A stretch of 64,000 bases of DNA from assembly GCA_016722945.1 (NCBI GenBank), contig JAEQMT010000010.1, positions 265,765 to 329,764 of the forward strand, read 5' to 3'. Shown here one piece after another: positions 1 to 64,000 of the stretch (positions are counted from its first letter, which is position 1; the number at the start of each line of letters is the position of its first letter). This DNA comes from Desulfofustis sp. PB-SRB1 (GTDB lineage Bacteria; Desulfobacterota; Desulfobulbia; Desulfobulbales; Desulfocapsaceae). The notes under the pieces are model-generated. The model was given only the letters and a program-made list of their open reading frames with translations, was not told where the DNA came from and ran no database searches. Position numbers and translations under genes: made by a program.

Positions 1-417
1 GTCCATCCGTCGCGTGCCATCGAGGCAGCCGTCTATGGCGCTGATGAGAACAGCGCGGCGCTACTGGCACAATTTGGTTCCGCAATTGGTGATATGTGCC
101 GGCTCAGTGAACTGCGCGTCAATCCTGAACAGCCGGCGCCGCGTGAGGCGGCACGCTCAATTTTTGCAAACTGTGAAATCGTCGTGCCCCTGGTCGGACT
201 GGTGGATGTCGCGGCCGAGCGTGAGAAGCTCGATCGTGAACGGGCAAAGATCGAGCGGGAACTGGCAACCGTTGTGGGCAAGCTTGCCAACCAGCAATTT
301 CTGATGCGGGCACCGGAGGCGGCGGTTGCCAAACAGCGTGACAAACAGACCGAGCTGCGTGGGCGTCTGGCCAAGATAACAGAGGCCGAAGAGCGGCTTG
401 CCGCCTTGTCTTCGTAG
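1..417 (+). CDS. valS: Valyl-tRNA synthetase, C-terminal end (partial)
   Basis: The reading frame is open from base 1 and ends at the TAG at 415-417, so only the last 138 residues are present. They match the end of ValRS: the close of the anticodon-binding region followed by the C-terminal coiled-coil arm (VDVAAEREKLDRERAKIERE onward), which in this enzyme family contacts the tRNA. ValRS charges tRNA-Val with valine in the cytoplasm. The catalytic domain lies upstream of the window. The heptad-like spacing of charged residues and the VDVAAE...ANQQFL...AP pattern are typical of ValRS, so the call is firm despite the truncation. Confidence 0.93.
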   Translation, partial: VHPSRAIEAAVYGADENSAALLAQFGSAIGDMCRLSELRVNPEQPAPREAARSIFANCEIVVPLVGLVDVAAEREKLDRERAKIERELATVVGKLANQQFLMRAPEAAVAKQRDKQTELRGRLAKITEAEERLAALSS

Positions 418-514
418 TGGAAAAGACACCTGTCTGGACCATGTTGCCGGAACAGATACCACTGATGTGGATTACCTGTTGATTTTTTTGGATAAAATGT
501 GCGATACTAAGAAA

Positions 515-648
515 TGATAATGTCGCAAAATCCTTGAAATTGTACATGCTCGTCATTCCCGCGAAAGCGGGAATCCATTAATTCCAAATGATTATGGGTG
601 CCGAGTCAACTCCGGCATGACTTGAACAGGGGTTTTGTGACGCTATCA
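515..648 (+). repeat. Miniature transposon family A, short form (diverged copy)
   Basis: A 134-bp unit that begins TGATAATGTCGCAAAATCC and ends in the diverged inverse of that terminus. It carries the central hairpin CATTCCCGCGAAAGCGGGAATCC and the conserved right half (gtCAACTCCGGCATGAC). Its loop is short, unlike the 162-bp copies at 2997, 23560, 36007 and 63827. The flanking 4-mers (GAAA, AGTG) do not match, so this is an old copy. It sits between valS and the zinc-ribbon gene and codes for nothing. Confidence 0.75.
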
Positions 649-712
649 AGTGTTGATTGTGGAAATGGCGATATTTTCGCCCTACTAGCGGTCTCCTCCA
701 GGGAGCTTTTCT

Positions 713-1426
713 ATGCGCTGCCAAAAATGCGGTTACATCACCTTTGATAATTACGAGACCTGCCCGAGCTGCAAAAAGCAGATGGTCAAGGAGGGCCAGG
801 TTATTCTCGGTAATGTCTTCAATATCGAATCGCCGCGCTTTCTCAAATTTGACGCGGAGGAAGAAACCCCCGAACCGCGGAGTGTCGGTGCGGTCAGCGG
901 AGAAGTAGACTTTTCCGAGGATTTTGAGTTTACCGATGAAACCGACATGGGATTCGACTCCGATAGCTTTTCCGAGACGGCGGGCGGCGGCGCCCTGGGC
1001 GCGGACTTCGACGATTTGGAAACCTTCGGTGAAGATAGCCAAGATGCGGCAGAGGGAGAGCTGGTGGATTTCGGTGAATTCGAGGAGGAGGCGGATACAC
1101 TGTTTGCCGAACAGACGCAGCCGGCATATGACGAGGAGCAGGAACAGGAGCTCGAACCTGCCCCCGCTCTTGATATTCCCGATGAGTTGGCCGATATCTC
1201 CGATTTGTCACCACCCTCAGATGACACTCTAGATCTGGCGGCCGATGACATCGGCACCAACTTGTTTGACGATGACGAAACCGACGAACTGGATGACATC
1301 GATCTGGACTCCTTCAAAATCGAAATCGATGACGAGCAGCAGGAGCAGGAGGAGGATATCGAGGACGATCTCGAATTTGACTTCGACCTCGGCGGCCTCT
1401 CCATCCATGAAGACCGCAAAAAATAG
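713..1426 (+). CDS. Acidic zinc-ribbon protein of unknown function
   Basis: 237 residues. The N-terminus has a zinc ribbon with two CxxC pairs (C3-C6 and C18-C21, MRCQKCGY...CPSCKK). The rest is extremely rich in Asp and Glu and looks disordered, with almost no hydrophobic core. A GGGAG Shine-Dalgarno sequence about 9 bases upstream supports the ATG at 713. Similar proteins, an N-terminal CxxC ribbon with a long acidic tail, occur next to aminoacyl-tRNA synthetase genes in Desulfobacterota, but I know of no assigned role. An adaptor or nucleic-acid-mimicking function is possible and is only a guess. No transmembrane segment or signal peptide is visible. Confidence 0.75.
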   Translation: MRCQKCGYITFDNYETCPSCKKQMVKEGQVILGNVFNIESPRFLKFDAEEETPEPRSVGAVSGEVDFSEDFEFTDETDMGFDSDSFSETAGGGALGADFDDLETFGEDSQDAAEGELVDFGEFEEEADTLFAEQTQPAYDEEQEQELEPAPALDIPDELADISDLSPPSDDTLDLAADDIGTNLFDDDETDELDDIDLDSFKIEIDDEQQEQEEDIEDDLEFDFDLGGLSIHEDRKK

Positions 1427-1456
1427 CCGGTTGCCCGCGTTACCCACGCAAAGCAG

Positions 1457-1486
1457 TTGACAATCAAACCCTTTTTCACGTAGAGT
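1457..1486 (+). promoter_or_regulatory. Probable sigma-70 promoter of tRNA-Phe
   Basis: TTGACA at 1457-1462 is a perfect -35 box. TAGAGT at 1481-1486 is an acceptable -10 box, and the spacer is 18 bases. The predicted start lies about 8 bases before the mature tRNA 5' end at 1501. Confidence 0.7.
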
Positions 1487-1500
1487 AGCGCCCCTTAGGT

Positions 1501-1576
<76 letters not shown>

Positions 1577-1584
1577 TCAGATTG

Positions 1585-1618
1585 AAGCGGTTACGGGTGT
1601 TCCCATAACCGCTTTTTT
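1585..1618 (+). terminator. Rho-independent terminator of tRNA-Phe
   Basis: AAGCGGTTA (1585-1593) pairs with TAACCGCTT (1606-1614). An inner GGG/CCC extends the stem, and TTTTTT follows at 1613-1618. It lies directly after the tRNA and may also end transcription of the minus-strand pair coming from the right. Confidence 0.85.
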
Positions 1619-1625
1619 GCTCACC

Positions 1626-1919
1626 TTACAGCACCCCTTTGCGCAGCGGAAGAGGAGGGCATGGCGTGCGACCGCAGATCAAGTTCCAGTAGGCCCACGA
1701 ACGTGGATCAAAAACTCCTGGCGGGGCATGATCCAGGGTCTCTCGATAATCTTCCATCCCAACAATATCGTCGATCTCTTTTAGGTCTTCAAGGCTCCCG
1801 TAGGTCATTACATGCGCTAAAAAATGTATGGGCTCTCGCAGGGTCTCTTCGGGCTCTTTAAACCAGACGACACGGCTGGCAATTCGCAGAAGCTCAGGAC
1901 TGAGGGGGAGTGGCTTCAT
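1626..1919 (-). CDS. Small partner protein of the AbiEii-type nucleotidyltransferase
   Basis: 97 residues from the ATG at 1919, which lies 1 base after the stop of the nucleotidyltransferase gene (1921). The frame is open further upstream, but that part overlaps the neighbour and looks non-coding. The conserved stretch is RVVWFKEPEETL, then HFLAHVMTYGSLEDL, then FDPRSWAYWN. I recognise this pattern from short proteins that repeatedly sit beside AbiEii-type nucleotidyltransferase genes, usually annotated hypothetical. By position it is a candidate antitoxin or co-factor, which is inference. There is no HTH, membrane or zinc motif. Confidence 0.7.
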   Translation of the reverse strand: MKPLPLSPELLRIASRVVWFKEPEETLREPIHFLAHVMTYGSLEDLKEIDDIVGMEDYRETLDHAPPGVFDPRSWAYWNLICGRTPCPPLPLRKGVL

Positions 1920-1920
1920 C

Positions 1921-2592
1921 TTAGTAATCCTGGCTCGTTCCATACGTTCTATAGGCCTTAAAACGTGGCAGTTTTTCTCCCCAGCTGAAATGTTCAACTG
2001 CTAAGTGAAGGCGTCTTTTCACCTCAAGTGGCAACCTGTGGACATCTTCAAAATAACTCAGTGCCTTGAGTGTTATCAACGGGTTAAAGCTCTTTCCGTA
2101 AACAACCTTGCCGGCAGCAAGCAGGGTGGGGAGATCGACACCGCTTCTCAGTATGGCATCAATATCCAGATAATCTTTTACCTCACTTCGCTTTTGAATG
2201 ACAGCGGCCTTGGTGCCGGCAATATCGAGTAAAGAAGCAACGTGTAATGAATTCTCTGGGATAATATCTCTTGGGGCAACTTGCCCAATATCAAGGCCTC
2301 CAAAGAAAGAAACAGCAACAAATCCCTCTGCTTCAATGCGGCATGACAAGGTGTTGGGCGCGACTTGTACCGTTTCTGCATCTCTAAGATAGGAGATTGA
2401 CCGGACAAGCTGATCGGGGTCAAATGAGCGGTACGAAAAAAAATCAAAATCAATAGAGGTCCGGTGGCCAAGCCGCAAAGCCAAAGCAGTCCCGCCATAG
2501 AGGGTAAAATGGCTGGGTGTTGCATGCAGCTCAGGCCAAAGGCGTAACTGAGAAGCTGGAAGGATAGAAAGATTGGGATCGAGGACTTGCAT
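1921..2592 (-). CDS. AbiEii/AbiGii-type nucleotidyltransferase
   Basis: 223 residues from the ATG at 2592; a TTG two codons upstream is an alternative. It carries the DNA polymerase beta-type signature of the family: YGGTALALRLGHR followed by SIDFDFF, whose acidic pair binds metal, and the later RSEVKDYLDIDAIL helix. In the AbiE system, AbiEii is a nucleotide-transferring toxin paired with an HTH antitoxin, AbiEi. No AbiEi-like HTH protein is present here; the only partner is the small gene immediately downstream. Together they make a two-gene accessory module of the kind often found in genomic islands. A toxin role is inferred from family and context. Confidence 0.85.
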   Translation of the reverse strand: MQVLDPNLSILPASQLRLWPELHATPSHFTLYGGTALALRLGHRTSIDFDFFSYRSFDPDQLVRSISYLRDAETVQVAPNTLSCRIEAEGFVAVSFFGGLDIGQVAPRDIIPENSLHVASLLDIAGTKAAVIQKRSEVKDYLDIDAILRSGVDLPTLLAAGKVVYGKSFNPLITLKALSYFEDVHRLPLEVKRRLHLAVEHFSWGEKLPRFKAYRTYGTSQDY

Positions 2593-2996
2593 CACCAAAG
2601 TAGCTCTCCGCGGTCACATCCAAGATACCGAACTCTGAACCGAGCGGCCTTCTTGAGTTGCTGTAACGGAATCCTTGCAGTAACCACCTTTACCAGAAAA
2701 AGGATGGTCATTTGCTGGTCTCAATTATTGCCACTATCAACTGTGCCATAGGGGCATTGCCGGTACCCAAGAGGCTGCAATCCTCTTGCCCACGTGAGGT
2801 ATACGTATTTTGGAAGTAACCTTAAAGTATCAGTGGTATTTGCTTAATCAGACTGCTTGATTCTTATAACACAATTGCAGTAACAATGCACTTATAAGCT
2901 TCTTGTGGAGTAAACTATTACCAGATTTCGATGTTTGAGTTCACATCCCGCGCACTAAAAAAACAGAAGCCCGGTCCCACGAGGGGCAAGTAAGCA
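2593..2996. other. Intergenic stretch without a recognised gene
   Basis: No convincing coding sequence on either strand. Its right end (about 2940-2996) contains a roughly 55-base block, starting TTCACATCCCGCGCACTAAA and ending GGCAAGTAAG. The block recurs in diverged form at about 4690-4740 and 5932-5985, so it borders each of the modules in this island. Confidence 0.5.
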
Positions 2997-3158
2997 TGAT
3001 GAATTTGTAAAAGCCTCAAAATTGCTTGCTACCGTCATTCCCGCCCTCGATAACAACACTCAAGGGCAGGCTGCAGCGGGAATCCAGTGATTTCGATTAA
3101 TTATGAAGATCGGGTCAACTCCAGTATGACTGGAATATGGGTTTTTACGAGTCCATCA
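2997..3158 (+). repeat. Miniature transposon family A, 162-bp copy
   Basis: A non-coding 162-bp unit from TGATGAATTTGTAAAAGCC to GGTTTTTACGAGTCCATCA, which are imperfect inverted ends. It has the central CATTCCCGC...GCGGGAAT stem with the long loop. It is flanked on both sides by AGCA (2993-2996 and 3159-3162), a 4-bp target duplication showing that it moved as a unit. Confidence 0.88.
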
Positions 3159-3189
3159 AGCATGGCGCCACCACATGTATGCCCCTCTC

Positions 3190-3268
3190 ACGTGGCACGA
3201 TTGTTTATTGCGCCAGATATCACCATTATTGTGGCGCGATTCTGAAATTGTGCCATAATAGTTGTGCC
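3190..3268 (+). promoter_or_regulatory. Candidate operator region of the Fic gene
   Basis: The 80 bases before the Fic start are full of related half-sites. GCGCCA and TGGCGC form an inverted repeat about 22 bases apart, TTGTGCCAT occurs twice directly before the ATG, and GTGGCAC lies further up. The Fic protein has an N-terminal winged-helix-like region, so self-binding here is plausible. No promoter boxes could be fixed. Confidence 0.45.
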
Positions 3269-4654
3269 ATGCCAAAACAAATCTCTCCTAAAGAGCTCGA
3301 TAGTATCGTAGAAGCGGTGCGTTCATTTCCCAATGGTGGTGGGATTGAAGCAATTCATTCAGCATTGGAAGAGAGGATAGCACGACGAACCTTGCAGCGG
3401 CGTTTGTCGCTGCTTGTCAAGCAGCAGCGTCTCATCGCGGAAGGCCGAGGCAGAGCGCGTCGTTATCGGACGCTCAATGTCCTGAATGCCGTCATTCCTC
3501 CTCTGAAAGCGGCTTTTTCCGGTGAAACCTACATCCCTTTATCTCACGAAGGTGCACAGATACAAAAGGTGATTCGCGCACCACGCCAGCGTCGGCATCC
3601 AGTGGGGTACAATCGAGGGATTATCGATGCATACCAGCCAAATCAGACATGTTATCTCGCTGATCAGATTCGGGATAGGCTCAACGATTTAGGACGCTGG
3701 TCAGACGATCGACACGTCGCCGGAACCTATGCACGGCAGATATTTAATCGATTATTGATCGACCTTTCCTGGAACTCAAGTCGATTGGAGGGAAACACCT
3801 ATTCGCTCCTGGAAACAGAACGACTGCTTGGCCACGGTGAAGCGGCGGAAGGCAAAAATGCGATGGAAACGCAGATGCTCCTGAACCATAAAGATGCCAT
3901 TGAGCTTTTGGTGGAGCAGGCGCCTGAAGTAGGCTTCAACAGATATACCATTCTCAATCTGCATGCCGTGCTTTCCAACAACCTGCTTGCCGATCCACAG
4001 GCAGGTGGCCGATTACGAACAACCCCGGTACAGATCGGCGGGAGTGTCTATCACACCTTGGAAGTACCTCAATTGATTGATGAATGTTTTGGCCGCATCC
4101 TTACCCTTGCATCAAGAATTGATGATCCCTTTGAACAAGCCTTTTTCACCATGGTACACCTGCCATATCTGCAACCCTTTGTGGATGTTAACAAACGTGT
4201 TTCGCGCCTTGCCGCCAATATCTCGTTGATTCGTCAAAACCTCTGTCCTCTCTCTTTTCTCGATGTGCCGATTCAAGCCTACATTGACGGCACGGTAGCC
4301 GTGTATGAGTTGAACAAGGTTGCGTTGCTTCGCGATGTTTTTGTCTGGGCGTATGAAAGATCCTGCCGCAGGTATTCTGCTCTCCGGCAGTCCATGGGCG
4401 AGCCCGATCCGTTCCGGCTGCACTATCGGAAGAAGATAAAAACGTTCGTAGCCGAGGTGGTACGTGGTTGTATGGACAAGCAAAGGGCGGCAAACTGGAT
4501 AGCCTTGATGGCGGAAAAAGAGATTTCCCCCAACGATACGGTGCGCTTTGTAGAAGTGGTGGAGACAGAGCTTATCAATCTGCATGAGGGCAATTTTGCT
4601 CGCTACCACCTGCGCCCCTCAGAATTCTTGGATTGGCAAAAGGTGTGGTCTTGA
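3269..4654 (+). CDS. Fic-family protein with degenerate catalytic motif
   Basis: 461 residues starting at MPKQISPKEL; a longer frame begins at 3137 but runs back into a transposon. Residues about 10-70 look like a winged-helix DNA-binding region with a basic GRGRARRYR tail. Fic enzymes transfer AMP or other phosphate groups to target hydroxyls. The inhibitory helix is present (S170-x3-E174-G175-N176), which fits an internally inhibited Fic. The active-site loop reads QPFVDVNKRVSR (302-313) where the standard motif is HPFxDGNxRxxR. The catalytic His is therefore Gln and the anion-hole Gly is Val. I recall the same LQPFxDVNKR variant in a subgroup of Fic proteins, so this is probably a lineage trait and not decay. 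Ordinary AMPylation is doubtful. Confidence 0.85.
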   Translation: MPKQISPKELDSIVEAVRSFPNGGGIEAIHSALEERIARRTLQRRLSLLVKQQRLIAEGRGRARRYRTLNVLNAVIPPLKAAFSGETYIPLSHEGAQIQKVIRAPRQRRHPVGYNRGIIDAYQPNQTCYLADQIRDRLNDLGRWSDDRHVAGTYARQIFNRLLIDLSWNSSRLEGNTYSLLETERLLGHGEAAEGKNAMETQMLLNHKDAIELLVEQAPEVGFNRYTILNLHAVLSNNLLADPQAGGRLRTTPVQIGGSVYHTLEVPQLIDECFGRILTLASRIDDPFEQAFFTMVHLPYLQPFVDVNKRVSRLAANISLIRQNLCPLSFLDVPIQAYIDGTVAVYELNKVALLRDVFVWAYERSCRRYSALRQSMGEPDPFRLHYRKKIKTFVAEVVRGCMDKQRAANWIALMAEKEISPNDTVRFVEVVETELINLHEGNFARYHLRPSEFLDWQKVWS

Positions 4655-4801
4655 GGTGGTATGTTTCATCTCGGCGGTCACCTGGCTTATTACACTCCAC
4701 GCACTGGAAAACGGTTACTATTCAACGATGGGCAAGTAAGTTTTGATCTCTCCAGAATTGTTTTGGTTGCCGGATGCACATAAGCCGCTTATGATAAAAA
4801 G

Positions 4802-5077
4802 ATGAAGAGAAAAGAAGATCAGATTCGCGACTACCTCGCAACCATAGGGCGGCGTGGCGGCCAAAAAAGCAGGCGCTCTTTGACGTCCGAGCAGGCGCGT
4901 GAGATGGTGCGGATTAGGGAAGCCAGGCGTGCATTTCGTAAATTTCACACCCAGTGTTTCTGGTACATGGCGCCCACTATCAGGATCACCAGTGCCGACC
5001 TGCCGGACATCGCGCGGGGATTGCGCACCTACGGGGGCCACGAGGGATACCGTCTGGCCGCACGAATATGCCCGTAA
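4802..5077 (+). CDS. Small basic protein coupled to a nucleotidyltransferase gene
   Basis: 91 residues, beginning MKRKEDQIRDYLATIGRRGG, with a strongly basic first half (RRGGQKSRRSLTSEQARE). It contains no zinc or membrane motif. Its end overlaps the start of the next gene by 10 bases (ATGCCCGTAA at 5068-5077), the usual sign of translational coupling. Short basic proteins of this type often precede AbiEii-type nucleotidyltransferases. An antitoxin or DNA-binding role is inferred from charge and position only. Confidence 0.7.
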   Translation: MKRKEDQIRDYLATIGRRGGQKSRRSLTSEQAREMVRIREARRAFRKFHTQCFWYMAPTIRITSADLPDIARGLRTYGGHEGYRLAARICP

Positions 5078-5874
5078 GCCCCGCCCAGGCTCAGGTGTTG
5101 CGGGTGATAGCCGCCAACAGGAGTCCGGACAGCTATCTGGCCGGCGCCACCATCGTGCATCGTAAGCCGGATTCGCCACGCACCTCATTGGATCTTGATT
5201 TTTTTCATGATGTGGAGGACAGCGTCGCCGTCGCCGCGGAAACCGACGCAAAAACTCTTGCGGACGCGGGGTATGAAACTCAGTGGCTGTTGCGCACGCC
5301 CACATTTTACCGGGCTATTGTGAGAACGAACGACGGTGCCGCGTTGAAGATCGAGTGGGCGCAGGACAGCGCCTTTCGTTTTTTTCCCGTGCAGAAGGAT
5401 ACGCTCTTCGGATACCGGCTTCACGACGCCGATGCCGCCGCGAACAAGGTGCTGGCCCTTGCCGGGCGAAATGAAATCAGAGATCTGGTCGATGTCCTCT
5501 ACCTGCATGAACACTATCTCTCGCTGGGTGCATTGGTCTGGGCCGCCTGCGGCAAAGATCCGGGCTATACGCCGGAGTTTCTGCTCAACCAGGCCGCCCG
5601 CCACACCGCCCATACCCAGAACGAACTCGATCGCCTGCTGCTGCGACACCCCATGGATCTCGCTACCATGAAGCATAAGTGGCTTGCCGCGTTCCACCAC
5701 GCCCGCGAACTGGTGCGTTCCCTGCCTACCGACGAGCTTGGCTGCTTTTACCTTTCCACACGTGGCGAGCCGGTCGAGCCCCTTGCTCGGGACAACGACT
5801 TAGGCGGCCTGACTCGTCACTACGGTACCGTGCGTGGCGCGTGGCCCACCGTCGTGCCCCAGAGCAAACCGTAA
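5068..5874 (+). CDS. Nucleotidyltransferase, AbiEii/AbiGii toxin-like
   Basis: 268 residues from the ATG at 5068, chosen because it overlaps the upstream stop and the first conserved block follows shortly after. The fold signature is YLAGATIVHRK, then SLDLDFF (polymerase-beta acidic pair), and later the helix NKVLALAGRNEIRDLVDVLY. The first block is weaker than in canonical members, with GA in place of GGT. The tail after residue 225 (YLSTRGEPVEPL...) is low in predicted structure and resembles read-through into a repeat. With the basic gene upstream it forms the second nucleotidyltransferase pair of this island. It is probably a toxin component, with unknown target. Confidence 0.78.
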   Translation: MPVSPAQAQVLRVIAANRSPDSYLAGATIVHRKPDSPRTSLDLDFFHDVEDSVAVAAETDAKTLADAGYETQWLLRTPTFYRAIVRTNDGAALKIEWAQDSAFRFFPVQKDTLFGYRLHDADAAANKVLALAGRNEIRDLVDVLYLHEHYLSLGALVWAACGKDPGYTPEFLLNQAARHTAHTQNELDRLLLRHPMDLATMKHKWLAAFHHARELVRSLPTDELGCFYLSTRGEPVEPLARDNDLGGLTRHYGTVRGAWPTVVPQSKP

Positions 5875-6378
5875 ACCACGCAGAGCGGCAGGCCACATGG
5901 CTATGAGAGATGTATCGGACAGCCTATGAAGATCACATTCCGTGTACTAAAGAACAGCGTTTCGGCCCCACGAGGTCTGATTAAGCGTGGCGTTACCAAG
6001 ATTGAGTCATCAAAATTGGCCAAAATTTCATGCATAAATATTGTTAGGTTTTGTGCGTAAAAATCAGAATGCTCCAAGGGTGTGTCTATCTTAAAAATAG
6101 ATTGATTGCCCGGTGTTTTTGGTGCTGATAGGATTATAGCTCAGTTTAGGCCACCTTCATGAACAACCCACTTCCCTAACAGTCCAAAGGTAAATGGTTG
6201 AGGTTATTATCCAGCCTCAACTATTTGATATTAGATGTAAAAACCTCTCGCAGTTGGTCCCCCAAAGCCACATATTGTTTAACTCGGCAAGAAAAGTATA
6301 AGTGTGTATAAAAAAATATTTGATGACTTTATACACAATATTGAGCATGGTGCAGGGATACACTATATGGAGGAAACC
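5875..6378. other. Intergenic stretch without a recognised gene
   Basis: Base composition drops to AT-rich across this gap, marking the border of the following cassette. A third copy of the island border block (ATTCCGTGTACTAAAGAACA ... CCCCACGAGG) lies at about 5937-5985. No gene or clear terminator is seen. A frame open from 6304 overlaps the end but lacks a good start. Confidence 0.5.
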
Positions 6379-6981
6379 ATGGCAAAGCGAATAAACGTAA
6401 GCATCCCTGACAAACTATACAGTGAAATTCAGAAGGTAAAAAAATGGCTCATTAAAGAAGACAGCGTTTCAAAAATTGTCCAGAAGGCACTTGTGGCTGA
6501 GTTGGAAGTCGCAAAAGCACGAGCATTCGTCTGGAACTATGGATTCAACGATGGCAAGGAATACATTGCATCTCTGTCCCCTAGAGAACAGCTAAAAGCA
6601 AAAAAAATGGTCTTGAATTTCCCCCGACAGTACCCGGAAGACCTCACAGAATTACTGATGAAAACAGGCCTCATCGAGTTGGAAAATATCGAAAAACTAA
6701 AAACTCATTTAGCCATTATTGAATATTGGAAATGCATTTTTAAGCGATTTGAATTCATGGAAAATGTGGATCAGTCTTGGTTTGAAGAAGAAGGAAGGGT
6801 GAATTTGTGGGAGTGGGGTGGTCGTCCACCAATTCATGATGGTGAAGAGATTTGGACTCAAGATGATGAACATGCTAGAATTAGATGGGACAAAATAAAG
6901 CAATTGTGGAGAGAGGGGCTAATTGCAGGAATCAAAGAAGCCACGAATGAACTGGAGGAGTCTGATGATGAAAATGAGTAA
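6379..6981 (+). CDS. Ribbon-helix-helix protein with long acidic C-terminal domain
   Basis: 200 residues from the ATG at 6379, chosen for the GGAGG ribosome site 5 bases upstream; an upstream start at 6304 lacks one. Residues 1-45 look like a ribbon-helix-helix DNA-binding domain (MAKRINVSIPDKLYSEIQKV... SVSKIVQKAL). The remainder is helical and charged, with several Trp residues (WSWFEEEGR-like segments, WEWGGRPP) and an acidic end. It is the first gene of a four-gene AT-rich cassette and probably regulates it. The C-terminal domain is not one I recognise. Confidence 0.75.
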   Translation: MAKRINVSIPDKLYSEIQKVKKWLIKEDSVSKIVQKALVAELEVAKARAFVWNYGFNDGKEYIASLSPREQLKAKKMVLNFPRQYPEDLTELLMKTGLIELENIEKLKTHLAIIEYWKCIFKRFEFMENVDQSWFEEEGRVNLWEWGGRPPIHDGEEIWTQDDEHARIRWDKIKQLWREGLIAGIKEATNELEESDDENE

Positions 6982-7219
6982 ACATGCAAAGATCAGGAGC
7001 CAGCACAGAGCACTTCCCAATGAGGCTTTGCAAGTGGTTCTAAAACATGGACGTATTTCTTATGCTCCGGGTGGTACTTGTAAACTCTTTTTTGGGAACA
7101 AGGAATGTGCTCATGCTATCAATGATTTGAAAAAAGTGATTAAGACCCTTGAAAGAGCTAAGGGTGGAACTCTCATATTGGGTGATGATCAAATTGTTAC
7201 AGTCTACAAACAGCATTAA
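6965..7219 (+). CDS. DUF4258-like small protein
   Basis: 84 residues. The start at 6965 (or 6968 or 6974) overlaps the end of the upstream gene, and GGAGGAG at 6953-6959 serves as ribosome site. The sequence RSQHRALPNEALQVVLKHGR, a short beta segment, then GGTLILGDDQIVTVY resembles DUF4258, a small fold often seen as a toxin-like partner of HTH or RHH proteins. The tight overlap with an RHH gene fits a toxin-antitoxin-like pair, though the resemblance is weak and the function is unproven. Confidence 0.6.
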   Translation: MMKMSKHAKIRSQHRALPNEALQVVLKHGRISYAPGGTCKLFFGNKECAHAINDLKKVIKTLERAKGGTLILGDDQIVTVYKQH

Positions 7220-7237
7220 TACACTGGAGATTGAGAC

Positions 7238-7684
7238 ATGGCAGGAGATCACAGGGAAACAGCCAACCACAATATCGAAATCCTTCAGTCAGCAGGATTC
7301 AGAAAGCAGGGAAATACAAGTATCTTCTCTAATGGCAAAACCAAATTGCTTTCTCCTGCTGTGTCATGTGGGCAAGGTGGACACTACTGGTTTGACATTC
7401 GACAAGTGAATCTAGATAAAGTTGAAGGATATAACCCTCACATACTGGTCCGAATAATACCGGATATGTTTCTTCTGGTCGGTTTGAATGGCTTTGCTAT
7501 CATGCTGTCTGAGGAAACAAAACGGTATCGAAAAAACTCTGGTGCTGTATGGGGTTTCTACACATCCCTTAGCATCTCAAGCAGAAGGGCTAAAATCGCA
7601 TCTACCGCTAATTCTTCCCTTGTCTACGAAACACAAATCCTCAAGCGTGAAGAAATTTTAAAAGCACTGAATCAGTTCGATTAA
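7238..7684 (+). CDS. Unknown protein of the AT-rich cassette
   Basis: 148 residues, starting at the ATG 18 bases after the previous stop, with a GGAG-like site upstream. I do not recognise the family. Visible features are a central block SCGQGGHYWFDIRQVN followed by a hydrophobic strand pair (HILVRIIPDMFLLVGLNGFAI), suggesting a compact beta-rich fold. The C-terminal half is basic (SSRRAKI). The HYWFDIR block recalls small restriction-endonuclease-like cores, but no full PD-(D/E)xK motif can be made out. It is co-directional with its neighbours. Confidence 0.6.
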   Translation: MAGDHRETANHNIEILQSAGFRKQGNTSIFSNGKTKLLSPAVSCGQGGHYWFDIRQVNLDKVEGYNPHILVRIIPDMFLLVGLNGFAIMLSEETKRYRKNSGAVWGFYTSLSISSRRAKIASTANSSLVYETQILKREEILKALNQFD

Positions 7685-7723
7685 ACCGAAGTCAGTTAAC
7701 ATTAAGCTAAACGGGAGATATGC

Positions 7724-8005
7724 ATGGCACCTGAAAAATGTAAGACACCCGGATGTGAAGGTTTTGTCCCCCCTGACGGGCCTGACTATTGGCAGTATTG
7801 CAATGATTGTGGGATGGAAATGGGGGCACGTAAGGACAAAAATAACAAGATATGCAGAAGGAAAGGTTGTAACAATCCTGTTGACAAACCTTATTATAGT
7901 TTTTGCCAGGAATGTTTTTACAGTGATGTGCAACACAAAAAGCTATCAACGGATTTCGATGACAGATATCTGCCCCTTCTTGGTAATGATGATGTCCCTT
8001 TTTAG
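7724..8005 (+). CDS. Cysteine-rich zinc-binding small protein
   Basis: 93 residues, with GGGAG just before the ATG. Eight cysteines and one histidine are arranged as two treble-clef-like units: CKTPGCEGF ... YCNDCG and CRRKGCNNP ... FCQEC. The two halves look like an internal duplication of one zinc-finger unit, each with a C-x4-C start and a C-x2-C end. It is the last gene of the four-gene cassette and probably binds zinc and a partner protein or nucleic acid. I do not know the family. Confidence 0.7.
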   Translation: MAPEKCKTPGCEGFVPPDGPDYWQYCNDCGMEMGARKDKNNKICRRKGCNNPVDKPYYSFCQECFYSDVQHKKLSTDFDDRYLPLLGNDDVPF

Positions 8006-8230
8006 CAACACAAGATTTTACATTTTTTTAGAATAACTTGAGCATTATTATTGCGATGCTTAAGTTGGAATTGGATTGCTCTTGTATTTGTTTTAATGAG
8101 GAGTGATTATAGGTGGTAGCTCCGAGAATAAGCGTTTCAATTATGGTCGTCGGAGGGAGATGCCGGTTGAAAAAGCGGAAATCACGGTAATCCGGATATA
8201 GTGATGACCCATGCAGACGTGAGGTGTGAA

Positions 8231-9187
8231 ATGAAATATATCAGTGCGATGGTGGCGGTGACGCTGGCGGTGATTTTCGGGTGCGGGGCGGGGATGAGCC
8301 GGGCGGCCGGGCCCACCCCCGTGGTAATGGGTACGGCGACGCCGGGCGGCGGCTTTGAACTCTATGGCGGGGTGCTGGCCGAGGTGATCAACAGCACCGA
8401 TGAAATGCTGCTCGTGCTGCCCCGCAACACCCGGGGCAGCCGCCAGAATATTCCGCTGCTGGAGCAGGGCACCCTGGATATCGGGCTGGTTGCCAGTTTG
8501 CCGGCCCACGAGGCCTTTGCCGGAATAAACCGTGACGAACCCACCTCACTGAAAATTATCACCGCCATTTATCCCACTTTCGGTGCGTTTGCGGTCAGGG
8601 CGGATAGTCCGGCCCGGACCTTTGACGATCTGATCGGCAAAAAAGTTGCCTGGGGTACCGCGTCGTCGGGCCTGACTCTGCTGGCGGGCTACGTCACCGG
8701 TGCACTGGGGCTGGATAGAGATGAAGACTTTGCGGCGGTGTATCTGGAACAGGCCGGGCGCGGCGCCCCCATGGTGATCAACGGTGAGGTGGCGGCGCTG
8801 TGGGGTGGCGGGGTGGGCTGGCCCAATTTTACCAGGATCATGGAGGCCGGCGGCCGGCTGGTGGGGCTCAGCGGTGATCAGATCGATACGATCAGCCGTA
8901 CCTATCCCTTTCTGCGGCCCATGACGATACCGCCGAACTCCTATCCGGGACAGGAGCAGCCGCTTGAGACCGTCGGCTCCTTCAGTTTCTTGCTGGCCCG
9001 GGCCGATCTTCCTGATGAACTCGGCTATCGGCTTGCCAGGGCGATTCATGAAGCCCAGCCGGAGCTGGCCGCGCGGCTGCCTCAGGGGCGTGACACCCTG
9101 CCCGAAAACACCTGGGATGCAGCCGGCGATGTGGACCGCATCCACCCCGGCGCCCGGCGCTATCTGGCCGAAATAGGGCTACAATAA
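8231..9187 (+). CDS. TAXI-family TRAP transporter substrate-binding protein
   Basis: 318 residues from the ATG at 8231, preceded by GAGGTG; an ATG at 8201 is the alternative. It has a secretion signal (MKYISAMVAVTLAVIFGCGA) with a possible lipobox Cys at about 18. The body follows the TAXI pattern: MGTATPGGGFELYGG, then TRGSRQNIPLLEQGTLDIGL, then VAWGTASSGLTLLAG. TAXI proteins capture small organic anions in the periplasm for a TRAP permease. No TRAP membrane subunit is encoded nearby, so this receptor is an orphan in the window. The start of the mature protein is uncertain between lipoprotein and ordinary cleavage. Confidence 0.88.
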   Translation: MKYISAMVAVTLAVIFGCGAGMSRAAGPTPVVMGTATPGGGFELYGGVLAEVINSTDEMLLVLPRNTRGSRQNIPLLEQGTLDIGLVASLPAHEAFAGINRDEPTSLKIITAIYPTFGAFAVRADSPARTFDDLIGKKVAWGTASSGLTLLAGYVTGALGLDRDEDFAAVYLEQAGRGAPMVINGEVAALWGGGVGWPNFTRIMEAGGRLVGLSGDQIDTISRTYPFLRPMTIPPNSYPGQEQPLETVGSFSFLLARADLPDELGYRLARAIHEAQPELAARLPQGRDTLPENTWDAAGDVDRIHPGARRYLAEIGLQ

Positions 9188-9222
9188 ACGGCCGGCACAA
9201 GGCGTCAAATGGATTTCAGAAA

Positions 9223-9636
9223 ATGACATTTACAACCACTTATACGGTACCCATCGCTGATATCAACTATGGCGGGCATCTCGGCAACGACCGGCCGCTC
9301 GCCCTGTTCAACGAGGCTCGGGTGCAGCTGCTGAAGTCGCTGGGGTACACCGAAATCGACATCGGTGGGGGCAGAGGAATTATCATGGTGGAGTCCGGGG
9401 TCAGATACCTCAAAGAGGTGTTTCACAACGATCTGCTCCAGATCGAGGTTGCCGTCTCCGAGCTAGCTGAGAAAAAATTTGTGCTTGACTACCAGATCGC
9501 CAGACTTCCGGCCCAAGAGCCGGTGCTTGCCGGCTTTACCGTTTTTCTCGGCTTTGACTATGAAAAACGCGCCGTGGCCCGCCTGCCGCAGTCTTTTTCC
9601 GAGGCGTTGCGGATATTTCAAAGCGATGTACCCTGA
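9223..9636 (+). CDS. Hotdog-fold acyl-CoA thioesterase
   Basis: 137 residues of the 4-hydroxybenzoyl-CoA thioesterase type. The signature ADINYGGHLGND (D13, H19) followed by LFNEARVQLL is the usual active-site helix region. VESGVRYLKEVFHNDLLQIEV is the second conserved block. It hydrolyses an acyl-CoA in the cytoplasm; the acyl group cannot be read from the sequence. It lies 35 bases after the TAXI gene on the same strand and may be co-transcribed with it. Confidence 0.85.
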   Translation: MTFTTTYTVPIADINYGGHLGNDRPLALFNEARVQLLKSLGYTEIDIGGGRGIIMVESGVRYLKEVFHNDLLQIEVAVSELAEKKFVLDYQIARLPAQEPVLAGFTVFLGFDYEKRAVARLPQSFSEALRIFQSDVP

Positions 9637-9722
9637 CAGTTTTACCACCGACTCCACTGCTGGAAACGGTTTTTCCATCTTACTGGGGCAGTACGACTGC
9701 TTGCGGCAACCAATGAAAGCCG

Positions 9723-10550
9723 TCAGGCAACGGCCCGGCCGTTTGCCATTATGTGTTGATGGCGGCCGACGAAGCTTTTCAGGGCGGCCAACAGCCGGTT
9801 GCGCAGATCGGTGATACGGGTGGTGCAGGCGGTCAAATCGGTGCGGTCAAACGAGCATTCGCCAAGGTAGGCCCGCCTGTTCAGCTCAAGTTGTATCCAC
9901 GGCAGGTGGTGACTGTGATGGCGGACGATGAAGCCGCCGAGAAACGGATCGTTAAGGACAATGTCGTCGGCTGCTTCGGGGAACTCCCGCCGTAAACACT
10001 CAGCCAAATTGCGAATGAGCGGTGGCGGGCAGGTCAGCCGTCGGCGGCGGAACTTCTCGCCACGTCGACCACCACGGTTTGAGAGGCAGATGAACGGGCG
10101 CCGACGGCCCGGGTGGCGGCTGATTACCGGGGCCCGGTCGAGCATGGTGTGGCAATCAATGCCGCACAGCACTCCCGGCTGCCTGCTCAGGGCGTGGAGA
10201 CGCTGATGAAACGGCAGATAGTATTTGTTGAAGAGCAGTCGTACGATTCTGCTGGTTGGCACCCGGTTGGGGCGATAGACCCGCTTTCCGGTGACCGTGT
10301 GACTCTTGATGATGCCGTCGCGGTGTTTTGGTGGCATCGAGTTCGGCGGCCGGTTGAGGTCGACGACGGCCCGGGCGATGGGGGTTTCGATGTAGTAGAG
10401 CACCTCTTTGCGAAAGTCATAGAGCGACCGGGTCAGCGGATCGCCGTCGCTGAAAATATCCTTGCGGGAAAGCAGCGTGTGGTCGGCCAGTTCCGGGGCG
10501 ATGGTCTCCCCGCCATGGGGGACTGAGATAATAATCGGCAAGCGTGTCAT
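9723..10550 (-). CDS. N-formylglutamate amidohydrolase family protein
   Basis: 275 residues from the ATG at 10550 (MTRLPIIISV). The frame stays open to 10664, and upstream ATGs at 10568 and 10583 are alternatives. Family landmarks are SVPHGGETIAPEL (metal-binding His early in the chain), VVDLNRPPNS, and GIDCHTM, where the DxH pair completes the zinc site. The family removes a formyl or amide group from N-formylglutamate-like substrates; many members have other amide substrates. No histidine-degradation genes are nearby, so the true substrate is open. Confidence 0.82.
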   Translation of the reverse strand: MTRLPIIISVPHGGETIAPELADHTLLSRKDIFSDGDPLTRSLYDFRKEVLYYIETPIARAVVDLNRPPNSMPPKHRDGIIKSHTVTGKRVYRPNRVPTSRIVRLLFNKYYLPFHQRLHALSRQPGVLCGIDCHTMLDRAPVISRHPGRRRPFICLSNRGGRRGEKFRRRRLTCPPPLIRNLAECLRREFPEAADDIVLNDPFLGGFIVRHHSHHLPWIQLELNRRAYLGECSFDRTDLTACTTRITDLRNRLLAALKSFVGRHQHIMANGRAVA

Positions 10551-10844
10551 ACCTGATTCGTTGCACATCGTGATTGAGCTCATCCGGGCTTGCGAGGCAG
10601 CGGAACTCCAGGACAATCTGAATTGAGCGGGGCTGTTGAGCAGGAAAATCTCTGACAATCGCATCGCATTCTATCATATCGGGAAAAAATTGCATGCCAT
10701 TTTGCCGCCGAGCTAAATCTGCCTGCCCGCCGGCTTTTTACTTTTCACAGGACCGGTTATGATGGCCTCGTAAAAATTCGCTCGGATGGTTTCGACTGTT
10801 CCGGGAACGGCCGTACCCACATCACAATCGATTGTTTCACTGCC

Positions 10845-11765
10845 ATGAAAATCATCAATTTCGGCTCGCTCAATCTAGATCACGTTTACCGGGTTGAACG
10901 CTTTGTCAGCCCCGGCGAGACGGTGCCATGTCTTGAATATACACGATTCTGCGGCGGCAAGGGGCTGAACCAGTCGATTGCCCTGGCGCGGGCCGGGGCC
11001 ACGGTTTTTCATTATGGCAAAATCGGCCGGGACGGGGCCGTTCTGGTTCGTGCACTGCGCGAAGCAACCGTGGATACCCGTCATATCTCAGAAGTTGACG
11101 GGCCAACCGGCCACGCCGTGATTCAGGTTACCGATGATGGGGAAAACTCCATCATTATCGAAGGCGGCGCCAACCAGAAAATGGACTCCGGTGATACAGC
11201 GACGGTTTTCGGCCTGCTCTCGGATGGTGATTGGCTGCTTGTGCAGAACGAGATCAACGGAGTGGCGGACATTTTCGATGCCGCTCACCAGAGCAGGTGC
11301 AGGCTTGCCTTCAATCCGGCACCGATGACCGCGGCTATCGCTGAACTGCCGCTGGCGCGGGTCGATCTGCTCATCGTCAACGAGACCGAAGGCCAAATCT
11401 TGACTGGAGAAACGCAGACCGAGACGATTCTCGCACGGTTGCGCAGCCATTGCCCTCGGGGGTGTATCGTCATCACCTTGGGTGGGGACGGGGCCGTCTG
11501 TCTCGATGGCGACGAGATAGTCAGGCAGCCGCCGTTTGTCGTTGAAGCGGTTGACACCACCGGGGCCGGCGACACTTTTGTGGGCTATTTCCTGGCTGCC
11601 TTCAGTGGCGGCACATCGGTCCGGGAGGCTTTAAAACTGGGGTGCAGGGCCGCTTCACTGTGCGTAACCAGACCGGGCGCCGCCGATTCCATACCGATGC
11701 TCAGCGAGGTGGAAGCAGCGCCTCATCATCCTCGACATCAGGCGCCGGTTGGGCCAGGGCCTTAA
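10845..11765 (+). CDS. PfkB/ribokinase-family sugar kinase
   Basis: 306 residues. Both PfkB signatures are present: GGKGLNQSIALARAGA near residue 37 and DTTGAGDTFVGYFLAA, with the GAGD anion hole at 240-243 and catalytic D243. Overall organisation is closest to ribokinase. It phosphorylates a sugar with ATP in the cytoplasm. Its last 65 bases overlap the 3' end of dhaL on the other strand, and its C-terminal tail (PHHPRHQAPVGPGP) looks like read-through into that antisense region. It faces the dhaKL/aldolase/tct operon and may act in the same pathway. Confidence 0.9.
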   Translation: MKIINFGSLNLDHVYRVERFVSPGETVPCLEYTRFCGGKGLNQSIALARAGATVFHYGKIGRDGAVLVRALREATVDTRHISEVDGPTGHAVIQVTDDGENSIIIEGGANQKMDSGDTATVFGLLSDGDWLLVQNEINGVADIFDAAHQSRCRLAFNPAPMTAAIAELPLARVDLLIVNETEGQILTGETQTETILARLRSHCPRGCIVITLGGDGAVCLDGDEIVRQPPFVVEAVDTTGAGDTFVGYFLAAFSGGTSVREALKLGCRAASLCVTRPGAADSIPMLSEVEAAPHHPRHQAPVGPGP

Positions 11766-12354
11766 CCATTTCGTACACGGCGAGCATGCCGGGATCGTCG
11801 AGGCCGATCGATTTTTCACCGAACATTCTCGCCCGACCAAGCCGGGCGGGTTTGTCTCTGAATTCATCAAGGGTTACCCGGGCCGTCTCGTGCATGGCCG
11901 CCAGCAGCTCAGTCGGCTCGTCCAGGCCTTGTGCGGCCACGGCCATCCGCTGTATCATGTCGAGTACGCTTTTATCACCGAGTTGTCCTTTTCCCCGTGC
12001 CATCATGGCCTGCACACTGCTTTCCAGCAAATCGGCGACCCTGTCGCAGGAAACCGATACACTGCCCTTGCACGCCTTAGCGCAGGTCATAAAGGCGGTG
12101 GCAACCAGGGTCCCGAATGACGATGGGGAAACACGCTGAAAAGAGGTGGCGCAGGCCATAAACGCCATGCCCACATCATCCGGAAAGGTGTCACTGTTAT
12201 CAGCCACCTCCCGCCACCCCCGGGAAACGGTGATGCCCAGGTCGCCGTCGCCGAGCGCGGCATCGGCGCCGTTGAGCATAGCGGTGACCGATTCGGCATG
12301 ATCGGCAATGACGCGGGCCGCCGCCGCAAGATCCGTGGCGCTGAACGAACTCAT
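11701..12354 (-). CDS. dhaL: Dihydroxyacetone kinase-type subunit L
   Basis: 217 residues. This is the all-helical nucleotide-binding subunit; the metal-binding aspartates are D31, D36 and D38 in DAALGDGDLG. It starts directly after the dhaK stop (TAGATG), so the two are coupled. DhaL binds ADP or ATP and phosphorylates the ketose held by DhaK. No DhaM phosphocarrier gene is in the window, so the phosphate donor may be ATP, as in split Dak enzymes, or a PTS protein encoded elsewhere. In this setting the substrate could be a tetrulose or other short ketose. Confidence 0.9.
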   Translation of the reverse strand: MSSFSATDLAAAARVIADHAESVTAMLNGADAALGDGDLGITVSRGWREVADNSDTFPDDVGMAFMACATSFQRVSPSSFGTLVATAFMTCAKACKGSVSVSCDRVADLLESSVQAMMARGKGQLGDKSVLDMIQRMAVAAQGLDEPTELLAAMHETARVTLDEFRDKPARLGRARMFGEKSIGLDDPGMLAVYEMVKALAQPAPDVEDDEALLPPR

Positions 12355-13350
12355 CTATACGCTCCAGAATGCGCAGTGAGCCGGGGCGGCAAGCAGTGCT
12401 TCCACCTCATCGTCGAGTTTGCAGATGGTGATGGTTGCCCCCGCCATCTCCATGGAGGTGGCGTATCTGCCGATAAGCGGCATGATGATTTCCACCCCCA
12501 GCGCGTCAAAGGCCGCTTTGACACGGCGGTACATAATGTAGAGTTCCTCCGGCGGCGTCGCGCCGAGGCTGTTGACCAGTACCGAAACCCTCTCGCCCGC
12601 GGTCACCGGCATATCGGCCAGCAGGCGCCTCACCATCTCGTCGACGATCTCATCGGCGGTCTTCAGCGTATCCCGCCAGATGCCCGGTTCGCCATGAATG
12701 CCCATACCCATTTCCATCTCGTTTTCAGCGATTTCAAAGGTCGCCGTGGCTGACTGGGGGATGGTACACGGGGTCAGGGCCATCCCGATGGAGCGGCAGT
12801 TGTCGGCGGTCTTTTGAGCGATGCGGGTCACTTCAGCCAAGTCCGCCATCTCTTCCGCTTTTGCTCCGGCCGCCTTGAAGGCGTAGACCATGCCCGCCAC
12901 GCCGCGTCGTTTGTCGGCCTCTTCCGGGCCGGCGCTGGCTACGTCGTCGGTCAGCAGCACCGTGGTGGAGGTGATGTTATGTTCAATTTCCACCATCTCC
13001 CCGGCCATGTCGAAATTCATCACGTCACCGCCGTAGTTGCCGTACAGTCGCAGAATACCCGCGCCTGAGTCACACAGCTTCATGGTGGTTGCCATCTGTT
13101 CGGCCGAGGGTGAGGCAAAAACGTTACCGATTGCGGCTCCGTCCAGAAGTCCTTTACCCACATAACCGGTGAAGATGGGCAGATGACCGGACCCCCCGCC
13201 GGTGACGATGCCCACCTTGCCGGCGGTGGTGCCGCCGGCTCTGGTAATCACCCGCGGCTGGGTCTGGGCATACAAGTGCGGATGTGCCAGACAGAGACCG
13301 TCCAGCATTTCATCTACATAGCTGTCAGGGTTGTTGAGGATTTTCTTCAT
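12355..13350 (-). CDS. dhaK: Dihydroxyacetone kinase-type subunit K
   Basis: 331 residues, the usual length. The substrate-binding His is H219 in MGMGIHGEPG; in the E. coli enzyme the equivalent His forms a hemiaminal with the ketose. GGGSGHLP (51-58) and NYGGDVMNFD (105 onward) are the other family blocks. It sits between the aldolase and dhaL on the minus strand, with 21 bases to the aldolase. The kinase pair plus an HpcH-type aldolase suggests phosphorylation of a ketose before or after C-C cleavage. Confidence 0.93.
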   Translation of the reverse strand: MKKILNNPDSYVDEMLDGLCLAHPHLYAQTQPRVITRAGGTTAGKVGIVTGGGSGHLPIFTGYVGKGLLDGAAIGNVFASPSAEQMATTMKLCDSGAGILRLYGNYGGDVMNFDMAGEMVEIEHNITSTTVLLTDDVASAGPEEADKRRGVAGMVYAFKAAGAKAEEMADLAEVTRIAQKTADNCRSIGMALTPCTIPQSATATFEIAENEMEMGMGIHGEPGIWRDTLKTADEIVDEMVRRLLADMPVTAGERVSVLVNSLGATPPEELYIMYRRVKAAFDALGVEIIMPLIGRYATSMEMAGATITICKLDDEVEALLAAPAHCAFWSV

Positions 13351-13371
13351 GTCAGTTTTTCTCCCATGGAT

Positions 13372-14133
13372 TCATTTAGATGGCGCCACCTTAGCGGCAG
13401 CCGTTCTGAAGAGCCACACATCACAGTGCCGGGCGACGAACCGATACCCTTTGCCGAAGAGTTCTTCATTGGTGGTGCTCGGCAGAGGAAAACCGCCGAG
13501 CATGGCGCCGGAAGCACTGATTTTTTTCTCCACCTCAGCTACTGCCGTAATCACTTCGGGATCATCCAGTCCCTCGAGCCTGCCCATGGAACCGGACAGA
13601 TCATTGGGCCCGATGAAGAGCATGTCGATGCCGTCCACCGCACCGATTTCACTGATGTTGTCAAGCGCCCGTACTTCCTCGATTTGAGCGATGATCAGCA
13701 GTTCGTCGTTGGCGCGGCGGCCATAGCCTGGATCGGCACCGTAGCCGGAGGCCCGCACCACGCCGGCGGCATAGCCGCGCCAGCCGCGGGGGGGATAGGA
13801 ACAGGCGGCAACCGCCGCCGCCGCTTCCCGGGCAGTGCCGATCATCGGTATCATCAACGACTGCACGCCGATATCGAGAATCTGTTTCAGGTAGACCGGA
13901 TCGTTCCAGGGCACCCGGACAATGACGCTGCCGCCGGCGCTTTCGACGGCGCGGACGAGATGGATGGTGGTCTCCAGGCCGGCGAAACCATGCTCGTTGT
14001 CAATCAGGACAATCGGCCAGCCGGCGTAGACCGCCGCTTCCACGATTGTCGGGCTTGCCGACTGGCACCACATCGCCTCGATGTTGGCACCGGTGAGTAG
14101 CTGCCTTTTTATCCGATTCTCTTTTGTAAACAT
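13372..14133 (-). CDS. HpcH/HpaI-family aldolase
   Basis: 253 residues from the ATG at 14133; a GTG two codons earlier is less likely, because GAGG at 14141-14144, overlapping the tctA stop, is spaced for the ATG. Conserved blocks are VLIDNEHGFAG, VRVPWNDPVYLKQILDIG, MIPMIGTAREA and YPPRGWRGYA, ending at the metal-binding LFIGPNDLSGSMG region. The family performs retro-aldol cleavage of 2-keto-3-deoxy or related acids, giving pyruvate and an aldehyde, with a divalent metal. It lies inside the tct-dhaKL operon. Confidence 0.92.
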   Translation of the reverse strand: MFTKENRIKRQLLTGANIEAMWCQSASPTIVEAAVYAGWPIVLIDNEHGFAGLETTIHLVRAVESAGGSVIVRVPWNDPVYLKQILDIGVQSLMIPMIGTAREAAAAVAACSYPPRGWRGYAAGVVRASGYGADPGYGRRANDELLIIAQIEEVRALDNISEIGAVDGIDMLFIGPNDLSGSMGRLEGLDDPEVITAVAEVEKKISASGAMLGGFPLPSTTNEELFGKGYRFVARHCDVWLFRTAAAKVAPSK

Positions 14134-14140
14134 TATCACC

Positions 14141-15643
14141 TCATAAATTTCGATGCCGTTTCGACATCAATTCGACACCTGTCCTGACAATCAGGTAGCA
14201 CCATAACAGAACGGTGGCCACCCCCAGAATCATTGAATACTCCCGTTCGAAAAATGCGCTAATGTTGCCTTGGGCCTTAATCATCGAAACCATGAAATTG
14301 TCCTCGATGATCTTGCCCAACACGATACCCAAAATGGCCGGTGCCAGCGGGATACCGTTTTCTTCCATGAAGTAGCCGGTAATGCCGAGGCCGAGAACGA
14401 TCCAGATCGCCACCGCCGTGCCATTGATGGCATAGGCGCCAACCAGTGAAAACAGCAGAATTATCGGGGTCATGATCGCCCGCGGAATGCGCAGAATGTA
14501 AGAGGACATCATAATCGCCAGTAAGCCCATGGGCAGCATGATGATGTTTGCCAGGAAAAATGATCCGAACAGGGTGTGGATGAGCTCCGGCTGATCAATA
14601 AAAATTCGCGGGCCCGGCGATAAGCCCTTGAGCATGAGCACGCCGATGGCGATGGCGGTGACGCTGTCACCGGGAATCCCGAAGACCAGCGACGGAGTCC
14701 AGGCCCCGGCGATTGCCGCGTTGTTGGCCGAACCGCCGGCGGCGATTCCCTCCAGATGGCCGTTACCGAATTTCTCAGGTTCTTTGGAAAACCTCCGCGC
14801 TACCGCATAGGATATCCATGCGGCGATATCGGCTCCGGCCCCAGGCAGCGCCCCGATCAGTGTTCCCATGATGCTTGAGCGGGCAATTGTCGTGCGATAT
14901 GTTCCCAGCGCCCGTCCGGCCCGGGCGGCCGCCTGGCCCAGTTTTTCCTTGGCCGAGGCGGCCGCCGCCTGGCCGTTCAGGGTGGACTGCACGCTACGCA
15001 GCACTTCGCTGAAGGCAAAGATGCCGATCATGGCCGGAATGAAGCTGATTCCGTCCAGCAGTTCCGGCAGCCCGAACGTAAAGCGTGGATGGCCGACCGC
15101 GATATCGATCCCTACCGAGGCAATGGCCAGGCCGATGAACAAACTCGCCAAACTTTTCGGCACTGTTCCATGGCCGGTCAGCACCGCGCAGGTCAGGCCG
15201 AGGCAGGCCAGCCAGAAACTTTCAAAACTGCTAAAACTTATTGCTATCCTGGCAAGTTGAGGGGCCAGCAGGGAAAGGATTATCACTCCCACCACGCCGC
15301 CAATGGCGGCCGTGGTTACAGACACCAGCAGTGAGGTCTTGGCCCGTCCCACTTTTGACAACCGGTAGGCGTCATCGATGTAGGCCGCGGAAGCAGGTGT
15401 CCCCGGAATGCGCAGCAGTGTTCCGGATATGTCGCCGGCAAAGATTGCCGTGGTGGTGGTTGCCACGATGGCGCTGATGGCCGGCACCGGGTCAAGATAG
15501 AAGGTAAACGGCACCAGCAGTGCCACTGCCATGGTTGCGGTGAGTCCGGGAATGGCACCGACGAAGGTACCGTAAAGGGTGCAGCCGAGAATGATCATGA
15601 GGTTATCAAGGGCGATAACCTGCATAAGAATTTCACTAAACAT
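14141..15643 (-). CDS. tctA: Tripartite tricarboxylate transporter large membrane subunit TctA
   Basis: 500 residues, the standard TctA length with about 12 membrane segments. Family blocks include GALPGLTATMAVALLVPFTF-like residues near 30, FAGDISGTLLRIPGTPASAA near 85, and the repeated GALPGAGADIAAWISY and FGIPGDSVTAIAIGVLMLKG signatures. TctA is the main sodium-coupled permease for periplasmic carboxylates. It is 15 bases after tctB, and its stop overlaps the ribosome site of the aldolase gene, so the operon is tight. Confidence 0.95.
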   Translation of the reverse strand: MFSEILMQVIALDNLMIILGCTLYGTFVGAIPGLTATMAVALLVPFTFYLDPVPAISAIVATTTTAIFAGDISGTLLRIPGTPASAAYIDDAYRLSKVGRAKTSLLVSVTTAAIGGVVGVIILSLLAPQLARIAISFSSFESFWLACLGLTCAVLTGHGTVPKSLASLFIGLAIASVGIDIAVGHPRFTFGLPELLDGISFIPAMIGIFAFSEVLRSVQSTLNGQAAAASAKEKLGQAAARAGRALGTYRTTIARSSIMGTLIGALPGAGADIAAWISYAVARRFSKEPEKFGNGHLEGIAAGGSANNAAIAGAWTPSLVFGIPGDSVTAIAIGVLMLKGLSPGPRIFIDQPELIHTLFGSFFLANIIMLPMGLLAIMMSSYILRIPRAIMTPIILLFSLVGAYAINGTAVAIWIVLGLGITGYFMEENGIPLAPAILGIVLGKIIEDNFMVSMIKAQGNISAFFEREYSMILGVATVLLWCYLIVRTGVELMSKRHRNL

Positions 15644-15658
15644 GATCTGTGCCGGATT

Positions 15659-16138
15659 CTACCAGGCGATGGGCTCGAACAGCCCCCACGGTAACGGGAC
15701 GTGAAGCAGGGAATAGAAGATGTAATGGACCGCCGCGGTAACGCTCACCGCCAACAGCAATGAAAGCCACCAGCGCACCCGCAGGATGCAAAAAAGAACG
15801 AAAAGTACGACAAAGGAGACGGTGTGGAACCCAAGCCGGTCAAGAAATACGGCGTAGAAGATAACCGCGGCCACGCAAGCCAGGCTGTTGAGCAGCCCCC
15901 GCCTGCTGCCTCTTCTGGCCGGCGGTGTATCGGTGGGCTGATCATCGGCTGTCGTGGTGACCAGACCGCCGATAAAAATGAGTGCCCCGCAGACGCCCAT
16001 TCCAACCGCCGCAATCATCGGAAAGAGCCCGGCCCCATAGGGCATCCCGGCCAGAGCCGGAAAATCCGATGCCTGCCAGGCGATCCAGCTGCCCAGGCAG
16101 AACAGGATCAATCCGGTGTACAGATCTTCTTTGTGCAT
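15659..16138 (-). CDS. tctB: Tripartite tricarboxylate transporter small membrane subunit TctB
   Basis: 159 residues with four predicted membrane helices and a cytoplasmic loop rich in Arg (PARRGSRRG). It is poorly conserved in sequence, as usual for TctB, but length, topology and position between tctC and tctA identify it. It assists TctA in carboxylate import. Confidence 0.9.
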   Translation of the reverse strand: MHKEDLYTGLILFCLGSWIAWQASDFPALAGMPYGAGLFPMIAAVGMGVCGALIFIGGLVTTTADDQPTDTPPARRGSRRGLLNSLACVAAVIFYAVFLDRLGFHTVSFVVLFVLFCILRVRWWLSLLLAVSVTAAVHYIFYSLLHVPLPWGLFEPIAW

Positions 16139-16146
16139 GAGTAAAT

Positions 16147-16172
16147 CACCCGGGAAACCAGCTTCCCGGGTG
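16147..16172 (-). promoter_or_regulatory. Intercistronic hairpin between tctC and tctB
   Basis: A perfect 10-bp stem, CACCCGGGAA/TTCCCGGGTG, with a 6-base loop. No T-run follows on the minus strand, so it is not a standard terminator. In binding-protein transporter operons such hairpins commonly protect the upstream receptor mRNA and lower permease expression. Confidence 0.65.
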
Positions 16173-16206
16173 TTGCTCAGATGTGGTTCTGGTGAGTGTT
16201 CATTGA

Positions 16207-17184
16207 TTACTTGGCTAGACCGATCGCTTTTATGGTGGCGCCCAGATCACTGTCTGACTGCTTCATCATTTCGATGAGTTCGGCGCTGCCCATATCAACA
16301 ACGGTGGCACCGCGGCTGACCTTGAAATCGGCCCACTGCTGAGTGCCGACAATTTCCTTGACGGCCGCTTCATAAGAACAGACGATGTCTTCCGGCATTC
16401 CTTCGGGGCCGCTCAGGGTAATCCAGGCGGCCAAGGTCCAGCCGCTGGCCAGTTCTTCCTTGGTGGTAGGTACGTCGGGAAGTGCCGCCATCCGCTCGTT
16501 GTGCATATAGGCAAGCCCGACCAGTTCACCCTGTTCGATCAACGACTTTGACTCGGACAGGGCGACCGTGACCACATCGACACCACCCGCCATCAGTTCT
16601 TGCATGGCCGGCCCCGCCCCTTTGCTTGGAATCCAGCGGATGGCATCAGGCGCCAGTCCCTCGGACTGCAGCATACCGGCAAGTGCCAGGTGCCAGATGC
16701 CGCCCTGAGATGTTCCTGAACCGGTCAGCTCTCCCGGATTTTCCCCGGCGTAAGCAATCAGTTCGGTAACTGAGGTGAACGGGGAGCCTTTTTTGACGGT
16801 AACACCGGCCGGGACGATATCGATCAAGGCGATCGGGGAGATGTTTTCATAGGTCAGGTCGGTCAATCCCACCCAGTGCATGGTGTTGATTTCAACGGTG
16901 GCGGCGCCGATGGTATAGCCGTCGGGTTTGGCCGTGGCAATGGCAGAGTGACCGGTGACTCCGTTGCCACCGGTGCGGTTGACCACGTTAAATGGAACGC
17001 CGAATTTTTCCGACAGCATACTTGCCATCATGCGCGAATTTGCGTCCGTACCGCCACCGGCACCCCAGGGTACGATAAAGGTGACCGCACGTTCCGGTTT
17101 CCAGTCGCACGCCGCAAATGCCTGAACACTCATGACTATGGCGACGCACAGCGCCGCTGCCGCTGATAACAGTTTTGTTTTCAT
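16207..17184 (-). CDS. tctC: Tripartite tricarboxylate transporter substrate-binding protein TctC
   Basis: 325 residues from the ATG at 17184, which has an excellent AAAGGAGGGAG ribosome site; the frame is open to 17244. The signal peptide is MKTKLLSAAAALCVAIVMSV...AFA. The Bug/TctC fold shows WKPERAVTFIVPWGAGGGTD, the carboxylate-binding loop, then NRTGGNGVTG and the late LPDVPT block. It binds a periplasmic carboxylate for TctAB. The downstream aldolase and Dha-type kinase suggest a sugar acid or hydroxy-keto acid and not citrate; that is inference. Confidence 0.94.
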   Translation of the reverse strand: MKTKLLSAAAALCVAIVMSVQAFAACDWKPERAVTFIVPWGAGGGTDANSRMMASMLSEKFGVPFNVVNRTGGNGVTGHSAIATAKPDGYTIGAATVEINTMHWVGLTDLTYENISPIALIDIVPAGVTVKKGSPFTSVTELIAYAGENPGELTGSGTSQGGIWHLALAGMLQSEGLAPDAIRWIPSKGAGPAMQELMAGGVDVVTVALSESKSLIEQGELVGLAYMHNERMAALPDVPTTKEELASGWTLAAWITLSGPEGMPEDIVCSYEAAVKEIVGTQQWADFKVSRGATVVDMGSAELIEMMKQSDSDLGATIKAIGLAK

Positions 17185-17285
17185 CTCTTCTCCCTCCTTT
17201 CTTTGTGGTGTTCTTATGCCCTCACAAGTGGCTAGTGAAGGCACCCCTATCCCGGATTCCGCGGAATGTAGAATCCGGAAACTGT

Positions 17286-19703
17286 CTACCCCATGGCGTC
17301 GTCATCCTGGCCGCCGCCCTGCTGGGCTGCCTGCTCTTCTTCTTCGATGACCCGCAGGGCGGCGGCGCCGGCCACCGCCTTGAGAGCTTCTTTGGGGGTA
17401 GTCTCTTTGTTCTTGTCGGCGTGATCGGCTTCAAGCTCCGGGACATCGACGATCACCTTGCGGTGCGCATAGTAGATGCCCTGGGCGTTCAGTGCCTCGG
17501 TAATGAGGCGGTAGGCCTCGCGGCGGATAACGAAATGGGTGCCGGGCTGGGCGGTGAATTTGGCCCGGATGGTCATCACCGAGTTGGTGATCTCCCGCAC
17601 CCCCTGAGATTTCAGGGGCCTGATGAAATCCTTGCCGTACTCCTCGTTCTGGAGCATCTGCTGGCCCACCTTCTTGATGATCTTTCTGATCTTGTCGATG
17701 GGCGCGTCATAGGGAAAATCGAGGTTGAACTTGACGATAATGCCGCCCCGCATGTAGTTGGTAATGGCTCCCAACTCACTGTGCGGGACAATCTGCAGCA
17801 TGCCGCGATGGTGACGTAAAAATACGTTTCGCAGGGTAATCTGTTCGACGGTGCCGGAGACGCTGCCGGCGGTGAGATACTCGCCGACCCGGAAGGCGTC
17901 GTCGAGCAGGTAAAAAAAGCCAGAGAACATATCCGCCACCAGCTTCTGGGCGCCAAAGCCGATGGCGAGACCCACCACCCCGGCCCCGGCCAGCAGCGGC
18001 CCGATGTCCACCCCAACGGAGGAGAGGATCATCATAGTGACCATGATCACCAGCACCGAACCGATAAACTTGCGCACCATTGGCAGCAGGGTATAGGCCC
18101 GGCCCTTGGCGGCGCCGCCGCCCCATTCGCTTTCTTCTTGATCATCCTCTTCTTCTTCGGGCAGCGATTCGGCAATCTTGCGCTCGATCCAGGAACTGAT
18201 CATCTGCCAGAAGAGCAGGGCGAGGGTCATGATAATCACTGCGTCCAGCAGCACATCGGCAAGGGTGGAGACAAACGGGATAACAATGTTCCAGAGGCTC
18301 GCCAGCCAGACGAACAAAGCGCCGATCACGGCAAGCCGTGCGATGGCGTTCGTTCGTATGTAAAGGGCCTGTTCCCGGCGACGCTGTTTAAGCTCTTCAT
18401 CGTCTGGTTCGACACTGTCGTCATAATCGCCCCGGTATAGTTGCAGGGCCAGCATGGTGTATTTGACCAGCCAGCGGACGATGCTGTCGATCACCATCCA
18501 GATGGGCACCGCGAAAAAGCTGAAAATAAACGCGCCCCTGCCCCGCGCGGTGGGGATTGGTTCCCCGGCCGGGCGGACCATGCCGGCCATGTCACTGAGC
18601 AGCAGGAACCACAAAAGAACCAGATAAGCCAAAGCAAGAATGTGCCAAACGGAGGCAAACTGTCGCCGCCCCCAGCCCGGTTCCGGGCCAGTGAAACCCC
18701 GCGGTCTGAGGATCGAGTCGCGAATCGATTTTCTGAAAATGATTACCGCCGCCCCGGTCACCGCCAGCAGCAGGGTAGCGCCAAAGAGCTGCACCAGCAT
18801 TGTGGTTCGGAATTCGGCGCCGAGCCGTTGCAGGACAACAGCGATCATAACGACAGTGTTTATGTAGGCAAACGTGATCACTATAATGGAGTGGTACAAC
18901 CGTGCCTGAGGGCATTCCAGCGGGATGATCCGAAACGTGCGTATGGTGGGTGAAAAGATGATGCCCGAGATGATGATAAACACTCGTATGATGGTAATAA
19001 CCAGCAGTACCGCCATGAAAAAAAGTTGCAGATTGGCCCAGTCGGTCCAGATGAAGCTCATGTACGAGAGATAGGCGGCCCCAAAGAATATTACCAGGCC
19101 AAGCACCTCGGGGATAATTTTGGCAAAGCTCGCGGAGAATTTCTCACTCATGCGGAAAGGCTCCTCGGGACCACGGGCCGGATGCTGGAAATAATTGGGC
19201 AGAACTAAGCGGCGAAAGAGGAATTCCACCCCAAAACCGACGCCGATAAAAACGGCCACCCATATCAGATTGCGCAGGGCGCCTCCGGTGGTGCCGTACG
19301 GGCAGATTGAAGTGAATACCCGGCCAAGATCTGAGGGCACCTGCCGGATCCCGGCAAGCAGGTATCTGAGCTGGGTTTCATATCGGTCCTGGCCTCCGCT
19401 CAACCTGGTGAGCAGTGTCCCCAGGACGCTGCCGGGACCGCTGACGGAAACTGTTTTTGGTGGCGAAACGGCCGGATCTTTTTTCAGCTCTTCAATCAGC
19501 AACTGGCGGAGCTGCTCGTTGGAGAGCCCGGAAAGCTGCGCATCCACATTGCCGCCGGTGGTAACCGCTTCTGAATCCTGGTTGGCGCCGACCTGCTGGC
19601 CGATGCCGGCGGCACGACTGTATTGAGCGAAACCGCTACCGCACACAAAAAACACCACGAGGGCGGCAAGAAGTACACCGATTGAAACATGAGGCTTCAT
19701 CAT
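17286..19703 (-). CDS. Large MscS-family mechanosensitive channel
   Basis: 805 residues. There is a signal peptide, then a periplasmic part rich in Gln and Asn (to about 140), many membrane helices (about 145-550), an acidic cytoplasmic loop (PEEEEDDQEESE), and the MscS core. The pore helix is at about 562-600, LLAGAGVVGLAIGFGAQ followed by FSGFFYLLDDAFRVGEYL, with the beta domain VSGTVEQITLRNVFLR after it. The C-terminal domain ends in an acidic Gln-rich tail. It is much longer than MscS (about 286 residues) and belongs with the multi-helix MscM/YnaI-like types. It releases solutes on osmotic downshock. Confidence 0.9.
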   Translation of the reverse strand: MMKPHVSIGVLLAALVVFFVCGSGFAQYSRAAGIGQQVGANQDSEAVTTGGNVDAQLSGLSNEQLRQLLIEELKKDPAVSPPKTVSVSGPGSVLGTLLTRLSGGQDRYETQLRYLLAGIRQVPSDLGRVFTSICPYGTTGGALRNLIWVAVFIGVGFGVEFLFRRLVLPNYFQHPARGPEEPFRMSEKFSASFAKIIPEVLGLVIFFGAAYLSYMSFIWTDWANLQLFFMAVLLVITIIRVFIIISGIIFSPTIRTFRIIPLECPQARLYHSIIVITFAYINTVVMIAVVLQRLGAEFRTTMLVQLFGATLLLAVTGAAVIIFRKSIRDSILRPRGFTGPEPGWGRRQFASVWHILALAYLVLLWFLLLSDMAGMVRPAGEPIPTARGRGAFIFSFFAVPIWMVIDSIVRWLVKYTMLALQLYRGDYDDSVEPDDEELKQRRREQALYIRTNAIARLAVIGALFVWLASLWNIVIPFVSTLADVLLDAVIIMTLALLFWQMISSWIERKIAESLPEEEEDDQEESEWGGGAAKGRAYTLLPMVRKFIGSVLVIMVTMMILSSVGVDIGPLLAGAGVVGLAIGFGAQKLVADMFSGFFYLLDDAFRVGEYLTAGSVSGTVEQITLRNVFLRHHRGMLQIVPHSELGAITNYMRGGIIVKFNLDFPYDAPIDKIRKIIKKVGQQMLQNEEYGKDFIRPLKSQGVREITNSVMTIRAKFTAQPGTHFVIRREAYRLITEALNAQGIYYAHRKVIVDVPELEADHADKNKETTPKEALKAVAGAAALRVIEEEEQAAQQGGGQDDDAMG

Positions 19704-19766
19704 TTCTCTTTTTCCGGTGATGCTTGAAAATCTGCGCGGTTCATGGCGACGGTTTGAGCGGCTGGC

Positions 19767-21047
19767 CTACAGCGCAGGCAGGCGCGGTTCACAATATGGC
19801 TTCAGCACATCCGGCAGGGTGATGGTACCGTCCTGCCGCTGATAGTTTTCCATGATGGCGATCAGCGTGCGCCCCACCGCCAGCCCGGAGCCGTTGAGGG
19901 TGTGCACCAGGCGGCTCTTTTTCTCGCCTTCGGGGCGGTAGCGGATGCCCCCGCGGCGGGCCTGAAAGTCAAGAAAATTGGAGCATGACGAAATCTCCCG
20001 GTAGGCCTGCTGACCGGGCAGCCACACCTCGATATCATAGGTCTTGGTGGCAGAGAAGCCGAGATCTCCAGAACAAAGGGTCACCACCCGGTAGTGCAGG
20101 CCGAGCATCCGCAGAACGGTCTCGGCATCGGCGAGCAACGATTCCAGTTCGGCGGCCGAGGTCTCCGGGGTGGTAAACTTGACCAGTTCCACCTTGTTGA
20201 ACTGGTGCTGGCGGATGAGGCCCCTGGTATCGCGCCCGTACGAGCCCGCCTCGGAACGGAAACAGGGGGTAAATGCGGTGTATTTGAGGGGCAGATCACG
20301 CTCGTCGATGGTCTCGTCGCGATGGATGTTGGTGAGCGGCACCTCGGCGGTGGGGATCAGATAGAGATCCCAGTCGTCGATCTTGAAAAGATCCTCGGCA
20401 AACTTGGGGAGCTGGCCGGTGGCCGTCATGGACGCGGTGTTAACCAGATAGGGCGGGATAAATTCGCGGTAGCCGTGGCGGGTGGTGTGCAACTCCAGCA
20501 TGAAGGCGGTCAAGGCCCGCTCCAGCTGGGCGGCAAAATCGCTGAGCAGAGAAAAGCGTGCTCCGGAGAGTTTGGCGGCCCGTTCAAAATCGATGATGCC
20601 CAGCTCGGTGCCGAGATCCCAGTGAGATTTTGGGGCAAAATCAAAGGCGGGTTTTTCTCCCCAGGTCTTGATCTCGATATTGTCGGCATCATCATTGCCC
20701 TCGGGCACCGAATCATCCAGGAGGTTCGGCACCGCCATGACAATCTCGCTGAGTTCCTCATCCACCCGGCTCAGTTCCTCGTCCAGTTCCTTAATGCGGC
20801 TGTTGGCCGTCTTCATCTCGGCAACCAGCGGTGCTGCGCTTGCCTCGTCGCCTGCCTGTTTGAATACGGAGATCTCTTTGGAGACCGTGTTGCGACGCTG
20901 CTTGAGTGCTTCCACCTCGGCCAGAATGGCAAGGCGCCGGGCGTCAATAGCGGCAAAAGTGTCGAGCATGCCGATATCGAGGCCGCGGGCGGCGGTTTTT
21001 ACTTTGACCAGGTCGAGATTTTCGCGGATAAAGCGCAGTTCCAGCAT
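19767..21047 (-). CDS. serS: Seryl-tRNA synthetase
   Basis: 426 residues, full length. The N-terminal tRNA-binding coiled coil spans about residues 25-105. Class II motif 2 is [20 protein letters not shown] and motif 3 is [26 protein letters not shown], part of the serine site, is also present. It charges tRNA-Ser and tRNA-Sec in the cytoplasm. It is transcribed toward the MscS gene with a 63-base gap. Confidence 0.98.
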
Positions 21048-21191
21048 GGTAATATCCTTTCAGGGCGTCAGTGAGGGTGGGTGGGCGGGTAGAATGCGTA
21101 AATTGCTTTTCCCGTCGGCTTCTGCTACGTTCCCGTGCGTTTGCGGCTTTTCTTCGTCAAATCCTTCAGCGGGGGCTATAATAGTCAAAGT

Positions 21192-21890
21192 ATGTCTGAA
21201 GCACAACCGGCCCTGGTCGTTTTTCTCCTTTCCCTGCGGCGCTCCGTCAAAACGCTCTTTTTTGCCATTATAATCGCCACTTTTGCTATTTTCTTTCTCA
21301 CCCCGCAACTGCTCGCCATATTGCAGGATCACCTTGCTGAAAAACTCTACTTCTTCACCGTCTCCGGCCCGTTTCTGGCCCATGTCAAACTCGCTTTTTT
21401 CGGCGCCCTGTATCTGCTGATGCCGTGGATTATCGGGGTGGTGCTTAAGGCGGCGGGCAGGCCGTTCGGGCAGACCAGAAAATCGTGGCTCACTTTTGTG
21501 TTCTTTACCTGCCTGTTATTTTATGCGGGCACGGTTTTCTGTTATTTCGTCACCCTGCCGTTTGGCATCAATTTTCTGCTGGGGTTCGGCTCCGAAGAAC
21601 TCAAACCGGTGATTTCCATCGGCAAGTTCGTCACCTTCGTGACCGTCTTCATTCTTGCCTTCGGGGTGATTTTCGAACTGCCGATTCTGATGGTGTTCGC
21701 CGGCAGAACAAAGATGTTGAGCAGACAATTTTTTGCCCGCAACCGAAAATACGCCCTGCTGCTCATTGCCATCACCGCCGCCCTGCTCACCCCGACGCCG
21801 GATATTTTCAACATGGCCCTGATGGGCGGGCCGCTCTATATCCTGTATGAGTTTGGTATTGTTATCCTGCGGCTGATGCGCATCGAGTGA
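21192..21890 (+). CDS. tatC: Divergent TatC-like membrane protein
   Basis: 232 residues from the ATG at 21192 (MSEAQPALVVFLLSLRRSVK), with six predicted helices. The C-terminal half matches TatC well: FYAGTVFCYFVTLPFG, IGKFVTFVTVFILAFGVIFELPIL and ALLTPTPDIFNMAL. The N-terminal and first cytoplasmic loop residues that form the twin-arginine signal site are altered. The usual ExLxELRxR is FLLSLRRSV, and the Glu-containing loop after helix 2 is KAAGRPFGQTRKSW. No tatA or tatB is adjacent. It could be a second, specialised TatC or a non-functional homologue. Confidence 0.8.
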   Translation: MSEAQPALVVFLLSLRRSVKTLFFAIIIATFAIFFLTPQLLAILQDHLAEKLYFFTVSGPFLAHVKLAFFGALYLLMPWIIGVVLKAAGRPFGQTRKSWLTFVFFTCLLFYAGTVFCYFVTLPFGINFLLGFGSEELKPVISIGKFVTFVTVFILAFGVIFELPILMVFAGRTKMLSRQFFARNRKYALLLIAITAALLTPTPDIFNMALMGGPLYILYEFGIVILRLMRIE

Positions 21891-21899
21891 GTGGGTAGT

Positions 21900-22038
21900 G
21901 GGAGCCTTGAAAAATGAAAATCTTCGTTCAAGATCAAGGCGCGAGGAGAATTTTACCGCAGGCCGGATTGATATACCGAGGATAAAATTTTCGGAGCAAC
22001 GATGAGATTGGGCGAAAAGGCCATTTTGCAAGGTTCCC
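21900..22038 (+). repeat. Miniature transposon family B (139 bp)
   Basis: Ends GGGAGCCTTGAAAAATG and, inverted at the right, GGGAACCTTGCAAAATG. It is flanked by TAGT on both sides (21896-21899 and 22039-22042). It has no coding capacity and lies between tatC and the MFS gene, directly before the latter's start. A truncated relative lies at 35836-35869. Confidence 0.85.
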
Positions 22039-22050
22039 TAGTAATATCTC

Positions 22051-23544
22051 ATGAGCACAACTGAGGGTGAGGGGGGACGCCGTACCTGGATTATCTGGGC
22101 GGCATTGCTGGCACTGTTTCTTGGCGCCCTGGATTCGTTGGTGATGACCGCGGCCATGCCCACCATCATCGCCGAGTTGGGTGGCCTGCACCTCTATGCC
22201 TGGAGCTACTCCAGCTACTTCCTGGCCCGGGCCGTGGTCCTGCCGATTTTTGGCAAACTCTCCGACATGTACTCCACCCGGGGGCTCTTCCTGTTCGCCA
22301 TCGGGCTCTTTGTGGCCGCCTCGATAGCAGCCGGGTGCTCGCCATCGATGAAATTTCTGGTGGTTGCCAGGGTATTTCAGGGAATCGGCGGTGGCGGCAT
22401 TTTCGCCCTTGTCTATGTGGTGCTCACCGATGTATCGGCCCCTGAAAACAGGGCCAGGACCCTCTCTTTTGCCAGTGTTGTCTGGGGTGTATCCAGCCTG
22501 ATCGGTCCGACCCTGGGCGGGTTTATCGTCACCTTCTTTTCCTGGCGCTGGATCTTTTTCATCAATATTCCCCTGGGTCTTGTATCGTTTTACGGCATTG
22601 CCCGGTATCTTCAGGAGTTTCGAGAAAAAACAGCGGGCGGGAAACTGGATCTACTCGGGGCCGTGCTGCTTTCCTGCTTCATCCTGGGAATACTGATATT
22701 GATCATGACCGGTGGCAGGGAGCTGCCGATCTTTTCCCTTGCCTATCTTTTCATCGGCTGCATCACCGTCGTTTCCGGTATCTGGTTCTATCGGGTTGAA
22801 GCACGAGCTGAGAATCCGATGCTCAATCTCGGCTATTTCAGGGATCCGTCCTATGGTCTTGGCAATGTCCTGGTATTTTTTTCCAGCTTTGCCATCTTCT
22901 CACTGTTTGCCTACGCCCCAATTCTGCTCCAGGGGGCACTCTCCCAGACCCCCATGCAGGTTGGCTATGCCATGCTGTCGCTGAGCTTCGGCTGGTCGGT
23001 GGGCGCCTTTTTGATAGGCAGAAGCGTGAACTGGGTGGGTTACAAAAACGCGGTGATTGGCGGCGCCGTTCTGGTTGTTATCGGCACCGGCATGACCCTG
23101 GGGTTTTCCCGTGCCACCGGTCTTACTGATTGTTTGCTGGCGTTTTTGCTTGTTGGACTGGGCATGGGGTTTGTCTCTTTGACCACCCTGCTGGTGGTGC
23201 AGAACAGTGTAACCCTCGCCAATCTTGGCACGGCAACCTCTTTTCACCAGTTTGCCCGAACGATGGGGGGCACGATTGGCGTCGGCCTGTGCGGCGGCAT
23301 TGTCACCACCAGGTTGATCAGCGAGTTGAGCGCCGCCGGCCGGCAATTGCCGGATGAGTTGATTTACAAGCTCAAAGAAAGTATGGCCAATCTGTTTCAG
23401 CAGGAGTTTCAGGCCATGGTGCCCGACGCCATGCGCCCACTGCTGCAAGATGCGGTCGTGTCGGGTGTGTATCTTGCCCTGGTGATAGTTTTTGTCGTCT
23501 CGCTGCTTAATCTCGGATTATCGCTGCTGCTTCCAAAAAAATGA
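22051..23544 (+). CDS. DHA2-type MFS multidrug exporter
   Basis: 497 residues with about 14 membrane segments, as in the EmrB/QacA (DHA2) group. Motif A is GKLSDMYSTRGLFL, and the antiporter motif C region is SSLIGPTLGGFIV. LDSLVMTAAMPTIIAEL near residue 30 is the group's helix-1 signature. It exports lipophilic compounds by proton antiport. No EmrA-like adaptor or repressor is adjacent. The start codon comes only 12 bases after a miniature transposon and has no good ribosome site, so the insertion may have changed its expression. Confidence 0.92.
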   Translation: MSTTEGEGGRRTWIIWAALLALFLGALDSLVMTAAMPTIIAELGGLHLYAWSYSSYFLARAVVLPIFGKLSDMYSTRGLFLFAIGLFVAASIAAGCSPSMKFLVVARVFQGIGGGGIFALVYVVLTDVSAPENRARTLSFASVVWGVSSLIGPTLGGFIVTFFSWRWIFFINIPLGLVSFYGIARYLQEFREKTAGGKLDLLGAVLLSCFILGILILIMTGGRELPIFSLAYLFIGCITVVSGIWFYRVEARAENPMLNLGYFRDPSYGLGNVLVFFSSFAIFSLFAYAPILLQGALSQTPMQVGYAMLSLSFGWSVGAFLIGRSVNWVGYKNAVIGGAVLVVIGTGMTLGFSRATGLTDCLLAFLLVGLGMGFVSLTTLLVVQNSVTLANLGTATSFHQFARTMGGTIGVGLCGGIVTTRLISELSAAGRQLPDELIYKLKESMANLFQQEFQAMVPDAMRPLLQDAVVSGVYLALVIVFVVSLLNLGLSLLLPKK

Positions 23545-23559
23545 GCGGCACTGTAAAAA

Positions 23560-23721
23560 TGATGAACTCGTAAAAACCTCAAAATTGCTTGATACCGTCA
23601 TTCCCGCCCTCGATAACAACACTCAAGGGCAGGCTGTAGCGGGAATCCAGTGATTTCAATTAATTATGGATGCCGGGTCAATTACGATATGACGGGTATA
23701 TGGGGTTTTACAAACTCATCA
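23560..23721 (+). repeat. Miniature transposon family A, 162-bp copy
   Basis: Starts TGATGAACTCGTAAAAACC and ends GGGTTTTACAAACTCATCA. It has the long-loop central hairpin and AAAA on both sides (23556-23559, 23722-23725). It lies 15 bases after the MFS stop. Confidence 0.87.
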
Positions 23722-23753
23722 AAAATACCGTGGCAAATAGATGGCCTGGAGGA

Positions 23754-24176
23754 TTACCCGAATTCCTCCAGGATAATGTCGTGGGCGGCCAGCAGGGCGG
23801 CGGTAACACCGTACCTGGTGACCCCGCAGGAGGGGCTGCGGGCCTTGAGATAGGCGGTTTTCACATTTTGACGGCGGGCGATATCGAGTACCTGGTGGGC
23901 GCCATCAATAAAGGGACGGGTAAGGTCCCGGCCGTCGTCAACGCAGAGGACCTGGGCACTTCCGGCCAGCACATCGGCGCCCTCGCCGCCGACTATCTGG
24001 GCCGCCGGGCGCGGGGTGGGCAAGCCGCCAAGCTGTTCGGGGCAGAGCGGAATCCAGTGGACATCACCAAGTTTTTTGAGGCAGTCCGGGCAGCTGATTA
24101 TCCGGCCGTCATAGCGGCTGGCCAGCCCCGCCAGGCAGGCGCTGACAATGACCAGTTTTTTGTTCGGGTCTTGCAT
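23754..24176 (-). CDS. DUF523-family protein
   Basis: 140 residues from the ATG at 24176 (MQDPNKKLVIVSACLAG). Family signatures are SACLAG with its Cys, RYDGRI, CPEQLGGLPTPRPAAQI, and KARSPSCG near the end. The spaced cysteines suggest a metal or Fe-S site, but the biochemical role of DUF523 is not known to me. It is divergent from ftsB with 76 bases between the starts. Confidence 0.9.
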   Translation of the reverse strand: MQDPNKKLVIVSACLAGLASRYDGRIISCPDCLKKLGDVHWIPLCPEQLGGLPTPRPAAQIVGGEGADVLAGSAQVLCVDDGRDLTRPFIDGAHQVLDIARRQNVKTAYLKARSPSCGVTRYGVTAALLAAHDIILEEFG

Positions 24177-24252
24177 AGCAGTGTGGTGTGCGGGTAGAGT
24201 GAGCAGAGTATGGCGCACCCGTTATCTTACCACGTACTGCTACAGTAGGGCC

Positions 24253-24576
24253 ATGGCAACACGAAGAAAACCGAAAAAACCCCTCACCCCCCTGCAGGAA
24301 AACCGGCTGTTGAAGATTGTGCTCGGATTGGTCGTGCTCGGCTTTCTCTGGGTATTGTTTGCCCCGGGATTCGGCGTGGTAAGCCTCTTTTCCATGCGCC
24401 ACAAGGCGGCCGAACTGCGCCTGGAAATTGATGCGCTGGCGGAAAGCAACGAAGAACTTCGCCTGGAGATCGAGCGCCTGCAAAACGACCGTGCCTATCT
24501 GGAGCGTATCGCCCGCGAGGAGCACGGCATGCTCAAGGAAAATGAACGGGTGTTTGATTTCTCCGGGAAAAAATAG
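24253..24576 (+). CDS. ftsB: FtsB/DivIC-type cell-division protein
   Basis: 107 residues. A short basic cytoplasmic N-terminus (MATRRKPKKPL) precedes one membrane helix (LLKIVLGLVVLGFLWVLF), a leucine-rich periplasmic coiled coil (ELRLEIDALAESNEELRLEI) and the typical end LERIAREEHGMLKENERVF. FtsB joins FtsL and FtsQ at the septum. Length and architecture fit; bacterial septum-formation initiator proteins all look like this. Confidence 0.9.
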   Translation: MATRRKPKKPLTPLQENRLLKIVLGLVVLGFLWVLFAPGFGVVSLFSMRHKAAELRLEIDALAESNEELRLEIERLQNDRAYLERIAREEHGMLKENERVFDFSGKK

Positions 24577-24609
24577 CCTCAGCCCGGCGCCGCGGCAGCA
24601 CTGCCGTTG

Positions 24610-25209
24610 CTACGGGCAATTGTTGTGCATTTTCCACATCTGTGGATCGTGGCCGGCCGGAATGTTTGCACACGGGTCATCGGAAAAATAGCCTCGTAGC
24701 CGGTTGTACTCATCGATCTGTTCGGCGGTCACCATTAACGGGGTTTTGAGGTGCGCTGAGAGATGGACGTAGCGCAGTTGGCTGCGTGTTGCACCGATTT
24801 CCTCAAGCAGCCGGGCCAATGAATCATCGGTGATAGTGCCGTCCGCAAATTGATCGTTAAGTACTGTTTCCAACTCAATCAGTTTTTCACCCAGAGGGAT
24901 TGCCGCCTGGCGCATGCTTTCATACAGGGCCTCGATCTCCTCGATCTGTTGCGTGCTCAAACCGATCTCGGTTTTCATCTCAAGCAGATGTATCGGTCCC
25001 GGCATGCCGTTTAACTCCGCCGCCTTGGCCAGCCCCCAGCCGCCGCCGCGGCTTAATTCGTCGATATCATCCTGCGAAAGGCTCTTGATGCGCCGCTGCT
25101 CCTGGCCGGCATAGTGAGAGTGGTGGGAATGGTCCTGAACTGTTGCCGCACCCGCATAGGTGCAGGCAATAAGCAGCAATAGAGGGACAGACAGTAATTT
25201 ACCAAACAT
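24610..25209 (-). CDS. Spy/CpxP-like periplasmic protein
   Basis: 199 residues from the ATG at 25209. It has a signal peptide (MFGKLLSVPLLLLIACTYAGA), a His-rich mature start (DHSHHSHYAG), and then helices with LTxxQ-like repeats: LSTQQIEEIEALYESM and MVTAEQIDEYNRLRGY. Spy/CpxP proteins are periplasmic chaperones or metal-stress sensors; the His cluster and Cys pair may bind metal. The start codon shares its first base with the end of a miniature transposon, so the 5' leader is transposon sequence without a Shine-Dalgarno site. Confidence 0.78.
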   Translation of the reverse strand: MFGKLLSVPLLLLIACTYAGAATVQDHSHHSHYAGQEQRRIKSLSQDDIDELSRGGGWGLAKAAELNGMPGPIHLLEMKTEIGLSTQQIEEIEALYESMRQAAIPLGEKLIELETVLNDQFADGTITDDSLARLLEEIGATRSQLRYVHLSAHLKTPLMVTAEQIDEYNRLRGYFSDDPCANIPAGHDPQMWKMHNNCP

Positions 25210-25369
25210 GGTGGGCTCGTAAAAACCTTGGATTTGCTTGCTACAGTCATTCCCGCCCTCGATAACAACACTCAAGGGCAGGCAGCAGCGGGAATCCGAT
25301 GATCTCAATTAGTATAGATGTAGGTTAAATTGTAGTATGAAGGCGATATGGGTTTTTACCACGCCCTCA
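25209..25369 (+). repeat. Miniature transposon family A, copy at a start codon
   Basis: A 161-bp copy from TGGTGGGCTCGTAAAAACC to GGTTTTTACCACGCCCTCA with the long-loop hairpin. Flanks are AACA and TACA, nearly a duplication. It abuts the start codon of the Spy-like gene, supplying that gene's whole leader. Confidence 0.82.
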
Positions 25370-25567
25370 TACATGAGAGCTGCTCTTTGCAAGGTCCGTC
25401 TTGCTTTCACTTAAACCCAAACAACCACAATAGTTTGTTGCCACGCTTATCACCTGCGCCGTTTGACTGACCGGTGCCAACAAAAGTAACAGATATGTAT
25501 GGACCGAAGAAAGACAATACGTGCCTGGATGAAATCCCTGGATCTGAACATGGTGTTACTCACTTTG
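25370..25567. other. Short unique spacer between two miniature transposons
   Basis: No gene, RNA or terminator recognised. It is bounded by family A copies on both sides. Confidence 0.4.
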
Positions 25568-25702
25568 TGATGGACTCGTAAACACCTCAAAATTGCTTGC
25601 TATCGTCATTCCCGCCCTCGATTAAAACATTCAAGGGCAGGCTGCAGCGGGAATCCAGTGATTCCTGTTAACTATGAATGTCGGGTCAACTCCGTTATGA
25701 CT
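25568..25702 (+). repeat. Miniature transposon family A, right end missing
   Basis: Starts TGATGGACTCGTAAACACC and is recognisable through the central stem to TCCGTTATGACT. It then stops without its right terminus where an ISL3 relic begins, so later rearrangement removed the end. Confidence 0.78.
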
Positions 25703-25728
25703 GTCCTTCAAGATCGATGCCATTGAGA

Positions 25729-25928
25729 CAGTAAGCCATCATCGCCCAGCCATTAAAGCACGCCGGCAATCACAGCACGGCACGCTTCGATGGCTCAAAG
25801 CCTGTTCCAGGCTGCCCGTGCAAGAGCGCGAGCACGAGGACACCGCAACCCCATGGCATGCATCGCAATGATCCACTTTATCACTTCACCAATAACAAAC
25901 ATCACCAGTTCCACTTGAAACCACGAAG
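25729..25928 (+). pseudogene. ISL3-family transposase C-terminal relic, copy 1
   Basis: About 200 bases closely related to the relic at 30558-30759 and in the same orientation. In this copy the frame is broken by small deletions (the usual EGLNSLFQAARARARGYRN stretch is garbled), and only the 3' end of the transposase gene plus about 10 bases beyond its stop is left. Confidence 0.78.
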
Positions 25929-26101
25929 ATCTGTTTCTTCTTGCTCCCCTGAACAATATCCTGTAGTGTCGTTGGAGTTATACTCTGGGGTCATAAAATA
26001 GGCATGTGTGCAGGTTACAACAAAAGAGCACATGCAATTATCAAGGCAAATTGCCCTGATAATAAGTGGTTCGCTCAGAAAAAATCTTATAGGAGAGCAT
26101 T

Positions 26102-27220
26102 TTGTCATTACTCGAAATGTACAGAAGAAATGTTCAACGCAAAAGGGACGACATTTCAAAGCTACAGAATGATAAGGCTAAAGAACAAAAGAAGATTTCT
26201 GATCTTACATCAAAAATACAAAGAGCATCAGAAGCAATAAGTAGAACTAAAAATTCAAGCACTATCCAATCAAAACTAAAAGAGATTGAGAGACACAAAA
26301 AAGATCTATCAAATGTAGAAAAAAAGGCAGCAGATTATGAACAAAAGATAGCTAGTAAATACAGAGAATTAGGTAATGAGGAAAAAAGAGTAGCTCAGGA
26401 GGAAGAAAAAGAATTTAAAAAGCGTAAACGTGATGAAGAGCGGAGAATTCAAGAAAATGACAGACGAATGAGGAACTTAAGCAGTACTCTGTCGAGGCAT
26501 GATCAGCTTCATAACCAAACAAAAATAGAGATCGAAAATCTAAAAAGGCTACCTGAAAAAATTATTGTACTATTTTTAGCAGCTAACCCTCTTGATCAAC
26601 AACAACTCCGTTTAGATGAAGAAGCGAGATCAATAACCGAAATTATCAAAAAGACCAAACATAGGGATTCAGTAAAATTTGAATCCTATTGGGCAATCCG
26701 CCCGATTGATGTTCTCCAAGCTCTTAATGAATTCACTCCTGCAATTGTTCATTTTAGCGGCCATGGCTCCGATAGTGATGAGATTGTATTTCAAGATTCC
26801 CAAGGTAAAACGAAATTAGTGAGTAAAGAGGCTATTGTGCAAACTATGATGGCTTCTTCAGATGGAATTCGGTTAGTATTCTTCAATACATGCTATTCAA
26901 AAAATCAAGCCGAAGCCGTTACAGAGCACGTAGAGGCAGCAATAGGTATGAATACAACTATTAGTGATGAAGCGGCTCGCGTTTTCTCTTCTCAATTTTA
27001 TTCATCTATTGGTTTTGGACTCTCAGTGCAAAAATCATTTGATCAAGCAAAAGCACTGCTCATGATGGAAGGCATAACCGAAGAGGAAACACCAGAATTG
27101 TTCGTAAAAGCAGGTGTCGATTCAAATGCTTTGGTAATAGTCAAACCTCATGATATGACAGTTAATATAGAAAGCGAACCAGGCGCTCCACAAGGACCCG
27201 CAAACAGCGCGGGCCTGTGA
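26102..27220 (+). CDS. Coiled-coil CHAT-domain (caspase-like) protein
   Basis: 372 residues from a TTG start supported by TAGGAG about 7 bases upstream; the next ATG is at 26117. Residues 5-150 form a long charged coiled coil. Residues about 152-350 are a CHAT peptidase: VLFLAANPLDQQQLRLDEEA opens the domain, the catalytic His is in IVHFSGHG (H221), and the catalytic Cys is in LVFFNTCYS (C264), followed by AAIGMNTTISDEAARVFSSQ. Both residues of the dyad are intact. CHAT proteases act as effectors in several bacterial immune systems. Here the gene stands alone, is AT-rich against its surroundings, and lies between two ISL3 relics, all signs of transfer. A defence role is inference. Confidence 0.87.
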   Translation: MSLLEMYRRNVQRKRDDISKLQNDKAKEQKKISDLTSKIQRASEAISRTKNSSTIQSKLKEIERHKKDLSNVEKKAADYEQKIASKYRELGNEEKRVAQEEEKEFKKRKRDEERRIQENDRRMRNLSSTLSRHDQLHNQTKIEIENLKRLPEKIIVLFLAANPLDQQQLRLDEEARSITEIIKKTKHRDSVKFESYWAIRPIDVLQALNEFTPAIVHFSGHGSDSDEIVFQDSQGKTKLVSKEAIVQTMMASSDGIRLVFFNTCYSKNQAEAVTEHVEAAIGMNTTISDEAARVFSSQFYSSIGFGLSVQKSFDQAKALLMMEGITEEETPELFVKAGVDSNALVIVKPHDMTVNIESEPGAPQGPANSAGL

Positions 27221-27242
27221 GCTCAACGTTAGGTGAGAGATA

Positions 27243-27356
27243 ATGAATAAGAACTTCCAAATCGCAACTGTGGACTACGAGCCACCTGATCTCGCCGCCC
27301 AGCTGCCGTTGCCCCTCCAGCTTGATCGTACAATTGTTGAACCCCAGATTATCTAA
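27243..27356 (+). CDS. Possible 37-residue ORF beside the CHAT gene
   Basis: ATG-initiated frame with GGTGAGAG upstream, encoding MNKNFQIATVDYEPPDLAAQ and a Pro/Leu-rich end. It ends just before the left terminus of the following transposon. I recognise no family. It could be the start of a gene cut off by that insertion, with the stop arising by chance. Confidence 0.3.
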   Translation: MNKNFQIATVDYEPPDLAAQLPLPLQLDRTIVEPQII

Positions 27357-27531
27357 AATAAAACCAGCCTTTTTTGTCAGAATCTGTTAGCAGTGGGTGG
27401 TGACACTGCAGATTATCTTGAATTCTCGTAACGTTATTGCACACCCCTCGTGAGTGGTGGCTGCCGGGGCCGTAGCCACGGTCCCGGCAGCCCTCCAGGC
27501 AGGAAGCCTACTTCCTGAAAGGAGTTGCCTT

Positions 27532-28044
27532 GTGGTACTGTTTGTTGCCGCATCCGTCAAGGAAATTGCTCGTCTCGGCACCGCCTACCCCTGGAATAAA
27601 CCATCGTGCTGCCCCCGGTGCGGTGGACGGTTGTGGTGGCATGGATTTGTTGTCGCCTGGTTTAGCTGCTTTTCTCATTGTGTCTATCTTCGACGTCTGT
27701 TCTGTTCTCAGTGCCGCGCCGTTCATCGATTGAAACCACGGGGATATTGGCCCCGGTATCGCAGTTCCAGTGCTGAGATCCAGCAGGCAATTACCCACCG
27801 ACAGAGCACAAAACGCTGGCGGCCCGATCTGCCGCGTTCGCGCCAACGCCAGTGGTGGCGTCGGCTAGGTCGGATGATTCGGCTGGTCTTCGGGATGTCC
27901 GCTCAGCTTACCCACCGGGAAGGATTCACTCGACTCATTGCACGAAACATCATCCCGGTCACCCAAGCAATACACCATGACAATCGACACATCCATGACC
28001 CACCCTACCGTATTGTAGCTCTACCCGGCGCCTGCTGCCGGTGA
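27532..28044 (+). CDS. DUF6431-like zinc protein of the transposon
   Basis: 170 residues from a GTG at 27532, chosen because AAAGGAG lies 7 bases upstream; the frame is open from 27454. It has a zinc ribbon CCPRCGGRLWWHGFV ... LFCSQC, then HRLKPRGYWPRYR, the DUF6431 pattern. These short proteins accompany DDE integrases in transposons of this type and probably help in end recognition. The distal part is Arg-rich. Confidence 0.75.
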   Translation: MVLFVAASVKEIARLGTAYPWNKPSCCPRCGGRLWWHGFVVAWFSCFSHCVYLRRLFCSQCRAVHRLKPRGYWPRYRSSSAEIQQAITHRQSTKRWRPDLPRSRQRQWWRRLGRMIRLVFGMSAQLTHREGFTRLIARNIIPVTQAIHHDNRHIHDPPYRIVALPGACCR

Positions 28045-28102
28045 TATGGGGTATCAGACTCGGATAACCCGACTCTGATACCCCATACCCAGGAGGACGC
28101 CC

Positions 28103-29422
28103 ATGGAAGACGAAGCCTTGCGTACCGAAGTTGCCCTGTTTCGCTTCGGAGTCATCAGCGAGTTGGTTGCATCACGACTCGAACCCGGTGAGTTGACCGA
28201 ACTCATCTATCAAAAAAGTGAGCAGCACTGGAATATCCCCGGTTCTCATCGCACCCGGGTGTCGGCGGCCACCGTCAGGCGCTGGCTACGACTCTATGAG
28301 CGGGGCGGCCGCGAGCTCAGTGCCTTGATACCGGCCAGGCGGTGCGACCGGGGATGCTCTCGCACGGTCGATGATGAGACTCGCGGCGCTCTGATCCGGT
28401 TGCGCAAAGAACAACCAGGCTGGCCGGTCTGGCGGCTGGTGCAAGCACTTGCTGAAAAACAAGTAATCTCGCCCGGCACGACGCTGAGTCTCTCCACCGC
28501 CTATCGCATCCTCACTCAGGAAAAGCTTGACAGCGCCGCCCTGCACAAGGGAGCCCCGGTGGATCGACGGCGTTACGAGGCCGAATTCCCCAACGATATC
28601 TGGCAATCAGATATCATGCACGGCCCGCTGGTAAAAGGCACCGGCAAAAGGCGCAAAGCGTATCTGATCGCCATTCTTGACGATCATTCCCGGTTCATTA
28701 CCCACGGCGAGTTCTTCTCTTCGGAAAAACTCGAATCCTGGCTCCAGGTCTTTCGCCAGGCCCTGCTTACCAGAGGACTGCCGCGTAAACTCTACGTGGA
28801 CAACGGCGCCGCCTTTCGCTCACGCCATCTCGAACGAATCTGTGCCTCGCTCGGCATCGCCCTGATCCACAGCCGCCCCTATACCCCACAGGGGCGCGGC
28901 AAGATCGAGCGCTTCTTTCGCACCGTCAGATCCCGGTTTATCTCGCGCCTCGATGACCAACCCGACACCCTTGCTCAGCTCAATGAGCGGTTCCAGCACT
29001 GGCTGGAAACGGACTATCTGCATCGGGTTCATTCGGTCACCGCGATGACCCCGTTCAACCGCTTTGCCGCTCATCTTGAAATGATTCGCGAAGCACCCGC
29101 TGATCTTACTGATCACTTCCGTAAAGAAGTGCGGCGCCGGGTCAGCAAAGACCGGGTCGTCACCATCGACGGACGACTCTTCGAAGCCCCGGTTCAATTG
29201 ATCGGTGAACGGGTCACGCTCTTGTTCAACGATGATCGGCCGGAACGGGTCGAAATCTTCTGTAAGGGGCAGTCGTGTGGTCTGCTCAGGCCGGTTGATC
29301 TGGTGGTCAACACCCTGGTGAAACGAACCAAAAACGGCGGTGAAGAGATGCTCGCCGAAACCTCGACATGCCGGCCGGGACGGCTGCCCTTTGATCCTGG
29401 CGCCGACGGAGGTGGATCATGA
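28103..29422 (+). CDS. DDE-type integrase/transposase
   Basis: 439 residues with AGGAGG before the ATG. An N-terminal HTH (SAATVRRWLRLYERGG) and second helix region precede the catalytic RNase-H fold: D in IWQSDIMHG, D in LYVDNGAAF, and E in GRGKIERFFRT. The C-terminal beta-barrel (VVTIDGRLFEAP) is typical of Mu/TniA-type integrases. It catalyses strand transfer of the element. Its stop overlaps the ATPase start by ATGA. Confidence 0.92.
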   Translation: MEDEALRTEVALFRFGVISELVASRLEPGELTELIYQKSEQHWNIPGSHRTRVSAATVRRWLRLYERGGRELSALIPARRCDRGCSRTVDDETRGALIRLRKEQPGWPVWRLVQALAEKQVISPGTTLSLSTAYRILTQEKLDSAALHKGAPVDRRRYEAEFPNDIWQSDIMHGPLVKGTGKRRKAYLIAILDDHSRFITHGEFFSSEKLESWLQVFRQALLTRGLPRKLYVDNGAAFRSRHLERICASLGIALIHSRPYTPQGRGKIERFFRTVRSRFISRLDDQPDTLAQLNERFQHWLETDYLHRVHSVTAMTPFNRFAAHLEMIREAPADLTDHFRKEVRRRVSKDRVVTIDGRLFEAPVQLIGERVTLLFNDDRPERVEIFCKGQSCGLLRPVDLVVNTLVKRTKNGGEEMLAETSTCRPGRLPFDPGADGGGS

Positions 29423-30222
29423 GCTATCGAACTTTCTTCGGCCTCAGTGCGGAGCCCTTCAGGGCTGATCTCGCCCTTGAGCAGGTGCTCACCACCCCGG
29501 AATTGCTCGGCGTCCAGCAACGCCTCGACTATGTCTTGCGTCTGGGCGCCATCATGCTTGTCACCGGCGAAGTCGGCGCCGGCAAATCAACCGCCGTGCG
29601 CTACAGCTGTGGAACGCTTCATCACTCTCGGTACAAGACCCTGTGGGTCACCGCTTCAGCCGGCTCTATTCTCGAACTCTACCGCCAGCTCCTGGCCGAG
29701 CTTGACATCGCTACCGCATCGTCCTCACGGGCCGTATTGACCCGGCTGATCAGAGCACAGATCGACAGCCTGGTCGCCGGTAAAAAGCAGCAACCCCTGC
29801 TGATTATCGATGAGGCCTCACTGCTGCGCCTCGATGTCTTTGCCGAGCTCCATACCATCACCCAGTTCGAAGCCGACTCCAAACCGTGGCTGCCCATGGT
29901 GCTGGCCGGCCAGAATAACCTGGCGGAAAACCTGCTCTACCGTACCGCCATACCGCTGGCTTCTCGCATTGTTGCCAGAAGTCATCTGCCGGCGGTCACC
30001 CGCCAGGCGATGGGTGAGTATCTGGACCATCATCTCACCATTGTCGGAATAAAAAACTCACCCTTTACCGAACAGGCGGTAACCGCCATTCATCAGGGCT
30101 CCGGCGGGCTCTTTCGCAAAGCCAACCATCTTGCCCGCGGCGCCATGATCGCCGCTGCCGCCGAAAAAACACAAGAGGTAACAGCGGAGCATGTTCGGTG
30201 TGCCGACTCGGAGCTGCTGTAA
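29419..30222 (+). CDS. ExeA/TniB-like AAA ATPase of the transposon
   Basis: 267 residues. Walker A is TGEVGAGKSTAVRY and Walker B is LLIIDEAS, with sensor-like VLAGQNNL following. The opening YRTFFGLSAEPF is shared with ExeA/GspA-type ATPases. In Tn7- and Tn5053-like elements such ATPases choose the target and activate the integrase; the ATGA overlap with the integrase supports the same role here. Confidence 0.9.
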   Translation: MSYRTFFGLSAEPFRADLALEQVLTTPELLGVQQRLDYVLRLGAIMLVTGEVGAGKSTAVRYSCGTLHHSRYKTLWVTASAGSILELYRQLLAELDIATASSSRAVLTRLIRAQIDSLVAGKKQQPLLIIDEASLLRLDVFAELHTITQFEADSKPWLPMVLAGQNNLAENLLYRTAIPLASRIVARSHLPAVTRQAMGEYLDHHLTIVGIKNSPFTEQAVTAIHQGSGGLFRKANHLARGAMIAAAAEKTQEVTAEHVRCADSELL

Positions 30223-30250
30223 TTCAACCATCAAACACAAGGAGCACATC

Positions 30251-30412
30251 ATGAAACCTGAACAGACCATCCAGTTTCTTGCCGAATTGCTTGAACTGGC
30301 TGAAGAACTAAACCGTATCGTCAAACAGTATTGCCGACTCGTAACCACTGATCAATCTGGACACGGACACTACGCAGAGAAGAAGGACTCAGAATATGAT
30401 GCATTGTTCTGA
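30251..30412 (+). CDS. Short helical protein at the transposon 3' end
   Basis: 53 residues with AAGGAG 6 bases before the ATG. The first half is one amphipathic helix (PEQTIQFLAELLELAEELNR), the rest polar. It is co-directional and 28 bases after the ATPase, so probably part of the element. Function unknown. Confidence 0.6.
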   Translation: MKPEQTIQFLAELLELAEELNRIVKQYCRLVTTDQSGHGHYAEKKDSEYDALF

Positions 30413-30444
30413 GTAAATCTGTACTCTAGTCGTGCCGAGATGCT

Positions 30445-30481
30445 CCCCCCGGGCGGCGCTACGCGACGCACGCCCGGGGGG
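30445..30481 (+). terminator. GC-rich hairpin near the transposon right end
   Basis: CCCCCCGGGCG pairs perfectly with CGCCCGGGGGG (11 bp) across a 15-base loop. No T-run follows, so it may stop outside transcription or be a protein-binding structure of the element end. Confidence 0.55.
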
Positions 30482-30557
30482 GACGCCTGCAAAATATTCT
30501 GATATCACTGGTAAGATATTCAGACAAATGCTGTGCATTTAATGTGAGAATCAACAA

Positions 30558-30759
30558 CAGTCATCCGCCATCGCCCGGCCATCGAAGCACGCTGGCAATC
30601 ACAACACAGCACGGCACGCCTTGAAGGGCTCAATAGCTTATTCCAGGCTGCCCGTGCCAGAGCACGAGGATATCGCAACCCCATGACGTTCATCGCAATG
30701 ATTTATCTGATCGCTTCACCAATAGGCAATATCATCAATTCCACTTGAAACGACGAAGA
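30558..30759 (+). pseudogene. ISL3-family transposase C-terminal relic, copy 2
   Basis: This copy still reads in one frame to its TGA at 30746-30748: HRPAIEARWQ, then ARLEGLNSLFQAARARARGY, then NPMTFIAMIYLIAS. That is the conserved tail of ISL3-family transposases. Nothing of the catalytic region remains. Same orientation and extent as the relic at 25729. Confidence 0.82.
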
Positions 30760-30917
30760 GGCAAAAATATACGGTTCAAAGGAGGGAAAATGAGCAGATT
30801 AAAGAAAATGGCTTTTGAACCAATCGATAGTGAAGAGAAAGAAATATTAGAATCATTAGAAAATGGTGATTGGAAGCCGGTAAAAAACCTTGAAAAAGAA
30901 AAAGAAGAAGCAGTTAA

Positions 30918-32447
30918 CCCTACAACGAAACTTATATTGACGTCATAGCCACAATATGTAACACTGCGCAACATAACCCAAACCATGGAGGTGGGCCTAT
31001 GTTGCCGTCAATTCGATCCGTTGAGCACACGTACGAAATACCGAAATTCTCGATCACCACAAAAGACATTGATGGTTTTTATTCCGAACTTGAAGGGTAT
31101 CATGAGGTTTTTGCCGACTGTTTCCACCGGAGTGAGTCGCGGGGCCATTTTTTTAAGTACATGGCCGGCCAATTCAGTGAGCTTGAAAGGAAGTCGATTG
31201 AACCGATTGCCGTTAATATCAAAGGCGGAAATGTTAGAGCAATGCAGCGGTTTATCAGTGACGCGGAATGGGATGAGGATAAAATAAGCCGCAAGTATCG
31301 TCATATGGTTAATGATGATATGGGTGATCCAAACGGCATTCTCATTTTCGATGAATCTGGTTTTGTCAAAAAAGGATCCGACTCGATCGGTGTAGCCAGA
31401 CAATACTGCGGCACCATTGGAAAGGTGGATAATTGTCAGGTCGGTGTATTCGCGGCGTATGCCTCCCCCCAGGGGTACGCCCTGATTGACAAGCGGCTTT
31501 TCATTCCAGAGAAATGGTTCACCAAAGACTATGCCGCAAAACGGGAAAAATGCGCTTTACCCGAAAATATCAAGTTCAAAACCAAACCGCAACTGGCGGT
31601 TGAGATGTTTACTGCAATTCGAGACGAGGGGATACTTCCATTCAAATACATTGCCACCGACAGCCTGTATGGCTCAAGCCCCGAATTTATCAATGCGGTT
31701 GATCGGCTTCCCGGGGTCACCTATTTTGTATCCATGGCCAGTGACACCCGTTGTTGGCTGAAAAGACCCGTCGTCAGGGAAAAGACATACAAATACAAGG
31801 GCACGGTCAAAACCAAGAGAATTCTGGAAGATACATCAAAGACCCCCATTGCGTTCATCGATCTTGCCAAAAGCATCAATGATTTCTTCTGGTACAGGCG
31901 AAAGGTCTCCGAAGGCACCAAAGGCCCTATTATGTATGAATTCACTAAGCGCCGGGTTGTATTGTCAAAAGATGGATTGCCGGAAAAGGAAGTGTGGTTG
32001 GTCATCAAGCGAACGCTCGGCCCCAAGCCGGAATATTCGTTTTTTATCAGCAACGCCCCGGTCAGCACTCGCCTTGCAAAGTTTGTCTGGCTGAGCGGAG
32101 TGCGGTGGGCTATTGAGCAATGCTTTGAAGAAACGAAAACAGAGCTGGGGATGGACCACTATGAAGTTCGTAAATATTCCGGCTGGAATCATCATATTCT
32201 GACATGTATGCTGGGGCATTTTTTCCTCTGGCACCTCAAGATACGGTTGGGGGAAAAAAACGCCGTCTATTACTCTGTCGCAGCTTAGGATGTTGATTGA
32301 AACGGTTCTGCCAATCGCCCACTATGACGCCATGACAATGTTGGCGCTGATTGAGAGCGTGCAGGTTAAGAATCACAGAGCGTATCTTTCGCATCGAAGA
32401 CGACGCCTGCGATCATTAAATGATTTTAAATAACTTTCGTTGTAGGG
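30918..32447 (+). mobile_element. IS701-family insertion sequence
   Basis: 1530 bp with perfect 13-bp inverted ends CCCTACAACGAAA. The 4-bp duplication TTAA (30914-30917, 32448-32451) matches the YTAR preference I recall for this family. One transposase gene fills it. Confidence 0.92.
30999..32433 (+). pseudogene. IS701-family transposase with a late frameshift
   Basis: The main frame (30999-32288) has GGAGGT before its ATG and encodes 429 residues: ILIFDESGFVKKGSDSIGVA, then RQYCGTIGKVDNCQVGVFAA, then FKYIATDSLYG, and the late VRWAIEQCFEETKTELGMDH. These are the DDE blocks of IS701 transposases. It ends early at KNAVYYSVAA. The normal family tail (SITLSQLRMLIETVLPIAHY ... NHRAYLSHRRRR) follows in the +1 frame to the TAA at 32431. 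The switch lies at the GGGGGAAAAAAAC run near 32249-32260. One extra base there explains it; a classical -1 slip would give the wrong frame. Confidence 0.88.
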
Positions 32448-32703
32448 TTAAAGCTGCTAGAAATACTTTGAAAAAAGACAAAAGAATAAACCTACGTCTT
32501 TCACAAAAAGACTATCACCAAATCCAAGTTAAAGCCATTGAAGAAGGTATTCCATACCAAACTCTTATTTCAAGCTTGGTTCATAAGTACCTTAATGGCT
32601 CTTTAACAGTAAAACAATAAAAGTTGACGTGATATAAGGCCCTCTGAGGTGGACCCCAAGTCAAGGACAATTTTCCCCTGAATTTAAGTTATTTCCCTTT
32701 CCT

Positions 32704-33678
32704 TTATTCGCAGCGGAGTAGCGCTGCCCCAGTTCCTCTTTCCGGTACCATTTCGGTGGAGCGAAGCGGAGCCGAAATGGTACCGGAGCTATCCGTGTTG
32801 AAATGATCCTTTATTTCCGCACCCCCGCCCGTGCCCGCTCGATAGACTGATGTGGGCGTAAGATAGCCCAACGCCTGATGGGGGCGCTCGTCGTTATAAT
32901 AGGTGAAATACGCTCGGAGGCCACGGTACAATTCGGCAAAGAACTCGTACCCCTTGAGGTAAATATCCTCATATTTGACGCTGCGCCACAACCGCTCGAC
33001 GAAAATATTATCCAATGCCCTGCCCCGTCCATCCATGCTGATCGCAATCTTGGCATCCGTAAGTACCTTCGTAAAAGCAGTGCTGGTAAATTGTGCGCCC
33101 TGGTCGGTGTTGAATATCTCCGGTGCACCGTACGTACAGAGTGCTTCTTCCAGACAGTCGATACAGAAACCTGAATCAAGCGTATTGGACAACCGCCAGG
33201 CCAAGACCCGACGAGAATACCAGTCCATGATCGCCACCAGATAGGCAAACCCGTGGGCCAACCGGATATAGGTGATATCGGCGCTCCACACCTGGTCTGG
33301 TCGCGTAATGGCCACACCACGCAGCAGGTAAGGATAGATCTTATGGGTGGGATGCGGTTTACTGGTATGAGGTCCGGGCAGCATGCCGGCAAGTCCGAGT
33401 ACCTTCATCAAACGCTGTACCCGCTTACGGTTGACCTGATACCCAGCATCACGTAACGATAAGACCATTCTCCTGCTGCCGTAAAAGGGACGGCGAGTGT
33501 ACTCGGCATCAATTAACCTCAGCAGTTTCAGATCCAGCTCGCTGACCGGAGTGTCACCCTTCCAGCACCGATAGACCCCTGAGCGGGTTACTCCGGCCAG
33601 TTCACACTGGCGACTCAGCGATGGAGCTGAGGATTGGCCTGCTGGAGCAGGCTCTATCCAGGTTTGTCGAACGCTCAC
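32704..33678 (-). CDS. IS3-family transposase OrfB
   Basis: 324 residues of DDE transposase: D in VWSADITYIR, D in FNTDQGAQFTS, and E in ALDNIFVERLWRSVKYEDIY. The HTH_21-like N-terminal region (RRPFYGSRRM) is present. It overlaps orfA by 4 bases, as in IS3 elements that make an OrfAB fusion by -1 frameshifting. It carries about 40 extra C-terminal residues (TDSSGTISAPLRSTEMVPER) that look like read-through into the element end. Confidence 0.93.
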   Translation of the reverse strand: MSVRQTWIEPAPAGQSSAPSLSRQCELAGVTRSGVYRCWKGDTPVSELDLKLLRLIDAEYTRRPFYGSRRMVLSLRDAGYQVNRKRVQRLMKVLGLAGMLPGPHTSKPHPTHKIYPYLLRGVAITRPDQVWSADITYIRLAHGFAYLVAIMDWYSRRVLAWRLSNTLDSGFCIDCLEEALCTYGAPEIFNTDQGAQFTSTAFTKVLTDAKIAISMDGRGRALDNIFVERLWRSVKYEDIYLKGYEFFAELYRGLRAYFTYYNDERPHQALGYLTPTSVYRAGTGGGAEIKDHFNTDSSGTISAPLRSTEMVPERGTGAALLRCE

Positions 33679-33968
33679 CGGCTCAGTCCGGACTTTTTTT
33701 TCAACCAGTCCAGCTCCATGTTCAACCGGCCGATTTCCGTGTATAATCTATCCGGCTCAGTGGCTTCGTCGCGTTTTTTGCGTCCCCGCTTGGTTTCAAA
33801 CAGTGTCCCGGCTTGTTCGGTGATCGCCTTTTTCCAGTGGCCGACTTGCACCGGATGGACACCGTATGCCTGGGCAATTTCGTTAGTAGTCTGTACCCCA
33901 CGGATCGCCTCCAAGCCAACCTTTGCCTTGAATGCCGCGGTGTAGGTCCTGCGCCTTTTTTCTGTCAT
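33675..33968 (-). CDS. IS3-family transposase OrfA
   Basis: 97 residues. The HTH region is RRTYTAAFKAKVGLEAIRG ... NEIAQAYGVHPVQVGHWKK, followed by a leucine-spaced coiled coil (LYTEIGRLNMELDWLKKK). OrfA recognises the inverted ends of the element. Confidence 0.93.
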   Translation of the reverse strand: MTEKRRRTYTAAFKAKVGLEAIRGVQTTNEIAQAYGVHPVQVGHWKKAITEQAGTLFETKRGRKKRDEATEPDRLYTEIGRLNMELDWLKKKSGLSR

Positions 33969-34040
33969 TTTTCAGTATCCCCGTTATGGTGAGGAAAATA
34001 ACTTAATTTGCTGTCCCATTTTTGGGGTCCACTATACTCT

Positions 34041-34089
34041 AGCCGTCGTTTTGCCATTGTTTCAGTACAACCAAACGACGGCTTATTTT
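34041..34089 (+). terminator. Hairpin terminator between IS3 and higB
   Basis: AGCCGTCGTTT pairs with AAACGACGGCT (11 bp) over a 21-base loop, followed by TATTTTG. It may be the former terminator of the split antitoxin unit, now separated from it by the IS3 element. Confidence 0.65.
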
Positions 34090-34117
34090 GGGAGTTCGAC
34101 ACATTAATACTTAACGC

Positions 34118-34127
34118 GTTACGTAAC
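34118..34127 (+). promoter_or_regulatory. Candidate HigA operator
   Basis: A perfect palindrome GTTACGTAAC ends 21 bases before the higB start. HigA proteins repress their own operon at such sites; binding here is inferred. Confidence 0.5.
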
Positions 34128-34148
34128 TCGTAATACAATTAGGGGACG

Positions 34149-34406
34149 ATGAAATCCTTTAGATGCAGCGACACCGAGAGCCTCTTTAACGATTTTGACG
34201 TTAAGAGGTTCAGGGGTATTTCAAGAAAAGCCAGAATAAAGCTTGAAATGCTTAATGCAACCATATCCCTGGAAGGATTGAAAGTTCCTCCCGGCAATCG
34301 ACTGGAAGCATTAGAATGTGACAGAAAAGGACAGTACAGCATCAGAATTTACTCGCAATGGCGTATGTGCTTTACATGGGAAAACGGCAATGCACATAAT
34401 GTTTAA
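34149..34406 (+). CDS. higB: HigB-type toxin (RelE/ParE fold)
   Basis: 85 residues. MKSFRCSDTESLFNDFDVKR opens the family; LEALECDRKGQYSIRIYSQW and RMCFTWENG form the C-terminal beta sheet of HigB, an mRNA-cleaving ribosome-dependent nuclease. It is the first gene of the pair, with higA 26 bases downstream, the usual higBA order. It appears intact. Confidence 0.92.
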   Translation: MKSFRCSDTESLFNDFDVKRFRGISRKARIKLEMLNATISLEGLKVPPGNRLEALECDRKGQYSIRIYSQWRMCFTWENGNAHNV

Positions 34407-34432
34407 ATAATAGATTATCATTGAGGTAACAC

Positions 34433-34759
34433 ATGGCACAAAAACTCATACCGGTAACACCAGGCGATATACTTTTAGAGGAGTTTCTTGAGCCAATGGG
34501 TATTTCTCAAGCGCAATTGGCAAGAGATGTCAAAGTTCCTCCGAATAGAATTAACCAGATTATCAACGGTAAGCGTGAAATAAGCACTGATACTGCGCTT
34601 AGGTTAGGGAAATATTTCGGCATCAAACCGGAATTCTGGTTGAACCTTCAGATGAGGTACAACATGAAACTCGTCAGGGAAAAGACCGGAAGAAAAATTG
34701 ATAGAGAAGTCAAGAAATATGTGCCTTCAAATGGTCAGGTTAATCCATATCATGCGTGA
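34433..34759 (+). CDS. higA: HigA-type antitoxin (XRE HTH)
   Basis: 108 residues. The opening LIPVTPGDILLEEFLEPMGI and the HTH GISQAQLARDVKVPPNRINQ are typical of HigA, with TALRLGKYFGIKPEFWLNLQ after it. It neutralises HigB and represses the operon. A GAGGT site precedes the ATG. Confidence 0.94.
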   Translation: MAQKLIPVTPGDILLEEFLEPMGISQAQLARDVKVPPNRINQIINGKREISTDTALRLGKYFGIKPEFWLNLQMRYNMKLVREKTGRKIDREVKKYVPSNGQVNPYHA

Positions 34760-34872
34760 ATAGAATATTTTAGTCGAACAGGATGTTTCACCAGCCCAGC
34801 TGCACTGCGAGCATCCGGCCGGTGAACTTACTATTATTCCGATAGGTTTCGTATTGCTGCCACACTATGCTG

Positions 34873-35553
34873 CTACTTTATGGCCCGGTAAATAATATCA
34901 GGCCAGGATGGATCAAGGAAATCGTTTATCCAATAAGGGTGCCGGCCTTTGAGGCGTGGCCCGACGGCAATAAAACCCCAGCCAAGTTCTTTCGCGGCTT
35001 TTTTATCCCATAGGCCGTCCCCGACATACAAAGCACGCTCGTGGCTACCGCCACAACGAGCCAGAGAGCGCTTCATGATCTCGGTGCGGGCGTGATGATC
35101 GTCGCTGCTGCTCAGCACTAAGTTTTCAATTGAAATACCAGCACCGGCCAATTTTGCCAGGGCAGGTTCGCGCCAGGCGCCGGTTGCCAGTCCGATGCGC
35201 AGGGCAGGGGTTGCCTGAAGTTCTCGCAGCATTTCCGTGGCGCCCGGCACCGGTGGGCAGGGGGTAGTGGCGAGACTGGTTTTAAGCAGGTGGGTAAACC
35301 GGTTCTTGACCGCATTCAGCACCGTGCTGGTGTCGGCAATACCGTGCTCTGCTAAAATCTGCGCGACAATACCCTGATCAGTGACATGCCGGTAGTGGTT
35401 CCAGTCTCGATGGATAGTGATCTTGCCCAGTATTTCCGTTAGTACCTGGATAAATATGGTATCATCCAGTTCCACCGACTGCACCAGGGTGCCGTCGATA
35501 TCGAAGATAACTGAAATGCCTGGGGTACGGCCCGACCGGGCCGTATCCGTCAT
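34873..35553 (-). CDS. HAD-superfamily phosphatase
   Basis: 226 residues. HAD motif I is VIFDIDGTLV (nucleophile D18, acid D20), motif II is GLATGAW, the motif III Lys is in EIMKRSL, and motif IV is YVGDGLWDKKAA. A helical cap sits between motifs I and II, as in phosphoglycolate phosphatase-like C1 enzymes. The substrate cannot be read. It follows fmdB-like gene 35559 by 5 bases and is probably co-transcribed with it. Confidence 0.88.
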   Translation of the reverse strand: MTDTARSGRTPGISVIFDIDGTLVQSVELDDTIFIQVLTEILGKITIHRDWNHYRHVTDQGIVAQILAEHGIADTSTVLNAVKNRFTHLLKTSLATTPCPPVPGATEMLRELQATPALRIGLATGAWREPALAKLAGAGISIENLVLSSSDDHHARTEIMKRSLARCGGSHERALYVGDGLWDKKAAKELGWGFIAVGPRLKGRHPYWINDFLDPSWPDIIYRAIK

Positions 35554-35558
35554 GTTGC

Positions 35559-35768
35559 TCAGGAGAAACCGCCGCGCGGGGAGCAGCCGCCGGCGGTGGG
35601 CAGCGGCGCGGGTGAGCTGCTGCCGGCGCCAACAGAGACGGCGGAAAGAAGCTTCTTCACATCAGTGCTCCCACAATCCGGGCAGTCCACCGGGTCGCTG
35701 CCGGTCAGGGAGACGATTAACTCAAATTGTTTTTGACAGTGCCGGCACTGATATTCGTAAATCGGCAT
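35559..35768 (-). CDS. FmdB-family zinc-ribbon protein
   Basis: 69 residues beginning MPIYEYQCRHCQKQFE, with the second CxxC in CPDCGSTDVKKLLS; this is the FmdB regulatory-protein fold. The Gly/Ser-rich tail is standard. Such proteins are thought to act as small regulators or metal-binding adaptors. It leads the pair with the HAD phosphatase. Confidence 0.93.
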   Translation of the reverse strand: MPIYEYQCRHCQKQFELIVSLTGSDPVDCPDCGSTDVKKLLSAVSVGAGSSSPAPLPTAGGCSPRGGFS

Positions 35769-35835
35769 TGGTATGACCTCCAGAACGATGTGATTGCTAT
35801 TTCAGCAAAAACTTTAGTACCGTTTTGGTTTTATG

Positions 35836-35869
35836 AAACCTTGGAAAATGAATTTTTTTGTTCAAGATT
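35836..35869 (+). repeat. Fragment of miniature transposon family B
   Basis: GAAACCTTGGAAAATG and TTGTTCAAGAT match the left end of the 139-bp element at 21900. It is cut by the family A insertions at 35870-36168; CAAAGGCAGG just beyond 36168 may be its continuation. Confidence 0.6.
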
Positions 35870-36002
35870 GATGGCGTCGTAAAACCCCTATTCCAGTCAT
35901 ACCGGAGTTGACCCGAAATCCATAATTAATTGAAATCACTGGATTCCCGCTCTCGCGGGAATGACGTTAGCAAGCAAATTCAAGGTTTTTACGAGTTCAT
36001 CA
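35870..36002 (-). repeat. Miniature transposon family A, 133-bp short form
   Basis: Reverse orientation, with ends TGATGGCGTCGTAAAACCC and GGTTTTTACGAGTTCATCA. The central stem ATTCCCGC/GCGGGAAT has a minimal loop. AGAT flanks both sides (35866-35869, 36003-36006), a clean target duplication. Confidence 0.88.
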
Positions 36003-36006
36003 AGAT

Positions 36007-36168
36007 TGTTGGCTTCGTAAAAACCCCAATTACGGTCATTGTGGAGTCGAACCGAAATCCATAATCACTTGAAATTACTGGATTCCCGCTGCAGCCTGCC
36101 CTTGAGTGTTGTTATCGAGGGCGGGAATAACGAAAGCAAGCAATTTCAAGGTTTTTACGAGTTCATCA
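36007..36168 (-). repeat. Miniature transposon family A, 162-bp copy in tandem
   Basis: Same orientation as the 133-bp copy, separated from it only by the shared AGAT. It carries the long loop (CTGCAGCCTGCCCTTGAGTG and onward). The right flank ACAA does not match AGAT. It ends 14 bases before the stop of the HTH gene. Confidence 0.86.
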
Positions 36169-36181
36169 ACAAAGGCAGGTG

Positions 36182-36553
36182 TCAGTCGATCAGCTTTTGA
36201 AATACCTTGCAAGTGCGGCAATGATCGATTTTCTCCTGATACGAGGTGTCTCCCCCGCATGATCCAAGGGTGCCGCAGAGAAACCAGCACTGGTGGCCGC
36301 TTTTGAATTCATAGGCCGGACATTGGTCTCTGACCGTGCATGAACGCTGCTCCCAACATGGCTGCGGGTCGCTTTGACGGGTGCGCTGATTGACGAGAAA
36401 ATAGTAAAGCTGGCGCTGAATATGGCCGGGAATGGCACGCCACCCCTGCTCGTAGCTGTGAATTGTTTTCAGTGACATGCCAAGCAGTGCAGCAAGCTCT
36501 TTTTGCGTCTTGCCTAATTGCTTGCGTATGATGCTGAACTGCGCCTTTTCCAT
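36182..36553 (-). CDS. XRE-type HTH protein with Cys-rich two-CW tail
   Basis: 123 residues. The N-terminal HTH is FSIIRKQLGKTQKELAALLG with MSLKTIHSYEQGWR. The C-terminal half carries many cysteines and CW pairs (CWEQRSC, CPAYEFKSGHQCWF, CGTLGSCGG, CRTCKVF), the two-CW type common in Desulfobacterota, which may bind zinc or an Fe-S cluster. It is probably a redox- or metal-responsive regulator; its target is unknown. Confidence 0.85.
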   Translation of the reverse strand: MEKAQFSIIRKQLGKTQKELAALLGMSLKTIHSYEQGWRAIPGHIQRQLYYFLVNQRTRQSDPQPCWEQRSCTVRDQCPAYEFKSGHQCWFLCGTLGSCGGDTSYQEKIDHCRTCKVFQKLID

Positions 36554-36676
36554 GATCTATTCCCGCTGTTGGCTTGGTTACAAAAAAGGTTGATCAGTAA
36601 ACTGGAATTTGTGTTTATATATACCACATCCGCATAACGATTCAACCGCTATCGATGGTCTGTATACCAAAATTGC

Positions 36677-37474
36677 ATGACTGAGAATTCTCCTGCCACC
36701 CGACGTGCTGCCCTTGAAAAACTGGCAGCCCTGCTGCGTTACCAGCAGAGCTGCGGTATTGAACGCTACGGCGATGCGGAGCAGATCCGGGAAGCCTTCG
36801 CCCGTCTGCGCACCCAGCTTGCCAAGCCCGCCGTAAACGAGACGCTCGTTTCATCGGCACCGGCGCACCCCATCGAAGCATCCGAAGTGCCGGCCGTTAC
36901 CCCGGCGGTAAAAACCATTGCTGAGCTGGCTTCGATAATCAGCAGTTGTACGAATTGTGAGCTGCATTCACGTCGAATCTACGATACCGCCGGCAGCACT
37001 ACCACTGAGCCCCGTCTGCTTATTGTCGGCGGTTGGCTGGATGAGGTTTCGGCCCAATCGCCGCGCTATCTGTTCGGCGCACAAGAAGATGAGATGGTGA
37101 AGCGGATGCTGGCAGCCATTTCACTCTCACCCGACGAGGTCTTTATCACCAACCTGATCAAGTGCGCCGTAGCCGGTAAGAACGTTCCCACCGATGTACA
37201 GACTCAGAGCTGTTTTGGCCACCTCAAAAATCAGATCGAACTTCTCGTACCGCGCTGCATACTTGCCATGGGAACGCGCGCCGCCCATTTCTTGTGTGGT
37301 TCCAGCCAGCCGTTGAGTGGGCTGCGCGGCCGGTTTCATTTCTATACCACGGCCTCGGGGCGGCGTATCGAGGTGCTGGCTACCTACCATCCTTCCTTTC
37401 TGCTGGCCAACCCTGAGATGAAAGCCGCCACCTGGAGCGACCTGCAGGTCTTGCAGAAACGGCTCAATCGTTAG
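36677..37474 (+). CDS. Uracil-DNA glycosylase superfamily protein, motif A altered
   Basis: 265 residues. An N-terminal extension of about 80 residues precedes a family 4-like core. Four cysteines in the Fe-S pattern are kept: C91 and C94 (CTNCELH), C163 and C179 (C-x15-C). The C-terminal HPS motif (TYHPSFLL) is present. The catalytic GEAPGxxE motif is replaced by VGGWLDEVSAQSPR (117 onward), so standard uracil excision is doubtful. It may bind DNA or have another glycosylase specificity. It overlaps the end of the convergent PqqD-like gene by 11 bases. Confidence 0.8.
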   Translation: MTENSPATRRAALEKLAALLRYQQSCGIERYGDAEQIREAFARLRTQLAKPAVNETLVSSAPAHPIEASEVPAVTPAVKTIAELASIISSCTNCELHSRRIYDTAGSTTTEPRLLIVGGWLDEVSAQSPRYLFGAQEDEMVKRMLAAISLSPDEVFITNLIKCAVAGKNVPTDVQTQSCFGHLKNQIELLVPRCILAMGTRAAHFLCGSSQPLSGLRGRFHFYTTASGRRIEVLATYHPSFLLANPEMKAATWSDLQVLQKRLNR

Positions 37475-37913
37475 TAGATGAGGTGGGAACGGCTTGCAGC
37501 CCCACCAGACCCCTTTTGCCCAATTGCCGTAAAAACAGGGTGATGGAATGCTCAGCCTCCTGATTACTGATACCGTGGGCGGCGGCGAATGAGGTGATGA
37601 TGTCGGCGGTGGTTCGGGAGCCGTCCATCAGTTCCCATACCTCAGAGCCGAACTCATCGAGTTCCAGGGTGCGGCGGGGCCGTTCGACGACTCGGTTATT
37701 GTTGAAACGATTGAGGATGGAGATGAAGAAGGGCTTTAAGGCCAGCTCGAAATCAAGGCGGATTTCCCCGGTGGCGGTACGCTCCCAGCGCACCGCTTCG
37801 TTGCGAACGGGGATGCAGGCCAGTGCCTGGGCACGGGTGAGGGGTTGTTTTTTTAACCGTTTTCTAAACAAGGCGATAGTTGTCGGCGACGGTGGTGACG
37901 AGATCTTCGGCAA
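37464..37913 (-). CDS. PqqD-like peptide-binding protein
   Basis: 149 residues. An N-terminal extension of about 75 residues (basic, then RFNNNRVVERPRRTLELDEF) leads into the PqqD core: LDEFGSEVWELMDGSRTTAD then AEHSITLFLRQLGKRGLVGL. PqqD domains bind leader peptides for radical-SAM enzymes or stand near peptide transporters. No radical-SAM gene is in the window. It is last in the 20-kb minus-strand run and overlaps the preceding gene by 50 bases. Confidence 0.85.
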   Translation of the reverse strand: MPKISSPPSPTTIALFRKRLKKQPLTRAQALACIPVRNEAVRWERTATGEIRLDFELALKPFFISILNRFNNNRVVERPRRTLELDEFGSEVWELMDGSRTTADIITSFAAAHGISNQEAEHSITLFLRQLGKRGLVGLQAVPTSSTND

Positions 37914-38703
37914 ACGGCGCCTTGCCGCGCAGGGTGAATCCGATTATCCGATCCCGATTCTCATCCAGGGTGAAACGCGCCCAGATAAATGGTTTGCGGC
38001 GGCGCAGACGCATTCTGATCTGGCCAAATGGTGACGGGGCGGAAACATATTGGACGGTGCCGGCATTAGCCTGAAAGGTGTCCGCCGGACTGCATTCGCA
38101 AAATTCGGCAAACAGTTCGGCCAGTGTCTGCCGTTTCAGCCTCGCCGAGGCGGGCGCCACCTTAACCAACCGCAGCTCGACGGCGCCGTGATGAAAGACC
38201 ATAAGGGTGAGCCCGAATTGGAACGAACTGCTGGTCAGCGAAAATCCTTCGGGAACCACGAAGCTGAGATCATGAATCAGCCACGGCTTTTCCGTGGGGG
38301 CGCGGCAATTGCAAGAAATATCGAGCAGTTCTCCGCTCCGGCTCTCGGGCCTGTCAAATATTTTTACCAGAAACGGCGTCTGACATGTACGACAGTAGAG
38401 CAATGCTCCGGCCGGCTCACCCGGCAGTGATACGGGGTGAACGGTAAATGATTGCCGGACGTTTATGAACCAATCCCCAATATCAGCGGATGCACCATCT
38501 TGGGCCAGGTTCTCACCGAGTTTGGCCGCCATTTTTTTGCGGCTGCGGGCCGAGCTTTTGCTCTTGCTGTCCCACCGAATTTCCAGCATCGGTTTGACGT
38601 CTCGCTCAAATATGAGATGCCTATTCTCGCGTACTATTGACTGCCAGGTTAGTGGGGTGCTTACCGTGACGCCATTCCAGCATACAGTCACAGACGGTGG
38701 CAT
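37864..38703 (-). CDS. Conserved unknown protein paired with PqqD
   Basis: 279 residues. The opening VCWNGVTVSTPLTWQSI...LEIRW is a recurrent N-terminal pattern (WNGV...P..W...L.W) in uncharacterised proteins encoded next to PqqD-like genes, which favours the start at 38703 over an internal ATG at 38589. A mid-region with CRTCQTPF and CNCRA may hold a metal. The C-terminal half is beta-rich. It overlaps pqqD-like 37464 by 50 bases, implying coupled translation. No function is known to me. Confidence 0.75.
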   Translation of the reverse strand: MPPSVTVCWNGVTVSTPLTWQSIVRENRHLIFERDVKPMLEIRWDSKSKSSARSRKKMAAKLGENLAQDGASADIGDWFINVRQSFTVHPVSLPGEPAGALLYCRTCQTPFLVKIFDRPESRSGELLDISCNCRAPTEKPWLIHDLSFVVPEGFSLTSSSFQFGLTLMVFHHGAVELRLVKVAPASARLKRQTLAELFAEFCECSPADTFQANAGTVQYVSAPSPFGQIRMRLRRRKPFIWARFTLDENRDRIIGFTLRGKAPFAEDLVTTVADNYRLV

Positions 38704-38716
38704 GGACTGGATAAGG

Positions 38717-39307
38717 CTACCGGGGAATCAGATAATCCCAGTTCGATTGAGCCTGTTTTGCAAGAGCGTCTTTGAGCTCTTCTGGTTTGTTCAGCTCACA
38801 CTGCGCAATAAAGCACAATCGCTCGCGCTCTTCCAGTTCAGGATAAGAGAGCTTGACCATGTTGCCGATATTGAGGTTGTGATCCATATGATTGTGTTGC
38901 AGATGCATCACTACCTGATTACCCGATTCATCGGTAAATGACCATTTCCAGACGTAGTTTATCCCAAATGCATCACCCTTCCACTCATCCGGTTTGCCGT
39001 ACCGTTTCTTGAATTCTTTAAGCAATTTCTCATAGAATTCCTGGCTGTCGTCCTCATATTTCATCTTGATTCTGATGATTGTGCCGGGCAACTCACAGAT
39101 TCCGTAGTAAACCGTCCCTCTGCGAAAGCCGTGCCAGTCAGTCACCACAACTTCTTTCAGGTAATTGGTATATTCGACGTCTGGATAATCGGTGATGTCG
39201 GTGCCGAGCTTGAACCCGCCAACCTCCAGTGGTACGTTTTCGGCCAATACACCGGCGGGTATCGTCATACAGCCGATGAAGATGGTAAGATAGAATAACC
39301 GTATCAT
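38717..39307 (-). CDS. Secreted protein of unknown function
   Basis: 196 residues with signal peptide MIRLFYLTIFIGCMTIPAGVL (cleavage after LAE or nearby). The mature part starts with VGGFKLGTDITDYPD, a pattern seen in periplasmic proteins that track substrate or envelope stress, and contains YGKPDEWKGD and a His-rich strand (HLQHNHMDHN). It lies 10 bases after the cyclic-nucleotide-binding gene, inside the large minus-strand run. It is probably periplasmic; function unknown. Confidence 0.75.
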   Translation of the reverse strand: MIRLFYLTIFIGCMTIPAGVLAENVPLEVGGFKLGTDITDYPDVEYTNYLKEVVVTDWHGFRRGTVYYGICELPGTIIRIKMKYEDDSQEFYEKLLKEFKKRYGKPDEWKGDAFGINYVWKWSFTDESGNQVVMHLQHNHMDHNLNIGNMVKLSYPELEERERLCFIAQCELNKPEELKDALAKQAQSNWDYLIPR

Positions 39308-39317
39308 GGAAAACCTC

Positions 39318-39851
39318 TTAGATAAGTGCGGCGGCTCCCTTTACATCTCTGTAGAGCAGTTGGTCGAGCATGAAATCGGTCTGGCTCACCAGCCGATCCA
39401 CCCGCAGCTGGATCAGCCGTTCGATGAGGGTGTCTTTCTGATCGGGATATTTTTCACAGATCTTCTGGAAAGACATTCTGCTGATGGCCAGAACATCCAC
39501 ATCGCCGACACAGACGGCATTGAAAAACCATTTGAAATTGGCAAGCAGGGCGAGTTCACCGAAAAGGACGCCGTCGCCAAGTTTTTGCAACAATACTTCT
39601 TGTTCACGGTGGTTCACGGAGATATGCACGGCACCGTTTACGAGCAAAAAGGCATGCTGGGCCTGTTCATCCTGGGTGATCAAATAATCGCCATCGCGAA
39701 AATTTTTACGTTCCGAAAGATAGGCGAACATACGTACGACGTCGGAAGTAATGCCTTTGAACAGCGGCACGTGGTGCAGCCGCTCGAGATCGCCGGCCAG
39801 TCTGCACCTCTTGCGATCAATCCCCGGAGCTGCTGTCGTTGATGAGTCCAT
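39318..39851 (-). CDS. Cyclic-nucleotide-binding domain protein
   Basis: 177 residues from the ATG at 39851 (MDSSTTAAPG), overlapping the exporter gene by 35 bases; the frame is open to 39899. The beta-roll of the CAP/cNMP domain runs from about 25 to 140: VPLFKGITSDVVRMFAYLSE, YLITQDEQAQHAFLLVNG and DGVLFGELALLANF, the phosphate-binding cassette with GE. No DNA-binding HTH follows, so it is not a CRP-type regulator. The overlap with the ABC exporter suggests it gates that protein in the manner of fused CNB-ABC exporters. Confidence 0.86.
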   Translation of the reverse strand: MDSSTTAAPGIDRKRCRLAGDLERLHHVPLFKGITSDVVRMFAYLSERKNFRDGDYLITQDEQAQHAFLLVNGAVHISVNHREQEVLLQKLGDGVLFGELALLANFKWFFNAVCVGDVDVLAISRMSFQKICEKYPDQKDTLIERLIQLRVDRLVSQTDFMLDQLLYRDVKGAAALI

Positions 39852-42393
39852 AAAGCACACCTCGTTGTGTGAGAAGATCGGCGTACGTTCCTGATTCAAC
39901 GATTCTACCGCTCTTCATAACTACAATATGATCATATCCCGAAATCATGTCAAGACGGTGAACAACCGCTATAACTGTAGTGTTATCAGATAGTTGTGAT
40001 TCTATATAAGCCTGTACGCGGGCCTGTGAACTATTGTCGAGGCTGGCCGTCGCCTCATCTAAGATGAGGATCGGCGACTTCTTCAGAAAGGCCCGGGCAA
40101 TGGCAATCTTCTGCTTCTGGCCGCCGGATAGATTATCCCCCTTACTGCCCACATGAAAATCAAGGCCGATATCGATGATCGCCTTGATCAGTCCGGTGCG
40201 TTCAAATTCCTCGAGCACCAGATTGTCGAGGCGGGCCCAGATGAGATCCTGGTTGATGACGTTGCCAAATAGTATGTTGTCACGCAAAGAGAGGCCCGGC
40301 AGGTAGCGGCTGGTGCAAAACGGGGTGTAACCACTCAATCCTCGCTGTTCATCGCCGCCCGCTACCCCATTGAGAACGCCAATGTCGGTTTGCAGGGTGG
40401 TGCCGGCGCAGAGACTGAGATCGATATCGGCAATGTCCTGGAGAAAGACCAGACGTGATGCGATGATTTCTTCTTTGAAATCATCACGTAAGGTGGCGAT
40501 TTTGTGAATACCGGGGATGAAATCCAGTGCCAGCCGGAGGAATTTGTCCCGATTCTTGGTGTTCAGCGCGGTGAATTGCTGTTTGCGGACTTTTTCCACC
40601 AGTTTTTCGAAATCATCGAAGTCGGTGTGATTCATCGGGCTGCCCTGAAAGAAAAACTCGTCGTCCTTGAAGTCACCGAGAAAATCGGTGGTGGCGGCGC
40701 CAATGGAAAAACCAAGATCATAGAGCATGACCTCGAGTCCCTGATCTTTGAGAAATGACCTGAAATGCTGGTGACTGATCAGTCTTTCGGTGGAAGAGCT
40801 GTCGCTGAATGTGCCAAAGGTCAGATTTTCGGAGATGGAGGAGAAATCGAGATAGGCGTCGGTGTCGTAGAATTCCACCGCGACACTGAACTCGTCGCGA
40901 AATTTGTCCAGGATGATGCGCCGCATCGCCAGAAAAGGAGCGGCCATCGACTCGGCGCGACCATCAGAAATGACGGAGCTGAGCCCCCATCTGATCACGT
41001 CAGCCGACAACCCCACCGCTTTGATGATGTCGGCGATTGCCGCACTGTCGGCGACGGCCGGGCGGACATCGTTGAGATACAGGGCATTGCTGGAATAAAG
41101 GACATTGTCGCGGACGGTGCCGGTGAAAATGAAGGGGTGTTGCGCGACACTGGCGATATTGCTTGATATTTCAGTTTTGCTCAATTCTTGTACCGGCACG
41201 CCGTCAATCGTCATGGTGCCGGAGGTAGGGTGGTGCAGCTGGGCCACCAGCAGACTCAGGGTGGACTTGCCGGAACCGGAAAACCCCACCAGCGCCATAT
41301 GTTTGCCGGCCGGCAGGTGAAAGCTCACATCGTTGAGCAGTTGAACCCGGTCGTTAACGCTGTAACAGATATCTTTCGCCTCGATTTCACCTTTGAACCG
41401 GCGCACCGTCTGCTCCGGTGCACTGAGCAGAAACTGCGGCTGCACATCAAAAAGCTGTATGATCTGGGCGTAACGTACCCGGGAATCCTGGTAAAGCTGG
41501 TAATATTCGATGACCTCCTTCCAAGGGTCGTACACCTTTTCATAGGCGGAGAGAAAGGCGAACAATGCACCGAGAGTGAATTCGCCGTTAATGGCGAGGT
41601 AGCCTCCGATCAGAAAGAGCAGAAACGGGCCGAAACTCTGAAATAGATTGTTGCTGAACTTGATGCCGTATTTGACCACGGCCAGTTTTACCACCAGTTT
41701 GTAGAGCCGCTGGATAATCCGGTCGAGCTTGTTCTGCTCCAACTCAAAGGAAGCGCTGCCCTGTACTTCTTGGATGCCGCTCACCGCCTCGTTCACCATG
41801 CTGGCGAGCTCCCTGTTGGCGGCCACCCGCTTGCGGTTATACCGGTTATACCAGCGTTGCAGCAGGGGTATGATCACCAGTTCGATGGGGTAGATCAAAG
41901 CGGTGATAAAACCCAGCAGCGGGTTGAGGTAGACCATAAAGCCGAGAAAAACCACGAAGGTGAGAAACGAAGATATCGGGATGGCCAGCGCCCCGCCGAG
42001 AAAGGAGCCGATGGCGTTGAGCTCGGCGCCCATGGCCGAGACGGTGGTACCGGTCTGGGTGCGGTGAAAAAAGCTCAGCGGCAATTGCAGCAGGTGCTGG
42101 TAGATTTCCCGGCGCATCCAGATCAGAATCTTCTGGCCGATGGCCTCCTGCAAAACGTTGGCGCCATATTTCATCAGTCCGGCGATGATGATAGAGCCCA
42201 TGTAGAGGCCGCAATAGAGATAGAGCGCGTCGAGCATGCGCAGATTGATGGCAATGTTGACGATCCGGCGCTGCATCTCCAGGGGAAAGACGCGAAAGAA
42301 CAGACTGGCCACGATTATTGCAAGCAGCAGCAGTTGCAGCCCGCGATAGCGATGCAGCACCCAGTAGAAGAGTGGGCGCCTGGTCAGTTCCAT
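39817..42393 (-). CDS. ABC exporter with a large insertion in its ATPase domain
   Basis: 858 residues, against about 600 for a usual half-exporter. Residues 1-315 are a type IV exporter membrane domain with six helices. The ATPase starts near 335: Walker A GFSGSGKST (370-378), first Q-loop VAQHPFIFTGTVRDN (Gln418). Only much later come LSGGQ (755-759), Walker B ILILDE (775-780) and the H-loop (H812). About 280 residues lie between Q-loop and signature. The insert repeats Q-loop-like phrases: SSISENLTFGTF at 518-529 and LPGLSLRDNILFG at 698-710. All catalytic motifs are intact, so ATP use is likely. Cargo unknown; the glycosyltransferases in the run point to a glycan or lipid. Confidence 0.88.
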   Translation of the reverse strand: MELTRRPLFYWVLHRYRGLQLLLLAIIVASLFFRVFPLEMQRRIVNIAINLRMLDALYLYCGLYMGSIIIAGLMKYGANVLQEAIGQKILIWMRREIYQHLLQLPLSFFHRTQTGTTVSAMGAELNAIGSFLGGALAIPISSFLTFVVFLGFMVYLNPLLGFITALIYPIELVIIPLLQRWYNRYNRKRVAANRELASMVNEAVSGIQEVQGSASFELEQNKLDRIIQRLYKLVVKLAVVKYGIKFSNNLFQSFGPFLLFLIGGYLAINGEFTLGALFAFLSAYEKVYDPWKEVIEYYQLYQDSRVRYAQIIQLFDVQPQFLLSAPEQTVRRFKGEIEAKDICYSVNDRVQLLNDVSFHLPAGKHMALVGFSGSGKSTLSLLVAQLHHPTSGTMTIDGVPVQELSKTEISSNIASVAQHPFIFTGTVRDNVLYSSNALYLNDVRPAVADSAAIADIIKAVGLSADVIRWGLSSVISDGRAESMAAPFLAMRRIILDKFRDEFSVAVEFYDTDAYLDFSSISENLTFGTFSDSSSTERLISHQHFRSFLKDQGLEVMLYDLGFSIGAATTDFLGDFKDDEFFFQGSPMNHTDFDDFEKLVEKVRKQQFTALNTKNRDKFLRLALDFIPGIHKIATLRDDFKEEIIASRLVFLQDIADIDLSLCAGTTLQTDIGVLNGVAGGDEQRGLSGYTPFCTSRYLPGLSLRDNILFGNVINQDLIWARLDNLVLEEFERTGLIKAIIDIGLDFHVGSKGDNLSGGQKQKIAIARAFLKKSPILILDEATASLDNSSQARVQAYIESQLSDNTTVIAVVHRLDMISGYDHIVVMKSGRIVESGTYADLLTQRGVLYGLINDSSSGD

Positions 42394-42451
42394 GGGCTAA
42401 GCGACAGCGGGCTTTGCGGCAAACAGCAAGATGGCGGAGCGGCGGACTTCA

Positions 42452-44410
42452 TCAGTAGGCCATGTAATTGAGGGATTTCATGATCAGCGCAAATCCCATG
42501 GCGAACATACCGGTGAGCCCCATGCCGCAGGAAAATCCGGCCAGCAGGACGGGGGCATACTGGCGCCACATGGCGCCGTATTTCTTGTAAAAATAGTAGC
42601 GCCCCAGCAGGGCGCCGATGACCTCGAGAATCAACCCGTGCGGGGTGGACTGGCCAAGCCCGCGGACAACCCCGTAGATCAGCAGGACCGGCAGCCCGAA
42701 GATGGAAAGAATCCCATAGGCCAGCAGCCCCAAGCCAAGGCCTGAGAATACGGTAACGCCGTTGAGGGCCTGATAAAAGGCGGAGTTACCCTCCAGGGTC
42801 GAGGTTTGCATGAGCAGGGTGTTGAGGGCCTGCAGATGCCAGAGTTCCTGGGCGTAGGGATAGCTTGCCGAGGGAATTGGGGCAAGGCGCCATATAAACT
42901 GGGAAAAGAGCAGGCTGGCAATCATCACCACCGGAAAGACGATGATTTCCGCCTTGATGATGCCGCGAATCGAGGTGCCGGTGAGTTCTATCTGGCGAAA
43001 CTGGACGGTGGCCTCGCCGTAGTTGTGAATGGGGATGGGGGCATACCAGATCTCGATGCCCTGGTAGCCGAAAAATCGGGCGCCGGCAATGAAACTCGCC
43101 TCTCTGACCAGCGGCAGGCTTACGAACTGGCCGGCAATACCCTCCATGCGTGCGGTGATATAGGAGATGATCGGGGTATAGATAAACCCGTAGGCGAGAA
43201 AGAAGACCCACGGAAAAGAGGGCACCAGCCAGACGCACATTCCCACATAGGCCAGGGTCGAAAAGAAGTAAATGGCAATCGATATCCAGAAATTGAAATC
43301 CCCCCGTCCGGGCGGCGGATTGAACAGGTCACCCAGACTGCCGCGGCCGGCGCCGGCACTCTGGAATGAGCGGACCACCGACCAGACGCCGATGACCCCG
43401 ATGGCAAGGCCCAGGCCGATGCCGAAGCTCATGTAAAAATCAAAATTGTTGGCGAACACCGTATCCACCGTGGCCATGCCGGGGTGCCAGCGGTGCAGGA
43501 TGCCCTGGGCATAGAGGATGGGGTTGGCGATAATGGTTATGAGCAATCCCACCAGCCCGCCGATGACCGCCCAGAAGGGCAGTACCATACCCACGAATAC
43601 CAGGCCCAGATCAAACTGCAGGCCGGTGGCGACGGCGGGCAGCACCCCTTCGGTGTAGGAGGTGAGCTCTATCCATGGTATCGGAATCAGCCGGATGGGT
43701 TCGGTGAAGATCAGCCCCGAGGCTACCGGCAGCAGCACGTAGACCGCACCGAATACCAGGCCGATGACCGAGCCAATGGAAAATACCCGCCACTTCCACC
43801 CGGCCTTTTTTTCCTCGGTGGATTCGGCCAGCGCCATTGTCCCCAAAGCCGCCACCGGCGCCATGGGAAAGGGGAGTTTCTCCACGTCGGAGGTGATTCG
43901 GTACAGGGCGTAGCCAAGGCCGAAGTGATCGATGCGTTGAATGATCTGCGAGCCCACCAAAAGCAGGATGGGAATGAGCCAGTCGCGGTGGAAAAAGGTG
44001 CGCTCGATCATCGACATCGATTCCGCGCCCGGTGCCACCCAAGTGGGAATGTACTCAGTGAGACCCAGCATCCTCGCGGCATCCGACTGCACCAGATACT
44101 GGCTCCATAAAAGTCCGGAAAATGGCGAAGCCAGGGCCGCCCCGGCCATGTAGTAGAGCAGGAATATCTCCTGCTGCTTGAGTTCGGAATGGGCCCGCTT
44201 GGCGATTTCGGCAAAGAGAATAATGGTCACCCAGCGGGCCGCCGGCCCGATACCCTGGCCGATTACCAGTTGCAGGTACATGGAGCCGGGCATCATCAGA
44301 AAACCGATGAAAACGGCGCCGAGGATGGTCTTCCAGTCGAATCCCTCTTCGAAGTGATCCGGCGTCGGCAGCAGATCCCGATATTCCTTGAGTTCCTTGT
44401 CGTCGTACAT
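42452..44410 (-). CDS. OPT-like large membrane transporter, first of two
   Basis: 652 residues, about 14-16 membrane helices. A short cytoplasmic N-terminus (MYDDKELKEYRDLLPTPDHF) leads into MMPGSMYLQLVIGQGIGPAA. The overall layout recalls oligopeptide-transporter-like proteins associated with DUF6785/DUF6784, but it is diverged. It begins 1 base after the stop of its partner 44412 and ends 58 bases before the exporter. The two probably form one complex. Substrate unknown; peptide or glycopeptide is a guess from the distant family. Confidence 0.72.
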   Translation of the reverse strand: MYDDKELKEYRDLLPTPDHFEEGFDWKTILGAVFIGFLMMPGSMYLQLVIGQGIGPAARWVTIILFAEIAKRAHSELKQQEIFLLYYMAGAALASPFSGLLWSQYLVQSDAARMLGLTEYIPTWVAPGAESMSMIERTFFHRDWLIPILLLVGSQIIQRIDHFGLGYALYRITSDVEKLPFPMAPVAALGTMALAESTEEKKAGWKWRVFSIGSVIGLVFGAVYVLLPVASGLIFTEPIRLIPIPWIELTSYTEGVLPAVATGLQFDLGLVFVGMVLPFWAVIGGLVGLLITIIANPILYAQGILHRWHPGMATVDTVFANNFDFYMSFGIGLGLAIGVIGVWSVVRSFQSAGAGRGSLGDLFNPPPGRGDFNFWISIAIYFFSTLAYVGMCVWLVPSFPWVFFLAYGFIYTPIISYITARMEGIAGQFVSLPLVREASFIAGARFFGYQGIEIWYAPIPIHNYGEATVQFRQIELTGTSIRGIIKAEIIVFPVVMIASLLFSQFIWRLAPIPSASYPYAQELWHLQALNTLLMQTSTLEGNSAFYQALNGVTVFSGLGLGLLAYGILSIFGLPVLLIYGVVRGLGQSTPHGLILEVIGALLGRYYFYKKYGAMWRQYAPVLLAGFSCGMGLTGMFAMGFALIMKSLNYMAY

Positions 44411-44411
44411 G

Positions 44412-46406
44412 TCAGTCTGGCAGGACCATGTAGCTGGTGTAGGTGAATTGACCGATAATGGCCCAGATGCCGCCCATGAGCAGATCGCCGATAATCAGAC
44501 CGATAAAGAAGAACTGCATTTTTTTAAAGAGGTTTACGCCACCATACTTCATGCACAGCACGTTGCACAGCCAGCCGATGAAAAAGCTCACCCAGAGAAT
44601 GCGCATGGCCGAGCTGTAGGTGGTCAGATAGCCGATCGGGTGCAGTGGCCACCAGGGCAGACGATGATAGCAGAATACCAGGATGAGCATAACCACGGCG
44701 CCCACGAGAATGAAGGTATAGACCCATTCACCGGGGTTGACCGGGTTGACCAGCAACCGATAGACATTTTCGTAGACATTGAGGGTGGTGCGGTTGGCCC
44801 ACTCGAGATCCAGTTCGCGCATGCCGAACCGATAGGCCAGTGCCATCATTGCCGTCATTGAACAGATCACCGACACAAACAGGGTGGCGACCAGACCGCC
44901 GGTGAGCAGAGCCGGCGGCGTGCGGCCCTGGTGGATTTTCTTGGCATGCAGCAGTGACGGCATCAACGATTCACGCATGTCCAGAAACAATGCCTTCTGG
45001 CTGATGGCGCCGATCAGGCCGCCGGCGCCGGCAAAGAATTTGGCGCCGAACAACGCGATCAGGCCGTCCAACGGGGCGATGGTGAGCGTGAAATAGGCGA
45101 TCCCGCCCTGGCAGATGATCCGTGTCGCCACCAGGCTGATCACCAGAAAGCCGCCCACCAGAAGGATCGCTGCCGGTCCGCTTACTCCGTGGCGGACAAA
45201 CCAGAGGGTAAGCAGCAGGCAGGCTCCCCAGAATCCCCAAAAGACCATAACGGTGGAGTTGAACCGGGTATCGCTTGGGCCTCGACTGATGAACAGCGCC
45301 TGTTTCGTGACATCGAGCAGATGGTGGCGGGCGAGCCAGACGAGAAAGAGAAAGAAAATGGCGAATGCACCGATCATCTGGGTTTCTTCCGGCCGCGTCA
45401 GGGTGGGGCCGAAGGTGATGCCCAGCTGGGCGGCGGGGATGGTATAGCCGAGCATGGCGAGAATGCCGAATAACAGCGAACCGGCCATGAAAAAGAACCA
45501 GAACGAAAAGGATATCTGCCGCGAGGTGAGGTAGGCAAAGCCGATGAAGGCCGGATAAAAGTAGAGTTTAAGCTTGTAAAAGCCTGACAGAAGGCCCTCT
45601 TTCGGGAAATATTTTCCCGCCAGGATGAGGGTGGGAATAGCCGGAATAGAGGGGTAGTAGAGGCTTAATCCGTTAAAGGTGTGGAGCACCACCGGCACCG
45701 CCAGGCCCACCAGCAGGAAGCGGTTGAAGAGCAACTCACCGATCCAGTTCTGGTCCACGCTGGTACTGATAAGCTGAGGGACTTTGAGCAGCGGCAGGTT
45801 GAGTCGCTCGTTGACGATCCACTGGCGGCTAAAAAGGGTGATGAGCATGAGCATGGCCAGATAGGAGGCGAACACGAAAATCGCCCAGTTCATCAACGGC
45901 GGCAGCCAGCCGGCCCAGGGAATGGCGGCCAGTACCTCCACCCAGTTCATGGCGCGGCCGCCGGGCAGCCCGTCGTAGAGCAGCGCAATGGTTTCCGGAT
46001 GGCGCGGCATCAACGACGACGGCAGCAGCGGATCAAATGTTTCCCGCCATTGATTGGAGGCGGTGGCAAAATGAACCGGGGCGGTGAGATTGATGAGAAA
46101 GGTTCGAGCCAGACCGGTATAGGCGATGCCCGAGCCGATCACCATCTGAATCCATATAATCAGAAGTTCGGGGCCGCTGAGCAGGGGGCGGGAGCGAAGC
46201 AGACGGGCGATGACCGACACCACCACGGCGAGGACAAAAAAGATGAAAAACGGGGCCAGTGGAAAGTGGCCGCCGCCCAGCGGGGTAGCGCGGTTGTAGA
46301 TATTGTTGAGTGGCGTAACCGCGCAGATAAGACCCGCCAGGACAACGCCCAGCACCACCGGCCATATTCTGATTCGGCCTGGTTCACGGGTTTTGGCGGC
46401 GGTCAC
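44412..46406 (-). CDS. DUF6785/DUF6784-like OPT-related membrane protein
   Basis: 664 residues from a GTG at 46406 with AAGGAG 6 bases upstream. About 14 membrane helices; recognisable blocks are GSGIAYTGLARTFLINL, the long NWIGELLF loop, and WWPLHPIGYLTTYSSAM near the end, the DUF6784-type signature. This family sits in the oligopeptide-transporter superfamily. It lies between the pseudo-peptidase/FtsX fusion and its smaller partner, with gaps of 9 and 1 bases, so the three are surely co-translated. Confidence 0.78.
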   Translation of the reverse strand: MTAAKTREPGRIRIWPVVLGVVLAGLICAVTPLNNIYNRATPLGGGHFPLAPFFIFFVLAVVVSVIARLLRSRPLLSGPELLIIWIQMVIGSGIAYTGLARTFLINLTAPVHFATASNQWRETFDPLLPSSLMPRHPETIALLYDGLPGGRAMNWVEVLAAIPWAGWLPPLMNWAIFVFASYLAMLMLITLFSRQWIVNERLNLPLLKVPQLISTSVDQNWIGELLFNRFLLVGLAVPVVLHTFNGLSLYYPSIPAIPTLILAGKYFPKEGLLSGFYKLKLYFYPAFIGFAYLTSRQISFSFWFFFMAGSLLFGILAMLGYTIPAAQLGITFGPTLTRPEETQMIGAFAIFFLFLVWLARHHLLDVTKQALFISRGPSDTRFNSTVMVFWGFWGACLLLTLWFVRHGVSGPAAILLVGGFLVISLVATRIICQGGIAYFTLTIAPLDGLIALFGAKFFAGAGGLIGAISQKALFLDMRESLMPSLLHAKKIHQGRTPPALLTGGLVATLFVSVICSMTAMMALAYRFGMRELDLEWANRTTLNVYENVYRLLVNPVNPGEWVYTFILVGAVVMLILVFCYHRLPWWPLHPIGYLTTYSSAMRILWVSFFIGWLCNVLCMKYGGVNLFKKMQFFFIGLIIGDLLMGGIWAIIGQFTYTSYMVLPD

Positions 46407-46415
46407 GGGTTCTCC

Positions 46416-49400
46416 TTAGACGGCCGCAAAGGAATCGGTCAGCACCTTGAATTGGGAGCTGAACCGCTGGTGGGTCTGGTTATCCATGGAACGCCAGATC
46501 AGCAACTGCTTGCGCAACTGGTGAATAAATTCCGTGTTGATCCGCCGCCATTGCCCGATTTCTCCTGATTCACGCCGCACACTGAGCCTGATTTCCAGAT
46601 ATGAAAGATTGTCTCTGGCCGGACAGAATTCGATGTCGGCCCGCTGCATGATACCAAAGTCAAAAGGTGCCAGCCAGATTTTGGAACGCAGATGGATGCA
46701 CTGGTAAGCACATGGATCCTGGCTGTCGCGCACCGCATTATGGATATCTTCAACCGAAGTACAGGCGTGGATCAGTTCCACCGCATCGGCCGCGAAGGCA
46801 CCGTGGGAGATGTCCTGATGAGAGCTGAAATATTGGAACAAAAAACCGCCGATGGATTCGCGCTCCTCATATTTCATGTAGAACGGCAGGGTTACGGTGA
46901 TCGTGTCGTTCACCGGCTCGGGCAGATTGAAGGTTCGCTTGACATCGGGAATAGCGATTCGAGCGGCGACCCGGGCCGGATAGATAACCGAGATCAGCAC
47001 CACCCCCATCACCAGAATCATGGCCGCAACCCCGGCCATGGAAGAGTAATTGACCGTTATTCCTTCCCAGAAGCTGGTGTCGGCCAGGATCGCGGCGCTT
47101 ACCTGGGCGACGAGATAGCCCACCACAACCGAGATGACGGCCAGGGCCATGGCCTCGGCGACAAAGAGAAATCCCACATGAGACGGGGCGAGGCCCACCG
47201 AGGTGTAGATGCCGATCTCGCTTTTCCGCTCATAAACGGAGCTGATCATGGTGTTGAGCACGATCAGGATAGAGATCAACAGCGGAATGATGATGTTGGG
47301 TACGCCGCTGTACCCCATGGTGTCGCTGAGGTTGTAAATCCACACGCCGTCGTCGGTGCCGGCGAAAATAGCGAGGCTGAAACGGTCCACCAGCTGGGAG
47401 GCCACCGCCGAGACATCGGTATTTGGGTCGGGCCTGATCGCCACGCTTTTGAGGCTGCCGCCCATGGCCAGCGCTGTTTTGGCCGGTATGAACCCGCTCA
47501 AACTGCCGGGAATGTGGGTATATCGGCCCTGAAACCCGCGAATGTCGTCACCCTCCTCCATGGCCTCGAATTCCACGTCGGAGAGTTCCTCGCTCATATC
47601 GTCGGGAAAGGTAACCGGGGTTAGCGGTTCACCGTCGAGATCGACCTGAGTATCCAGGGCGTCACCGTCGAAGATGCCGATCACGGTGAACGGCGTACCC
47701 CACAATAAAATGGATTGTCCGGGCGTCACGCCGAGTTGAGCGGCGCTGGACTGAGACAGGATGATTGCCTGGTAGTCTTGCCGGGTGAACCAGCGGCCTG
47801 AGCTGAGCAGGGCGTCAAGACCGGTTACCTCCGCTTCCACATGGCTTACCCCGACAATCCCCTGCAGTGAAGTCGTGCGGCTGCCCCGGCGCAGCGGAAT
47901 AAAGAGCGGGCGGGTGGGTTCGGCTGCCTCCAGCCAGACGCGCGGCGCCGGGTTGGAGATATCTTGCATGGAGCCGGCCAGGATTTCGGTGGCCTGCGGC
48001 GGCATCGAACGCCAGTTCAATTTTTTCAGGAGCAGGCCGCGGTAGGGCGTGTCCGGGCTGTAAAAGAGGCGGTTTTCCTGCACGCTTGATTTGACCGTGG
48101 TAAAGCTCATGATGGTAAAGGTGAGAATTACCAGGGTGGAACAGGTGAGGATGGTTCGCAGCCGTCGCCGCCGTAAATTCGCCACGCCCAGGAAAAAGGC
48201 GGCGACAAAGGCCTTCCAGCGGCTGATTTCGGCGGCGCTGAGCTGGCTGGCGTGGCGCTGGAGCAGAATCATCTCCTGTTCGAAACGGAAAAAGATGATC
48301 AGGGTTACCATGAAGGATAAGCCGATGATAAAAAATGCAAGGATCACCACCATGGGGCTGTAGGCCAGCTCAAAGGCGGGATGGACGTTGTAGATAATGG
48401 CGATGAGCGCCACCAGGATGGCGGTAAACGCGACGATGCGTTTGTAGATATTGGCATAGCCGAAGAGAAAGCGCTCCATGCAGAAAGCGAACGGGACAAA
48501 CAGCGCGATATAGAACAGCACCCCGAACAAGACATCTTTCTGGGTCTTTTCAATCTGATTGTAGACCCGTGCCGCCAGGGCCAGCGCCTCGGAGCTGTTT
48601 TCCCGAAAGTCGGTGTAGTTGAGTTCGTCGAGACTGCGCAGGCTCGCCGCCAGGGCCTGAAGACCCCGTTCCTGGAGATTTTCGATCCGGTCATCGTGGA
48701 TGCCGTGCGACTCGAGGTTCATAATCCGCGGGGTCAGCAGGCGCCAGGCATCGAAGGCCGCCTGATGCACTGTGTTGATGATCCGCGGATAGGATTGCAC
48801 CGGGAACCCGCGTCCCATGGGGAACTCTTCGTCGGCGTTGGTAAGTATGAATTTGCGGGTGAGGACGTTGTCCGAGAGGGTCAGTTTGAGCCAGGCACCG
48901 GGTTCGAGGTAGATAGACGAGATGATCGACGATCTGGTGTCGATACGGCTGTACCAATAGCGCTGCGGCGGGGCGTCGCGGCGGCCGTCATAGAGGTAGA
49001 GCTTGGTCATGAATTCCAGGCTGCGCGGCTCCAGCAGGTTGAATATGGTGGTTTCCCGGCAGTTGAACATAATCAGCCTGGTCTTCATGGCGCGGCGCTG
49101 TAATTTGACCCGGTAATTGTCCTTGCCGGTCTCTTTTTTGTCGATGGCCCAGATAACCTCGCCGGTCTGTTCATCGAAGCGGTAGCCTTCGATGATGAGC
49201 TTGTCGAAGACGTTTTTCTTGTCGGCAATTCCCTTGTAGAGAAAACTGCCGTCGCTGTTGATGGAGCCATAGAGTTTGGCAATGCCCTGGTATGAGAGCA
49301 GGGTGGCGCCCGCCGCCGGGTAGTCGGCAAACAACTCTCCCTGCAGCAGCAGGTTGGCGTTGCCGGTGACGCTGGAATAGCCGTTGCGGGGAAAGGTATC

Positions 49401-51203
49401 GTTGTGCAGGGCCGGCGCCACCGTCAGGGCGCTGATCAGGTCGGTGGCAAGGCGCTGCTGGTCGTTTGCATAGCCCCAGTTGACATGCTCCACCGTATCC
49501 CAGGGCGTACCCCAACGTGTTCTGCCGTCATCCACGGTAGCCAGGGTAAGGCCGATATAGCCTGCCAGTGAACTCACCTCGCCGCCCAGAAAGGGGCGAT
49601 CGAGAAAATATGAATCCCAGCTGCGCAGCCTGCTGGGGCGCAGCGAGTCAACATAACGCGCCGTACCTACCGGCGCCGTTGCGGCCGTTTGTAACACCTC
49701 TGCCATGGTGCTGAAGATGGCGGTACGGTTGATGCGCGGCCGGAGCTGATAGAGCCAGCCGCGGTTAAAACCGCCGACGCCGTCGCCGTGGCTGGAGAGA
49801 TGCAGGGAAACAGTGGCCGCGATTTCATCGAATTCACGGGTGAGGGCGCGAAAATCCCGGGCCGATTCCAGCGTTGCCAGTCGTTCGGAACTGTCGGCGA
49901 TGCGGGACTCCATGGTGCGGCGAACGGTCGGCAGCAGATCCACGAGCAGTTGTTGGTGCTGTTTGTCGAGATCATGAAAAGTGGATTGCCAGCTTAATTG
50001 GCGCAGGGCAAATCGGCGTTTGGCCAGGGTATCGATAAGGTTCTGGTCGGCGGACTCACTTTGCTGCAAACGCAGGTTCATGAGGCGGCGGGAGATCTGG
50101 TCGATGGTGAATTTGAGGTCATTGCCGATCACCGTCGCCAATTGACGGTCGCGCTCCATATCGGCTTGCAGGGGAAAGCTGAGCTCATCCAGCAGGGCGA
50201 TTCCGCTTTTTGATTGTCTGATGGTTTTTTTCAGCTCCCGTTCCTGGTCTCTGAGCAGCTTGCTGCGTTCCTGCAGCGACCAGATAAGATCACGCATCCC
50301 ATGCAGGGACTGGGCGTGGCCGGCGGTGGCCACCAGCATGATGCTGCGCCCAGGCGGGTTATAGGTGAAATGATCGGCCAGTTGCAGCAGATTTGCCACC
50401 GACAACGCCTCATCGGCGCCTGGCGAGCGGCCGGCGACGTATCTGGTAGAGTCGTAGAACGCCTCGATGATGATGAGTTCGTCTTTGAGCTCAGGGTCGC
50501 GGCCCTCGATTACGGTATAGATGTTTTCGGCACTATGGTTGCGCCAGGTGATCCGCGAGTTGATAGTAGCGTTATCGCCCACCAGCCCGTTCTGATACTC
50601 GGCAAGCTTACCGAACAGCACGTCGGCACGCTCTTTTTCCATCCAGAAACAGGGGAATTGAATCGGTGAGAGTTCTTCTTTTTCGCGGAAAAAGCTGTTA
50701 GCCACGGTTCTGCCGTCATCTATGTAGATCACGGCTTGTGCGCCCAGCGAGGCGGCGGTGAGCCAGTTGCGGCCGGAGGTGAAATCCATCAGCAGGATGG
50801 CGCCGTTAATGAGCTTGCCGTCGAGATGTTCCAGAGCGCCGTCTTTCACGTAATAGAGGGGTGCCCCCTCCATTTCGGTCACCGTCTGTGGAGTGATTGC
50901 ATTGTAGAGCAGCGGAGTGAGGGCAATGGTTTTGCCGTTTACCTCAAGAACGCTGTCGCCCACCTCTCTGACCGGAATGGGAAACTTGTAAATGCCCGGG
51001 GCAAGGCCCCGGGTGGCAAAATAGTTCTCGATGTATGTTGCCGCGGCCGCGGCGCCATCGGAGCCGGTGCTGCGATCGCCCAGTGCGGCCAGATCGGTGA
51101 CGATGGTCTGCAGATCGTTTGCCGAAGCCGTCGAACAGGTGGCCCCGACAAGGGTAAGCGCCAGCCAGGCGCAACAACTGATGGTGAGACTGAAAGACTT
51201 CAT
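46416..51203 (-). CDS. M28 pseudo-peptidase fused to an FtsX/MacB-type permease
   Basis: 1595 residues. A signal peptide (1-28) is followed by an M28-like domain (30-310): AENIYTVIEGRDPELKDELI then EAFYDSTRYV and PGADEALSVANLLQLADHF. M28 enzymes need HxD, a D in GADDN, and EE; here the first His is F249 and the EE pair is absent (VATAGHAQSL), so zinc proteolysis is unlikely. Coiled-coil and beta-rich periplasmic parts follow. Membrane helices near 900-985 and an FtsX-type permease module (about 1020-1450) come next, with IYTSVGLAPSHVGFLFVAEA as its signature. A cytoplasmic tail of about 140 residues ends the protein. It starts inside the ATPase stop (ATGA) and is clearly its permease partner. 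Confidence 0.82.
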   Translation of the reverse strand: MKSFSLTISCCAWLALTLVGATCSTASANDLQTIVTDLAALGDRSTGSDGAAAAATYIENYFATRGLAPGIYKFPIPVREVGDSVLEVNGKTIALTPLLYNAITPQTVTEMEGAPLYYVKDGALEHLDGKLINGAILLMDFTSGRNWLTAASLGAQAVIYIDDGRTVANSFFREKEELSPIQFPCFWMEKERADVLFGKLAEYQNGLVGDNATINSRITWRNHSAENIYTVIEGRDPELKDELIIIEAFYDSTRYVAGRSPGADEALSVANLLQLADHFTYNPPGRSIMLVATAGHAQSLHGMRDLIWSLQERSKLLRDQERELKKTIRQSKSGIALLDELSFPLQADMERDRQLATVIGNDLKFTIDQISRRLMNLRLQQSESADQNLIDTLAKRRFALRQLSWQSTFHDLDKQHQQLLVDLLPTVRRTMESRIADSSERLATLESARDFRALTREFDEIAATVSLHLSSHGDGVGGFNRGWLYQLRPRINRTAIFSTMAEVLQTAATAPVGTARYVDSLRPSRLRSWDSYFLDRPFLGGEVSSLAGYIGLTLATVDDGRTRWGTPWDTVEHVNWGYANDQQRLATDLISALTVAPALHNDTFPRNGYSSVTGNANLLLQGELFADYPAAGATLLSYQGIAKLYGSINSDGSFLYKGIADKKNVFDKLIIEGYRFDEQTGEVIWAIDKKETGKDNYRVKLQRRAMKTRLIMFNCRETTIFNLLEPRSLEFMTKLYLYDGRRDAPPQRYWYSRIDTRSSIISSIYLEPGAWLKLTLSDNVLTRKFILTNADEEFPMGRGFPVQSYPRIINTVHQAAFDAWRLLTPRIMNLESHGIHDDRIENLQERGLQALAASLRSLDELNYTDFRENSSEALALAARVYNQIEKTQKDVLFGVLFYIALFVPFAFCMERFLFGYANIYKRIVAFTAILVALIAIIYNVHPAFELAYSPMVVILAFFIIGLSFMVTLIIFFRFEQEMILLQRHASQLSAAEISRWKAFVAAFFLGVANLRRRRLRTILTCSTLVILTFTIMSFTTVKSSVQENRLFYSPDTPYRGLLLKKLNWRSMPPQATEILAGSMQDISNPAPRVWLEAAEPTRPLFIPLRRGSRTTSLQGIVGVSHVEAEVTGLDALLSSGRWFTRQDYQAIILSQSSAAQLGVTPGQSILLWGTPFTVIGIFDGDALDTQVDLDGEPLTPVTFPDDMSEELSDVEFEAMEEGDDIRGFQGRYTHIPGSLSGFIPAKTALAMGGSLKSVAIRPDPNTDVSAVASQLVDRFSLAIFAGTDDGVWIYNLSDTMGYSGVPNIIIPLLISILIVLNTMISSVYERKSEIGIYTSVGLAPSHVGFLFVAEAMALAVISVVVGYLVAQVSAAILADTSFWEGITVNYSSMAGVAAMILVMGVVLISVIYPARVAARIAIPDVKRTFNLPEPVNDTITVTLPFYMKYEERESIGGFLFQYFSSHQDISHGAFAADAVELIHACTSVEDIHNAVRDSQDPCAYQCIHLRSKIWLAPFDFGIMQRADIEFCPARDNLSYLEIRLSVRRESGEIGQWRRINTEFIHQLRKQLLIWRSMDNQTHQRFSSQFKVLTDSFAAV

Positions 51204-51937
51204 GAATGGCTGTTCTCCAGGCCGCCGGTTCTGATCTCAAGTTCGTCGCGTTCCTGAATTTTGTCGATGACGCCGTCGCGAATCCAGATAACCTGATCGG
51301 AAACGTTGAGCATTTTGTAATCGTGGGTGGCTGAGATTACCGTCACCTGGTGCTCATTGCTCAGGGTTTTGAGCAGATCGATGATATCCTCGCCGGTCTT
51401 CAGATCGAGGTTGCCGGTGGGCTCGTCGGCCAGAATGATGGCCGGGCTGTTGGCCAGGGCACGGGCCACCGCAACCCGCTGCTGTTGACCCCCGGAAAGC
51501 TCGGAAGGTTTGTGGGCGTGACGGCCGTCGAGCCCCACCTGCTTGAGCAGTTCCATGCCACGTTCGGTGGCGTCGTCGTTGGAAAGTCCGGCAAAGGTCA
51601 TGGGCAGGGTCACGTTTTCCAATGCGGTCATCACCGGGATAAGATTGAAGGTCTGGAAAATGTAGCCGATTTTGCGGCAGCGCAGCCAGGCAAGCTCATA
51701 GGCGTCGAGCTGGGCAATGTCGACCTCATCGATGAATACCTTGCCCGAGGTCGGTTTGTCCAGGCCGCCGATCATGTTGAACAAGGTCGATTTGCCGGAG
51801 CCCGAGGGTCCCATGATGGAGATGTATTTACCCTTTTCCACCTCGAGATCGATGCCCTTGAGCACCTCCACCACGATTTTTCCCAGATCGAATTGTTTTT
51901 TAACGTCGCTTACCCGGACGATTGTTGCTGATGACAT
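51200..51937 (-). CDS. MacB/LolD-type ABC ATPase
   Basis: 245 residues. Walker A is GPSGSGKST (43-51), the signature [16 protein letters not shown], Walker [14 protein letters not shown], and the H-loop SATHDYKML. The length and ADEPTGNLD phrase are those of the LolD/MacB/FtsE ATPase group that drives mechanotransmission across the periplasm and not transport through a pore. It lies between a small permease (14 bases) and the giant permease fusion (ATGA overlap), which it presumably powers together. Confidence 0.95.
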
Positions 51938-51951
51938 GGCAGGTGAGTGGG

Positions 51952-52602
51952 TTATTGTTCAACGCGCATTGCTTCCACCGGCTGCATGCGGGCGGCCAGC
52001 AGGGCCGGATAGATCACCCCGAGCAGGCTCAGGCTGGTGCCCACGGCAACGGCGCCGAGCATCGAGGAAACAATAGATAGCCATGGCGTAGTGGCCAGGG
52101 CGGCAAGGCCGAAGGTCGATACCGAGGCGATGGCGGCGGCCAATGCCCCCAGCACCGCGCCGGCGACGGAGCCGGCCAGCCCCTGCATGAGCGCTTCAAG
52201 GATAAAGAGGCGGACGATAAATCGATCGAGGGCGCCGAGACACTTCATGGTGCCGATTTCCCGGAAACGCTCGGTGACCGACATGAGCTGGGCATTGATA
52301 ATGCCGACGATACAGACCAGCAGGGAGAGAATCACGATCCACCGCTGTTTTGCCGAGGTGGCAATGGTTTGTTCGCCAAACTCGATATCGTAGCCCGCCT
52401 TGACCAGTATCTGCCGTGCTTCGATGTTGCCCGAGGCAAGCAGGGACTGGGCGAAATCGTTGGAAACCTGAATATAGCATAAAAACGCCACCGCCAGCAC
52501 CAGGCTCATGGTGGTCACCAGGGAACGGAAGAATCGTACCCGAATGGACTGAAACGCAATAGCCGCTGATTTTTTCAGGGGAAGGGCGATAAGACGTTTC
52601 AT
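51952..52602 (-). CDS. FtsX/MacB-like ABC permease
   Basis: 216 residues from the ATG at 52602; the open frame to 52731 is upstream noise. Four membrane helices: one near the start (TTMSLVLAVAFLCYIQVS), then three closing ones (WIVILSLLVCIVGIINA and onward). TERFREIGTMKCLGALDRFI is the FtsX-family coupling-helix signature. The periplasmic loop is short. It pairs with the ATPase 14 bases downstream; the other half of the permease is in the 1595-residue fusion. Confidence 0.88.
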   Translation of the reverse strand: MKRLIALPLKKSAAIAFQSIRVRFFRSLVTTMSLVLAVAFLCYIQVSNDFAQSLLASGNIEARQILVKAGYDIEFGEQTIATSAKQRWIVILSLLVCIVGIINAQLMSVTERFREIGTMKCLGALDRFIVRLFILEALMQGLAGSVAGAVLGALAAAIASVSTFGLAALATTPWLSIVSSMLGAVAVGTSLSLLGVIYPALLAARMQPVEAMRVEQ

Positions 52603-52731
52603 GGCGGCTGCTGAGTTGAAAACCAATGCAATAGGGATGTATCGTAACGTATGTGCGGGAACCTCAACATGTGCGGTAATGCACTTCGGTGTTGGCCGCC
52701 TACTGTATCGTGTTGCCCCGGTGGTTGTCAA

Positions 52732-53496
52732 TCAATTGCCCGGATTGGTCTGGTTCAGCAGGTTGGCGAAGGTGACGGGAATAAATCCGGGCTGGCCGGT
52801 AACGAGGGCGAGCAACCCATCGAGAAAATTAAAGTCCTCTTCTGCCATGTGCTGATGGTGAATCATTACCCCGATCCTGCCGTCGGCCACCGCGCTTGCA
52901 AAATCATTGGTGATACCGATGACTTTCCTGCCCCCGGTTTTTTCTTTGCGGGTGTGAAGATCGACATTGACCGAAAAATCGGGGATCGATCCGGGGATGC
53001 GCTTGAGGCCGACGCCGCTGGTGGAGATTGCCCGCAGCTTACAGTGGCGGGCGAGTTCGGCAACCCCATCGGCGATCCTGTTCCAGGGTGGGGTCAGTAC
53101 CGGCGTGAAAGATTCACCCAGCAGGTTTTCCAGCCGTGCCCGGCCGCGACACAGCTCCGATTGCATGAGGTCTTTTTTTCGGTGGGCGCCGAATTCGCAC
53201 TTTTTCCCTGCTGTTTCGTGGTTTTTGTGGCGCCAGCCATGTTGGTGCCAGCACCAGAGTTTTTCATGATCACCAGCTTCATGGGCAATCTGCCGCCAGC
53301 GGGCAACGGTGAGCCAGCAGGGCACCACGGCCAGGCAGAGGGGAAGCTGATGGGTGATAAAGAGGCTGAGCAGGCGGCTGAAATTACGAGACGGAACCCC
53401 GATATCATCGGCCCGGAAAAATATCTCTCTGGCAGGCAATCCATCGAGTTGGCCGGCGATCTGGGCAGCGAATCCGGCGGGCAGTGCCAGAGGCAT
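52732..53496 (-). CDS. Polysaccharide deacetylase-like protein
   Basis: 254 residues without a signal peptide. NodB-fold landmarks: FFRADDIGVP, with the catalytic and metal aspartates; CWHQHGWRHKNHE, the H-x3-H-like metal motif; and LTPPWNRI, the substrate groove. It removes N-acetyl groups from glycans or nucleotide-linked sugars. It begins 5 bases after a glycosyltransferase and is followed by a 129-base gap before the permease, the largest gap of the run, where a second promoter could lie. Confidence 0.85.
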   Translation of the reverse strand: MPLALPAGFAAQIAGQLDGLPAREIFFRADDIGVPSRNFSRLLSLFITHQLPLCLAVVPCWLTVARWRQIAHEAGDHEKLWCWHQHGWRHKNHETAGKKCEFGAHRKKDLMQSELCRGRARLENLLGESFTPVLTPPWNRIADGVAELARHCKLRAISTSGVGLKRIPGSIPDFSVNVDLHTRKEKTGGRKVIGITNDFASAVADGRIGVMIHHQHMAEEDFNFLDGLLALVTGQPGFIPVTFANLLNQTNPGN

Positions 53497-53501
53497 AATC
53501 T

Positions 53502-54671
53502 TTACCTGTTTGTGCTTTGCGCCAGTGTGATGCGCTCGATCAATGCCGCCGTCTGTTCGGCGCCGTTGAGGTCGATATCGACGGCGGTGGGAATCGCGTG
53601 GCTCATGCTGGCTATGCTTTCAGCCAACACCCGTGGCTTGAGATCGTTTTCTTCTATCATTTTGATAGTTCCATACGCCGCCAGTTTTTCAACCCGCATC
53701 CGCTGTTCACGGTTTTGCGCCAACGGATAGAGCAGGGCCGGTACGCCCGCTGCCAGGACATTCATGCAGCTGTTGTAGCCGGCCATGGAAATGCACAGAT
53801 CGGCGGCGGCCAGCCAGTCGACGTATTGGTCGGTGAACCGCTCAACCCGGATGTACTCGGTTTGTGCATCGCACAGCGCCGCAAACTCGGCATCGCTTAG
53901 ATATGGTCCGGTAAAGAGCTGTATGTGGCAGCGGGTGGGCTCAGGCAGCAGACCCCAGGCCGCTACCACCGCATCAAGCAGTTCGCCGCCGACGCTGCCG
54001 CTGCCGATCGCGGCGACGATGAGTTTTTCATCATCATTTCTGATTCGTTGGGCGCGGATGGTGCGAGCTGTGGCTTTGCTGGGCAGCGGTGTAATGAAAC
54101 CGGTATAGTGCCGGGGTACGCGCAATTGCGCCGTTTTACCGAAGGTTTCCTCAAATTGGACGAAGCGCTGGTCGGCGTGAATGAGGATTGCGTCAAAAAA
54201 GCGATTGACCGTGTCTACCGCCCGTTGCTCGAATTTCTCTTTTCCCTGCACTTTTTCCACCAAGATATCGCGCACGCTGCAGACAATTGTGCATGATCCC
54301 GGCTTTGATTTACAGGTGCTGAGCAGGGGATCGAGTTCGAAGCGAAAAGCCTTGCGGCCAAACGGATACAGTTCTACAACCAGACAATCCGGATTGAAGG
54401 TGTCCACCAAGTCCTGCAACAGCTCTGTACGCCTGGTTTTGATCGCATCACCATCGGCTTTGGGGTCGCAGGGAACGAGGCCGCTGAATTGTTCATCCAT
54501 GCGTAGACCAGGCAGTTGCAGCAGGGAAATACTCGGTTCGTTGATCGTCAGTGGGGGGCCGCCCATCACCATCACCACCTCGTGGGAGCGTGCACAGGCC
54601 CGGCATATCTGGATGCTGCGCTGGACGTGGCCGATACCCAGCACGTGCTGGCAATAGTGGAGGATTCTCAC
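53502..54671 (-). CDS. COG4671-type glycosyltransferase, second copy
   Basis: 389 residues from a GTG overlapping the phosphatase stop (GTGA). MurG/GT28-like fold: HYCQHVLGIGHVQRSI (nucleotide-sugar entry loop near residue 6), IVAAIGSGSVGGELL, and the donor site SMAGYNSCMNVLAAGVPALL. Same family as the enzyme at 56560, though diverged. It transfers a sugar from a nucleotide donor in the cytoplasm. Confidence 0.85.
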   Translation of the reverse strand: MRILHYCQHVLGIGHVQRSIQICRACARSHEVVMVMGGPPLTINEPSISLLQLPGLRMDEQFSGLVPCDPKADGDAIKTRRTELLQDLVDTFNPDCLVVELYPFGRKAFRFELDPLLSTCKSKPGSCTIVCSVRDILVEKVQGKEKFEQRAVDTVNRFFDAILIHADQRFVQFEETFGKTAQLRVPRHYTGFITPLPSKATARTIRAQRIRNDDEKLIVAAIGSGSVGGELLDAVVAAWGLLPEPTRCHIQLFTGPYLSDAEFAALCDAQTEYIRVERFTDQYVDWLAAADLCISMAGYNSCMNVLAAGVPALLYPLAQNREQRMRVEKLAAYGTIKMIEENDLKPRVLAESIASMSHAIPTAVDIDLNGAEQTAALIERITLAQSTNR

Positions 54672-55282
54672 AACGGCTCGATATTCAGTTGCTCGATCGC
54701 CAGGCTACCCTGGTCGGCGGATATGATGTGCATCCGGTTTTTCCAGGCTATTTTAGGTTCGCTGGGGAGGTAATCGCGCCCCTCAATATGGCGCAGCAGC
54801 GCGTTGATCACCCCCAGATGGGTGATGATGAGGATGTGCTGGGACGCTCCTGACTGGTGCCGAAGCAGTGCCGCACGCACCCTGTGTAACATCTCCGTCC
54901 GGCTTTCGCCGGAAGGCGCCCGAAACTCCCAGCCGGCCTCGATCTGGCGGGCCAGTTCGGCCGGAGCCTGGCTTTTTAATTCAGGTAGACTCATGCCCTC
55001 CCACGCCCCCCAGTTCATCTCGCGCAGCTCTTCGTCAATTTCCACCGGCAGTTCAAGAAATTCGTTGATAATGGCGGCGGTGGTTTGTGCCCGTGGCAGG
55101 GGGCTGACGACAATTTTCTGCCACGGCGGGGTCATGGTCTTGAGAAACGCTCCCCAGCGGCGGCTGGTCTCTTTTCCCTCATCGGTGAGAGGCGAGTCAC
55201 CACTGCCTTGAATGCGGTGTTCCTGATTCCAGATTGTTTTTGCGTGGCGGAGCAGCCCGAACCTGGTGTAAGCGTGTTCCAT
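54668..55282 (-). CDS. Histidine phosphatase (phosphoglycerate-mutase fold)
   Basis: 204 residues from the ATG at 55282; a TTG at 55291 would overlap the upstream gene. The catalytic motif is LLRHAKTIWNQEHRIQGSGD, with the second His in IIITHLGVIN and LPRAQTTA between. Broad family of phosphomonoesterases; set among glycosyltransferases it may act on a sugar-phosphate intermediate. It ends inside the start of the next gene (GTGA). Confidence 0.88.
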   Translation of the reverse strand: MEHAYTRFGLLRHAKTIWNQEHRIQGSGDSPLTDEGKETSRRWGAFLKTMTPPWQKIVVSPLPRAQTTAAIINEFLELPVEIDEELREMNWGAWEGMSLPELKSQAPAELARQIEAGWEFRAPSGESRTEMLHRVRAALLRHQSGASQHILIITHLGVINALLRHIEGRDYLPSEPKIAWKNRMHIISADQGSLAIEQLNIEPL

Positions 55283-55287
55283 AGCGA

Positions 55288-56559
55288 TCAATGGACTCTT
55301 TTCCGTGGACAGAGCAGCGGGTTGCCGGTTTGAAACAATTGGGCCAGCTCAACGATAAGGCGGCTGTTGTCAAATGATGTGTGCACATGGTTGAGCCCCT
55401 CTTTGATAACGCTTTGTCGCAGCGAATCATCCTCGATCAGGGTGATGATTGCATCGGCCATACCATTGCTGTCCTCCGGTTCAACCGCCAAGCCGGTCTT
55501 ACCGTTTATGATAATCTCCGGCAAGGCCGAGACGGTGGTGGCAACGGCCGGCACCCCCATGGCCAGACTCTCGACCAGCACATTGGGAATGCCGTCCCGG
55601 TCACCGTTTTTTGCCACCGTGCAGCCAAGTATAAAGAGATCGCTTTTTTCAAAATAGCTGAGCACCTCTGCGTGGGTGAGGGTGCCCAGCAGGTGACAGT
55701 GGCGGTCAAGGCCCATATCGTCGATGAGCCTGGCGATGGTTTCACGTTCCTCGCCGGTGCCGATAAGATAGTGGATGAACGGCAGGCCGCGCTCTTTGAC
55801 AATCTTAAGCGCTTTATAGACAGTGGGCAGTCCTTTTTTGGCGGTGATCCGGGCTACGGTAAGCAGCTGATACGGTGGACGCGGTTTTCTGTCGGGGCGT
55901 TTCGGTCTGAAGAGCTCTAGATCGATACCGTGATAGAGGCAGTGAATCTTGTCGGCGGCCTCACCGGCCAGGTTGTCGAGGTAGCGTTTATTGTAGCGTG
56001 TGCAGGTGGCGGTGAAGACGGCTTTGGTGCATTTCTCGCGCAATAGCTCAGGTCTGGATGTGTAGATGTCTTTGGCATGCGCGGTAAAGCTGAAGGGCAG
56101 ACCGGAAAGCATCGAGGTAAACAGGGCCACCGAGGTGGGAGAATGGGCAAAATGGCCATGCAGGTGCACGATTGAGGGATCTTTCCGCAGGTGTTCGTCC
56201 ACCAGAAAACCGGCCTGCAGAAAATGTTTGATGGTGGCGATTTTGCCACGTTTTTTGAAGCGGCCGATGGCAGTACGCAGTACCTGTCGGTAGGGAGATG
56301 GATTGTCGTGCAGCAGCCGTCCATTTGCTCGCAGCAGCACCGCCAGATTCATCCACAACCGGCTGGGCAGGTAGTCAACCCGGGCCTGGATGCGGCTGAC
56401 CGAGTCGTGGCGGAAAGACTCACGGGGATGACGCATGGAAAAGAGCCGGAGGGTAAAGCCCATCTGCTCCAGCAGAAGAATTTCATTTGAAATGAAGGTT
56501 TCCGATATGCGCGGATAGCCCTTTAAGATATAGGCTAATGTTGGTGGTGGATCACCCAT
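55288..56559 (-). CDS. GT4-family glycosyltransferase
   Basis: 423 residues. The N-terminal acceptor domain opens LAYILKGYPRISETFISNEI, a phrase common in capsule and exopolysaccharide GT4 enzymes. The C-terminal donor domain has LLTVARITAKKGLPTVYKAL and the EX7E-type segment NVLVESLAMGVPAVATTVSA followed by PEIIINGKTGL. The start follows the previous stop directly (TAGATG), so translation is coupled. Confidence 0.92.
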   Translation of the reverse strand: MGDPPPTLAYILKGYPRISETFISNEILLLEQMGFTLRLFSMRHPRESFRHDSVSRIQARVDYLPSRLWMNLAVLLRANGRLLHDNPSPYRQVLRTAIGRFKKRGKIATIKHFLQAGFLVDEHLRKDPSIVHLHGHFAHSPTSVALFTSMLSGLPFSFTAHAKDIYTSRPELLREKCTKAVFTATCTRYNKRYLDNLAGEAADKIHCLYHGIDLELFRPKRPDRKPRPPYQLLTVARITAKKGLPTVYKALKIVKERGLPFIHYLIGTGEERETIARLIDDMGLDRHCHLLGTLTHAEVLSYFEKSDLFILGCTVAKNGDRDGIPNVLVESLAMGVPAVATTVSALPEIIINGKTGLAVEPEDSNGMADAIITLIEDDSLRQSVIKEGLNHVHTSFDNSRLIVELAQLFQTGNPLLCPRKRVH

Positions 56560-57810
56560 CTAAGCAATGGCGTGGAGCGGCTGCTCGGCTCGCCTATTTC
56601 GCGATACGGCGGGAGAGTGAAGGTTTTTTAAGTGGTTCAGACGGGCCAGCATGGTGTCCAGGCCGGTGAGCTGAAACGATTCCATGGCGGCCCGGTAACG
56701 CGCGCGGTCGTCCAGGATGGTGAAAATCTTGTCGCGCAGCGTCCACGGAGTAACATCGTGCCAGGGCAGATAATCGATGAGATTGCGCGTCTTGAGACAT
56801 TGCGCCCTGATCAGCTGCTCTCGCCGCGGGGTTTCGCGGGGAATAATCAGGGCTGGTGTTTTTTGGGTGAGGATCTCGCAGATGGTGTTGTAGCCGCCCA
56901 TGGATATCACCAGATCAGCCGCCTGGATGAGTTCCTCAAGACGGGAGTGAAACGGCAGGGTCTTGATACCGTGGATTCGCCCTCTTTTTTTTATACTCTC
57001 ACGGCGTGCTTTGGCCATGAAGGGGCCGGTGATAAGCAGGCTCTTAATGGGCAGCGCGGTGGGAAAATGATCGTGCATGGAGATGAACCGCTCCAGCACC
57101 TCGTAGCCGTCGCCACCACCGCCCACCGTCACCAGGGCGAAGTTGTCTTCCGGTAATATGCGATATCGCCGCCGTATTTTTTCCCTGGTGTTGAGACATT
57201 TTTCCGAACGGGGAATGTAGCCGGTAAAGACGACCCGCTCATGCAGCATCTCGGGGATAGAGTAGGACGCAATGGGATTGTAGATGTCACGGTTGCCGTA
57301 CACCCAGATTTCATCGTAGAGTTCGTTGAGGTGGCTGTAGACGTTTTTTTCGGTCCAGTCTTCAATGATCACCCGGGGCTCGTCCAGGATATCACGCAGG
57401 CCAAGGACAATGTTTGTCCGGGGAAGGGACTCTTTGAGCCACTGCAGGGTCGGCAGAACTTCCTTTTTCAACCCCAGCGGCTCTTTGTCGACAATGAACA
57501 GATCGGGTTTGAAGGTCTGGGCGGTGGCCAGGATAATATTGGTGCGGATCGACAGGGCCTGCTTGTCATCGATCTTGATGGAGAGGGACCGGTATTCATC
57601 GTTGGTCTTCTTTATCATCCCCGGAATGCGGACAAAATCGATCTGGCGGGGAAACGCGAATCGCCCCACGATCGGTGAGCCGGTGAGAATCAGGATATTG
57701 GTGCGCTGGTCGCGCAGGTGATTGGCAATTGCCATGGTCCGCCGGATATGACCCAGGCCGTAGGTATCGTGAGAGTACATCAGGATATTGAAGGTCGAAA
57801 CGGCGGCCAT
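56560..57810 (-). CDS. COG4671-type glycosyltransferase, first copy
   Basis: 416 residues. MYSHDTYGLGHIRRTMAIAN is the GT28/MurG-like entry loop, with VTVGGGGDGYEVLERFISMH and the donor-binding VISMGGYNTICEILTQKTPA. COG4671 enzymes are predicted glycosyltransferases with unknown acceptors. This is the first gene of the 20-kb minus-strand run; a terminator at 57851-57883 separates it from the gene upstream, so a promoter should lie in 57811-57850. Confidence 0.9.
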   Translation of the reverse strand: MAAVSTFNILMYSHDTYGLGHIRRTMAIANHLRDQRTNILILTGSPIVGRFAFPRQIDFVRIPGMIKKTNDEYRSLSIKIDDKQALSIRTNIILATAQTFKPDLFIVDKEPLGLKKEVLPTLQWLKESLPRTNIVLGLRDILDEPRVIIEDWTEKNVYSHLNELYDEIWVYGNRDIYNPIASYSIPEMLHERVVFTGYIPRSEKCLNTREKIRRRYRILPEDNFALVTVGGGGDGYEVLERFISMHDHFPTALPIKSLLITGPFMAKARRESIKKRGRIHGIKTLPFHSRLEELIQAADLVISMGGYNTICEILTQKTPALIIPRETPRREQLIRAQCLKTRNLIDYLPWHDVTPWTLRDKIFTILDDRARYRAAMESFQLTGLDTMLARLNHLKNLHSPAVSRNRRAEQPLHAIA

Positions 57811-57850
57811 GGGGTGACATTCTCCAGGTGAAGCGCTGTTTGAAAATAAA

Positions 57851-57883
57851 AAAGCCTTACGGTGATATGTTCCGTAAGGCTTT
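57851..57883 (-). terminator. Terminator after the 57903 gene
   Basis: AAAGCCTTACGG and CCGTAAGGCTTT form a perfect 12-bp stem with a 9-base loop. On the minus strand it is followed by a TTTTATTTT run, so it terminates the outer-membrane-like gene and isolates the downstream glycosyltransferase operon. Confidence 0.88.
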
Positions 57884-57902
57884 ATGGCGGGATTGTAACG
57901 AG

Positions 57903-58481
57903 CTAGAAACTGAGCGTCAACTGGTTTGACACCATGATGATCGTATCGATATCGGAATAGGAGGGCATTTGCTGAAACAGATCACCGGTATCCATGTAGC
58001 CGAAATGAACTTCATAGGTGAGTGAGTTGAAGATATTGTAAACCAGGCCAAGGTTTGCCTCCCAACTCGAATTGGGCTCGCTGCCGTCAAAATTTTCCCA
58101 ATTCATCGTGGTCACACCGATTGCACCGTGGAATGCAAGATCCGGGGTGGCCAGATATTCCGCGGCTATTGCCATGCCAAGGGGCGCCGGTTGGCCAGTT
58201 TTAGCACTGATGGCGGCGGTGAACGGATCTTCGATGAACATATCGACAGTGGAGCCGGTGATCATCAGCGGCTCAAAACGCGACGTTTCAAACAAGAGTT
58301 CGTTGGAGGGATCGGCGGGTTCAACGATCGCGTCATACCCGAAGCTGTAACCCGTTATCTTGTACTGCAATCCGCCACCCAGTTCGTTGCCGCGGGCACT
58401 GGTAACAGCGATACCATTAGCCAGAAAAAGCGCCGCCGCACAAAAGAGTATGTGGCATATTGATACGGGATTTGATCTCAT
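57903..58481 (-). CDS. Small outer-membrane-like beta-barrel protein
   Basis: 192 residues. A signal peptide (SICHILFCAAALFLANGIAV ... SARG) is followed by a mature part of alternating strands (GGGLQYKITGYSFGYDAIVE, YEVHFGYMDTG) and a terminal LTLSF whose Phe is the usual outer-membrane insertion signal. It is short, about 160 mature residues, fitting an 8-stranded barrel. Single gene with its own terminator. Function unknown. Confidence 0.72.
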   Translation of the reverse strand: MRSNPVSICHILFCAAALFLANGIAVTSARGNELGGGLQYKITGYSFGYDAIVEPADPSNELLFETSRFEPLMITGSTVDMFIEDPFTAAISAKTGQPAPLGMAIAAEYLATPDLAFHGAIGVTTMNWENFDGSEPNSSWEANLGLVYNIFNSLTYEVHFGYMDTGDLFQQMPSYSDIDTIIMVSNQLTLSF

Positions 58482-58760
58482 GTATGCGTTTATTTGTTAT
58501 CGGTGATCACAATTGCTGTATCCTGCCTCAATTCTCATGCGTTTTCGTGAAAAAGTCAAGCTTAATTTACGCAAAGCGAAGTTTATCATATCGTCTGCAT
58601 ATTGCTGTAGTGTCGCTTTTTTATTATACATGCCGGCTCGATTTTGTGAATCCATGAAGTGGAGACATCGGGGAACCTTGTTGTCCCGGTCGTCCGGATA
58701 TGGTCTATTTGAGTAAGATTGACGTTTCCATTTGAGATATATCTAATCGTGAGGCAAATA

Positions 58761-60482
58761 ATGCGAGTAACCAGTATCGTTCTTTTTTTTCTTCTCACCC
58801 TGCCGCTGTACAGCGGTGCTGAGCAGCTCAGCGTCACCGTATTGCCGATAACCGTGCGCCAGGACGGCGACTATGCCTACCTCAACCCCACCATCCGGCA
58901 GATGATCATAACCCGCTTGGCGGCGCGCCCCGGTATTTCCATGGCGGAGCCGCTGTCGCCTGAGACGGTAGAACGGGTCCGCACCCTTCTCGACAATGGC
59001 GCCTTTTCCGACGCCGCCCAGTTGGCAAACGTCGACTGGCTGGTTGATGGTTCCATGTATTCGCTTAAAGACGGCATCCAGGTAAACCTGGGCTTTTATT
59101 CCGCCAAGCCTGATGTGCGGCCGTTAACTTATGGGTTGCGTGCCGATTCCGCCGACGAGGTCATCCCGGCAATAACTAAGATGATTATCGAGGTGAGCGC
59201 TGATCTCGAGGCGGTTTCCGTGCCTGTTGCGGAGGAACCCGTGGCGGCTGACCAGGATCAGCAGATCGCCGGGTTCCAGACCCCGCATCCAGAGCGAGAA
59301 TATAAAAAAGGGCTGTTCGGGGGGGCTACACTTTTCGGAGAGGACGATGATCGCTTCGATTCGCGTGGCGTGCGGCGCAGCTCGAAACTTCCCCTCACCA
59401 TTGAATCGATGGCGCTGGGCGACCTCGACGGTGACGGCGTCAACGAACTGGTGGCCGCCTCACGCACCAGACTCGTGGTGTTTGAATTCGCCGAACGCCG
59501 CTTCAACCAGATTGCCTCTTTTGATCTGTCGCCGCGCTATAAAATACACGTCATCAATATCGCCGATCCCGGCGACACCGGGCGGGCCAGAATTTTTGTC
59601 TCCGCCAACAAGGGTAAGCTTCCGGCCTCATTTGTTCTTGCCTATGGTGGTGGCGATACCATTGAGGTGCTGCATCGCGATATTCGCGCCTATATCCGGC
59701 CGGTCACCCTGCCAAAAAAAGGGGTTATTCTGGCCGGGCAGCGCTACAGCCCCAATCTATCGGATAGTTTTCTTGCCCCCGGTGTCCACGAGATCTCAAT
59801 TGGCGAGGCGGATGGCGAGGTTACCTGGGGAGAAAAACTGGTGCTGCCAAACGAGGTTAACCTGTTTGACTTCGTGATGGCCGATCTCAACGGCGATAAC
59901 AGTGTGGAGACCATGGTTATCGACAGCCAGAGCAAACTTCTGGTCTATGACGAAGTCCTCAATCTGATCTGGGTGAGCAGCGCCAGCTACGGGGCCTCCA
60001 AGGACTACTTCGGGCCGGCCCAGAGCAAGGCTGACCGGCTCGATCCAGAGGCCCTCGATCCGACCCTCAGGGGCATGCAGCGACTTATCTTTATCCCCAG
60101 CCGCCTGGATGTAAAAGATATCACCGGGGATGGACTGCCGGAGGTAGTTGTGTCCACCAACGAGATGGATTTATCGCGTTATTTGGTTAATTTACGCAGT
60201 TTTGACGGCGGTGCGGTGGCATGTTTGGGGTGGCGCGGCAACGGCCTGTTTGAGCTGTGGCGAACCAATAAAATTGACGGCTATGTGGCTGATTACGCCT
60301 TTGATGGTGATGCCGCACTGGTTGATGACAACCCTGAGCTGATGCTCAGCCGCCTCTACGTCGCTCAACGGCCGGATAGCAATTTCTGGGACAGCTTTAT
60401 CCCGTCTCGGGACGATTCCATTCTGCTGGCCTACGAAATGGTGGTTAACCGTGACTCTACTGACAGGCGCCGGAGCAACTGA
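58761..60482 (+). CDS. Secreted FG-GAP/VCBS-repeat protein
   Basis: 573 residues from the ATG at 58761, preceded by GAGGCA; the frame is open from 58719. Signal peptide MRVTSIVLFFLLTLPLYSGA. Residues 20-150 resemble a periplasmic TolB-N/FlgO-like domain (VTVLPITVRQDG ... VDWLVDGSMYSLKDGIQVNL). A beta-propeller follows with calcium-type loops: DLDGDGVNE (about 220), DLNGDNSVE (about 375) and DITGDGLPE (about 452). Similar proteins assemble at or near the outer membrane. Role unknown. Confidence 0.82.
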   Translation: MRVTSIVLFFLLTLPLYSGAEQLSVTVLPITVRQDGDYAYLNPTIRQMIITRLAARPGISMAEPLSPETVERVRTLLDNGAFSDAAQLANVDWLVDGSMYSLKDGIQVNLGFYSAKPDVRPLTYGLRADSADEVIPAITKMIIEVSADLEAVSVPVAEEPVAADQDQQIAGFQTPHPEREYKKGLFGGATLFGEDDDRFDSRGVRRSSKLPLTIESMALGDLDGDGVNELVAASRTRLVVFEFAERRFNQIASFDLSPRYKIHVINIADPGDTGRARIFVSANKGKLPASFVLAYGGGDTIEVLHRDIRAYIRPVTLPKKGVILAGQRYSPNLSDSFLAPGVHEISIGEADGEVTWGEKLVLPNEVNLFDFVMADLNGDNSVETMVIDSQSKLLVYDEVLNLIWVSSASYGASKDYFGPAQSKADRLDPEALDPTLRGMQRLIFIPSRLDVKDITGDGLPEVVVSTNEMDLSRYLVNLRSFDGGAVACLGWRGNGLFELWRTNKIDGYVADYAFDGDAALVDDNPELMLSRLYVAQRPDSNFWDSFIPSRDDSILLAYEMVVNRDSTDRRRSN

Positions 60483-60622
60483 GCAGACGGTGGACGTGCG
60501 GCAATATGTGGCATCAGTAAGGGATGGCTGAGCTTGACATCAACACGGGCGCCCGCTACTATCGTGATTGCTCCGGTCGTTACCGGGCTGCCTGGTTCAA
60601 CAATGTGGTCTCAGGGGGAAGT

Positions 60623-61258
60623 ATGAAGAAGATTTCCGCGATGATTGCCGTTGCCCTGTTGTTGTGGTCCGCCGGTTTCAGCCATAGTGCAACCACCGGG
60701 CCGCGGGAGCTTATCGACGAGCTTGAAATTCAGATCGAGGCCGCCGCAACCGCCAAGGAAAAGGCGGAACTTCGCTGTTTCCAGGCCCGCCACTACCAAA
60801 AAATGGGCGATACCGAAAAGGCGGAAGAAGCCTACCTGGCCGCACTGCGTAACGATTGCAGCGGGTGGATTCTCAACGAATACGGCTATTTCCTCTACGA
60901 GACCGGGAATTACGAAAAAGCACTCGAAGTGGCGAACAGCGTACTCAACGAGTATCCTTATCTAAAGGATGCCGAGAAACTCTGGAATCAGGCATACGAA
61001 AAGTATCATGAGGCGTACGTTGAGGAAAATCCCCCCGTTATCGTCATGGACACCTACGTTGATTCCAGCCGCGTCACCCGACACGATCTTATTCGTGAGA
61101 TCAGGGCCCGGAATCCGTCCCCGTCACCAGCGCCGCAAAGGGTGAGTTCGGCCGCTAAAACCACGGCTCGATCGAGCAGTGCCGGCTCATCATCCAGAGG
61201 TGGCGGGCGAGATCCCGCCTCGCGTGCCCCCACCCCGAGAAAATCGGGCGGCGGCTGA
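60623..61258 (+). CDS. Secreted TPR-repeat protein
   Basis: 211 residues from the ATG at 60623 with AGGGGGAAG upstream; the frame is open from 60524. Signal peptide MKKISAMIAVALLLWSAGFS. Two TPR-like units: ELRCFQARHYQKMGDTEKAE and LNEYGYFLYETGNYEKALEV. The C-terminus is a basic Ser/Arg/Pro-rich low-complexity tail. It follows the FG-GAP gene by 140 bases and may share its function. Confidence 0.78.
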   Translation: MKKISAMIAVALLLWSAGFSHSATTGPRELIDELEIQIEAAATAKEKAELRCFQARHYQKMGDTEKAEEAYLAALRNDCSGWILNEYGYFLYETGNYEKALEVANSVLNEYPYLKDAEKLWNQAYEKYHEAYVEENPPVIVMDTYVDSSRVTRHDLIREIRARNPSPSPAPQRVSSAAKTTARSSSAGSSSRGGGRDPASRAPTPRKSGGG

Positions 61259-61322
61259 CCCTTCTAAATCATCTCACCCCGGCGGGGTGAGCTCAATACA
61301 TGACCGGTACCGCCAGAGCCCG

Positions 61323-61983
61323 CTAGTCATTTTTATCATTGATCGTAGACTCCCAGCCGGCGCTGTGCGCGGGCGGGTAAGGAATCACCACCTTATCTCC
61401 GGGAAAGGCAAAGTAGCCCCATCTCATGTGGGAGTACCATACGCCAATGAGTGCTCCGTGCGGATCGAGAATTTCCGCACCCGTGTAGCGACTGGAATAA
61501 CTGCCTGCCAAAGAACTGAAACTGGAACGAGCATCAAACTGCTCTAGTGTCATGTCAAGTTTCAGATGTTATAAAATTGCGCCGTAATTTTGGTTTCCCG
61601 CAAGGCGCGAAAGAGGGCGCATAGCAGCGCTATGTAACCGACTGAGCAACAAAGTCGGGAAGCCAAAAGGACAAGCAAGATTGAACAGATGAGGCTTGAC
61701 AGGACACTAGCCAATTACCAAGCAATCCCTCGTTAAGCGCCACGGGTCGCCAGAATTTGCTCCTGACAATCCATCTTTCATCGATGCCGATCACCGCATC
61801 GGGCGCGTGGTATGAACCAAAATAGTAGTAGTTATAGGTGGGGGTCAGTTCCGCCTGTTGAAAACTTTGCGTAACAAGGGCATTTCTTTGCAGTGAGCCT
61901 GATACACCGCTCAGCGAGCATGAGGTAAGAAAGATCGACATGCCCGCAAGCAGCGCGGTGACAATGAATTTACAACCATTCAA
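61323..61983 (-). pseudogene. Lipoprotein gene split by a miniature transposon
   Basis: The 5' part (61983-61707) encodes a lipoprotein signal with lipobox LTSC (MNGCKFIVTALLAGMSIFLT then SC) and a Tyr-rich segment (PTYNYYYFGSYHAPDAVIG). The 3' part (61543-61323) encodes LEQFDARSSFSSLAGSYSSR ... YFAFPGDKVVIPYPPAH. Deleting the 159-bp insert and one CTAG copy joins them without a frame change into 165 residues (NWLEQFDAR across the junction). As it stands translation runs into the insert and stops at 61630. Confidence 0.9.
61548..61706 (-). repeat. Miniature transposon family C (159 bp)
   Basis: Inverted ends TGTCATGTCAAGTTTCA and TGTCCTGTCAAGCCTCA, flanked by CTAG on both sides (61544-61547, 61707-61710). 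Non-coding, with internal GGCGCATAGCAGCGCTATGT-like symmetric sequence. It interrupts the lipoprotein gene. Confidence 0.92.
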
Positions 61984-62010
61984 AGAATTATGAGCAGATG
62001 AGCAGGAAGG

Positions 62011-62319
62011 CTATGTTGGTGTGCCGGTCAACTTGAGAGCGAGTAATAGGAGCCGGTGAAGGAAAGTATTGATGTTTGCACCGAGCAGTGCATAGCGATT
62101 GACAAATATGGTTATATCGTTCTGCCGAGCCCACAAATGAATATCTGATACACGTACGGAATACATCTCACTATTGCGTACTGTCTGTTTTGCTACCCGC
62201 CATGCATCACCCAAAGTATCAAATTCTAGTCGTATCGCCGAACCATTCCCCCTGATATAGAAGGTCGTGTTTTCGCACTGCACAGTGAGATCAGCGTTAA
62301 CATCAAGTGGTGCGGCCAT
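62011..62319 (-). CDS. Small conserved-looking unknown protein
   Basis: 102 residues from the ATG at 62319 (MAAPLDVNADLTVQCENTTF); the frame is open to 62544 but that part overlaps the neighbour. Beta-rich first half (FYIRGNGSAIRLEFDTLGDA) and a hydrophobic C-terminal helix (NTFLHRLLLLALKLTG). Same strand as 62393, 73 bases after it, probably one unit. Family not recognised. Confidence 0.55.
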   Translation of the reverse strand: MAAPLDVNADLTVQCENTTFYIRGNGSAIRLEFDTLGDAWRVAKQTVRNSEMYSVRVSDIHLWARQNDITIFVNRYALLGANINTFLHRLLLLALKLTGTPT

Positions 62320-62392
62320 AGTTGTTACCAGATTCGCGAATATAGAAGAGTACGGCCCGAACGTGCTGCCCGGGCCGTTCCAAAGGTCTCTA

Positions 62393-62599
62393 CTATTGGC
62401 CGGTATCGCGCGTGGTGATGCGCAGTACCCCATTAAGCTTCCAGTGGGCGCGGCCGGAGCTTTCCGAAGTGCCGCTGGGTACATCGATTTCCAGGTTATC
62501 GAATGAATAGGTGATCTCTGCATGTCTGCCGGTAAGCCTGTCATAAAGGCCGACGAACAGATCCGGCCAGTTGGTGGTTTCTCCTACTTCAGGTGACAT
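62393..62599 (-). CDS. Small unknown protein upstream of 62011
   Basis: 68 residues from the ATG at 62599, with GGGAGG about 9 bases upstream. The sequence ITYSFDNLEIDVPSGTSESS ... HWKLNGVLRITTRD is beta-rich and looks like a small lipid- or sugar-binding sandwich. No signal peptide. It is divergent from trxB. Family not recognised. Confidence 0.6.
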   Translation of the reverse strand: MSPEVGETTNWPDLFVGLYDRLTGRHAEITYSFDNLEIDVPSGTSESSGRAHWKLNGVLRITTRDTGQ

Positions 62600-62860
62600 G
62601 ATTTTCCTCCCTAATGTTTGATTTGATAAGGTGGCATCTTTCAATAAATGCCCCAATTAAACGCTACAATAAGTAGTATGTTGCTCATGGCAATGGTAGG
62701 GGACTCGTTTCTTGTTATACGTACCCTTTTATTTGGCCGCGCTATCGGGTATCTTTCCGGCAGACTGCAGATGATCACTACACACAGTGCGGCACGGCGG
62801 ACTTTGGGACGTCGTGCCGCCTGAAACTCACCCTTTCATTGCTAACTGGTCGCCATCACC

Positions 62861-63808
62861 ATGCCACATGGAAAAATCAGCAAGACGATTATCATCGGCT
62901 CCGGCCCGGCCGGCTATACCGCCGCCGTTTATGCCGCCCGGGCCAATCTGGAGCCGGTTCTGTTTACCGGCATCACCCCCGGCGGTCAGTTGATCAATAC
63001 CTCGGAGGTGGAAAATTTTCCGGGCTACCCCAATGGGGTGGAAGGCGCTCAGATGATGGAGGACTTTCGCATCCAGGCCGAGCGCTTCGGTACCCGTATG
63101 GTGCGGACGGTGGTGGAGCGGGTGGATTTTGCAACCGGGGAAAATTATCACTGCCTATGGACCGATGAGGGGCAGGAGTATCGCGCCTATACGGTAATCA
63201 TCGCTACCGGCGCCAGCGCCAGATACCTGGGACTGGAATCGGAGCAACGGTTGCTCAACAAGGGGGTCAGTGCCTGCGCCGTGTGTGACGGGTTCTTTTT
63301 CCGGGGCCTCGAGGTGGCGGTGGTGGGCGGCGGCGATACCGCATGTGAGGAGGTTACCTATCTGGCCAAGCTCTGCCCGCATGTTCACATGATCGTCCGC
63401 CGTGATGAACTGCGCGCCTCAAAAATCATGCAGCAGCGGCTCCTCAAGTCGACCAACGTTACTATCCACTGGAACAGCCAGGTGCAGGAGGTCCTGGGTG
63501 AAAATGAGGTCACCGGGGTGCGTCTGATTAATGGCAAAACGGGAACCACATCGGATCTCAGTTTACAGGGGCTCTTTGTCGCCATCGGCCATCAGCCCAA
63601 CACCGATATCTTCAAAGACTACGTGGATACCGATCAGAGAGGCTATATCATCACCATGGGATGTACCTCTCTTACCGGCACCCCCGGCATCTTTGCCTGC
63701 GGCGACGCCATGGATCATATCTACCGCCAAGCGGTGACCGCCGCCGGCACCGGCTGCCGCGCCGCCCTGGACGCCGAACGCTATCTCAATGAGCATGATC
63801 TCAATTAG
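62861..63808 (+). CDS. trxB: Thioredoxin-disulfide reductase
   Basis: 315 residues, the normal length. FAD-binding GSGPAGYTAAVYAARANL, redox pair C139-A-V-C142 in SACAVCDGFFF, NADPH-binding GGGDTACEEVTYL, and the C-terminal GIFACGDAMDHIYRQAVTAA. It reduces thioredoxin with NADPH in the cytoplasm. No thioredoxin gene is adjacent. A miniature transposon follows 18 bases after its stop. Confidence 0.97.
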   Translation: MPHGKISKTIIIGSGPAGYTAAVYAARANLEPVLFTGITPGGQLINTSEVENFPGYPNGVEGAQMMEDFRIQAERFGTRMVRTVVERVDFATGENYHCLWTDEGQEYRAYTVIIATGASARYLGLESEQRLLNKGVSACAVCDGFFFRGLEVAVVGGGDTACEEVTYLAKLCPHVHMIVRRDELRASKIMQQRLLKSTNVTIHWNSQVQEVLGENEVTGVRLINGKTGTTSDLSLQGLFVAIGHQPNTDIFKDYVDTDQRGYIITMGCTSLTGTPGIFACGDAMDHIYRQAVTAAGTGCRAALDAERYLNEHDLN

Positions 63809-63826
63809 TGGAGGCTCGGTTATTTT

Positions 63827-63988
63827 TGATGCTGCCGAAAACAAACTTGAAGGTGTTTTCTCCCGTCATTCCCGCCCTCGATAACAACACTCAAGGGCAG
63901 GCTGCAGCGAGGATCCAGTAACTTCGGGTAATTACCGGTGCTTACTAACTCCAGCGTGACGGAAACAGGGATTTTTTTGAGTTCATCA
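63827..63988 (+). repeat. Miniature transposon family A, 162-bp copy
   Basis: Long-loop copy with more diverged ends (TGATGCTGCCGAAAACAAA ... TTTTTTTGAGTTCATCA). TTTT flanks both sides (63823-63826, 63989-63992). Confidence 0.83.
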
Positions 63989-64000
63989 TTTTAAATTTTC

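Follow-up and report, generated by a model that had tools for sequence, protein, structure and literature searches.

The window, by which we mean the whole stretch of 64,000 nucleotides from Desulfofustis sp. PB-SRB1 that was analysed, encodes an ABC exporter with a single ATPase domain in which, as profile comparisons indicate, the segment leading from the Q-loop through the helical subdomain occurs in three homologous copies. Because this design is conserved in many related sulfate reducers and a CNB-fold protein accompanies it almost constantly, the exporter is probably no one-genome oddity but a pump that moves a surface sugar compound under regulation. Our favoured reading, to which we assign a probability of roughly 0.55, is that of a glycoconjugate exporter in which the insert would act as an enlarged helical-subdomain regulatory platform; both the regulation and the substrate are proposed from context. 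The on/off switching of ABC pumps inside cells is poorly known, and the family offers a natural test system, as it combines an enlarged version of the very subdomain that connects the membrane part with ATP hydrolysis and a dedicated sensor-type partner; its rhizobial genes occur in strains that are easily handled in the laboratory. The features of the exporter and its partner are as follows.

39817..42393, minus strand: ABC exporter, 858 aa, with a membrane domain and a single ATPase domain split by the insert (Pfam, AlphaFold)
41434..42393, minus strand: transmembrane domain, residues 1-320 (PF00664 at 23-282; helices in the model)
41260..41286, minus strand: Walker A GFSGSGKST, residues 370-378 (motif positions; conservation)
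40252..41094, minus strand: insert, about residues 434-714, 281 extra, exact ends alignment-dependent (spacing; folds alone)
40969..41157, minus strand: copy 1, residues 413-475, holding a strand, the canonical Q-loop, GTVRDNVLY and the initial helices (matched by profile to copies 2 and 3)
40678..40878, minus strand: copy 2, degenerate, residues 506-572, with VEFYD strand, SISENLTFG and helices (profile match to copies 1 and 3)
40336..40428, minus strand: variable low-confidence loop, residues 656-686 (pLDDT; 23% identity)
40144..40329, minus strand: copy 3, residues 689-750, with strand, LSLRDNILFG and helices running to the true signature (profile comparison)
40117..40131, minus strand: signature motif LSGGQ, residues 755-759 (S756-Q759 invariant in 46 aligned relatives)
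40048..40071, minus strand: Walker B ILILDEAT, residues 775-782 (D779-T782 invariant in the same relatives)
39318..39851, minus strand: CNB-fold protein, 177 aa from an ATG overlapping the exporter gene (PF00027; cassette alignment)

The open reading frame at 39817-42393 of the minus strand comprises 858 codons in a single frame and contains the stretch 40240-41140 (residues 418-718), which the first-pass annotation had correctly singled out. Pfam matches were obtained to ABC_membrane (PF00664; 4e-35, residues 23-282) and to ABC_tran (1.6e-29). The exporter-type membrane domain lies N-terminal to the ATPase domain, which is the architecture of MsbA and Sav1866, and the structural alignment of the model to known exporters spans residues 5-856. 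Exporters of the MsbA/Sav1866/TAP type are the best structural matches and likewise fuse a membrane domain to one ATPase domain with all catalytic motifs; unlike them, the window exporter has about 281 extra residues between Q-loop and signature. Against TIGR02203, the family of MsbA proper, the protein scored 319.6 bits, below the curated cut-off of 602. Judged from its sequence, it is best explained as a homodimeric-type ABC exporter, with one complete set of ATP-site motifs per chain.

Walker A, Q-loop (Q418), LSGGQ, Walker B and H-loop (His812) are all present, and G370, S372-G375, K376 and T378 of Walker A are, like the signature and Walker B residues listed above, invariant in the 46 aligned relatives, which bears out the earlier statement that the catalytic motifs are intact. 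No full-length Desulfobacterota member in the alignment has lost Walker A, LSGGQ or Walker B. Walker A and LSGGQ begin at residues 370 and 755, as first reported. The resulting spacing of 385 residues (family median, 363) compares with exactly 104 in six ordinary exporters from the window genome and related genomes, so that the insertion after the Q-loop amounts to about 281 residues; the initial estimate had been about 280.

The relationship among the three segments was assessed by HHalign. When residues 408-480, 498-572 and 682-752 were paired with one another, the probabilities came to 93, 91 and 96%, and the value for copies 2 and 3 rose to 97% when the preceding helix was added; because the profiles were run pairwise, these values are best read against a control segment located between copies 2 and 3, which matched the copies at <6%. 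By this measure the likeness of two further phrases, SENLTFGT (residue 521) and LRDNILFG (residue 703), to the Q-loop phrase exceeds chance, and the suggestion that parts of the ATPase had been duplicated and remodelled takes the form of three homologous copies of a Q-loop/helical-subdomain segment within one ATPase domain. Profile comparison revealed no recognisable sequence relationship between the second half of each repeat and the true signature helix. Copy 2 is trailed by extra helices up to about residue 655, and the loop at residues 656-686 is long in the window's clade only and short in the sister clade. One locus, L018 (7604-9676, a 691-residue frame), has a Walker A to LSGGQ spacing of 208 and is missing the copy 2 region alone, as expected from a modular repeat. 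Searches with the insert only, proposed at the outset, returned no credible Pfam family in 20 members, no convincing sequence match among PDB profiles and no Foldseek match below E 2.5, an absence that does not prove a new fold; the relationship that emerged is that of the copies to the exporter's own helical subdomain.

The full-length AlphaFold model of the exporter has a pLDDT of 83 and a pTM of 0.77, with values mostly near 90 in the insert except for the loop at residues 664-681 (mostly <50). Predicted alone, the insert is well folded and helical (pTM 0.82). The TAP1 ATPase domain aligns with 248 of its 251 residues at 1.9 Å over model residues 321-853, leaving about 285 residues unaligned, which argues for one ATPase domain with an excursion. 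Two complete ATPase domains, an outcome that the first-pass annotation had allowed for, were thus rejected, since this alignment and the insert-alone model show one. Copy 2 aligns with helical-subdomain stretches of CFTR (residues 494-565; Z 5.0, 70 residues, 3.0 Å) and Atm1 (residues 524-595; Z 4.5, 70 residues, 2.4 Å), the top two among the re-aligned chains, both on model residues 511-654. Matches with Z of 4.5-5.0 are weak alone, and they agree with the profile result on the copies. The first-pass annotation had put the insert beside the helical subdomain; it lies in that subdomain itself. We read the anatomy as three helical-subdomain segments in tandem, the middle one worn and extended.

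Near-full-length relatives with 46-63% identity were found in eight related genomes among 38 searched, together with a second subfamily that is about 40% identical. Within the phylum, 20 of 297 genomes had a match to the insert profile. When named genomes were scanned with a profile built from the sister clade (the 20-row insert alignment is too diverse to serve such a scan) and with other phyla under-sampled, 67 loci were obtained, almost all from Desulfobacterota. The insert is intact across dozens of Desulfobacterota loci and occurs in a diverged form in Alphaproteobacteria. dN/dS was about 0.10 for the insert, 0.06 for the membrane domain and 0.03 for the signature half, values that indicate purifying selection on the insert. 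A tree built without the insert, for which the method warns of long branches, sets all insert-bearing proteins apart from ordinary exporters as one clade (SH-aLRT 100), divided into an alphaproteobacterial and a Desulfobacterota subclade (support 85).

The CNB-fold protein, which could alternatively start at a TTG (39899) to give 193 aa, matches PF00027 at 1.2e-17 and 64.1 bits, above the gathering score of 27.5. Its gene is the next gene on the same strand at 75 of the 82 Desulfobacterota loci with enough sequence, two of the 82 having been entered twice under different identifiers (L012/L088 and L014/L097), and usually overlaps the exporter gene. It is again directly next in rhizobia and Phyllobacterium; the exporters of Azospirillum, Ruegeria and Tritonibacter carry the CNB protein as a C-terminal fusion. 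That the pairing has held across two phyla is strong evidence of a working pair. An adjacent CNB gene is absent at seven loci, at six of which the insert is full-length (L016, L017, L020, L051, L092 and L095); the genome of L092 has a second exporter copy, L052, with a CNB gene.

At the phosphate-binding Arg-Ser/Thr site the window CNB protein reads FKWFFNA, with Trp-Phe replacing Arg-Ser and the Glu kept. The cassette is broken in this way in the window's clade. Sister-clade CNB proteins have usually lost the Glu and the Ser/Thr; the full cassette (Glu plus Arg-Ser/Thr) is kept in 0 of 59 Desulfobacterota CNB proteins tallied, and a canonical one was found in the rhizobial CNB type only. Since the window cassette is broken, a cyclic-nucleotide response by the usual chemistry is unlikely: the protein probably does not sense cyclic nucleotide through this cassette, and a different ligand is possible. 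The link to the adjacent cNMP-binding protein drawn in the first-pass annotation therefore holds insofar as the partner is genuine (75 of 82 adjacent, three fusions), while the response to cyclic nucleotide is doubtful because the cassette is degenerate. In a distance-correlation test the CNB protein tracked the insert no better than the membrane domain (partial r 0.24 versus 0.27). A literature search found no paper on this exporter family or on ABC-CNB pairing.

The neighbouring genes in the window are listed below.

37464..37913, minus strand: PqqD-like (peptide-recognition-like) protein, recurrent neighbour (PF05402, 7e-11)
37864..38703, minus strand: 279 aa protein, no Pfam family, recurrent neighbour
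38717..39307, minus strand: 196 aa secreted-looking protein, no Pfam family, recurs near the exporter in both clades
42452..44410, minus strand: 652 aa polytopic membrane protein, no Pfam family, recurrent neighbour
44412..46406, minus strand: DUF6785/DUF6784 membrane protein, recurrent neighbour, 19 related loci
46416..51203, minus strand: 1595 aa fusion of M28-peptidase-like and MacB/FtsX permease parts, recurrent near the exporter at other loci
51200-51937, minus strand: LolD-like ATPase
51952-52731, minus strand: FtsX permease
53502..57810, minus strand: region of three glycosyltransferases (53502-54671, 55288-56559 and 56560-57810)
54668-55291, minus strand: histidine phosphatase among the glycosyltransferase genes

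Fifteen minus-strand genes follow one another from 57810 down to 37464, closely packed with gaps of no more than about 60 bases; a scan of the region for promoters and terminators gave counts near chance. The window glycosyltransferases match those upstream of the rhizobial exporter-CNB pair in the same order (about 44, 35 and 33% identity), and downstream of the Azospirillum exporter are annotated glycosyltransferases, a histidine phosphatase and a polysaccharide deacetylase. From these neighbourhoods we infer that the substrate would be a glycoconjugate produced by the glycosyltransferases nearby. The PqqD fold is known for the binding of peptide leaders; no obvious peptide-modification gene is among the identified neighbours. 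A reading as a defence system was set aside, the PADLOC matches looking like generic ABC or CNB hits.

In the sister clade the operon order is exporter, CNB, HATPase (RsbW-like) and STAS (RsbV-like), often with a SpoIIE-type phosphatase near (L039-L105). CNB, RsbW and RsbV genes are all present at 44 of 71 sister-clade loci, with the domains confirmed; only same-strand RsbV genes were counted, because the RsbV cluster also took in spurious antisense ORFs. Homologues of the genes for the 652 aa membrane, 196 aa, 279 aa and PqqD-like proteins lie convergent to this operon, so that the association of the window's flanking genes with the exporter holds in two arrangements. The neighbourhood search detected no RsbW or RsbV gene near the window exporter.

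The alphaproteobacterial homologues, annotated merely as 'ABC transporter ATP-binding protein' (for example a S. meliloti pSymB-type gene), share the insert, the CNB partner and nearby glycosyltransferases with the window exporter and differ from it in lost ATPase motifs, a canonical CNB protein (rhizobia) and a cyclase gene in the cluster. In all eight members examined (L022, L023 and L106-L111) the lysine of Walker A and the glutamate of Walker B are missing; the seven listed in the motif table have lost the Q-loop glutamine and LSGGQ as well. The insert is retained despite these losses. In the rhizobial members conservation is highest in the membrane domain (76%). Three rhizobial-type records have an adenylate/guanylate cyclase gene upstream in the same cluster (L118, 10003-11352; L120, 5700-7043; L121, 3687-5024). 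The scaffold thus appears, on sequence grounds, to have been turned into a non-hydrolysing membrane component; as the sample came from plasmid records only, ATPase-live forms may exist. The roles would then be reversed between the groups, with a live pump and a worn sensor in Desulfobacterota and a dead pump and a live sensor in rhizobia, and such reciprocal wear raises the question of the shared function, if this is not simply ATP-driven transport.

Additional segments within an ABC ATPase domain are also seen in CFTR, UvrA, ABCF and Rad50. The CFTR regulatory insertion is disordered and lies at a different position from the exporter insert; UvrA, ABCF (arm) and Rad50 (coiled coil), which have insertions near the signature, are soluble proteins and not exporters. 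We know of no triplicated helical subdomain among these insertions. A parallel in regulation may be E. coli MlaF, whose helical subdomain is bound by the STAS protein MlaB (PMC7367683). As with MlaF-MlaB, a small regulatory-type protein is paired with an ABC ATPase, STAS genes lie near the sister-clade exporters, and the helical subdomain would be the regulatory site. MlaF differs in having by description a canonical ABC fold and in belonging to the Mla lipid system, whereas the constant partner of the exporter is a CNB protein.

We propose that two tandem duplications inside the ATPase domain tripled the stretch that runs from the Q-loop through the helical subdomain. Copy 1 retains the working Q-loop and copy 3 leads to the working LSGGQ; the degenerate middle copy, with its extra helices, forms a helical extension. 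In ABC proteins the helical subdomain lies between the ATP site and the coupling helices, contacts the latter and rotates upon ATP binding. Enlarged, it could serve as a regulatory platform through which the CNB protein, in the sister clade together with an RsbW/RsbV partner switch, would set the activity of the pump, and the exporter would move a glycoconjugate supplied by the neighbouring glycosyltransferases. An allosterically controlled pump is the simplest view, because the enlarged helical subdomain, the near-constant CNB protein and the STAS/kinase neighbours occur together. More tentatively, these proteins might represent a new mode of ABC control, in which the triplicated subdomain docks a CNB-fold protein, often RsbW/RsbV too, and gates a glycoconjugate exporter, the alphaproteobacterial scaffold being ATPase-dead and read by a cAMP- or cGMP-type sensor.

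The insert could instead be architectural, stabilising the dimer or bracing it on the membrane side without any part in regulation, the CNB protein acting elsewhere, for instance at the C-terminal end of the ATPase. The alphaproteobacterial fusions join the CNB protein at that terminus and not at the insert, its covariation shows no preference for the insert, and the six CNB-less loci retain the insert in full. However, the insert sits in the very subdomain through which ATP hydrolysis is coupled to transport, and L018, the sole locus with a short insert, is also without a CNB gene, albeit as a single case; we regard this explanation as rather unlikely. We consider it distinctly improbable that the protein is mainly a membrane sensor or scaffold, in which ATP binding would gate signalling via the CNB protein and the partner switch, with transport secondary or absent. 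The signalling nature of the RsbW, RsbV and SpoIIE neighbours would suit such a role, as would ATPase-dead alphaproteobacterial versions whose membrane domain is nevertheless best conserved in rhizobia, but in Desulfobacterota the catalytic motifs are all invariant and conservation peaks in the signature half, as a working pump would show.

Repetition of Q-loop-like phrases is also what the remnant of a second fused ATPase domain might leave behind. Neither a second Walker A nor a second Walker B is present, the helical-subdomain segment alone being repeated, and an origin from an unrelated enzyme domain is opposed by the empty Pfam (20 members) and PDB profile searches; both origins are very improbable. 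Fusion of two genes by a frame shift or assembly artefact, against which the first-pass annotation had cautioned, was rejected as barely credible: dozens of independent assemblies, complete chromosomes among them, show the identical single frame, and nothing was found in favour of such an error. Regulated export by way of the enlarged helical subdomain remains our preferred reading.

Two loci deserve separate mention. S. meliloti SMb20813, named an msbA homologue in PMC10945364, is probably the insert-bearing, ATPase-dead homologue of that species. A contig labelled Candidatus Aminicenantes (L044) carries a locus very like the Desulfobacterota ones, and its label is probably a binning error.
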